This document shows, piece by piece, positions 1-32,770 of a stretch of 32,770 bases of DNA. How positions within the stretch are numbered: position 1 is the first letter of the stretch; every line of letters begins with the position of its first letter. A model generated the notes under the pieces. The model did no database searches and had not been told where the DNA came from. It saw only the letters and a list, made by a program, of their open reading frames with translations. The position numbers were made by a program, and so were the translations under genes. The stretch comes from a bacterium. GTDB taxonomy: Bacteria > KSB1 > UBA2214. The stretch is taken from the NCBI GenBank assembly GCA_029560815.1, contig JAKQKF010000136.1:1-32770 (forward strand), in the 5' to 3' direction.

Positions 1-5
1 GCGGG

Positions 6-1526
6 TCACTCCCCTCCTGAATCATCCCCCCGCTGTTGGTACCATACCTCGGGCCGCGTCTGCCAGCCGGTCAAGGGCCAGAACAGACAGGGCCGAGTAA
101 AGATTGTTTCGCCCTCTCCATACCCCCCCTTAATCTCCCGAACAAGCCAGTCGTCGTTGGTGATGATCACCTCAAATCGCCGCCTTGCCAGGGCGGTATC
201 GATCTCGTCAACCAGCCTCCTCCGTCCGGGTTCATCCTTTCCGCGCAAAACATCATCCAGGGCGCAGCGGTGCGCACAGCCGTTCTTGCCTGCCATGCGG
301 CTGAGATAACCATGGCTGGGGAACCAGACCTCCCCCTCCACCGCGGCGATGCGGCGCACGAGCGCCTCACCGGCCACCCGGTCTGCGGGGGCGGGCAGAT
401 GATGGCATGGATTGTAAAGCAGCAGCAGGAGTTGGAGCAGGGCGGCCGCCCAGGGCAGCAAAGGCCGCTCAGCCCGGGCGAACCAGCGCTGAACGGCCAG
501 TGCGAAGAGTATGGCCAGAGCAGCATGGGCCGGCATGGCGACGTTGTGAAAGGCCCCGGAGGGGACGCTCGCCAGCCAGGGACCGCCGATGAGCCCTGCC
601 GCCGCAGCCAGCCAGAAGAGCCGGGGCCCGTGTAACCGGCCGGGTCCGAGGAAAAGCGAGAACCCCGCAGCAAGGGTGGCGATGGGAAAGGGATTGAAGA
701 AATAGTCGATCCAGAAATGGTGGATCCGCCACAAGACCGGCGCATGCTGGCCGGGCAGATAGAAGAGGTAATAGAAGAGCCAGCCATCGCTTGCCCTCTG
801 CAGGGTCCAGAGGCCGCCGCCCAGGAGGATGAGCCAGACGGCGGGGACAAGCCATCGCCGCGGCCCCTCGCCGAAGAGAATCAACCAAACCATCACCGGC
901 AGGGTGATGATCAGGGCGGTCTGCTTGCAGAAAAAAGCAAGGACGAGCAGGATAGCCGCGCCGAGCCCCCCGGCGAGGGTGCGGCTGCACCGCAGCAGGT
1001 AGAGGCCGGCCAGCAGAGTCAGCAGAAAGAGAGAATCGACCCGCGCCAGGCCAAACCAGAAACCGCTGACCGGATAACTGGCCAGATAAAGCGTCCCCGC
1101 CAAAAGCCCGGCGTGACGGGATCCGCTCTCCCGGGCGGTCCACTGCCCGATGAGGAGCACGGTGAGCAGTAGGGCGAGGGTCGAGATGCCCCGCAACAGG
1201 GCCAGGCCGGGGCCGAAGAGGCGGCCGAGGAGGACAGCGAGATGGAAATAGAGCGGCGGATAGCTGAAGGGGGTGAAATCGAGAGCGGGCGGGCCGTAGA
1301 GCCTGCCGCCCTCGAGCAAGCGGTGGACATGATCGAGCATCCCCCCCTCCATCCACTCCAGCTCGAAGGGCCAGGGGATAAGACGCCAGGCCAGAAAGAG
1401 AAATGCAGCGAGGAAATAAAAGCCGGCGATCCAGAGGGCGGCGCCGGTCACCCTTCCTGCAAGGGTGCTCCGGAAAAACAACTCTCCTCCCGCGTCGGAA
1501 TCCGGCTGTTCCGGCGCAGGGTTCAT
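6..1526 (-). CDS. GT-C fold membrane glycosyltransferase (ArnT/GT39-like), 506 aa
   Basis: This is a polytopic inner-membrane protein with about ten hydrophobic segments, a first periplasmic loop right after TM1 (about residues 50-100) containing 'FSYPPLYFH', and a short soluble C-terminal part. That layout fits GT-C enzymes, which transfer a sugar from a polyprenyl-phosphate carrier on the outer face of the inner membrane. The usual paired acidic residues of loop 1 (DD/DE) are not obvious; 'ELEWMEGGMLD' sits in their place, so the catalytic acid is uncertain. The start ATG overlaps the upstream stop as ATGA, indicating translational coupling. It is the last complete gene in the run, and the stop lies 5 bp inside the window edge. 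The GT-C assignment rests on topology and loop position; acceptor and sugar are unknown. Confidence 0.72.
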   Translation of the reverse strand: MNPAPEQPDSDAGGELFFRSTLAGRVTGAALWIAGFYFLAAFLFLAWRLIPWPFELEWMEGGMLDHVHRLLEGGRLYGPPALDFTPFSYPPLYFHLAVLLGRLFGPGLALLRGISTLALLLTVLLIGQWTARESGSRHAGLLAGTLYLASYPVSGFWFGLARVDSLFLLTLLAGLYLLRCSRTLAGGLGAAILLVLAFFCKQTALIITLPVMVWLILFGEGPRRWLVPAVWLILLGGGLWTLQRASDGWLFYYLFYLPGQHAPVLWRIHHFWIDYFFNPFPIATLAAGFSLFLGPGRLHGPRLFWLAAAAGLIGGPWLASVPSGAFHNVAMPAHAALAILFALAVQRWFARAERPLLPWAAALLQLLLLLYNPCHHLPAPADRVAGEALVRRIAAVEGEVWFPSHGYLSRMAGKNGCAHRCALDDVLRGKDEPGRRRLVDEIDTALARRRFEVIITNDDWLVREIKGGYGEGETIFTRPCLFWPLTGWQTRPEVWYQQRGDDSGGE

Positions 1527-3079
1527 GGCCCGTTCCGCCTGAAGAGGAGCAGATTTTTGTCCCTGCGCAGGGGAAAGGTGCGAACGAGCTGAAAAGAGCC
1601 ATCCGCCTGCATGCGCTCGTAGAGGGCGCGATGGACAGGATCCATCCCCTCGTCGCCGGGTTCCTGCCGGTCGTTGAGCGCGATCCAGACCGGCCTCTGC
1701 GCCAGGATAAAATCGGCATAGCCGGCGAAATCCCCGCTCTTCCAGAAGCCCGGGATCTGCTTGCTGGTGAGCCCGATCATGTCGATGACGGGCAGATTGG
1801 AGTACCAGCCGATGGCGCCGATCTCATTGACCACCAGTTTCTCCCCCGGCCGGGCGTGCTCGCGGAGCCAGAGTCCGACAGCGCGGTGGGGCCGGCTGTG
1901 CATGGCGGGATTGATTTTCTCCCCGCTCGCCAACTCCTCATCGGCATAATAAAAGGTGACCAGGTTGAAGAGGATGGGCAGGCTCAGCCAGAGCCACAGG
2001 CGCCTCCCCTTGTCGCTGCGCCGCTGCAGGGCGCTGGCAAATGCCTGCACCCCGGCCCAGGCGAAGAGGCCGAGCACCGGCAGGGCCGGCACGTAAAAGC
2101 GGCCGAAGCTCATCCAGTCCGAGCCGCTGAACCAGATGAAAAAGAGCAGGCAGCCGAGCACAGCGGCGGGTGCGAGATCGCGGCGGCTGTACTGGAAAAG
2201 GAGATAAAACAGGGCGAAGATCAGAACCCACTCGTTCCAGGCGAAGCTCTGGTAGAGATAGTTGATGAAGGTCTGGGTGTGCCACATGGCATAGTGCAAA
2301 AGACCCCAGTGGGTCTTGATCTTGGCGAAGAAGGTATTGGGCAGCAGGGCGCCGTAATAGTGCCAGCGCCACAGGGTGGTGAGGGCGAGGCCGGCTGCCG
2401 GGAGGAGAGGATAGAGCCACCACTTCCCTGCGCCTTGCCCTCCACTGCGCTTGACAGGCAGGCGCTGCAGAAAGCCCATGACTCCTGCCTTCCCCTCCTG
2501 CCAGCCTGGCCACACACAGAGGGCCAGGGGCAGGATGAAAAGCATCCCCTCCGGCCGGGTGATAAGCAGGGTGGTGCACACCAGAGCGGCGCGGCCCGGC
2601 TTTTTTTGTACAAGAAACCAGATCAGCAGGAGCAGCTGCAGGGTGTAAAATAGCGTCTCCAGTCCCGAGACGGCATAATAGACAAATCCGGTGCAGGTGG
2701 CGAGCCAGGCCCCGAAGAGCAGGACGACCGGCCCGGAGGCGCGGAAATGGCGGCGGAGCAGCAGCATGGCCAGGAGGAGGATGCCGAGGCCGCAGCCCGC
2801 GCCGATGAGCTTGGAGGCCGCTTCTGCGTCCCATCCCATGGCGATGGCTGGTGAGAGCAGCAGGACCCAGAGCAGGTTGCTATAGCCCTCCACCCTTTCG
2901 CCGGGATTGAAGACCAGGCCGTGCCCTTCGACGAAATGGCGGGCGTAGCGGTAGCTGATAAAAGCGTCGTCGAGCGTGGCGGGCCAGAGCGTGGCCGCCA
3001 GCAGGGCGAAGAGCAGAAGGAGCGCCAGCACGCCGGTTGTGAACCCGGACGGCCGGCGGAGTAGGGCGTGTAGTTTCAC
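1523..3079 (-). CDS. GT-C fold membrane glycosyltransferase, 518 aa
   Basis: Polytopic membrane protein with one N-terminal TM (about residues 15-32), then a periplasmic loop with the acidic pair D37-D38 in 'TLDDAFISYRYARHF' and 'NPGERVEGYSNLLW', a motif common in GT39/ArnT-like enzymes. The C-terminal third is a soluble domain ('GEKLVVNEIGAIGWYSN') resembling the extracytoplasmic domain of this family. I chose a GTG start at 3079 that overlaps the upstream stop as GTGA; the open frame continues upstream to 3982, but that stretch is only a shadow of the neighbouring gene. It is likely a lipid-linked sugar transferase acting in the periplasm. Substrate cannot be read from sequence. It is translationally coupled to both neighbours, so the three GT-C genes probably act together. 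Confidence 0.78.
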   Translation of the reverse strand: MKLHALLRRPSGFTTGVLALLLLFALLAATLWPATLDDAFISYRYARHFVEGHGLVFNPGERVEGYSNLLWVLLLSPAIAMGWDAEAASKLIGAGCGLGILLLAMLLLRRHFRASGPVVLLFGAWLATCTGFVYYAVSGLETLFYTLQLLLLIWFLVQKKPGRAALVCTTLLITRPEGMLFILPLALCVWPGWQEGKAGVMGFLQRLPVKRSGGQGAGKWWLYPLLPAAGLALTTLWRWHYYGALLPNTFFAKIKTHWGLLHYAMWHTQTFINYLYQSFAWNEWVLIFALFYLLFQYSRRDLAPAAVLGCLLFFIWFSGSDWMSFGRFYVPALPVLGLFAWAGVQAFASALQRRSDKGRRLWLWLSLPILFNLVTFYYADEELASGEKINPAMHSRPHRAVGLWLREHARPGEKLVVNEIGAIGWYSNLPVIDMIGLTSKQIPGFWKSGDFAGYADFILAQRPVWIALNDRQEPGDEGMDPVHRALYERMQADGSFQLVRTFPLRRDKNLLLFRRNGP

Positions 3080-4335
3080 TGGACCATCTTGAGGAAAGTT
3101 TCCCGCATCGAATAGCGGAGATTGTGCAGATCGCTGAAAGGCCAGCGCCGCCGGTCGTTGCTGTCGTACTGGAGCGTTGAGCGGTAGACCGGCTGGGTGA
3201 AACAGGCCTGCACCTCGCCGTTGATGTGGAGATAGGAGAAGAGCAGGAGCGCCGCCATGATGATGATCTGCGGCCGCAGCCGCGGAGCGTCCGCCAGCAG
3301 CCGCCGGATGGCCAGCACGGTCATGGCCGCGACCGCGAGGGTCGGCACGCCCAGGAGGCGCGGTGAGGCGTCGAGCATGTTCGGCAGGGCGGCGATGCCG
3401 GCAAAAGTCAGGAGCAGAGCGCTGCCGCGGCTGCAGAGCTGCAGCGTTACGCGCCGTTTCCAGATCATCCCGGCCAGCAGGCCGAGTAAAACGAGCATCA
3501 GGAGCGCGGTCAGCCAGCTCGGCATGAGAAAAAGCGGGTAGAGCGTCGAGAGCAGCGCCTCGAAATAGCGGATCAGCATGCCGGCGATCCCCGCCAGCGG
3601 CCTCTCCGCCACCCAGGGATTTTCCGAAAAGCCCCTCTCCCCCACCGTGCGGGCGCCGAGGACGACCGCGCGCCAGACGAAATAGGCCACCCAGAGCAGC
3701 AGATGGGGCAGCAGCAGCCCCAGGGCCTGCCGGCGCGGCAGCGGCGCCATGATGATCAGCCAGGCGGCAATGAGCAGGGGTAAAGTGACGCTGATCTCCT
3801 TGCTGCCATAGGCCAGCATGGCCATGAAGAGGGAGAGCCCCACCCTGCCGGCGCGGCGCCGCGGCTGCGCTGCCGCCGACTGCACAAGATAAAAGGCGGC
3901 GAGCATAAAAACAAGGGCAAAAAGATCGATCTGCGCCGAAATCCAGGTGATGACCGCCCCGTTGCCGGGCAAGGCCAGCCAAAGCAGGGCGCAGAGCAGC
4001 GCCGGCAGGGCACTGGCCTTAAAACCGCGCAGAATGCGCTGGTAGATCCCGACCACGATCGCGGCGAGGAGGAGGTTGACCAGATGGTACCCCCAGGCCG
4101 CTCCGCCGAAGAGGAGATGCTCGCCGGTGAAAAAGAAATTGATCAGTGGCCGGTAAAAGCGTTCCGACCACGGCTCGCTCCACTTGCTCATCAGTTCGGC
4201 CAGCGGCCACTTTTTGATGAGCAGGAGATCGTCATAGGTCAAGCCGAACGAGAGTGTTCCACCGTAAAGCGCCGCGACCAGAAGGGCGCCCAGCCACCAC
4301 CCGCTTCCCCGCCTGCCTTCAAGCCACTTTTCCAT
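3076..4335 (-). CDS. GT-C fold membrane glycosyltransferase (PMT/TMTC-like), 419 aa
   Basis: A membrane protein with about ten TM segments. Loop 1 carries the acidic pair in 'GLTYDDLLLIKKWP' followed by 'FYRPLINFFF', a pattern seen in PMT/TMTC-type (protein O-mannosyltransferase-like) GT-C proteins. Many TMTC-like proteins continue into TPR repeats; this one stops after the membrane part and a short tail, so it is the minimal version. The ATG at 4335 lies 18 bp after the stop of the PorV-like gene, with only a weak ribosome site. The downstream gene starts within its stop codon (GTGA). A role in periplasmic glycosylation of protein or glycan is inferred. GT-C membership is moderately sure; the acceptor is unknown. 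Confidence 0.72.
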   Translation of the reverse strand: MEKWLEGRRGSGWWLGALLVAALYGGTLSFGLTYDDLLLIKKWPLAELMSKWSEPWSERFYRPLINFFFTGEHLLFGGAAWGYHLVNLLLAAIVVGIYQRILRGFKASALPALLCALLWLALPGNGAVITWISAQIDLFALVFMLAAFYLVQSAAAQPRRRAGRVGLSLFMAMLAYGSKEISVTLPLLIAAWLIIMAPLPRRQALGLLLPHLLLWVAYFVWRAVVLGARTVGERGFSENPWVAERPLAGIAGMLIRYFEALLSTLYPLFLMPSWLTALLMLVLLGLLAGMIWKRRVTLQLCSRGSALLLTFAGIAALPNMLDASPRLLGVPTLAVAAMTVLAIRRLLADAPRLRPQIIIMAALLLFSYLHINGEVQACFTQPVYRSTLQYDSNDRRRWPFSDLHNLRYSMRETFLKMVQ

Positions 4336-4353
4336 ATCCGTCCGGATTCCCGC

Positions 4354-5388
4354 TTACAGGTGAAAGGCCCCGGTGATGCGGTGCGAATTGCCGAGGTCGC
4401 TGCCGACAAAGGCGTAATCGAGGCTGAATCCCGCCAGGTTGAGGCCGGCCCCCGCGGTGAGTTCGCTGCGATAGTAGCCGCCCCGCACGCTGAGGAGGTT
4501 GAAGAATTTGAGCTCCGCGCCGGCGCAGTTGCCCTCCTCGTTCCAGAAGAGCCGGTCGTAGGCCGCGGTGATGCGCATGCGCAGCGCCGGCAGGGTATGG
4601 GAAAGGGCAACGCCCGCCTGCAGACCGCGGGCGATCTCGTCCTTGTGATTTGAGGCCGTATTCCAGCTCATCTGCGTGCGCGAGAGATCGCGGATAGAGG
4701 CTCCCAGACTCAGCCAGGTGCGCGGCTCGGGCTCGTCCACCCAGCCGGGCATGAACCGCACCAGCACACCCGCATCCAGGCCCTGGCCGCTGCCGGTATA
4801 GCTGTCGAGGGCCTGATGAATATATTTTCCGGTCACCCCGAAGGCGATCTCGGTGGGGATGACGGTGCCGGCGATATCGCCGCCGACGGCCAGATCCAGG
4901 AGCATGCTGCGGCGAAAGGTCAAAAAGAGGGCATCCTCCCGGTCGGCGAACCAGCCCGTGGCCTCGCCGGTGGAGCGGTTGACGCCGGTCGTGTAGCGGT
5001 CATAGCGGCTGCCGAGCAGGGCGTCATAGCGGGGGATGTCATCGACGCCGAGGCGGATCCAGTTGATGCTGACGCTGGTCTGCGCGTTGAAAGCCAGATG
5101 GGCCCCGGCTGTGTTGTACTGCGCCAGCCCCGCAAACATCGGCATGTGCTCGACCTGGAGAGCCAGCGCCCCCCCCGCCACAGCTCCTGCCGGATTCCAG
5201 TAACTGGCGCTGGCGTCGTTGGCGACGGCGACATAAGCCCCGCCCATCGCCATGGCCCTTGCCCCCACGCCGATGCGGGTAAAGTCCGCCGCGTAATCGC
5301 CCGCCCGCACGGTGGTCACGCCCAGAAAAATCAGAGCCAGAAAAAGCGGTCTGCCGATGCGCTCTCTGAAAGGAGTTGTCGTTGCCAT
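4354..5388 (-). CDS. PorV/PorQ-family outer-membrane beta-barrel protein
   Basis: 344 aa with an N-terminal signal peptide ('LFLALIFLGVTTVRA'). Directly after cleavage comes the family hallmark 'FTRIGVGARAMAMGGAYVA', then 'ANDASASYWNPAGA', diagnostic of the PorV/PorQ (UPF0164) family. The rest alternates polar and hydrophobic residues as in a FadL-like beta barrel and ends in 'GAFHL', a typical outer-membrane aromatic-hydrophobic end. In T9SS bacteria PorV carries cargo to the sortase PorU, and porU and porV are adjacent in Porphyromonas gingivalis. Here it lies 18 bp downstream of a PorU-like C25 peptidase, the same arrangement. Its family is clear; whether it is a functional PorV or a PorQ-like relative cannot be decided by reading. 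Confidence 0.85.
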   Translation of the reverse strand: MATTTPFRERIGRPLFLALIFLGVTTVRAGDYAADFTRIGVGARAMAMGGAYVAVANDASASYWNPAGAVAGGALALQVEHMPMFAGLAQYNTAGAHLAFNAQTSVSINWIRLGVDDIPRYDALLGSRYDRYTTGVNRSTGEATGWFADREDALFLTFRRSMLLDLAVGGDIAGTVIPTEIAFGVTGKYIHQALDSYTGSGQGLDAGVLVRFMPGWVDEPEPRTWLSLGASIRDLSRTQMSWNTASNHKDEIARGLQAGVALSHTLPALRMRITAAYDRLFWNEEGNCAGAELKFFNLLSVRGGYYRSELTAGAGLNLAGFSLDYAFVGSDLGNSHRITGAFHL

Positions 5389-5406
5389 GCGCGAAGCCCT
5401 TTCTCC

Positions 5407-8400
5407 CTACTGCAATTTGGCCATTTTTTCGATACGTTCAATGCGCTGCTCGCCCTGTTCGGCGATGAATTTCAGATAGTAGACGCCGTTGGCGACCTGG
5501 TTGCCATCGTCATCCGTGCCATCCCAGTCGACCTCCATGTAGCCGGTCACACCCTGCAGCTCAAAACTGCGGATGAGCCGCCCGGAGACCGTATAGATGG
5601 CCAGCCGGGTACGATTGGCGGTCTCGGATAAATTGAAGGCGATTGTGGTCTCCTCGTGGAAGGGATTCGGATGGTTGGCCAGGCTGACCAGATCGAAAAT
5701 CCCCTCGACGTGAAAGGCCGCCTCCAGCTGCGCGGCGTTGCTGTTGATATCCATCACCTCGATCTGCAGTGTATGGCTGCCGGTCTCGAGGGTCGGTGCA
5801 AAAGTCAGGGTGAGCGAACGCCGCGCATCAGAGTTCTGAAAAAGGGTGTAATCGTCCGCATCGACCTGCTGATGATCGAGCAGCACACGGATGCCGGCTC
5901 CGGCCAGATCAAAACCGGTCGCATCTTCCATATAGGCTGAAAAGAGGGGATTGCGCGAAACCACATCCCCGTCGGCAAAGTTCTGCCCGCCGACGCTGAG
6001 GGTGATTACCGGCGCTTCGGCATCCTGGCTGGCCAGGAGGCTGAAAGCGCGCAGGGTGGGCGGCAGTGAGGCCGAGACCATCCCCTGCGTGGAATCGATC
6101 ACCGACTTGAGCCCGTGCCAGGTATTGGATCGGCTGTTCCAGCCATAGATGCGCAGACTCCCGTTGCGAACCAGCGCCCGGTTACCGGCATCCTCCGGAT
6201 CGAAAAGCGCGACCACCCCGATCTCCTTGCCGGGCGCCAGCGAAGTGTCCGCAAAACTGAAGCCATAAAGCACATGGCTGGAGGAGAAGCGGAACTTGAC
6301 CGGCAGCAGTCCGGACCAGGCCGCCGCGCGGGTCTGGGTTTCATCCCACCCCTGGCTCCAGTTCAGCATCGCCGTCTGGGAGAGCGCCCCGGCCGGGATG
6401 TCTATATAGCCGTTGCTCTCGGGCAGGTAGAGGGGACCGTTGCTGCCGGTCGCGGTGGTGACGATTCTGGAGACCGCCAGAGTGATATTGTTGTTCTCGT
6501 TGCTCTCCTCCACCTGATTGTCGGCATCGGACTGGAACCAGAACTTGCGTTCTCCCGCATTGGGCGTATTCCAGAGGATCGTCAGCACGGAATCGCTGTT
6601 GGCAGGCAGCGATGCCACCTGCAGCTTTTCGCCCACCGGTTTGTACGTCGAGGCGTTCACGCCCTCCGTCACCAGGACGCGGAAGGGACCGGAGGGTTTG
6701 TCGCCGCCGTTCTTGATACGAAAATCGATGCGGGTCTGGGCCCCGTAGATCCTGATCGACGTAGGATCGATCGAGATGTCGGGACGGAATCCGACGGTGG
6801 CATAGCTGATCGTGCCGACGATCTTTTCGCCGTTGCCCGCCGTCACCACACTCTGGTAGTAGACGCGCGAGCCCTCGTTCTGCTTGCGGCCTTCGGGCGT
6901 TCGCCAGGCGCCGTCGCTTTGGCGCACCAGGGCGATGTTCTGCCATTCGACTGCATTGGTGGAGAGATTGAGGGTCACAGCCGCCACTCCGCCGCGGCTG
7001 CGCAGGGCGGTCTCATCGACGGTCACCGTAAAATAAAAGGGCTCCTGGTGAACCGGGGGCAGGGGATCGGTGCCGATCTGCACCATGGCATGACCCGCCA
7101 CCGAAATCGTCGCTGCCGCAGCCGCATCCTCCTGCGCATTATAGGCAAAGACCCGGACTGTCGCTTCGCCGGTTCTCCAGAGCGCGATATTTTCGCTGGT
7201 CAAGGTGAAAAGATCGCACGCCCAGGCGCCGTTCTGCAGGGGCACCACCTTGCGCGCCAGAACAGAATCGGCTTCGTTGGCGAGCGTCACCACGGCGCTG
7301 CCCGAGGTGATCCTCTCCGCTTTGCCGCTGACCTGGATGGTCTCGCCCACCAGGTAGGCGCTCCGGGAGGGTTCAATGGTGACCTCCTCTTCCGAGAGGT
7401 GAAAATTCAGGCCGGGATCTCCAAGCAGGACGAAATGGCGGAGATTGTCCCAATAGCCATTGGTCCTTTCAACCAGAAAAAGCTTGCCAAGGGTGACAAT
7501 CTCGCCCATGCGCCGTGCTTCAGCGGCGAAGATGGCGTTGAAAAGGGCGATATCGAGGTAATAGTCGCCGTCGGCTGAAGCCTTGGCCGCAGAACCAAAG
7601 TGGGCCACGGCGCCGCGGTCACGCGCGAGCACCAGCTCCATCCCTAGCGAGGGCATCTCGGGATTGTCAAAATGGCCGACGAAACAGGTCATGCTAAAGA
7701 CGGCGGGATAGCGGTTCCTGTTGTTGAGACGCTTGACATCCTCGATCTTGAACAATTCGTTGTCGAAATAGACTCCGCCGCCGCCGTGTCCGATGAAATT
7801 GACCAGGCTCTGGCCTGTATTGATCATTTCGGCGAGGGTCTCGGTGTTGCCGTAATGGATCGATCCCTGCAGGGTGGTCAGCCGGTTGACTGTGATCCGT
7901 TTGGGCGTGTATCTGGCGACCAGCTCGTTGGCGTCGCGGATGAAACGCCCGCCGTCGCCTTCGGCATAAACCATGCCGATGCTGCGGCGCCACTCATCGA
8001 TGACCGGCTGCTGTTCATAATCGATCGTTTTCCGGACCATGATATCCGCCTGGTCGGCGCTGCTGACGGGGAAACGGCCGATGTAAAGATCGGGCAGAAT
8101 GTCGTTGCCGCTGACGGCGACCAGGGCGTTGTCCGATGAAGTCATGCCCCAGGAGTTGGTATAGACCATGAGGGTCGGGACGTAGCTCTTGAGATTGAGC
8201 TTCTCGGCCGCCCGTTTGTTCATGTAGTGGGTGGTCGTGCCGAAGAGCAGCACGTAGAGGGGGGCGGGACGCGTCCAGTTGAAATAGGCGTAGGAGATAA
8301 AGTCGCGCAGGGCATTGGGATCATAGATGCCGTCGTTGAACTCGTCATAGACATCCTGGATGTCGACCACAGCCGTGCGCAGCCCCTCAGCGGCGCGGTG

Positions 8401-10251
8401 CTGCGCCAGACGTTGCGCCTGGGCGGCGAAATCGGCATGGGTGACGATGATATAGTCGGCGCCGTTGGCGGTCGAACGCAGCGCCGAGGGCCGGTCGAGG
8501 GTGATGGAGGAGACCGGCTTGAGGCGGTTCCGGCCGACGAAGTAGAGATTGCGCGGGGCTTCGGCCTGGTAACCGAAGTAGCAGCTCCAGCCGCCGCCGC
8601 CCGGCTTCATCCGGTACCCGGTCATGATCTGCCCCTCTTCCGTAAAAGCGTAGAGCTGATCCGTGGAAAAGCCGTCGATGCGCACCAGACGCGGTCCGCT
8701 CGCGGGCAGGAGCACGCGCAGGGAATCCTCGTTCGCGACCAGTTTGCCGGCGAAATTGAGCTTGACGTAATTGACCAGAATCTTGTCGATGGCGACGCCC
8801 TTGATATCCAGCGGCAGGTTGAAGCGCAGCACATTGTCTTGGGCGAGGAGCGCCGGTTTTTCGATCCGCTGCTGAATGGTGACCGCGGTCTGATTGTCCC
8901 AGTAGGCCTCCGCGACCTGCTGCTTGTTGAGATAGAGGCGCACATGATGGTCGGGGTTGGCCTGGTAGATATGGGTCAGGCCGAGCATATTCACGGTCAG
9001 GTCGAGCGGCTGGCCGGCGACCAGGTGGTCGATCGGCAGCGGCAGAGTGAACTCATAATCCGGCGAGGCGGAAGCCCAGTACCAGTGATCGAGATTGGGA
9101 TCGTTGTTGTCCAGCGTCCGCTCGTAGATCAGATCGCGCTCCAGATGGAGCTGGAATTGACCGCTCGTCAGAGTGTCCGCAGCATTCTGGGGCGGAGAGG
9201 CCGGCGACTCGGCGAAACGGGCGCCCACGCTTCCGTCCCAGGAGAGCCAGTAGACGGCGTTGTCGGAATACTGGCTGAATTGAAAAGTGCGGGCGCTGTT
9301 ATGGCGGCCGATGAAGATGATGCGGTCCTCTTCGTCAAAGCTGCCATCGCTCCCCCCCTCCACCAGGATGGCGACGCTCTTGCCGCGATGGGTCAGGGCC
9401 AGGGCGCCGGGGGAGATGGCGCTCAGGGAGACCCCCGCGCCGGCCACTTCGCGCCCGGTGATGACATAGACTCCATCCTGCCCCAGCTCGATGCGCAGAC
9501 GCTGCGTTTCACCGGCCGGCTGGGAAGATTTGGCAAGGGCGGACTCGCCGGCGGCGTCCACGCGCCACTTTCTGCTCTCCTCATAGTTGGCCAGCGTCGA
9601 GGCCAGCTGTGCCTCAACCGCCGCCGGCTCCGCCGAGGCGGATCGGGTCCAGCCCGAGGCGACCACCGCTGCGGCGCCCCCGCTCTCAAAGTCCAGGCGC
9701 AGACGAAGCTTGCGCACGATCTGCAGCGACTGCTGACGGCTGGCGTAGCGCACAGGACGGAGGTAGACCTGCACAAACCGCTGGCTGCGGAACATTCCGT
9801 CCATCCCCAGCTCGACGGTCCGTGCAGGATACCACCCCTCCAGCTCCGCCAAAGGCAGCGCAGCTTGCTCATGCCCCTCCGAATCGACAACGTTGTAGAC
9901 CGGTTTGTCCGCCATCCGCAGGAAGCCCGAACTTTTCGTCGTGCTCTCCTCTGAGAGGAGGCTCAGACGGACCTGCCCGTCGGCCGGGACCCCAAAGAGC
10001 ACGCTGGTCACCGGCAGGCGGGGAAGAGTGTAGCGATCGGTATAGGTCGCCCCATCGAGGGTGACATCGGTGATCCACTGGCCGCCGCTGAGCTTCTGGG
10101 CCACGCTGACCGAATCAAAAACGATATCGCAGACAAGGGCTTTATCGGACGACTCCACGACGGTGCAGCGATAGGGCATCTGCACAGCACCCAGAACAGT
10201 GTGCGCCCATATCAGCAGCAGGCCGGGAAGCACCCGGATCATCTTCTTCAT
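5407..10251 (-). CDS. C25 (gingipain/PorU-like) cysteine peptidase with CARDB and FlgD-like C-terminal domains
   Basis: 1614 aa, secreted. I chose the ATG at 10251 because AGGA sits about 8 nt upstream and a signal peptide follows (MKKMIRVLPGLLLIWAHTVLG); the frame stays open to 10290. Residues about 250-320 ('RIELGQDGVYVITGREV', 'GSFDEEDRIIFIGR') look like the N-terminal part of PorU-type proteins. The C25 core spans about 595-950, with the catalytic His822 in 'NFIGHGGGG' and Cys856 in 'SMTCFVGHFD', ending in 'LLGDPGLNF'. A CARDB-type Ig domain follows at about 1157-1262 ('NQVEESNENNN'), then a further beta region, and a FlgD-like/T9SS type A domain at 1521-1614 ('NHPNPFHEET', 'NGVYYLKF'). 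Both catalytic residues are intact. Adjacency to a PorV-like gene suggests a PorU-like sortase; an ordinary surface protease is the alternative. Confidence 0.87.
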   Translation of the reverse strand: MKKMIRVLPGLLLIWAHTVLGAVQMPYRCTVVESSDKALVCDIVFDSVSVAQKLSGGQWITDVTLDGATYTDRYTLPRLPVTSVLFGVPADGQVRLSLLSEESTTKSSGFLRMADKPVYNVVDSEGHEQAALPLAELEGWYPARTVELGMDGMFRSQRFVQVYLRPVRYASRQQSLQIVRKLRLRLDFESGGAAAVVASGWTRSASAEPAAVEAQLASTLANYEESRKWRVDAAGESALAKSSQPAGETQRLRIELGQDGVYVITGREVAGAGVSLSAISPGALALTHRGKSVAILVEGGSDGSFDEEDRIIFIGRHNSARTFQFSQYSDNAVYWLSWDGSVGARFAESPASPPQNAADTLTSGQFQLHLERDLIYERTLDNNDPNLDHWYWASASPDYEFTLPLPIDHLVAGQPLDLTVNMLGLTHIYQANPDHHVRLYLNKQQVAEAYWDNQTAVTIQQRIEKPALLAQDNVLRFNLPLDIKGVAIDKILVNYVKLNFAGKLVANEDSLRVLLPASGPRLVRIDGFSTDQLYAFTEEGQIMTGYRMKPGGGGWSCYFGYQAEAPRNLYFVGRNRLKPVSSITLDRPSALRSTANGADYIIVTHADFAAQAQRLAQHRAAEGLRTAVVDIQDVYDEFNDGIYDPNALRDFISYAYFNWTRPAPLYVLLFGTTTHYMNKRAAEKLNLKSYVPTLMVYTNSWGMTSSDNALVAVSGNDILPDLYIGRFPVSSADQADIMVRKTIDYEQQPVIDEWRRSIGMVYAEGDGGRFIRDANELVARYTPKRITVNRLTTLQGSIHYGNTETLAEMINTGQSLVNFIGHGGGGVYFDNELFKIEDVKRLNNRNRYPAVFSMTCFVGHFDNPEMPSLGMELVLARDRGAVAHFGSAAKASADGDYYLDIALFNAIFAAEARRMGEIVTLGKLFLVERTNGYWDNLRHFVLLGDPGLNFHLSEEEVTIEPSRSAYLVGETIQVSGKAERITSGSAVVTLANEADSVLARKVVPLQNGAWACDLFTLTSENIALWRTGEATVRVFAYNAQEDAAAAATISVAGHAMVQIGTDPLPPVHQEPFYFTVTVDETALRSRGGVAAVTLNLSTNAVEWQNIALVRQSDGAWRTPEGRKQNEGSRVYYQSVVTAGNGEKIVGTISYATVGFRPDISIDPTSIRIYGAQTRIDFRIKNGGDKPSGPFRVLVTEGVNASTYKPVGEKLQVASLPANSDSVLTILWNTPNAGERKFWFQSDADNQVEESNENNNITLAVSRIVTTATGSNGPLYLPESNGYIDIPAGALSQTAMLNWSQGWDETQTRAAAWSGLLPVKFRFSSSHVLYGFSFADTSLAPGKEIGVVALFDPEDAGNRALVRNGSLRIYGWNSRSNTWHGLKSVIDSTQGMVSASLPPTLRAFSLLASQDAEAPVITLSVGGQNFADGDVVSRNPLFSAYMEDATGFDLAGAGIRVLLDHQQVDADDYTLFQNSDARRSLTLTFAPTLETGSHTLQIEVMDINSNAAQLEAAFHVEGIFDLVSLANHPNPFHEETTIAFNLSETANRTRLAIYTVSGRLIRSFELQGVTGYMEVDWDGTDDDGNQVANGVYYLKFIAEQGEQRIERIEKMAKLQ

Positions 10252-10293
10252 GCCGTTTCCTTTCTCTCTCCGCATCCTGTCGATCCTCATGCT

Positions 10294-10575
10294 CTAATCA
10301 GGTTCCCGGGCTGAGAGCTTTTGTGCGAGCTCCTGCAGCTCGTTGAGCAGCTCCATGCTCAGTTCAGACAATTTTTTGCCATAGTGCCAGACGCGCTCCA
10401 TCAGCACCGCCTCCTCGGGGGTCAGGCGCGACTGCATCTCATCGCTAAAGATGTTGATGTAGCCGAGAAGGCCCTGTGCGGCGGAGCGTACCTCATGACC
10501 CAGCCGGCGCTGCCGTTCTGAAAGCGGCTGCGGGGTCGAGCCCGAGGACGGTTTGTTTTGCTCAGCATCACGCAC
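10294..10575 (-). CDS. Solitary histidine-kinase dimerization (HisKA-like) domain protein, 93 aa
   Basis: The central part reads like an H-box: 'RRLGHEVRSAAQGLLGYINI', with His27 in the phospho-acceptor place and the expected G-Y-I turn. The second helix of a dimerization hairpin follows at about residues 52-88. No ATP-binding HATPase domain follows; the gene stops after the helical pair, so it cannot phosphorylate itself. It starts at GTG inside the end of the upstream GT-C gene (8-nt overlap, GAGG about 10 nt upstream) and ends 42 bp before the C25 gene. It may serve as a phosphotransfer partner or a dominant regulator of another kinase. Family assignment comes from the motif only; it could also be a remnant of a lost kinase. 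Confidence 0.6.
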   Translation of the reverse strand: MRDAEQNKPSSGSTPQPLSERQRRLGHEVRSAAQGLLGYINIFSDEMQSRLTPEEAVLMERVWHYGKKLSELSMELLNELQELAQKLSAREPD

Positions 10576-11818
10576 TGCCAGGCATCCTCTCTTCTGATTT
10601 ATGCCGCTGCAGCCGGACGAGGGTCAAGCCATAGGCGGCCATCATAATAATAAAGTGATCCAGCGGCAGGCGCAGCCGGACCTTGACGATCATCACCGCG
10701 TGCACCGCCGTGTAGGCCAGGGCATAATATAAAAACAGGGCCATCCTCTTCTTCAACTGCGGCGGGGCTTTCCTGTATCCCCAGAAAGTAAGCAGCAGCA
10801 GGGGCAGAAAGGTGAGCAGCCCCGCGGCCCGGACCATCCCGTCCGACCGGAGGTAGGAGGCGGTGACCGGCGAGGGATCGAGCCGCCAGAAAAAGAGAGC
10901 CTTGAGCAGGGTCCTTTTGACAAAGACGCCCGGCTCGGCCAGGATGAAAGAACGGGCCGTCGCACTGAAGAGCGAATCGGCGTAAATTTCGGAACCCGAG
11001 CTGATAATGCGCTCATCCATATCCGGCGGCGTGGGCACACTGCAGGGTGAATCGATATCGGAGGCCGGATTATTGCCCAGCCAGAGATTGTAACCGCCGT
11101 TGGTAGCCAGCAGCGGCCGCCCCAGCCGCAGCTGGTTGCGCGCTATCCACGGCAGCAGAAGCAGCAGCATGCCGGCAGCAAAGAATCCGGCCAGCCTGAG
11201 CCCCTCCCTCCAGCCCCTGCGAGCGTGACCTAGATGCCACACCACTGTGGCGCCGGCGAGGACAACCGCGGTGGTGACCGTGAGCACCGCCCAGCCCCAG
11301 ACCATTCCGCCAAAGAACATCATCTTGTTATTATTATAAGTTACAGCCTTAACATACATCCAGGTGCCGAGCACCAGGAGCATACTGTATAGTGTAGTGG
11401 CTAAAATCGTGCCAGGCAGGAAGATGAAATAGGGATAGAGGGCGCAGCCCGCAGCGGCGAGCAGCGCCGCGATCTCTCCAAAGAGCATGCGGCTGAAGAA
11501 ATAGACGATGACGATGGTGAGCAGGCTGAGCACAAGCTGGGCCCAGCGGACCTGTGCGGGGTCCGGCAGACCGGCCAGGCGCAGGGCAGCCAGCCAGAGG
11601 GGATAGCCGGCCGGAATGACCGCCGTCGGCCTGCCTTCGGCGATAGAATAGCCCGCACCACTGGTCAGGTGTTCGGCGATGGCCAGATTTTTCTGCTCGT
11701 CGCTGTAGATGACCCGCTGATCGAGCCGGGAGATGAGGAAAAAGCGGGCGATGAAAGCGCCCGCCAGAATGACGATCAGGAGCAGGATGCGGCAGCTTGT
11801 TCTTGAGCTGTTCAGCAA
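10568..11818 (-). CDS. GT39/ArnT-like GT-C glycosyltransferase, 416 aa
   Basis: Polytopic membrane protein beginning with TM1 (about residues 10-28), followed by a periplasmic loop with the acidic pair in 'VIYSDEQKNLAIAEHL' and 'IPAGYPLWLAAL', close to the GT39 (PMT_2) signature. 'PWIARNQLRLGRP' and 'NGGYNLWLGNNP' after the central TMs are also typical of this family. The start is a TTG at 11818, supported by GAGGAG about 7 nt upstream; no ATG lies nearby in frame. Its stop overlaps the start of the small HisKA gene by 8 nt. It probably moves a sugar from a lipid-phosphate donor at the periplasmic face. Its sequence is only loosely like the three GT-C genes at the left end of the window, so it is not a recent tandem copy. 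Confidence 0.82.
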   Translation of the reverse strand: MLNSSRTSCRILLLIVILAGAFIARFFLISRLDQRVIYSDEQKNLAIAEHLTSGAGYSIAEGRPTAVIPAGYPLWLAALRLAGLPDPAQVRWAQLVLSLLTIVIVYFFSRMLFGEIAALLAAAGCALYPYFIFLPGTILATTLYSMLLVLGTWMYVKAVTYNNNKMMFFGGMVWGWAVLTVTTAVVLAGATVVWHLGHARRGWREGLRLAGFFAAGMLLLLLPWIARNQLRLGRPLLATNGGYNLWLGNNPASDIDSPCSVPTPPDMDERIISSGSEIYADSLFSATARSFILAEPGVFVKRTLLKALFFWRLDPSPVTASYLRSDGMVRAAGLLTFLPLLLLTFWGYRKAPPQLKKRMALFLYYALAYTAVHAVMIVKVRLRLPLDHFIIMMAAYGLTLVRLQRHKSEERMPGSA

Positions 11819-11840
11819 ATCGGTTCTCCTCTGCGGCAGT

Positions 11841-12875
11841 CTATTGCCTTTCGGTATAGCTGTAGAGCCCGTGGTCCTCGGTGCCGATATAGACCACGCC
11901 GGGATCGCCGGCGGCGACCTGCAGCGCGGTGATGGTCACGCCGGCAGGCATCCCAAGCGACATCTCGCTCCAGGTGGCGCCGCAGTCGGTGCTGCGATAG
12001 ACCGTGGTGGTGTTGGCCAGGTAGAGCCGGTCACGCAGCCGGGGATGGGTGACAATGGCCACTCCCCGCCCTTTTCCCTGCGCACCATAGGCGTATTTCC
12101 AGTTCTGGCCCTCATCCTGTGACAGATAGAAATCGCCGTTGACAGTGACGGCACAGATTTGGCTCGAGTCGGCACCGGCAAAGGCAAACTGGACCGGACT
12201 GTCATAAAAGCTTCCGGTGCCCTCCACCCCGCTGTTGGCGTAATACCACCGTCCCCCCGCATCGGTTGTGCGCGCAAAACCGGTATAGAGCAGGCCCGCC
12301 ATGAGGGTCGCCGGATTGCGCGGCAGGCTCGTCACGGAGTGGATGAGGCGGCTGTTGAGAAAGGTGTTGGTCCATTTTTCTTCGCTGCGCGCCTTGCGGT
12401 AGATGCCGGTGGCAGTCGCCAGCCAGATGACCTCATCGCGCTGATCAACCAGATGGATGTCGTTGACCAGGGTGTTGGCCACCTCGCCCTTGAGGTTGGT
12501 CCAGCTCTCCCCGCCATCCTCGCTGCGGCTGAGTCCGAATCCTGTGCTGCCGCAGTAGAGACGCCGGGGATCGTCGGCGGTGATTTCCACCGCCTTGATG
12601 TCGTGGCTGATGAGCCCGGTGGTGAGCGGGTGCCAGCTGGCGCCTGCATCCGTGCTCTTGTAGAGGCCGTCGAAGAGCCCGACGTAGAGGGTGCCGGGCT
12701 GATCGGGATGGATGGCAATGCACTGCACCTTGCGGTCCAGCACCTGCAGGGGGAGTGCACTCCACCCTTTTTCTTTCACCACCGGTTTGACGGGATCTTT
12801 ATCGCAGGCCGTGCAGCCCGTCAGGAGCACGAGCGCGGCGCAGATCAGGCGGTTTATTCTCTTCATTCTCTTCAT
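11841..12875 (-). CDS. Lipoprotein with Asp-box (BNR/sortilin-like) beta-propeller
   Basis: 344 aa. The N-terminus is a lipoprotein signal with lipobox 'LLTGC' (Cys21), so it should be lipid-anchored. Five clear Asp-box motifs (S/T-x-D-x-G-x-x-W) appear at residues 74-81, 118-125, 203-210, 252-259 and 295-302, with a worn sixth near 163-168 ('RSEEKW'). These repeats build a six- or seven-bladed propeller as in sialidases, VPS10/sortilin and Ycf48. No sialidase catalytic set is apparent, so a binding or scaffold role is more likely than hydrolysis. GGGAG sits about 7 nt before the ATG, and the gene begins 10 bp after the GT4 stop. It could bind the exported glycan or assist assembly of the neighbouring surface proteins; that is inference. 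Confidence 0.82.
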   Translation of the reverse strand: MKRMKRINRLICAALVLLTGCTACDKDPVKPVVKEKGWSALPLQVLDRKVQCIAIHPDQPGTLYVGLFDGLYKSTDAGASWHPLTTGLISHDIKAVEITADDPRRLYCGSTGFGLSRSEDGGESWTNLKGEVANTLVNDIHLVDQRDEVIWLATATGIYRKARSEEKWTNTFLNSRLIHSVTSLPRNPATLMAGLLYTGFARTTDAGGRWYYANSGVEGTGSFYDSPVQFAFAGADSSQICAVTVNGDFYLSQDEGQNWKYAYGAQGKGRGVAIVTHPRLRDRLYLANTTTVYRSTDCGATWSEMSLGMPAGVTITALQVAAGDPGVVYIGTEDHGLYSYTERQ

Positions 12876-12885
12876 TTTCTTCTCC

Positions 12886-14181
12886 CTACCTGGCCAAACG
12901 GTTACAGTTCAGCGCGTCCAGTTCGAGACTGCGCAGCGAAAGGGCGAGCGCGCTCCTGGCCTGGGCCAGGTGCGGGAGCGGCAGCGGCCGGTTGAAGACC
13001 CGGGCATAGGCCGCAAGGAGCGGGGGATGGGTGTGAACCCAGGCCAGCTCGTTGACCACACGCTGCTGCCCGTAGGCGCCCATCTCGGCGCGCATCTGCG
13101 GGTTGTTGAGAAGGACGTTGATTTTTTGTGCAAATTGACGGACGTCATTGGGCCGGGCATAGAGCGCAGCGCGCCGGGCCGAATAGTGGATCTCCTTGAG
13201 ATCAAAGGCGACGATCGGCCGGGCGAAGACCATGTATTCGAGGATCTTGTTCATGGTCGAGTTGTTGGCCCACTCCGACCAGGGATCGGGGTCGACGCAG
13301 ACATCAGCGGTGGAGAGATAGCGGGCCAGTTCGTCATCACTGATCCGTCCGGTGAAATGGAGGTAGCCGGTCATCCCCATCTCCGCGCTCATTTTTTTCA
13401 GCTCCTCGACCGCGGGGCCGCCGCCGATCAGGACAAAGCTGACATCACGCCGGTGCAGGGTTTGGTGCAGATAATGGGCCGAACGCAGCAGATAATCGAC
13501 CCCATCCTGCTGGCACATCTCGCCGAGATAGCAGACCAGGTAGGGGCGGCCCTGCCGCAGCTCCGGATCGGGCTCGACCGGATGGAGCTTGTTCATATCC
13601 GGACCGGTGCGCACGACAAAGACATCCTCCGCTTTTTTATGGCCGCGCTCCAGGGCGATATCGCGGTAGGATTCATTGGTAACCAGGACCACCCTGGCGG
13701 TCTTGAGAGTCAGTTTTTCGAGCAGAAGCAGTGCATGGTAGAGCAGTCCGCGCCGCCCGTGAAATTTGGCCGAAAACATCTCGGGGGAAAGGTCATGATG
13801 ATCAAAGATGAACTCCTTGCCGATCAGCTTGTAGAGCAGGCCGAGGAGAAAGTAAGTATCGGGCGGATTGCAGGCCTGCAGCACGTCAAAGCCCTCCCTG
13901 CGCAGCACCCGGAGTGAGAGGCGGGCGGTCTGCAGCCAGGCATAGATGAATTCGGCCGCATAGCCCAGCACCCCTCTCGCCTCAAAAGGGATGTGATAGC
14001 GATGGATATGAATGCCATCGATGACCTCATGTTCAGCCGGGTATTCCCGGGAGGTTGGACAGATCACCGAAACCTGGTAGCCGTTGTCGCGCAGTGTGGT
14101 TGACTCGAGCCATACCCGGCGGTCGAGCGGCACGGGCAGGTTCTGAACGACGATCAATATCCTACCAGCAGATTCCTTCAT
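12886..14181 (-). CDS. GT4-family (GT-B fold) glycosyltransferase
   Basis: 431 aa, cytoplasmic. The N-terminal Rossmann half holds 'LPVPLDRRVWLESTTL' and 'GYQVSVICP'; the C-terminal half has 'VLIGGGPAVEEL' (about residues 250-260), 'LHFTGRISDDELARYLS' and the nucleotide-sugar binding helix 'NKILEYMVFARPIVAFDLKE' (311-330), with the E-x7-type acidic pair E315/E330-region of GT4 enzymes. It retains the donor nucleotide-sugar site, so it should add one residue to the lipid-linked repeat unit. Its ATG overlaps the end of the algD-like gene by 20 bp and has GAGGT about 6 nt upstream, implying coupled translation. Sugar specificity is unknown; GDP-mannuronate from the neighbouring enzyme is a possible donor. 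Confidence 0.92.
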   Translation of the reverse strand: MKESAGRILIVVQNLPVPLDRRVWLESTTLRDNGYQVSVICPTSREYPAEHEVIDGIHIHRYHIPFEARGVLGYAAEFIYAWLQTARLSLRVLRREGFDVLQACNPPDTYFLLGLLYKLIGKEFIFDHHDLSPEMFSAKFHGRRGLLYHALLLLEKLTLKTARVVLVTNESYRDIALERGHKKAEDVFVVRTGPDMNKLHPVEPDPELRQGRPYLVCYLGEMCQQDGVDYLLRSAHYLHQTLHRRDVSFVLIGGGPAVEELKKMSAEMGMTGYLHFTGRISDDELARYLSTADVCVDPDPWSEWANNSTMNKILEYMVFARPIVAFDLKEIHYSARRAALYARPNDVRQFAQKINVLLNNPQMRAEMGAYGQQRVVNELAWVHTHPPLLAAYARVFNRPLPLPHLAQARSALALSLRSLELDALNCNRLAR

Positions 14182-15478
14182 AATTGACCTCTTTTATATG
14201 CGTGTGCTTGCCGTTTTTCAATCCCGACAGGTCGATGATTTTGTGGCCGTTGCGCAGGTCGCCCAGCACTCTTTCATGTTCCTCGCCGTTGTTGCCGATG
14301 ACGACGATTTCGGACCGGGCGAGGAGCTCCTCCATGGAGCTGCACATCAGTTTGGCGATGTGGGGCACCTCCCGTTCGATATACTCCTTGTTGGCGCCCA
14401 TCAGCCGCGCCATCGAGACATTGCGGTCAAAGATGCGCACCTCATACCCCTTGCCCACCAGTTCCTCGACCAGAGCAACGACCGGGCTTTCGCGCAGGTC
14501 ATCGGTACCGTGCTTGAAACTGAGGCCGAGAACGCCGATCCGCTTGCGGCCGTAGGCCTTGACGAGCCGGAGAGCGTGCTGGAGATGCTCCTCGTTGCTC
14601 TCGAGGGCTGAGTCCAGCATCGGAACGGCGACGTCATCCTGTCGTGCGCGATGACTCAGGGCGCGCAGATCCTTGGGCAGACAGGAACCGCCAAACGCGA
14701 ACCCGGGCTTGAGATAGCAGGCGGAGATATTGAGCTTGGTATCCTGGGTGAAGACGTTCATGACGACACGGCTGTCGACCTGAAAATTCTTGCAGAGCCG
14801 GCCGATCTCGTTGGCAAAGGCCACCTTGACGGCGTGAAAGGCGTTGTCCGCGTACTTGATCATCGAGGCCTCGCCCGGGGGCAGCTGAAAGAGCTGGGCG
14901 GGAAGACTGGAATAGAGCGCCGTGAGCAGGTCCGCGGATTCCTGGTCATAGACTCCGAGCACGGTTTTGGGCGGATGATAAAAATCATGCACCGAGCTGC
15001 CCTCGCGCAGAAATTCGGGATTGAGGGCGAAGCCGAAATCGATGCCCGCGTGCATGCCGCTGGCCGCCTCGAGAGCGGGGATGGCCGTCTCCTCGGCCAC
15101 ACCGGGCAGTACGGTGCTGCGCAGGACAACCGTGATGCGATGCTCCGCGGTGCGCAGCAGCTTGCCGATATCGGTGCAGACCCGGCTTACATAGTCCAGG
15201 TGGAGACTGCCGTTGCCGTTGCTGGGCGTTCCGACACAGATGAAGACCAGATCGCGGTCCGAAAGATCGGGCGCGGTGGTGGCTCTGAGCCGGCCGGCCT
15301 GACGCTGGTTAAGGATCAGCTCCTCCAGTCCCTCTTCGACGATCGGGGAAAGCCCCTCATTGATCAGACGCACCTTATGGGCGTTGATGTCGACGCCGAT
15401 GACGTCGTGTCCCATCTCGGCCAGGCAGGCCGCCGAGACGCACCCCACATATCCCAATCCAAAGATGCTGATCTTCAT
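14162..15478 (-). CDS. algD: GDP-mannose 6-dehydrogenase (AlgD-type)
   Basis: 438 aa, about the length of Pseudomonas AlgD. It oxidises GDP-mannose to GDP-mannuronate with two NAD+. The N-terminal Rossmann motif is 'ISIFGLGYVG' (3-12); 'NPEFLREGS' (153-161), 'MIKYADNAFHAVKVAFANE' with Lys208 and Asn212, and the catalytic Cys266 in 'FGGSCLPKD' are all intact. The C-terminus ends 'EGICW', as I recall for AlgD, which favours GDP-mannose over UDP-glucose as substrate. I chose the ATG at 15478, with GGAGG 10 nt upstream, over an open frame reaching 15562. It lies between GT2 and GT4 genes. Mannuronate, or a sugar derived from it, is therefore a likely building block. No GDP-mannose synthesis gene is visible in the window. 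Confidence 0.9.
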   Translation of the reverse strand: MKISIFGLGYVGCVSAACLAEMGHDVIGVDINAHKVRLINEGLSPIVEEGLEELILNQRQAGRLRATTAPDLSDRDLVFICVGTPSNGNGSLHLDYVSRVCTDIGKLLRTAEHRITVVLRSTVLPGVAEETAIPALEAASGMHAGIDFGFALNPEFLREGSSVHDFYHPPKTVLGVYDQESADLLTALYSSLPAQLFQLPPGEASMIKYADNAFHAVKVAFANEIGRLCKNFQVDSRVVMNVFTQDTKLNISACYLKPGFAFGGSCLPKDLRALSHRARQDDVAVPMLDSALESNEEHLQHALRLVKAYGRKRIGVLGLSFKHGTDDLRESPVVALVEELVGKGYEVRIFDRNVSMARLMGANKEYIEREVPHIAKLMCSSMEELLARSEIVVIGNNGEEHERVLGDLRNGHKIIDLSGLKNGKHTHIKEVNYEGICW

Positions 15479-15506
15479 AGTCCCGTAACCTCCAGAAACC
15501 ACTTCA

Positions 15507-16466
15507 TTACATACCAGGCTGCAGCCTGGAGCGTAAAAAACTCCGGCGCAGATGATAGCCATACACCGCCCTGAGCAGCCGCTGTGAAGCGGTGAAGCAG
15601 GCCCGCCGGCTGAAACCCGCCAGCGCGGTCAACAGGCGGACCGATGTCCCATTGACCAGCAGGGCTTTGATGCGATAGCGGCAGCGCTCGGCACAGCCGA
15701 GGCCCGCGTCGTAGAGTCCGAAGCGCCGGGCCAGTTCCGTGGCCATTTCCGGCTGCAGGGCGCGCCAGCGCGCCACCGCCTCGCCATAGAGTGAACCCTT
15801 GCGCAGATACTCCTCCAGGCGGAGGGGATGGTGATGAACAGCGAGTATATCGCTGTGGTAATAAAAACGCACACCCGCCCGCGCCAGACGGTAGGCCAGT
15901 TCGAGATCCTCGGCCACCTGCAGGCGAGCCTCGAAGCCGCGGACCACCTGCAAAGTGCTGCGGGGCATCGAGCTGTTGGCCGTCCGGTAACGGCGAAAAT
16001 CGATCTCTCCCGTGACGGGATCGCCGGCCGCCAGCCGCAGTTCGTGCCAGCGCGCCTGCGCCGGCTCCTGCACTTCCGCCGACATGTCGATCCGGCCCAG
16101 ATGGCATTCGGGCCCTTCCGCCCGGCTCTGGAGCTCGAAATGGCGGCGCAGCAGCCCAGCTGAGGGAATGGTGTCCGCATCGAGGAAAAGGATGATCTCA
16201 CCACGGCTGACCGCCAGAGCGCGGTTGCGCGCGGCGGCCGCGCCCTCTCCCCCGCCCTGCAGGGGAACAAGCGCAAACGGAGTCTTTTTCGCCTGTGCGC
16301 ACAGATACTCCTGGGTGCCATCGCTGCTGCCGTCATCGACGACGATAACTTCAAAGCGATCCGGCTCCAGCTCCTGCCGGCAGAGGCCGTCGATCACGCG
16401 CCGCAGCACATCGAGCCGATCTCGCGCCGGGATGATCACCGACAGATCCAGTAGCTGGGCGCTCAT
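15507..16466 (-). CDS. GT2-family (GT-A fold) glycosyltransferase
   Basis: 319 aa. The GT-A core shows 'LSVIIPARDR' (8-16), 'VVDDGSSDGT' (42-51), the metal-binding DxD 'FLDADT' (94-99) and an ED acidic pair at 186-187 in 'VAEDLELAYRLARAG', which is the usual catalytic base position. A basic C-terminal part may sit on the membrane. The ATG at 16466 overlaps the flippase stop (ATGA) and has AGGAGG about 9 nt upstream; the open frame continues further up but only as a shadow. It is a cytoplasmic enzyme likely to extend the lipid-linked repeat unit. All expected motifs are present. The donor is not readable. Confidence 0.92.
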   Translation of the reverse strand: MSAQLLDLSVIIPARDRLDVLRRVIDGLCRQELEPDRFEVIVVDDGSSDGTQEYLCAQAKKTPFALVPLQGGGEGAAAARNRALAVSRGEIILFLDADTIPSAGLLRRHFELQSRAEGPECHLGRIDMSAEVQEPAQARWHELRLAAGDPVTGEIDFRRYRTANSSMPRSTLQVVRGFEARLQVAEDLELAYRLARAGVRFYYHSDILAVHHHPLRLEEYLRKGSLYGEAVARWRALQPEMATELARRFGLYDAGLGCAERCRYRIKALLVNGTSVRLLTALAGFSRRACFTASQRLLRAVYGYHLRRSFLRSRLQPGM

Positions 16467-17902
16467 GCCATGCCCTCCTTGCAGCCCGGCATTATCGCCA
16501 GACAGAGCTGGCGAAAATCGCCGCGGTCGATGGCCTTCAGCAGCCAAAGAGCCGCAATATAGACGCTGCAGCCGGCGGCGGCGCGCAGGATAAAATTCAC
16601 TCCCTGCGAGAAGTACAGGGTCAAGGCCAGCAGAGCGGCGGATGCAAGCAGAGCCAGGGTGCAGCGGTCGGGGCGCAGGGGATAGAGCAGAGCGTACACC
16701 GAACCGTACTCGACGGCGGCGAAGACAACCGATCCCGCCACCATGGCTGCTGCCGCGCCGGTCGCCGAAAACCCGGGAATCAGAAACAGATTGACGATCA
16801 CTACCGTCACCGCGGCCAGGAAATTGGCCCACAGGTCGCGCCCCTGCCGATGATGACTGACCAATGTATAGGCCAGGGCCGGAATGACGCCGTAAGGGAC
16901 CACCATCCACGCCAGCCAGCGCAGCACCGGAACCGCCGGAGCCATCGCCTCCCCGTAAAGAAACAGGATAATCGGCTCCGCCAGCAGGCTCAGCACAAAA
17001 GCCGCGCCGATGAAGAGCATCAACAGATAGTGCACCGCCCGCCGCAGCAGCTGGCTGTAAAGGGCGCGATCCTGGCTGGCGAGCCGCGCGGCGACCGGGA
17101 AGAGCGCCTGACTGAAGGCGACGGCGAAAAGAAGCATGTAGCTGATCAGCTTGTAGGCGGCTGAAAAATAACCCGCCGAGGTCTCCCCCTCCAGCCAGGT
17201 GAGGAGGACCACTGTGACGGACCAGAAAAGAGCGTTGCAGAAAGCGATCGAAAGGAAAAGCGGCACCTGCCGCAGCAGATAAGCGGTCATCCCGCGCTCA
17301 AGACGCCAGACGGGTCTGGCCACCCTGCTGCCGGCCAGATGGTAGAGCAGAGCGGCAGCGGCCACCTTGCTCAGGGCCAGCGCCGCGACCACGGCCATGA
17401 TGCCCCGGCCGGCGAGCAGCAGGCTCAGACCGAGCAGAATGAGCAGGCCGTTTTCAACCATCGTGCCCAGGCTGATGTACTGCATCTTTTCAGCGGCCGT
17501 GAGCATGGCGCGGCTCCAGTAAGCGACGCTGGTGAAGGGCAGAAGAAGCGCCAGCACGACGACGATGCGCAGGGTCCCGGGATCGGGACGGACCAGCCAG
17601 GCCGCACCGGCCATCAACAATCCGCCCGCCACCGAGCTCGCCAGACCGATGATCAGCATATGACCGAAATAGCCGGCCGCCGTGGCGGGATTCTGCGCCG
17701 CGTCCCGCGTCAGCACCGAAGAGAGGCCGAGGCTGGAGACCAGCTCAAAAAAGCCCATCAGGGCAAGCGCGAAGGAGATCGCCCCGAAAAGACCGGCGCC
17801 GAGAAAACGGGCGAGCAGGATCCAGAACAGCGCTGATCCGAGCCGGGCGACGACATCCGCCATTGAGCGCCAGACCGTATTTTTAATTAACGTTTGCAGC
17901 AT
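16463..17902 (-). CDS. Wzx-type polysaccharide flippase (MOP superfamily)
   Basis: 479 aa, with roughly 12-14 hydrophobic segments over the whole length. The N-terminal stretch 'LLARFLGAGLFGAISFALAL' and the pattern of short polar loops match Wzx/RfbX flippases, which move undecaprenyl-diphosphate-linked repeat units across the inner membrane. I chose the ATG at 17902 (MLQTLIKNT), with AAGG just upstream; a longer frame to 17965 lacks a better start. Its beginning overlaps the methyltransferase end by 20 bp and its stop overlaps the GT2 start, so translation is coupled on both sides. Together with the Wzy-like gene nearby it defines a Wzx/Wzy-dependent pathway. Confidence 0.9.
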   Translation of the reverse strand: MLQTLIKNTVWRSMADVVARLGSALFWILLARFLGAGLFGAISFALALMGFFELVSSLGLSSVLTRDAAQNPATAAGYFGHMLIIGLASSVAGGLLMAGAAWLVRPDPGTLRIVVVLALLLPFTSVAYWSRAMLTAAEKMQYISLGTMVENGLLILLGLSLLLAGRGIMAVVAALALSKVAAAALLYHLAGSRVARPVWRLERGMTAYLLRQVPLFLSIAFCNALFWSVTVVLLTWLEGETSAGYFSAAYKLISYMLLFAVAFSQALFPVAARLASQDRALYSQLLRRAVHYLLMLFIGAAFVLSLLAEPIILFLYGEAMAPAVPVLRWLAWMVVPYGVIPALAYTLVSHHRQGRDLWANFLAAVTVVIVNLFLIPGFSATGAAAAMVAGSVVFAAVEYGSVYALLYPLRPDRCTLALLASAALLALTLYFSQGVNFILRAAAGCSVYIAALWLLKAIDRGDFRQLCLAIMPGCKEGMA

Positions 17903-18734
17903 CTGCCTTCTCTTCACCGGAAACTGCGCCGGATTTCGCAGCAACCAACAACAGGCCGTTGCCATCGCGGTTGATACTGAAATAGTCGATGGCCATCAGC
18001 AGGAGCACAAAGGGGTGCACCAGTACCAGATAAAAGGGGAACAACAGCAGAAAGTAGGGACTGAACTGTACCGCCGTCACCAGGTCGTAAGCCAGCCGTC
18101 CGCAGGGGCCGTAGCTGAGCTCGCTCTGAAGCACCTGGAAACCGCACTGACGCAGCCGCGACTCGAGCAGCTGCGGGGTATAATAGCGGACATGGCCGTG
18201 CGGAAGCTCGTCGCCCGCCGCTCTGGTCATCGCCGCGATCCTGCGCTCAAGCGATTTCAGCACCCTCCGCTCCGAGAGCGGCACATAGATGAGCAGAAAA
18301 CCACGGTCATTCAGATGGGCATGGAAGCGCCTCAGCAGAGCGAGATCATCGGGGATGTGCTCGAGCACGCTGCAGCAGAGGATGAGATCCGCAGGCCGGC
18401 CCAGATCATCCCGGGTGATGTCGCCGGCGCGGACCTGCACCTGCTCCATACCGGTGCGCTGAAAGAAATCGGCCAGGTCAGCGGCCTGTCCAGCATCCTG
18501 CTCGATCGCCTCGATGCGCAGTGCGGGCGCCTTTCTGGCGAGAGCATAGCTGTGCTGTCCCATACCGCAGCCGGCATCGAGGGCCGCGCCCATCCCCTCG
18601 TCAGCAGCGAGGAGACGGCGCATCGCCCGGGCGATATACCATTCGCGCAGGGTGGTCAAAAAGATGATGCCGTACCCCGCCCGGCGCAGCCAGGTGCTGC
18701 GGCCGATCAGGCGGGAGATCTCCCTGGAATTCAT
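17883..18734 (-). CDS. SAM-dependent class I methyltransferase with a C-terminal membrane segment
   Basis: 283 aa. SAM-binding motif I is 'LDAGCGMGQHS' (52-62), followed by an acidic strand end ('IEAIEQD') and 'CCSVLEHIPDD', the usual Methyltransf_11/25 set. Near the C-terminus a hydrophobic stretch ('FSPYFLLLFPFYLVLVHPF') suggests it docks to or spans the inner membrane, uncommon for this family. I chose the ATG at 18734, one base after the Wzy-like stop (TGACATG); the open frame extends to a TTG at 18755, which seems less likely. Lying between polymerase and flippase, it probably methylates a sugar of the repeat unit or caps the chain. The target is inference. Confidence 0.87.
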   Translation of the reverse strand: MNSREISRLIGRSTWLRRAGYGIIFLTTLREWYIARAMRRLLAADEGMGAALDAGCGMGQHSYALARKAPALRIEAIEQDAGQAADLADFFQRTGMEQVQVRAGDITRDDLGRPADLILCCSVLEHIPDDLALLRRFHAHLNDRGFLLIYVPLSERRVLKSLERRIAAMTRAAGDELPHGHVRYYTPQLLESRLRQCGFQVLQSELSYGPCGRLAYDLVTAVQFSPYFLLLFPFYLVLVHPFVLLLMAIDYFSINRDGNGLLLVAAKSGAVSGEEKADAANVN

Positions 18735-18735
18735 G

Positions 18736-20232
18736 TCAGATTCTCTTCCCGGCAAGTTCTTCGGCCTGATCCCGCCAGTTTTTATCCAGATGGATCAAGG
18801 CCTCGGTGATGGCCGCAACGGTCCAGAAAAGATACATCAGGGTCAAAGACGACTTGTAGCCGTCCGCCAGGCTGGCGAGGAGAAAACAGACGACGCTGAC
18901 GAAAAGTCCCACCGCCACCTCGCGCAAAAACTTAACCCTGCTCTTCATCGCCTTCAGGGTGCGGACCAGAACGGCGGCGAGCAGCCAGATAAAGGCGGCG
19001 AAACCGAGCAGCCCGATCTCGGCCAGGATGAGCAGATAGTTGTTGTGCACTACCGCGATCTTGGTGAAGGGGTCGTCGATGTGCCAGTACTCGCGGATAT
19101 AGCTGTCATAATTGTTGACGCCCACGCCAAGCACCGGATGATCGTTGATAATCTCCAGGGCGACGCGCGCCGTGGTCAGGCGCGATTTGGCCGAACCATG
19201 GTCATCGCCGGTAAGACGGTTGTAGACGGTTTCGCCGTAAAAGAACGCCAGACCGGCCACCAGCAGGAGGGCCATCCCGATCCGTTTAAGGGTGCGCAGG
19301 GTGACAAGATTGCGCACAAGCACGAAGACCATCCCCGCCATCATCGCGATCAGAAAGGCGCCCCAGACGCTGCGCGACTGGGTGAGGATGAGGGCGACCA
19401 GACCGCCCATGGCGGCGAGAAGAGAGAGCACGAACATCTTGCGCTCCCGGGTGGTCAGCATCAGGATTGAGGCGATGGGCAGAATGAAGCCGAGATAGCG
19501 GGCAAAGCCGTTCACATTTCCGACCGTGCCGCCCGGACGCAGTACCATGCGCGCTTCCCGCTGATAGGCGACGAAATTGCTCAACTCGTCGGTTCCGACC
19601 AGTCCCAGCGCCGATCCGGAGTAGTACTGCGCCACCATGATCCCGGCCTCCATCACCAGGCCGAAGAGCAGGGCGGTGATCACCAGCCCCACATCCCGGG
19701 TGTCCCGGATGTTGTTGGCCAGATAGAGAAAAAAGATCAGCATTTTGACGTACATGGCGATGTCAAAGAGGCTGAGCGTGATATTCCGCGCCCCGAGCAT
19801 GGAAAAACTGCTCATGACAATCAGCGCCAGGGTCGGCAGGCTGATCGCCGGGAACCACTGGATGCGCTCCCGGTTGCGCTCGTGCACCGCCGTCACCAGC
19901 CACTGGATCAGCAGGATGAACAGGAGGATCTCCGTCGTCCCGATGGCGAGGCCGCTGTGGCCGGAGATGCTGCGCTGGTAAAAGAACTTGTAGTCGAGGC
20001 CCAGGGGGATCAGGAAAAGCATCCACCACATGACAAATCGGCGTAGATCCCTGACAATCGCCAGCACGAAGGGCATGAGCAGGCCGATAAAAGCGTACAT
20101 CGACCAGCCTTCGCGCAGGCCCCAGATGAACCATGCGGCGCTGGAGACCCCGATCGCGATCGCCGCCAGAATGAGCAGATTGATGATCTGCTGTAGTTTG
20201 GATCGCTCTTCATTCACACTGTAGGTATTCAT
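18736..20232 (-). CDS. O-antigen polymerase/ligase family protein (Wzy/WaaL)
   Basis: 498 aa with about 12 TM helices. The Wzy_C signature is clear: 'LILTQSRSVWGAF' (281-293), then a large periplasmic loop (about 332-395) with 'HPVLGVGVNNY' (365-375) and 'VVHNNYLLILAEIGLLG' (394-410) including His396. Wzy enzymes polymerise the flipped repeat units; WaaL ligases join glycan to an acceptor, and the two cannot be told apart by sequence alone. Being the only such gene in the window, next to Wzx, it is most simply the polymerase. It begins 43 bp after the kinase-like gene. The ribosome site is weak (GGAAGG is placed about 14 nt away), so its translation may be low. Confidence 0.88.
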   Translation of the reverse strand: MNTYSVNEERSKLQQIINLLILAAIAIGVSSAAWFIWGLREGWSMYAFIGLLMPFVLAIVRDLRRFVMWWMLFLIPLGLDYKFFYQRSISGHSGLAIGTTEILLFILLIQWLVTAVHERNRERIQWFPAISLPTLALIVMSSFSMLGARNITLSLFDIAMYVKMLIFFLYLANNIRDTRDVGLVITALLFGLVMEAGIMVAQYYSGSALGLVGTDELSNFVAYQREARMVLRPGGTVGNVNGFARYLGFILPIASILMLTTRERKMFVLSLLAAMGGLVALILTQSRSVWGAFLIAMMAGMVFVLVRNLVTLRTLKRIGMALLLVAGLAFFYGETVYNRLTGDDHGSAKSRLTTARVALEIINDHPVLGVGVNNYDSYIREYWHIDDPFTKIAVVHNNYLLILAEIGLLGFAAFIWLLAAVLVRTLKAMKSRVKFLREVAVGLFVSVVCFLLASLADGYKSSLTLMYLFWTVAAITEALIHLDKNWRDQAEELAGKRI

Positions 20233-20275
20233 ACCCGTAACTGCACCTTCCTGATTATGCGCCGGTCCGGATTCC

Positions 20276-21253
20276 CTAAATGAGACGGCTGTAAAAGCCG
20301 TCCGGGATGGTGATCTTTTGCCGGTTCAGTGCGACCCCGAGCAGGTTGGCCTGGGCGACCGAAAGCTTGCGCTTCGCATTCTGGGCCACTTCCCAGCGGG
20401 TCTGCCCCGCGCGCACGACCAGGATCACGCCGTCGGAGAGGGCCGAAAGCGAAAGGGCATCGACATAGTTGAGCACAGCCGGGGCATCGATGATGACGTA
20501 GCGAAACTCCTCGCGCCAGACTTTGACCAGATCGCGCAGCGCCTCGGCTCCGACGATATCGGCCGGTTTGCCCTTGGCCACGCCCGCGGTGATGATGTGC
20601 AGGTCGCCCTGACGGAGGCACCTGGTCATCTTGCGCCAATCCCGTTTCTCTTCGATGATCTCCGCCAGCCCCTCTTCCTGCTCGACTCCGAAAAAGCGGT
20701 GCAGGGCGGGATTATAGAGATTGGCATCGACCAGGAGGATGCCGCCCTGCTTGATCGCCTGGATCAGGGCCTCGGCGGCTTCGCGCTGGATATAATCTGT
20801 GAACTGGGATTGAAAGATCTCCTCACTGCGCAGCTGCTCCTGCCCGCCGGTTTCCGGCGTCACACCGGTCCCATCGGCCGCCAGGACCTGCTCCGGATCA
20901 CCCGTCACCACCATCTCCGTCCCGGCAATAAAGCTGTTCGCAGCCGCCTCGGCCTCCACCTTTTCGGTCAGCTGCTTCTCCATACCGCTGGAGAGCAGAA
21001 AGGCGAGCAGGGTGGCGATCGTCGAGGACCCCTCGCCCGAGATCGAGCTGGCGACGGTGAGGACGCGCATCTGGCTGCGCTGTCCGGCGATGCGGATATA
21101 TTCGCGCAAATCGTAAAAATCGGAGAGGACCTCTTCCGGCAGCGAGTAGGGAAGGATGCCGGTGCGTCCGGACTGTTCCCCGGCCGGCCAGAGCGGTGCG
21201 GCAATGCCCTCTTTGGCGTCAATTTTTTCCAGTTCATCAAAGATCGCACTCAT
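20276..21253 (-). CDS. BY-kinase-like (CpsD/CapB-family) protein lacking the Walker A lysine
   Basis: 325 aa, separate from the Wzz-type partner. It has the BY-kinase order: Walker A region 'SSISGEGSSTIATLLAFLL' (69-87), Walker A' 'ILLVDANLYNPALHRFFG' (172-189), and Walker B 'YVIIDAPAVLNYVDALSLS' followed by 'DGVILVVRAGQT'. Two things are odd. The Walker A Lys of GEGKS/T is Ser (residue 76), and about 75 extra residues, rich in Glu and Gln, lie between Walker A and A' (about 90-166), where relatives have around 20 in all. The C-terminus has a single Tyr ('GFYSRLI') instead of a tyrosine cluster. ATP binding is doubtful; it may be a regulatory pseudo-kinase working with Wzz. The ATG at 21253 has GAGGTG upstream; another ATG at 21265 is possible. 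Confidence 0.83.
   Translation of the reverse strand: MSAIFDELEKIDAKEGIAAPLWPAGEQSGRTGILPYSLPEEVLSDFYDLREYIRIAGQRSQMRVLTVASSISGEGSSTIATLLAFLLSSGMEKQLTEKVEAEAAANSFIAGTEMVVTGDPEQVLAADGTGVTPETGGQEQLRSEEIFQSQFTDYIQREAAEALIQAIKQGGILLVDANLYNPALHRFFGVEQEEGLAEIIEEKRDWRKMTRCLRQGDLHIITAGVAKGKPADIVGAEALRDLVKVWREEFRYVIIDAPAVLNYVDALSLSALSDGVILVVRAGQTRWEVAQNAKRKLSVAQANLLGVALNRQKITIPDGFYSRLI
20756..20986 (-). other. Insertion segment inside the BY-kinase-like gene
   Basis: Codons for about residues 90-166 of the kinase-like protein, lying between the Walker A and Walker A' motifs. It is acidic and Gln-rich ('AEAAANSFIAG', 'SEEIFQSQFTDYIQREAAEA'), with no motif I recognise. It is in frame and its codon use looks like the rest of the gene, so it is not a recent insertion element. 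Boundaries are approximate. Confidence 0.55.
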
Positions 21254-21292
21254 GGGACACCTCATCGTTTGTATTAAAAAATTAATAATTTA

Positions 21293-22396
21293 CTAAAAAA
21301 TCGAAAGTTCACCCAGATCGAGGCCGTCAAATCCCGCTGCAAATTCAAGCTCCACCGCGGGCTGAAGGCGGGGCCGCTTCCGGGCGGGGGCCGCGTCGAC
21401 ATCGCCGGCGGCAGGGGCGGAACAGATCCCGGCAGCTCTCTCCACAATGTCCGCTGCAGCTGCAGCCGCGCTGCCGGTGACTGTCATGTCGCTCTCCCCT
21501 TCCGCTCCGGCGGCCGGTTGCTCTTCCGCATCACAAATGGCAGCCGGCTTCTCCTCCGGATCGCATCCGGCGGCCGGGGTGGTATCCGCCGTCATCACCT
21601 TGTCCTCCTGCACCAGATCGAGGATGAGCGCTGCATCAATCTGCTTGACCTTCTGCGCGGCCGCCGCCATCAGGGCGTTGTCACAAACCTGATTGATGAG
21701 GCGGGGTATACCATCGCTGACCTCGAAAATGACCTGCAGGGCCGCAGCAGTAAAAATCTCCTGCTTGCGGGCCCCCGCCACCTTGAGCCGGTGCCGGATG
21801 TAGGCTGCGGTATCGGGCTCGTTGAGCCGGTGCAGGGTCGCCTTCAGGCTGATACGCTGCTTCAGCTGCACCAGGGCCGGATCGTTGAGATAGCGATCCA
21901 GCTGCGGCTGGCCGCTGAGGATGACCTGCAGCAGCTTCTGGCTTGCGGTCTCCAGATTGGAGAGCTGGCGGATCTCCTCGAGCACTTCCGGCTTGAGATT
22001 TTGCGCCTCGTCGATGATCAGGAGCGTAAACCGGCCCTGTTCGTACTCGCGAATCAGGAAAGTGTAGAGCTCGATGAGCAGATCGCCGAGGTCCTCTCCC
22101 TTCGGTGTAAAGCCGAAATCGCGGCAGATATAGCGGAGCAGCTCGCGTGAATTCATCGTTGTATTGAAAACCCAGGCGAACCGCACCTTGTCGTTGAAGC
22201 CCTTGAGGAGGGTGCGGATGAGCATGCTCTTGCCGAGGCCGGGCTCGCCGATGATGGCATTGATGCCGCGCCGGCTGGCGACCGAGGTCATGATGCGATC
22301 GAGCGCCTCCTGATGCACCGCGCTCTTGTAGAGAAACCGCGGGTCCGGAGTGGTCGCAAAGGGTTCTTCACGCAGATGGAAATGTCTTAAATACAT
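21293..22396 (-). CDS. ExeA/GspA-like AAA+ ATPase (exopolysaccharide-locus type)
   Basis: 367 aa. The start 'MYLRHFHLREEPFATTPDPRF' is characteristic of ExeA-like and XrtA-associated ATPases. Walker A 'GEPGLGKS' is at 50-57 and Walker B 'LLIIDEAQNL' at 125-134 (D129, E130), with sensor-like 'SGQPQLDRYL' and 'RISLKATLHRLN' after it. The AAA core ends near 265. The remaining 100 residues are low-complexity, Ala/Pro/Glu-rich, with three short repeats and a hydrophobic end ('FDGLDLGELSIF') that could be a docking tail. GAGG lies about 5 nt before the ATG. Members in polysaccharide loci are usually next to the kinase gene, as here. The intact P-loop contrasts with the degenerate one of the neighbour. 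Its exact task in secretion is unproven. Confidence 0.9.
   Translation of the reverse strand: MYLRHFHLREEPFATTPDPRFLYKSAVHQEALDRIMTSVASRRGINAIIGEPGLGKSMLIRTLLKGFNDKVRFAWVFNTTMNSRELLRYICRDFGFTPKGEDLGDLLIELYTFLIREYEQGRFTLLIIDEAQNLKPEVLEEIRQLSNLETASQKLLQVILSGQPQLDRYLNDPALVQLKQRISLKATLHRLNEPDTAAYIRHRLKVAGARKQEIFTAAALQVIFEVSDGIPRLINQVCDNALMAAAAQKVKQIDAALILDLVQEDKVMTADTTPAAGCDPEEKPAAICDAEEQPAAGAEGESDMTVTGSAAAAAADIVERAAGICSAPAAGDVDAAPARKRPRLQPAVELEFAAGFDGLDLGELSIF
21494..21577 (-). repeat. Three imperfect ~30-bp in-frame repeats in the ATPase C-terminal tail
   Basis: Residues 274-301 of the ATPase read PAAGCDPEEK, PAAICDAEEQ and PAAGAEGE. The tandem units are about 10 codons each, and the third is shortened. 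They lie in the flexible tail after the AAA core, where repeat number could vary among strains. Confidence 0.7.
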
Positions 22397-22420
22397 GGTA
22401 TCCTCATCAGATCTTCGGGA

Positions 22421-22666
22421 TCAGTCATGGTTATGTGATGCAAGCTCTCTCTTGTTGCCGGCGAGCGGGGCCGGTTTTTCGGCGCCGAACAATTCATCGA
22501 CCGGGACACCGAAAATCTCCGCCGCTTTGCGCTTGAACTCCTGAGTGGCTTCAACGCGATTGTTCTCCACCATGGACAAATAGGTCGCGCTGCATCCGAG
22601 CAGGAATGCCAACTCATATTGCTTGAGTTCAGCTTCCCAGCGTTTGATTTTCAACATATTTTTCAT
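22421..22666 (-). CDS. XRE-family helix-turn-helix regulator, 81 aa
   Basis: Single Cro/C1-type HTH domain: 'LKQYELAFLLGCSATYLSMV' followed by 'ENNRVEAT' (about residues 14-41), then 'RKAAEIFGVPVDELFGAEKP', the standard ending of this family, and a short polar tail with 'HNHD'. I chose the ATG at 22666, with GGAG 8 nt upstream; an ATG at 22720 would add 18 acidic residues but has no ribosome site. It sits inside the operon between the Wzz-like gene and the ATPase, so it may feed back on the operon or on a distant target. It lacks a ligand or oligomerisation domain. The family call is firm; its target is unknown. Confidence 0.87.
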   Translation of the reverse strand: MKNMLKIKRWEAELKQYELAFLLGCSATYLSMVENNRVEATQEFKRKAAEIFGVPVDELFGAEKPAPLAGNKRELASHNHD

Positions 22667-22746
22667 TTCCGGATCTCCATTATCTTGGTCAACAGCTTCC
22701 GTTGCTTCACTCTCCAGCATTCATATTGCTGTCATGACACTGCTGT

Positions 22747-24207
22747 CTACTCTTCCGCGCCCGGCTTTTTTTCAGTGCCCGGCTGATTCTGTCTGCCGAG
22801 AGGCCCCTGAAAATCGCCGATGGTGGCCAGAATCGGCAGACCCAGGCAGTTATGGACGTCTTCGGCACTGTTGACCGAATGGTCGAAATACTCCATGAAG
22901 AACGCCACACCCAATGCAACCACGAGCCCGAGGAGCAGACCCAGGGCGATCCACAGGGGACGATTCGGGCTGACCGGACGCTGCGGGACCGACGCCGCTT
23001 CAAGGACTTTCACCTGGACCAGATGCTCCTGGCGGTTGGCCGCGAGGCGGGCCTGCTCGCGCTGACGGAGCAGCATCGAATAGACCGACTTGAGATCGTC
23101 GATGCCAATGGTCAGCTTGCCCAGATCGTACTCCTTGCGCGAAAGATCGGTGACGTTGTAGGCAACTTGCGCCATACTCCCGGTCAGGGCCCGTTCCTCC
23201 GCCTGTTTGGCCTTGATATCGATCTCTTCCCCCTGGACCAGTTCCTGAACCGCCTGATCGATCTTCTTCTTGTTCTCATCGATCTGGGCCAGGACGGAGG
23301 CCATTTCGGGATGATTGGGGGTGTATTTTTGTTCGAGACTGCTCTTCCTGATCTCCAGGCCGAGCAGGGTTTTGCTCAGTTCGTTGATGTAAAGATAGCG
23401 CCCGCCCGAATTGCCGCTCTCGGTGTTGGGGATGACGATCTCGCCACCCTCGGCGAGCTGCTCGCGGATCACCTTGAGCCGGGCCTCCTTGGAGAGACGC
23501 TCGGTGCGCACCTCGGTCAGCCGCTTGTCGTAATCAGCCAGGGTCTCAAAGAGAATGGAGGACTGGCGGTCCACGGAAAGCACCCGTTCGCGCGCCTTGT
23601 ATTCCATCCCCTTCTTCTCCAGATCATCGATCTGGGCGCCTACCTGCTCGATCTGCTTGTCAAAGTATTCGGCTTCACGCTCGTCGCGCTCCAGCCCGGG
23701 CCGCTGCTTGATATACTGCTCGACCACCTGGCCGACAATGCTGGCGGCGAGGGCGGGATTGCGGCTTTCATAACTCACCCGCAGGACGTTGGAGTCCTTT
23801 TCCCGCTCGACCTCGAGTTCAGTGCCCAGCAGCTCGATGGCGCGATCCCGGTCCGAAGCGGTCGGCTCCGCGGGCGATCCCTTGCTGCGGTCCAGTCCCA
23901 GCGTTGCCACCACCGGCTCCAGAATGCTGCGCATCGTCATGATGATGGGCTCGGAGCTCAGGCGCTCGTAGTAGGACTTGTCATGGATCTGGATGAGGCT
24001 CAACAGATGCTCTTTCTCGATGTCCAGCTGATAGTTGATCATCAGCCGGGCGTTGGCGCGGTAGGTCGGCGGCACCAGAAACGCCGCAACCGTGATCACC
24101 CCAACGATGGCGAGAAAGAGGAACAGAACTACTCGCCGTCGCTTGTGCAGTACGCCCATGAAACTCTGCGGCGACATGGGGCTGTCATACTTGCTGTACT
24201 GAATCAT
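22747..24207 (-). CDS. Wzz/GumC-type polysaccharide co-polymerase (chain-length determinant)
   Basis: 486 aa. TM1 is at about residues 24-45 and TM2 at about 417-438, with a long periplasmic region between them holding extended coiled coils (about 170-280 and 300-395). 'YRANARLMINYQ' after TM1 is the Wzz start, 'LEIRKSSLEQKYTPNHPEM' corresponds to the GNVR domain, and 'PQRPVSPNRP' before TM2 is the proline-rich motif. The cytoplasmic tail is about 45 residues with no kinase domain, so it belongs to the split type that works with a separate BY-kinase. GAGGAG sits 6 nt before the ATG. It sets polymer length and bridges polymerase and Wza-type exporter. Such proteins normally stimulate their kinase partner through the tail; here the partner looks degenerate. 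Confidence 0.92.
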   Translation of the reverse strand: MIQYSKYDSPMSPQSFMGVLHKRRRVVLFLFLAIVGVITVAAFLVPPTYRANARLMINYQLDIEKEHLLSLIQIHDKSYYERLSSEPIIMTMRSILEPVVATLGLDRSKGSPAEPTASDRDRAIELLGTELEVEREKDSNVLRVSYESRNPALAASIVGQVVEQYIKQRPGLERDEREAEYFDKQIEQVGAQIDDLEKKGMEYKARERVLSVDRQSSILFETLADYDKRLTEVRTERLSKEARLKVIREQLAEGGEIVIPNTESGNSGGRYLYINELSKTLLGLEIRKSSLEQKYTPNHPEMASVLAQIDENKKKIDQAVQELVQGEEIDIKAKQAEERALTGSMAQVAYNVTDLSRKEYDLGKLTIGIDDLKSVYSMLLRQREQARLAANRQEHLVQVKVLEAASVPQRPVSPNRPLWIALGLLLGLVVALGVAFFMEYFDHSVNSAEDVHNCLGLPILATIGDFQGPLGRQNQPGTEKKPGAEE

Positions 24208-24238
24208 GGCACTCTCCTCGTGCTAAACGAATGATGGC

Positions 24239-25141
24239 TCACCGCAGTCCGCGGTACCAGTAGAAATAGCGCGTCCAGGAATCGAACGGCGGCAAAACGA
24301 CGTCATATATTTGCGAGACAAAGGCATTGACATCGGCGATAAAAGTGCGCGGCACAAAGATGATATCATTGCCCATCACCGGCAGGTCGTTTTCAATGCC
24401 ACCCTGCATCGAGGTGTAGGAGAGATCGATGCGGGTGGCTTCGGCGCGCTGTTCGCGATCCAGACGGATGAGGATGACACTGCCCATCTTGGCGCTCTTT
24501 TTCGGGCCGCCGGCTGCCGCGATGGCGCGCAGCATGGTCATGCCCTTGGCTACATCCATGCTCCCCGGCCGGTCCACCTCGCCGGCCACATAACACTTCT
24601 GGCCGCCGAATTCCCGGACGATGACAGTGACGTCGGGGTGAACCAGAAGCTGGCCATAGGCCTGGGTCACAACGGCATCAAGCTCGGCCGGCGACAACCC
24701 GAGGGCATCCAGCTCGCCGACGCCCTGCAGGGAGATGCGGCCATCGGGACGGATGGAGACCGTCTCGTTGTATTCAGGGCTGCCCAGAAACTTGACGTCG
24801 ATGACGTCGCCGAAACCAAGGCGATAGACCATGTCGGGGACGAAGGCGCGGGCCGGTTCCGCACTGGCCCGGGGATTCTCCGCCTGCGCAGAGGCCGCCT
24901 CAGCCTGCACCGTCACATGCTCTTTCGCCTTGCTGGTGTTCTTGACCACTTTGGCGCGTTTTGCTTCTTTCTCCCGCCCGGCCGCAGCCTCTTTGGCCGG
25001 GGCGGAAGCGACGATCACCTTGTTGCTGCTGACGGGGTCCGCCTTGGTATGGGGACGCACGCTGCAGCCTGATATCATCACCGTGAGGAGCATGGCCACA
25101 CTGGCGGCGGCCCATCTGCGGCGAAACCATTTAACTTTCAT
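24239..25141 (-). CDS. Wza-type polysaccharide export lipoprotein (Poly_export + SLBB)
   Basis: 300 aa. The signal peptide ends in lipobox 'MISGC' (Cys26). A charged Ala/Lys/Glu-rich linker follows (about 30-90). The Poly_export domain starts at 'YRLGFGDVIDVKFLG' with 'VSIRPDGRISLQGVG', and the SLBB part has 'CYVAGEVDRPGSMDV' and 'MTMLRAIAAAGGPKKSA'. The C-terminal 'LPPFDSWTRYFYWYRGLR' is amphipathic and aromatic and could be the outer-membrane helix. It should form the export channel for the polymer with the Wzz-like protein. I chose the ATG at 25141 (GAGG 5-6 nt upstream) over a TTG at 25156. It is shorter than Escherichia Wza, and has a single SLBB instead of the several seen there. Confidence 0.92.
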   Translation of the reverse strand: MKVKWFRRRWAAASVAMLLTVMISGCSVRPHTKADPVSSNKVIVASAPAKEAAAGREKEAKRAKVVKNTSKAKEHVTVQAEAASAQAENPRASAEPARAFVPDMVYRLGFGDVIDVKFLGSPEYNETVSIRPDGRISLQGVGELDALGLSPAELDAVVTQAYGQLLVHPDVTVIVREFGGQKCYVAGEVDRPGSMDVAKGMTMLRAIAAAGGPKKSAKMGSVILIRLDREQRAEATRIDLSYTSMQGGIENDLPVMGNDIIFVPRTFIADVNAFVSQIYDVVLPPFDSWTRYFYWYRGLR

Positions 25142-25177
25142 TTCATCCTCGCACAATTAGAGATTGAACTTCTGCTG

Positions 25178-28100
25178 TCAGTTGCTCATCGTCAGGATGC
25201 GGCCGGGGACGGCCGGGCGTTTGCCGATGATATGCTCAGGATCAGGTTTGACCAGAACTACATACATCCGGCCCGCGTTCGTCCCGCCGCTGCCGCCCAG
25301 TTCCACAGAGCCGGCGGCATACGCCTTTTCATAGACTTTCAGCGGGGCCAGATCGCTGGTGCTGATCGAAAGCCCGGTCTCCTTCCAGCCGGAGAGCCAG
25401 GCGGGAAGCGAAGCGGCCTGCGCATCGAACGCCACATAGACGGTCGAAGGCTGGGGCAAAGTGAAAGAGACAAACCGGTCACTGCTGATCTGGCGGTCGT
25501 CGTTGGCGCTCTTGAGCCAGAGCAGATTCTGCAGTACGGCCGGGATATCGAGCAGCGTATAGGTGCGGTCGATATAATAGGTCTCGCCTGTATGGAGCCA
25601 GCTCCATTCGTACCTCGCCGGCGTCAGCAGTTCGACCGTATAGTCCGTCCCCGGATGATAGCCGCGCACATTGTTGGCGCCCATCCGGTTGGGGACCGCA
25701 GCCCGGTCGAGAATATTACGGGCGATCAGGGTGTAAACCCGGTTCGCTTCATGCCGGCCGGTGGCCAGCTTGACCGACTCCCGGTCTGTCGCGAGACGGG
25801 CGGAGAGAACCGGCACCCCCTGCAGGATCTGGTAATTCCGCAGCGATTCCGCAGAGGCCTCCTCGACCGGTTCGGAGAACCAGGCGATGAGAGTGTCCGG
25901 CGCGGCGACCGTGACCCGGCTCAGATAGGGCGGCTCGACGTCGGCCAGGCTCTTGAAGCGGCCGTTGGCGGCGCCGGCGCTGCTGTTCTCCGCATCATCG
26001 ATGGCGTAGACCTGATAATAGTACTCGGTCCCCTCCTTGAGGTTGATATCACTGTAGCGGGTCTCGGTCAGCACAGCCAGTTCCACGCCGTCGCGCAGCA
26101 GGCGATACCGGGCGGCCTCATCACCATCGGAGGCCGGCACAGGCGGCTGCCAGACCAGGGTCATGCTCTGGTGCGTCGCGCTCTCGATGCCCAGCTCCCG
26201 CGGCACTTGCGGCGGTACGGTATCGCGGTTGGTGGCTTCGCCGATGTAGAGGACCCAGTCACCGCTGAAAGGCGGCGTCAGGGTGCGCGCACCGCCAAGC
26301 TGCACCACAAAGGGGGCGCTGTACTCGCCGGTGACGGGATTGAGCCATCTGGCCGGCAGGCTGCCGAGGTGACCCGAGAGATTGATGGTCACCGCTCCGC
26401 CTGTGCTGTGATAGGCGAAATAATTCTTGCCGGGGATGGCCATGAGATTCCCCGAGCTGATGAGCTCGTGTTTGGGATCCATCTCCGACCAGGGGATCTC
26501 CCCCATAAAGTCGTTGCAGTACTGCGCCCACTTTTGCTCCTCGGGCAGGGCATCGGGATCATAGCCGCCCTTGTCCGGGGCATAGGTGGGGAAAAAACCG
26601 GTCGTGTAATAACCGCCGTTGGAGATGATCTCCCACATGGCCACCCGGCTGGGCCCGTTGGGTCCCTCATCCTCTTCTTCAGGATAGAAGTAGCGCGGCT
26701 CGCCGTTGACGACCGGCTTGTTGTAGACGCGATCGCGGCGGATATCACGAACATTGTAGGGAGTCTGCTGCATCACCGCACCGCACCAGGCCAGCGGCGC
26801 AAAGGGAGCGCTGGTGCCCCGGCCAGAAGGATGCAGGGTGATGATATGATCGTAGGGATCCAGCTGGTAGATCAACTGCCCCCAGTGCTCGTATTCTTCA
26901 ATCGGACGGCCATAGTCGGCAATGATCTCTTCATACTCGCCGGTGATCACCCAGATCACATTCTTGGCGGCAAAACGGGAGACCAGATAACGGGTGAACT
27001 TGTCAAACTGGGCCTCGCTGAATTCGACGTACTCCTGGGCCCAGGTGAAAAAGATAACCGGCACAATGCCCTTGCTGTTGGCATAGTCGATGCGCTTGTC
27101 GATCCACTGAAAGTAGCCGGGATTGAGGCGGTCGTAGTTTTTGGTCTCCATCCCCTCCTCGAAGCAGGTGCCGCCCTCGTTCTTCCAGAAGCCGAGGCCA
27201 TTGATGTAGCTCACGACGATGGAGTGCATGGCGGTATAACCCTGGGAGGCGCGCAGGTCGATGTAATCCTTCCAGCGCCCTTCATAGGCTAACAGAGAGG
27301 TGAAGCCGCGCCATGAGGTATCCCCGCGCCAGAGCCAGGGAGTGCCATCATCGTGCATAAAGGTGTAAGGCCGGGCGGGATTGCGGCGCACAAAGCCGCG
27401 AGAACCGCTCTCGACGCACTCGAAAGAACCGGTCGCATTCAGCGAGGCAACCGGACTGGTGATCCGGTAGGTCCACCTTCCCACCTCGGTCGGAGCGATG
27501 CGGACCTTGAAGAGATCCCCGAGATCCCAGAATCCCTCGATTTCGAGGGTTTTAGTCGGGCCGGTGAAGACCCCTTTGAGGGTCACATCGCGATAGCGGT
27601 TGGTGGTACTTGCCAGCCCGCTGGCGACCAGGGTGATATCGATCGATTCATACCGCCCCACCGTCGCCGCGGTGAGGCTGCGGGTGGTGAAGCTGCCGCT
27701 GAAAGCGCTCCGGAGAGCATTGCCGGCGTTGTCCTTCGCGGAAGCGGCTACCTGCACTGTGTAGGATGTGTTGCTCTGCAGCAAACCGCTGGGCTGGAAA
27801 TAGAGCGCGTTGCCGACCCAGCTGATGCTCCCGGCCACCGCCGGCGAAATCGAAAAAGCCGCCTGCGCCGAACTCTGATTCATGGGCTCGGAAAAATGGA
27901 CGAGGATGTCCGAGTCCACCGCCGCACCTTCGCCCACCGACTGCGGTTCCAGCCGCACGACTTCGGGCGGGGTGGCATCCGTATAGCGGTAGAACTTGAA
28001 GTTGGTGTAGACGATTCCGATCGGAACCTGCAATCCGCCGCAGCGCGACAACAGCCCTGAACCCAGACGCATGCGATGGTCGGGAGGAGCATACTCCTCG

Positions 28101-28774
28101 CCGAAAGATGAATAATCCCAGGTCTTGAGCAGCACATCATCCATATACCACTGCATCTTGCCCTCTCCCCATACCACGCGGTGCTGGTAGGTATGGCTCT
28201 GCTCCCACTCAAACGGACCGACGGCGGGATCTTCAAAGGCATGGGGATCGTCGTCATAGCCGCCGTTGAAGGCTGCGACGTTGAGGCGCAGCTTCATCCG
28301 GCGCCATTTGTACAGATCCCCGGGGGTATAGCCGTAGATGTGGATAAAACACTTGTAGGGGTTGTGCCACTGCTGGACACCATACCAGCTATTGTCCACA
28401 TCCTCATCCCACATGCTGAAGAGGTTATAGTGAACATTCTCGGAGCCCGGTACCTCGGCGCCGGTCTTGTCGTGATCGAGATTGGGAAAAACCTCGCTGC
28501 TGGCGTAGATGCCCCTGACGCTGAACGAGATTTCGCCGGCGGCGCAGGTCGGAATCGAGTACTGAATATAGTCAAGGGCGGTCTGGGTTGTCCAGCCCTC
28601 GCTGCTCAGTCTTCCGCCGCGCTGGTTGCCGGCTGTTCTCGCGTTGGTGAGGGGATCATCGATCTCGAGTATTTTGGTCACCGACTGTTCGGCGGCCAGC
28701 AAGGCGGCCGCCGGGATCAGCAGGGCCAGGATCACTCCCCGCAGCGACTTTATGTTCAGAGCGTGCAGCTTCAT
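25178..28774 (-). CDS. Secreted multidomain glycoside-hydrolase-like protein (DUF5060/DUF4038)
   Basis: 1198 aa. After the signal peptide (about 1-28) comes a jelly-roll, LamG-like region (about 40-262), a Big_5 Ig domain ('ATPPEVVRLEPQSVGEGAAV', about 266-365), a DUF5060-like beta domain (about 375-455) and a DUF4038-type (beta/alpha)8 barrel (about 460-775; 'RPYTFMHDDGTPWLWRGDTS'). A collagen-binding-like beta domain (about 785-845), fibronectin III (about 855-945), another Ig-like domain ('PPYLSRVTVAAPDTLIAWFS') and a C-terminal beta domain follow. Candidate catalytic acids are Glu613 ('VITGEYEE') and Glu692 ('VVNGEPRY'). Relatives include apiosidase-type GH140 enzymes. AGGAG 5 nt upstream favours the second of two adjacent ATGs. 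No T9SS-like tail is present. It may trim or bind the exported glycan. Confidence 0.85.
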   Translation of the reverse strand: MKLHALNIKSLRGVILALLIPAAALLAAEQSVTKILEIDDPLTNARTAGNQRGGRLSSEGWTTQTALDYIQYSIPTCAAGEISFSVRGIYASSEVFPNLDHDKTGAEVPGSENVHYNLFSMWDEDVDNSWYGVQQWHNPYKCFIHIYGYTPGDLYKWRRMKLRLNVAAFNGGYDDDPHAFEDPAVGPFEWEQSHTYQHRVVWGEGKMQWYMDDVLLKTWDYSSFGEEYAPPDHRMRLGSGLLSRCGGLQVPIGIVYTNFKFYRYTDATPPEVVRLEPQSVGEGAAVDSDILVHFSEPMNQSSAQAAFSISPAVAGSISWVGNALYFQPSGLLQSNTSYTVQVAASAKDNAGNALRSAFSGSFTTRSLTAATVGRYESIDITLVASGLASTTNRYRDVTLKGVFTGPTKTLEIEGFWDLGDLFKVRIAPTEVGRWTYRITSPVASLNATGSFECVESGSRGFVRRNPARPYTFMHDDGTPWLWRGDTSWRGFTSLLAYEGRWKDYIDLRASQGYTAMHSIVVSYINGLGFWKNEGGTCFEEGMETKNYDRLNPGYFQWIDKRIDYANSKGIVPVIFFTWAQEYVEFSEAQFDKFTRYLVSRFAAKNVIWVITGEYEEIIADYGRPIEEYEHWGQLIYQLDPYDHIITLHPSGRGTSAPFAPLAWCGAVMQQTPYNVRDIRRDRVYNKPVVNGEPRYFYPEEEDEGPNGPSRVAMWEIISNGGYYTTGFFPTYAPDKGGYDPDALPEEQKWAQYCNDFMGEIPWSEMDPKHELISSGNLMAIPGKNYFAYHSTGGAVTINLSGHLGSLPARWLNPVTGEYSAPFVVQLGGARTLTPPFSGDWVLYIGEATNRDTVPPQVPRELGIESATHQSMTLVWQPPVPASDGDEAARYRLLRDGVELAVLTETRYSDINLKEGTEYYYQVYAIDDAENSSAGAANGRFKSLADVEPPYLSRVTVAAPDTLIAWFSEPVEEASAESLRNYQILQGVPVLSARLATDRESVKLATGRHEANRVYTLIARNILDRAAVPNRMGANNVRGYHPGTDYTVELLTPARYEWSWLHTGETYYIDRTYTLLDIPAVLQNLLWLKSANDDRQISSDRFVSFTLPQPSTVYVAFDAQAASLPAWLSGWKETGLSISTSDLAPLKVYEKAYAAGSVELGGSGGTNAGRMYVVLVKPDPEHIIGKRPAVPGRILTMSN

Positions 28775-28823
28775 CATATCTCCTTGAGTCTGATTTGCAG
28801 GCCTGCGCGGATTCAAACCGCTG

Positions 28824-29900
28824 CTACTTGGCCATGGTCATACGGCGCACCGCCTTGAAGCCGTTGATCTCGAGTGAATAAAAGTAGGTGCCGGTCGGTA
28901 CCACGCTGCCGTTGGCATCGCGGCCGTCCCACTCCATGCTGTACTGCCCGGCCATCTGGGCATTGTCCACCAGCGACCGGATGAGCTGGCCGCGGATGTT
29001 AAAGATCGCCAGCTTGACGTGGCCGTTGTCCTTCAGGGTATAGCTGATGCTGGTCGAAGGATTGAAGGGGTTGGGATAATTCTGCGCCAGCAGATACTCG
29101 GTCGGCTTGGCCACAGCCACGGCCGTGCGCGGCCCGTTGAAGGTGGTCTGGCCGTCCAGCGCAATATCCGCCAGCCAGTAGTAATAGACCACCTGGTCCT
29201 CGATGTTGCGATCCGTAAAGGTGTACTCGTGACGGCTCGACGAGTTCATCGCCCCTTCGATCAGTTTGTCGGTGATCTGCTGCTTCTCTCCGTTCGGAGA
29301 GAGCGCGCGATAGAGATGAAAACCGAGGTTATCGGTCTCCGACTGGGTCACCCAGTTCACCTGGATCATGCCGGGGAACGAAGCGGCGGTGAAGGAGGCC
29401 AGCTCGACCGGGGTGTGCATCGCCTGGGTCACCTGAAAGGTGCGGAAATCATGACTGTTCATGTCGCTCGAGGGCAGAGTATAAAGTTCCGAGTTGCCGA
29501 AATAGACGGGCTCATCGGGAAGCACTGCCGGGCTGTTCCAGGCGCGCAGATAGACGACGTTGCCGAGAGTGATCAGGTCATCAGTCCAGATGACGCTGAA
29601 CTTGCCCTCATCGGGATTGAAGGGAAAGCCGTAGCCGATGAAGGTGGAGTCGAGAATGGCATCATCACCGGTGGCATTGCCAAGCGAGTCCGGATCTTCA
29701 GCGACGCCGTTGGGTCCGGCCCAGATGAGCTGGATGAGGTCGCCGCTGAAGAGCATGACGTTGCCCTGCAGAAAAGCGGCGCCGTCGGCATCGAGGACGC
29801 CGGTGGTGGACATGGCTTCAAAAGTACCCGCCGCAGCGGAGAAGGCCAGCGCCCCCAGCATCAGGACGATAAGCAGGATGGAAAAGAATTGGCGTTTCAT
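28824..29900 (-). CDS. Secreted protein with FlgD-like / T9SS type A-like C-terminal domain
   Basis: 358 aa. Signal peptide at 1-24. Residues 25-160 form a unique beta-rich region of unknown function that refers to no known family I can name. At about 163-262 lies a module starting 'TPVELASFTAASFPGMIQVN', common just before such tails in FCB bacteria ('SETDNLGFHLYR'). The C-terminal domain (about 270-358) has 'LAQNYPNPFNPSTSISY', 'VKLAIFNIRGQLIRSL', 'DGRDANGSVVPTGTYFY' and ends 'RRMTMAK', the standard FlgD-like/T9SS type A pattern. AAGGAG sits 6-7 nt before the ATG. It is a likely cargo for the PorU/PorV-like pair 20 kb downstream in the same run. Confidence 0.87.
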   Translation of the reverse strand: MKRQFFSILLIVLMLGALAFSAAAGTFEAMSTTGVLDADGAAFLQGNVMLFSGDLIQLIWAGPNGVAEDPDSLGNATGDDAILDSTFIGYGFPFNPDEGKFSVIWTDDLITLGNVVYLRAWNSPAVLPDEPVYFGNSELYTLPSSDMNSHDFRTFQVTQAMHTPVELASFTAASFPGMIQVNWVTQSETDNLGFHLYRALSPNGEKQQITDKLIEGAMNSSSRHEYTFTDRNIEDQVVYYYWLADIALDGQTTFNGPRTAVAVAKPTEYLLAQNYPNPFNPSTSISYTLKDNGHVKLAIFNIRGQLIRSLVDNAQMAGQYSMEWDGRDANGSVVPTGTYFYSLEINGFKAVRRMTMAK

Positions 29901-29925
29901 CTTGTTTCTCCTTCAGACAAATGAT

Positions 29926-31206
29926 TTAAAGAGTAGGCCGCGGATTGGGGTAGGTCCAGACCGTGGAGGCATTATTGCCTTTGATCCACAGAACATAACC
30001 GACACCGGGATTGAATTGTATGGTCGAGGCGGCGAAGCCGCTTTCGGTCAGCCAGGTGCCATCCCAGCCGGTTCCGGTTCCGCCCACCAGCCAGGCGACT
30101 TCATAGCGGGTGCCGAGCCAGCGCATGATCTTGTCGGATACGCCGCTCGAGGAGCCGCCGGCGACCACACCGTCAGTCGCCAGTTCGCTCCCGGCCAGTG
30201 TGACCGGGACCGGATAACAGGTGCCGATGAAATTGGCGCCCTGCACCAGATTGATGACCCGGTTGGCCTCCTTGCTCACCTTGCCGGTGAAAGTCAGCAC
30301 CGTATCGGGACTCGAGTTGCGCAGCAGCACCCAGAAAGAGTGGTCGGGATCGATTTTCATCGGTGAGGCCTGATCGCCGGCCTGGGTCATCCAGGTGCCG
30401 TCATAGCTGGTGCCGGTTCCCTCCACCAGCCAGGCGCTTTCATAGTCCGTGCCGTTCCAGTAGAGGACCTTGTCGGCCTGGCCGGCATTGGCCGCTCCGG
30501 TGAGCTGAGTGCCCAATACGGCGCCGACACTGTTGTCCGCAGGAAGGAGCGGCATCGAAACCAGGTTCTGGCCCGCCCGCACTCCCCGGCTGTAGACGCC
30601 GACCCGGTCAAATGAATACATCGGGGTGGCACCGGTGCAGGCCTGGACGATGTAGTAGCGGCTGAAGGGTACCGTTTTGTAGTTGACCGCGTCGGTATAG
30701 GAGGTCGCGGTCAGCTCGGCGACCATGGTCTCCGGCGTGAACCAGGGATCGTCGGAGACGTAGAGCCGGTAATGGGTTGCGCCGGCGAGGGCGCTCCAGC
30801 GCAGCTGGATGCCGTCGTTGAGGAGCGTAATGTAGATCTCCGCCGCGGTCACCGTGGCGGCGACCTCCGCGGAGGGCAGGCTTTCGTTGCCGTTCAGATC
30901 ATAGGCCGTGACGACCAGGAAGTAGGTCTCGCCCTCCAACAGGTTCTCAATGGTGTAGGAGGTGACATTGCCGACATCGACTACCTCTGTATAGACCGCG
31001 GGTTCGGTGCCGTAATAGATGCGGTAGCCGGCCAGGTCGGATTCCGTATTGGGATCCCAGCTGACCAACAGTCCGCCTGCAAAACCGGGGCTGGCAAGCA
31101 CTAAAAGAACCGCCAGCAGGCTGAGTGCGCGCCCAATGCGGGTAGAATGCCGGTCTTTCACATCCTTCTCAACGCCTCGTTGGGCATCTCTCGCATGTTC
31201 AATCAT
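29926..31206 (-). CDS. Secreted fibronectin type III protein with a duplicated C-terminal module
   Basis: 426 aa, the first gene of the run. I chose the ATG at 31206 (AGGAG 8 nt upstream); an ATG at 31227 lacks a site. A long n-region precedes the signal core (about 27-43). FN3 domain 1 ('VSWDPNTESDLAGYRIYYGT', about 47-121) is followed by a second FN3-like domain (about 124-208). Two related modules follow at about 210-313 and 317-424. Each holds 'DK(V/I)..W.GT.YE.AWLV.GTGT..DGTW(M/L)T' and then a 'P..(S/G)(F/Y)W/VLW' strand. No FlgD-like tail is present. It probably sits in the periplasm or on the surface and may bind glycan. No homologue is named here; function is unknown. Confidence 0.83.
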   Translation of the reverse strand: MIEHARDAQRGVEKDVKDRHSTRIGRALSLLAVLLVLASPGFAGGLLVSWDPNTESDLAGYRIYYGTEPAVYTEVVDVGNVTSYTIENLLEGETYFLVVTAYDLNGNESLPSAEVAATVTAAEIYITLLNDGIQLRWSALAGATHYRLYVSDDPWFTPETMVAELTATSYTDAVNYKTVPFSRYYIVQACTGATPMYSFDRVGVYSRGVRAGQNLVSMPLLPADNSVGAVLGTQLTGAANAGQADKVLYWNGTDYESAWLVEGTGTSYDGTWMTQAGDQASPMKIDPDHSFWVLLRNSSPDTVLTFTGKVSKEANRVINLVQGANFIGTCYPVPVTLAGSELATDGVVAGGSSSGVSDKIMRWLGTRYEVAWLVGGTGTGWDGTWLTESGFAASTIQFNPGVGYVLWIKGNNASTVWTYPNPRPTL

Positions 31207-31322
31207 GAATCTGCTCCTCTCCTTCATTCAAGGCCTACTTCTGTTATTTGACGGCGGCCGCTCCTGCCGGCAACCCCGGCCCTCCGGCCGTGACATGGAA
31301 TGCCGCCATTCACAGCTCCTTA

Positions 31323-31338
31323 GGCACATGTCGTGCCA
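31323..31338 (-). promoter_or_regulatory. Sigma-54 (-24/-12) promoter for the exopolysaccharide run
   Basis: The minus strand reads TGGCACGACATGTGCC. Consensus is TGGCAC-N5-TTGC, so the -24 box is perfect, GG and GC are exactly 10 nt apart, and only the first T of the -12 box differs. It lies about 117 nt upstream of the first start codon (31206), giving a leader of about 105 nt. The same bases form a perfect GGCAC-N5-GTGCC dyad, so a repressor site is the alternative. A Fis-type activator gene (32545-32770) nearby supports sigma-54 control. Confidence 0.65.
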
Positions 31339-31615
31339 ATCCCTGCCGGGGCCTGATGAATAAATTATGCAGCGATTTTTTGGTGAGTTAATTTTATTAT
31401 ATAATAGACTTGAGTCGTCTCTCGCCCCCTTTTTTAATAATTGTTTAGTAAATATTTTTTTCTGCAAAAAGGACGCGGGATGGACATAACTGCGGAATCA
31501 GTGTTGCCTGGATGTCTCACATTTCGGAGCGATGATGGAAGGGAAAGTCGGGGTATAAAAGTGGATGAACGGAAAAACGCGGGCATGATCTGCAAGGAAC
31601 GGGGCGGTATGGAAG

Positions 31616-31712
31616 CTTCCGGGTTGACGGCGGTATCCGGCGGATACGCTGCGGCTGAGTGGGCTGACGGAAGGAGAACAAGGGTGCGGGTGCACAGCCG
31701 TCAACCCGGAAG
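31616..31712. repeat. 97-bp element bounded by a perfect 16-bp inverted repeat, with two inner hairpins
   Basis: The left arm CTTCCGGGTTGACGGC (31616-31631) is the exact reverse complement of the right arm at 31697-31712. Inside, near the left arm, is GTATCC-GGC-GGATAC (about 31634-31648), and near the right arm is GTGC-GGGT-GCAC (about 31684-31695), so either strand could fold a multi-branched structure. It begins 9 bp beyond the stop of the receiver gene. There is no U-tract, so it is not a standard terminator. No target-site duplication is visible at the edges. It could be a structured RNA, a 3'-UTR element, or a small transposon-derived (MITE-like) repeat. Confidence 0.6.
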
Positions 31713-31720
31713 TCACTCTT

Positions 31721-32128
31721 TCAGTTGACGGGGAGGCCCTCTTTGTGGGCGATGATCTTGGCCATGACCGAGGCGATTTCAACGGTCTCATCGCTTGAAC
31801 GCGGCTTGATGCTTTGAAAAGTCACTCCTTGCTCAGCTGCGGTTTTGCGAATACGATAGGTAAAATCATCGGAGATGAGGATGACCGGCAGGCGCGGGCG
31901 CAGCCGGCGGATCACGGGCAGGATCTCCGTGCCGACCTGTCCGCTCATGTCGATATCCACCAGCAGGAGATCGATCTCCTGCTCCAGCATCCGCAGGATC
32001 GCATCTGCACCGCGCCGGACAACCTCGACGCGGTATTCTGTCGCCAATTGTGCGCGCAGCGTCTCTTCCAGATTCCGATCGCTCGTGGCGACGACGATCG
32101 TTCTGCCCAATTTGCGCGTAGTTTGCAT
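31721..32128 (-). CDS. Stand-alone receiver (REC) domain protein with an atypical active site
   Basis: 135 aa, REC domain only, no output domain. The phospho-acceptor Asp58 is in 'LLLVDIDMSG', Ser86 ('VILISDD') takes the Thr/Ser position and Lys108 is in 'SIKPRS'. The acidic pair that normally binds Mg2+ after strand 1 ('VVDDD') is 'ATSD' here, so Thr15-Ser16 replace two Asp and only Asp17 stays. Phosphorylation may be weak or absent. GAGG lies about 4-6 nt before the ATG. The gene sits between a Fis-type activator and the sigma-54-driven run on the same strand, so a regulatory part in this locus is likely. The solitary HisKA protein at 10294-10575 is a possible partner. Confidence 0.85.
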   Translation of the reverse strand: MQTTRKLGRTIVVATSDRNLEETLRAQLATEYRVEVVRRGADAILRMLEQEIDLLLVDIDMSGQVGTEILPVIRRLRPRLPVILISDDFTYRIRKTAAEQGVTFQSIKPRSSDETVEIASVMAKIIAHKEGLPVN

Positions 32129-32498
32129 GGTCCTCGTTGCACCTTTCGCCTAATAGGTTACCTGCGCCTGAACGCTGCAGCTCCCCGCACGGGTCCCCCC
32201 CATCTCCCCGGGAGGAAGGGTTCCCGGCAGGGCAGCTGCTGACTTCACCAAATAGCCGAACAACTATTATGCCAGAATTTGCTGAGGAGGGCGTTCTTTT
32301 TCCCTCTTATTTTTCAAGCAATTACGAGGATGTAATCAGCGGGAAGTGTAAAGGCAGAAAGAGTGGACCGCGAAAATGTCACCCGCGCAGGGGCCGGAAA
32401 AGGATGCTATCGATTATAGCATTGTTTTTATTGTTTTTAGAATCGTTGCTTTAAATGGACATCCCGCAGGGCAAACGTATCTGCTTTGTTACAGCCCA
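32129..32498. other. Intergenic leader region upstream of the receiver gene
   Basis: About 370 bp with no convincing gene. It holds the extended -10 with its dyad (32404-32422), and between that and the receiver ATG a leader of about 275 nt with a small stem (CGGGA ... TCCCG near 32207-32225). Third-base patterns in the plus-strand ORF here do not look coding. I see no riboswitch that I can name; the sequence CAGGGCAAAC at 32467-32476 resembles part of the GEMM motif, but the rest is missing. Confidence 0.5.
32404..32422 (-). promoter_or_regulatory. Extended -10 promoter overlapped by a 7-bp dyad (receiver gene)
   Basis: The minus strand reads TGCTATAAT (32421-32413), a perfect TGn-TATAAT extended -10, with no good -35 box. 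It lies within ATGCTAT-N5-ATAGCAT (32404-32422), a perfect dyad that could be an operator blocking the -10. On the plus strand the same dyad is followed by a T-rich run (TGTTTTTATTGTTTTT), so it might also end plus-strand transcripts, though no plus-strand gene is seen there. Confidence 0.5.
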
Positions 32499-32525
32499 TA
32501 AAAAAAACCCGCCGTTACAGGCGGG
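32499..32525 (-). terminator. Rho-independent terminator of the Fis-type regulator gene
   Basis: On the minus strand, stem CCCGCC, loop TGTAAC, stem GGCGGG, then eight T residues. The stem is perfect with a 6-nt loop and starts 19 nt after the regulator's stop codon. It separates that gene from the receiver gene's promoter. Confidence 0.92.
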
Positions 32526-32544
32526 GTCGAAAAAAATATCCGGA

Positions 32545-32770
32545 TCACTCATCTTCCTTGTCGAGCAAATCCTCTTCCTCCTCCTCGAGGTCATCGGGCA
32601 GCTCCTCTTCCTCCGGTTCGGCGGAGGCAGTGCTGTTGCGCGGCCAGAGGATGCCGTGCGCTTCGATGAGCCGGTAGATGGTCTTGCGGTTCAGACCGGC
32701 CACCTTGGCCACCTTGGCGATGGTTTTATATTTGTCCAGCAGATTCTCGAGGTACTGCTTCTCCCACTGC
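32545..32770 (-). CDS. Fis-type HTH C-terminus of a probable sigma-54-dependent activator (partial, 5' end outside)
   Basis: The last 74 codons are visible; the gene continues beyond the right edge. 'QWEKQYLENLLDKY' and 'TIAKVAKVAGLNRKTIYRLI' followed by 'EAHGI' form the Fis-like HTH found at the C-terminus of NtrC-family enhancer-binding proteins. After the HTH the protein carries an unusual acidic tail of about 25 residues ('EEEELPDDLEEEEEDLL'). The AAA+ and any receiver domain must lie outside the window, so the NtrC-type assignment is inferred from the HTH class. It is followed by a strong terminator. It is a natural candidate for activating the -24/-12 promoter at 31323-31338. Confidence 0.82.
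   Translation of the reverse strand, partial: QWEKQYLENLLDKYKTIAKVAKVAGLNRKTIYRLIEAHGILWPRNSTASAEPEEEELPDDLEEEEEDLLDKEDE

Follow-up and report, generated by a model that had tools for sequence, protein, structure and literature searches.

The DNA analysed here, a window of 32,770 nucleotides from a KSB1 genome, raises the question of why a C25 peptidase and a PorV-like barrel, resembling the attachment machinery of type IX secretion systems (T9SS), should be encoded within a Wzx/Wzy exopolysaccharide (EPS) locus (Table 1). The two genes lie side by side, an arrangement we take to hold also for porU and porV of Porphyromonas gingivalis. The preliminary description had this pair, here termed type E, sharing a transcription direction with polymerase, flippase and exporter genes and with a secreted protein bearing a matching C-terminal domain (CTD), and indeed all of them are on the minus strand.

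Table 1 Features of the locus (positions in the window).
Position	Strand	Feature	Evidence
4354..5388	-	Outer-membrane barrel, PorV/PorQ-like (type E), paired with the C25 protein	Profile matches, adjacency
5407..10251	-	Type-E PorU-like C25 protein, 1614 aa	Profile, PDB, alignment and model evidence
10568..11818	-	PMT_2 (PF13231) membrane glycosyltransferase-like protein	Adjacent in the majority of loci
11841..12875	-	Seven-bladed beta-propeller (BNR/Asp-box) protein	Profiles, alignment, model
12886..14181	-	GT4 glycosyltransferase	Profile matches
14162..15562	-	Nucleotide-sugar dehydrogenase	TIGR03026, 400 bits
15507..16910	-	GT2 glycosyltransferase ORF, likely start near 16460	Profile match
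16463..17965	-	Wzx-type flippase	Profile matches
17883..18755	-	SAM methyltransferase	Profile match
18736..20232	-	Wzy_C polymerase / O-antigen-ligase family protein	Profile matches
20276..21265	-	Tyrosine-autokinase-like protein of EPS loci	Profile match
21293..22396	-	XrtA/PEP-CTERM-type EPS ATPase	TIGR03015, 251.6 bits, below cut-off 324.5
22747..24207	-	Wzz-type chain-length determinant	TIGR03007, 173 bits, below cut-off
24239..25156	-	Wza-type polysaccharide export protein	TIGR03027, 102.8 bits, below cut-off
28824..29900	-	Candidate dedicated cargo, 358 aa, type A CTD	TIGR04183, co-occurrence
29926..31227	-	fn3 protein, no T9SS tail match	Conserved next to the candidate cargo
31721..32128	-	Response-regulator receiver protein	Position at this locus end conserved

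The neighbourhood is conserved in relatives, on which the earlier reading had staked itself. The EPS ATPase and the type-E pair share a contig, about 20 kb or less apart, in 13 genomes (thresholds of 190 bits for the ATPase and 600 bits for strong type E, both chosen after the scores were seen, with the best six first-look PorU candidates scored per genome), and this linkage persists down to 34% PorU identity in G075. Neighbouring genes, read as matches of at least 55 bits (at least 50 bits in a later reading), include a PorV-family gene 3' of the C25 gene in 22/22 testable loci, 0–660 bp away, and a propeller gene upstream of it in all 22 KSB1 loci with room, one copy being broken. In a Zixibacteria MAG (L016), PorU and PorV accompany Wza, Wzz, kinase and ATPase genes, differently ordered and with no propeller match in the locus. 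In 40 loci of other C25 copies, no match to Wza, Wzz, Wzy, Wzx, the ATPase, the kinase or the dehydrogenase reached 55 bits. Conservation across many genomes excludes a chance neighbourhood and, although nearly all of these genomes belong to one phylum-level group, a gene-order accident in one lineage is hardly credible, being already largely refuted by the divergent G075 linkage, the reordered Zixibacteria locus and the different surroundings of C25 copies elsewhere in these genomes.

Linkage between the two halves of the locus is not obligatory, since in G011 and G012 the half from dehydrogenase to PorV lies apart from the export-plus-cargo half; in nine further genomes the halves are on different contigs, which do not decide linkage. 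A similar EPS ATPase is found in 9 of 57 genomes without strong type E, and in 7 of these 9 PorU and the full-length cargo are absent from the ∼8–10 kb read on each side of the ATPase, so the exporter does not depend on the pair.

The full C25 ORF spans 5407–10290, with 10251 the more plausible start (MKKMIRVLPG..., signal-peptide-like by eye). The protein comprises a C25 propeptide-like and PorU-like N-terminal region, the C25 core (His822, Cys856), CARDB, a PorU-like penultimate domain and a type A/FlgD-like CTD, with Pfam matches to Peptidase_C25 (PF01364, 280 bits), Propeptide_C25, CARDB and FlgD_ig, and 25.9 bits against the type A sorting domain TIGR04183 (cut-off 23). His822 and Cys856 are unchanged in all 50 aligned rows, drawn from 74 C25 candidates. 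The PorU-style N-terminal region, FlgD-like tail and intact dyad first noted in this protein all stand.

PorU of known structure (PDB 6za2) aligns to the protein at 121.7 bits in two stretches, one the C25 core and the other the penultimate domain and CTD, against 40.6 bits for gingipain R, over the core only. The top Foldseek match of a predicted model of residues 210–1070 (mean pLDDT 90.1) is likewise PorU (E 3e-38), the sole named C25 chain to align over both the N-terminal domains and the core (668 residues). The structural comparison proposed at the outset gives a divided answer, as the catalytic core alone fits gingipains at least as well as PorU, with higher Z scores for the gingipains. 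A protease of gingipain type, serving some unrelated purpose such as the maturation of EPS export parts, would suit the core, but sequence, N-terminal domains, penultimate domain and CTD all match PorU, and a PorV-family gene comes next in every testable locus; we consider such a protease very improbable and the protein to be PorU-like in sequence and domain architecture.

The barrel ORF follows the C25 ORF after 18 bp, as originally reported. Its best score among named families is to PorV2 (NF052325, 96.7 bits, cut-off 325); it matches nearly the whole PorV_fam profile (NF033709) at 84.7 bits, just below the cut-off of 90, and PorV proper (NF033710) at 23.9 bits, short of 250. Ten genomes yielded 20–35 PorV-family matches each, so a ‘PorV’ alone means little; we rejected it as a specific marker and used only adjacency.

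Is the pair then the genome's own PorU and PorV? The C25 protein reaches 360.6 bits against the NCBIfam PorU family NF033707, below the equivalog cut-off of 420, and its orthologues reach 241–319 bits in 20 of 21 genomes by translated search, the gene in the remaining genome (G048) being divided between contigs. A separate PorU stands above the same curated cut-off in 21/21 type-E relatives searched, the best scoring 572–910 bits. In the C25 tree type E forms its own clade (16 rows counting the window's protein, SH-aLRT 99), whereas Bacteroidota PorU groups with a clade of ∼1330-aa proteins (SH-aLRT 98), which speaks against orthology of the two. The tree was built by a quick method without bootstrap from 33 of 120 listed proteins, omitting L067–L096 (short loci with the same or other C25 hits), L023, L041, L046 and L047 (short), and L139, L151, L156, L100 and L107 (repeats); it shows at least four clades of PorU-like C25 proteins in the KSB1-type group, one grouping with Bacteroidota PorU. 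A protein from type D, a further clade of ∼1900-aa members, comes closer to PorU2 with 336 bits, yet also stays below the cut-off. PorU2/PorV2 (NF052324, NF052325) is another PorU-like/PorV-like pair of T9SS genomes, but the type-E C25 protein scores 224 bits against a PorU2 cut-off of 450 and the barrel, as above, also falls short, placing both outside these families. We found no literature on PorU2 as a sortase, nor on KSB1 with type IX secretion.

A further C25 and PorV pair, type S, was placed in 12 of the 21 type-E relatives. It resembles type E in length, gene order and possession of its own PorV-family barrel, but forms a separate clade, shares a contig with SprA in 9 of these 12 genomes and has no surrounding EPS genes that we could see. 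A separate complete porU-porV pair elsewhere had been named beforehand as one of the findings that would count against the original view, and the relatives contain it, as separate PorU and type S; the reading therefore shifts from the PorU/PorV of the genome placed in an EPS locus to a dedicated extra copy. The type-E pair is a paralogue, additional to the canonical PorU. Of the components sought elsewhere, SprA is present in 26/26 relatives tested, while a GldM/PorM search matched 0/21 genomes with controls equally empty. PorZ is above its cut-off elsewhere in 18/21 genomes and a separate PorU in all 21, so housekeeping alone does not account for the additional pair.

The candidate cargo has its own N-terminal ∼160 residues followed by a sorting module (residues ∼161–357). 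Its tail scores 32 bits against TIGR04183, above the cut-off of 23, in agreement with the matching C-terminal domain ascribed to it earlier, and 24.4 bits against Pfam PF18962, below the cut-off of 27. The sorting module is common to tens of other proteins per genome, so cargo specificity is not evident from it. The full-length protein, however, tracks with the pair: an orthologue is found in 23/25 strong type-E genomes and 0/57 others (cut-off 258 bits, set after the scores were seen, with the best 25 first-look candidates per genome scored), a co-occurrence with a Fisher p of 2e-18 in a test that ignores shared ancestry. Its gene adjoins Wza, or is one gene off, in 11/11 relatives' loci read there. 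Of the two exceptions, G075 has three other sorting-module genes 4–9 kb from the ATPase, and G015 a partial relative beside Wza. The association of pair, cargo and polysaccharide locus is well supported.

Could type-E PorU/PorV nevertheless be a further general sortase, attaching many cargo proteins to ordinary LPS, with its location reflecting shared sugar-making genes (dehydrogenase, GT4 and PMT_2)? Nearest to the pair are the genes for the dehydrogenase, GT4, propeller and PMT_2, a half that G011 and G012 keep separate from the exporter genes, and the broad distribution of the sorting module would suit such a role. Against this, exporter and pair share a contig in the 13 genomes noted above, and the cargo orthologue accompanies the pair even in split-locus G011 and G012, making a general LPS sortase improbable.

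The propeller protein consists of one seven-bladed Asp-box propeller with no CTD match, and its lipobox-like Cys is invariant in 22/22 aligned copies. It matches Ycf48, GH74 and many other propellers, PorZ being absent among the matches listed; structure alignments covered 20 of the 22 copies, omitting L006 and L008 (the latter because of a run of N). PorZ as defined by NF052228 has two propellers and a CTD. The single propeller, lipobox-like Cys and lack of a CTD match distinguish the protein from P. gingivalis PorZ, and we rejected it as a PorZ. In P. gingivalis PorZ presents A-LPS, and we infer that the propeller lipoprotein is a candidate glycan-presenting partner, analogous to PorZ.

We propose that the type-E pair forms a second T9SS attachment complex, a dedicated one that has its own cargo and acts on the glycan made by the locus; we judge the chances of this proposal evenly balanced. 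The candidate cargo, and perhaps others, would cross the outer membrane via the genome's SprA translocon, and be taken by its C-terminal domain by the type-E PorV-like barrel. Type-E PorU would then cut off the CTD and join the freshly exposed C-terminus to an amine of the glycan that the locus makes and exports, and the propeller lipoprotein would present this glycan in the manner of PorZ. The enzyme would be active as a transpeptidase, with the candidate cargo as putative substrate and this glycan as putative acceptor, and the gene content suggests that it fastens a protein of the locus to a polymer of the locus. The protein-glycan bond itself seems to us about as probable as its absence.

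The pair might instead only trim and release, removing the CTD from a matrix protein that would associate with the polysaccharide non-covalently. Some T9SS substrates are freed after PorU removes the CTD with no A-LPS attached, as described in a review (PMC10202324). No linking-sugar (Wbp/Vim) genes of the P. gingivalis kind were recognised within the locus. The 20 extra ORFs between conserved genes in six relatives' loci comprise 9 glycosyltransferases, 2 methyltransferases, 1 PMT_2, 1 AMP-binding match just below cut-off and 7 without match; none gave a FemAB/VimA- or WbpS-like match. A pure protease, however, has no obvious need of the propeller lipoprotein and, in most loci, PMT_2 kept beside the pair, and a separate PorU is already present; we consider trimming without attachment unlikely.

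The dedicated attachment complex we favour has counterparts in two known systems. With the PorU-PorV-PorQ-PorZ complex and A-LPS of P. gingivalis it shares a C25 protein of PorU type that itself carries a CTD, a PorV-family barrel, a beta-propeller protein, type A CTD cargo and a Wzx/Wzy-made glycan, but type E is an extra paralogue beside a separate PorU, its cargo gene is built in, and its genes lie within an exported-polysaccharide (Wza/Wzz) locus whose product is the putative acceptor. Exosortase XrtA/PEP-CTERM systems likewise encode a sorting enzyme and secreted protein with an EPS locus, which has the same gene types (TIGR03015-, TIGR03007- and TIGR03027-like). In contrast to these, the type-E enzyme is a C25 protein, its signal is a T9SS CTD, the EPS proteins fall below XrtA-specific cut-offs, and exosortase was found in 0/26 relatives (16 of them strong type E) by a search that was positive in one control, M. 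jannaschii.

The T9SS sortase acceptors named in the literature consulted are LPS or glycolipids, those of P. gingivalis and T. forsythia. That uncultured KSB1-type bacteria have evolved a complete second surface-attachment system, with specialised sortase, barrel, glycan-presenting propeller, cargo and polysaccharide encoded as one unit and protein covalently on the polysaccharide, is a tentative view to which we give somewhat less than even weight. If true, these genomes, in which a search detected no exosortase, would possess a T9SS analogue of the exosortase/PEP-CTERM systems. Such a unit would show that T9SS can be diverted to building a protein-sugar matrix, and would set beside the exosortase/EPS systems a parallel case whose enzyme is better understood. 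It also names one cargo protein, whose C-terminus is open to a check by mass spectrometry. As for the polysaccharide, the dehydrogenase of the locus looks like the UDP-glucose class, its best named match being the UDP-glucose 6-dehydrogenase AglM (320 bits, short of the cut-off of 670).

The minus-strand genes form a single run across the window, whose features with coordinates are tabulated below. From its 5' end the run begins with a response-regulator receiver and an fn3 protein, followed by the candidate cargo (358 aa, bearing a type A T9SS tail) and an apiosidase-like protein, continues with Wza, Wzz, an XrtA-type ATPase (the EPS ATPase), a tyrosine-autokinase-like protein, Wzy_C, a methyltransferase and Wzx, then GT2, a nucleotide-sugar dehydrogenase, GT4, a propeller lipoprotein and a PMT_2 membrane protein, and ends with the C25 protein, the PorV-like barrel, both matching the preliminary description, and three more hydrophobic proteins. 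These three, possibly glycosyltransferases, gave no Pfam match, and only the nearest relatives (loci L001, L002, L003 and L007) have matches in the same position. The apiosidase-like protein, in which no T9SS tail was matched, occurs at the equivalent place in two relatives (G001, locus L140; G003, L179) and is absent from nine other loci read there. A partial relative lies beyond PorV in G061 (L166).

Features of the minus-strand run with coordinates in the window
Feature	Position	Place in run	Character
Three hydrophobic proteins	6-4335	Downstream of C25/PorV pair	Multi-spanning (probably, by eye)
PorV-like barrel	4354-5388		
C25 protein (type-E PorU)	5407-10251		
PMT_2 membrane protein	10568-11818		
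Propeller lipoprotein	11841-12875		
EPS ATPase	21293-22396		
Large apiosidase-like protein	25178-28816	Between cargo and Wza	Big_5, DUF5060, fn3 domains
Candidate cargo	28824-29900		Type A T9SS tail

A scan of relatives' genomes gave 66 loci, and 26 genomes were followed, 16 of them with strong type E (at least 600 bits; this and the 190-bit and 258-bit thresholds below were chosen once scores were known). These are draft MAGs, and the PorU, PorZ, SprA and exosortase counts concern the relatives, not the window's own genome. SprA and C25 genes were found in all 26 (2 to 15 C25 matches per genome), and exosortase in none of the 26, one control genome being positive in that search. A tree of 114 C25 cores, built by a quick method with SH-aLRT support only, resolves four clades, types B, S, D and E. 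Type E contains the window protein (16 rows including it, SH-aLRT 99), to which the nearest relative's PorU is 89% identical. Type B (~1330 aa) clusters with Bacteroidota PorU (SH-aLRT 98). The PorU model scored a type B protein at 882 bits and two type S proteins at 316 and 325, while the PorU2 model gave 336 bits for a type D protein (~1900 aa). A separate PorU lies above the cut-off in all 21 type-E genomes searched, and PorZ in 18 of the 21. The view of the pair as the genome's own PorU and PorV is not supported; the observed placement of the pair in an exopolysaccharide locus with cargo is confirmed.

We read 26 type-E loci, 25 strong and one from a Zixibacteria MAG (L016). A PorV-family gene follows the C25 gene in all 22 with room, the other four ending too early. 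The propeller gene lies upstream in 22/22 KSB1 loci with room (21 intact, one broken, in G063), and all 22 aligned copies, the window's included, keep the lipobox-like Cys. L016 carries PorU-PorV-Wza-Wzz-ATPase-kinase, with no match to the propeller.

The EPS ATPase (threshold 190 bits) is matched once in 24 of 28 genomes; the other four have no match at this level. It shares a contig with type-E PorU, within ~20 kb, in 13 genomes (G001, G004, G005, G009, G010, G014, G017, G046, G047, G048, G061, G063 and G075), and the two are on separate contigs in the remaining 11. In G011 the exporter half sits mid-contig on a stretch of 321 kb that lacks the PorU half, and the locus is therefore split; in G012 the halves are at least about 20 kb apart, judged by contig ends; several of the other nine stop at contig breaks within the cluster. 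Among 40 loci of other C25 copies (L097-L136, from 15 genomes, some overlapping), none contained Wza, Wzz, ATPase, kinase, Wzy, Wzx or dehydrogenase at 55 bits or more, with flanks of mostly 5-8 kb, several shorter, too short to reach as far as the ATPase though mostly sufficient for the dehydrogenase, GT4, propeller and PMT_2. A weak GT4 match occurs at four type D loci.

Scoring the top 25 first-look candidates of each genome, we found full-length cargo relatives (at least 258 bits) in 23 of 82 genomes from the phylum, all within the 25 strong type-E genomes (Fisher p 2e-18, uncorrected for ancestry). Gene content and co-occurrence are direct observations. The EPS ATPase is less specific (23/25 type-E vs 9/57 other genomes, p 5e-11). 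Seven of those nine have neither PorU nor full-length cargo in the roughly 8-10 kb read on either side of it. Short contigs carry it in the remaining two, among them G082, where type-E PorU is weaker (522 bits) and a partial cargo relative adjoins Wza. T9SS-tailed genes are at the locus even in the two type-E exceptions: in G075, three genes 4-9 kb away from the ATPase carry the cargo's sorting module, and in G015 a partial cargo relative adjoins Wza. The cargo gene adjoins Wza or is one gene off in all 11 relatives' loci read there (L140, L143, L144, L153, L158, L159, L177-L180 and L192). Its C-terminal ~200 residues are common to tens of proteins per genome, and its first ~160 mostly not found in other proteins of those genomes. 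Two full-length copies surround four genes with the same sorting module in G047 (C1:293535-309553) and G048 (C22:11513-27568); G046 has a comparable run with one full-length copy. G083 and G084 carry weaker type-E-like C25+PorV pairs (L169:7930-16690 and L170:8089-20000), at distances of ~3 and 6.5 kb from a gene similar to the C-terminal half of the cargo, and no EPS ATPase above threshold.

PorU of P. gingivalis cleaves off the CTD and couples the C-terminus so exposed to a linking sugar, a product of the Wbp/Vim pathway, through that sugar's amine (Veith 2020, PMC7468200; review PMC10202324). PorZ, two propellers and a CTD, is the A-LPS presenter (PMC8545088), and a 2026 paper puts the linker on Wzy-polymerised O-polysaccharide (PMC13086638). 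The chemistry, substrate and acceptor we infer for type-E PorU follow this analogy: it and PorV would process the locus cargo, with the propeller lipoprotein presenting the locus glycan and the cargo-glycan bond forming at the cell surface. The preliminary interpretation is partly supported and is recast here as a proposed attachment complex, paralogous and dedicated, that has its own cargo and lies in an exopolysaccharide locus, a variant T9SS attachment module. A sortase-EPS link is not a new idea, since Veith 2020 matched VimA to a family associated with exosortase/EPS systems, speculating on amino-acid-modified sugars there (PMC7468200); within the literature text available, our search found no description of a T9SS sortase in an exosortase/EPS-type locus.

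Type S, a further kind of C25+PorV pair in a clade with Calditrichota relatives in the 114-core tree, has 12 KSB1 rows, each with its own PorV-family gene, and shares the SprA contig in nine of 12 genomes (loci L098, L101, L104, L108, L113, L116, L119, L121, L123, L127, L131 and L134). PorV/PorQ-family barrels are greatly expanded, at 20-35 matches per genome, far above C25 copy number, in the ten genomes counted (G001, G004, G005, G009, G010, G014, G017, G047, G063 and G075).
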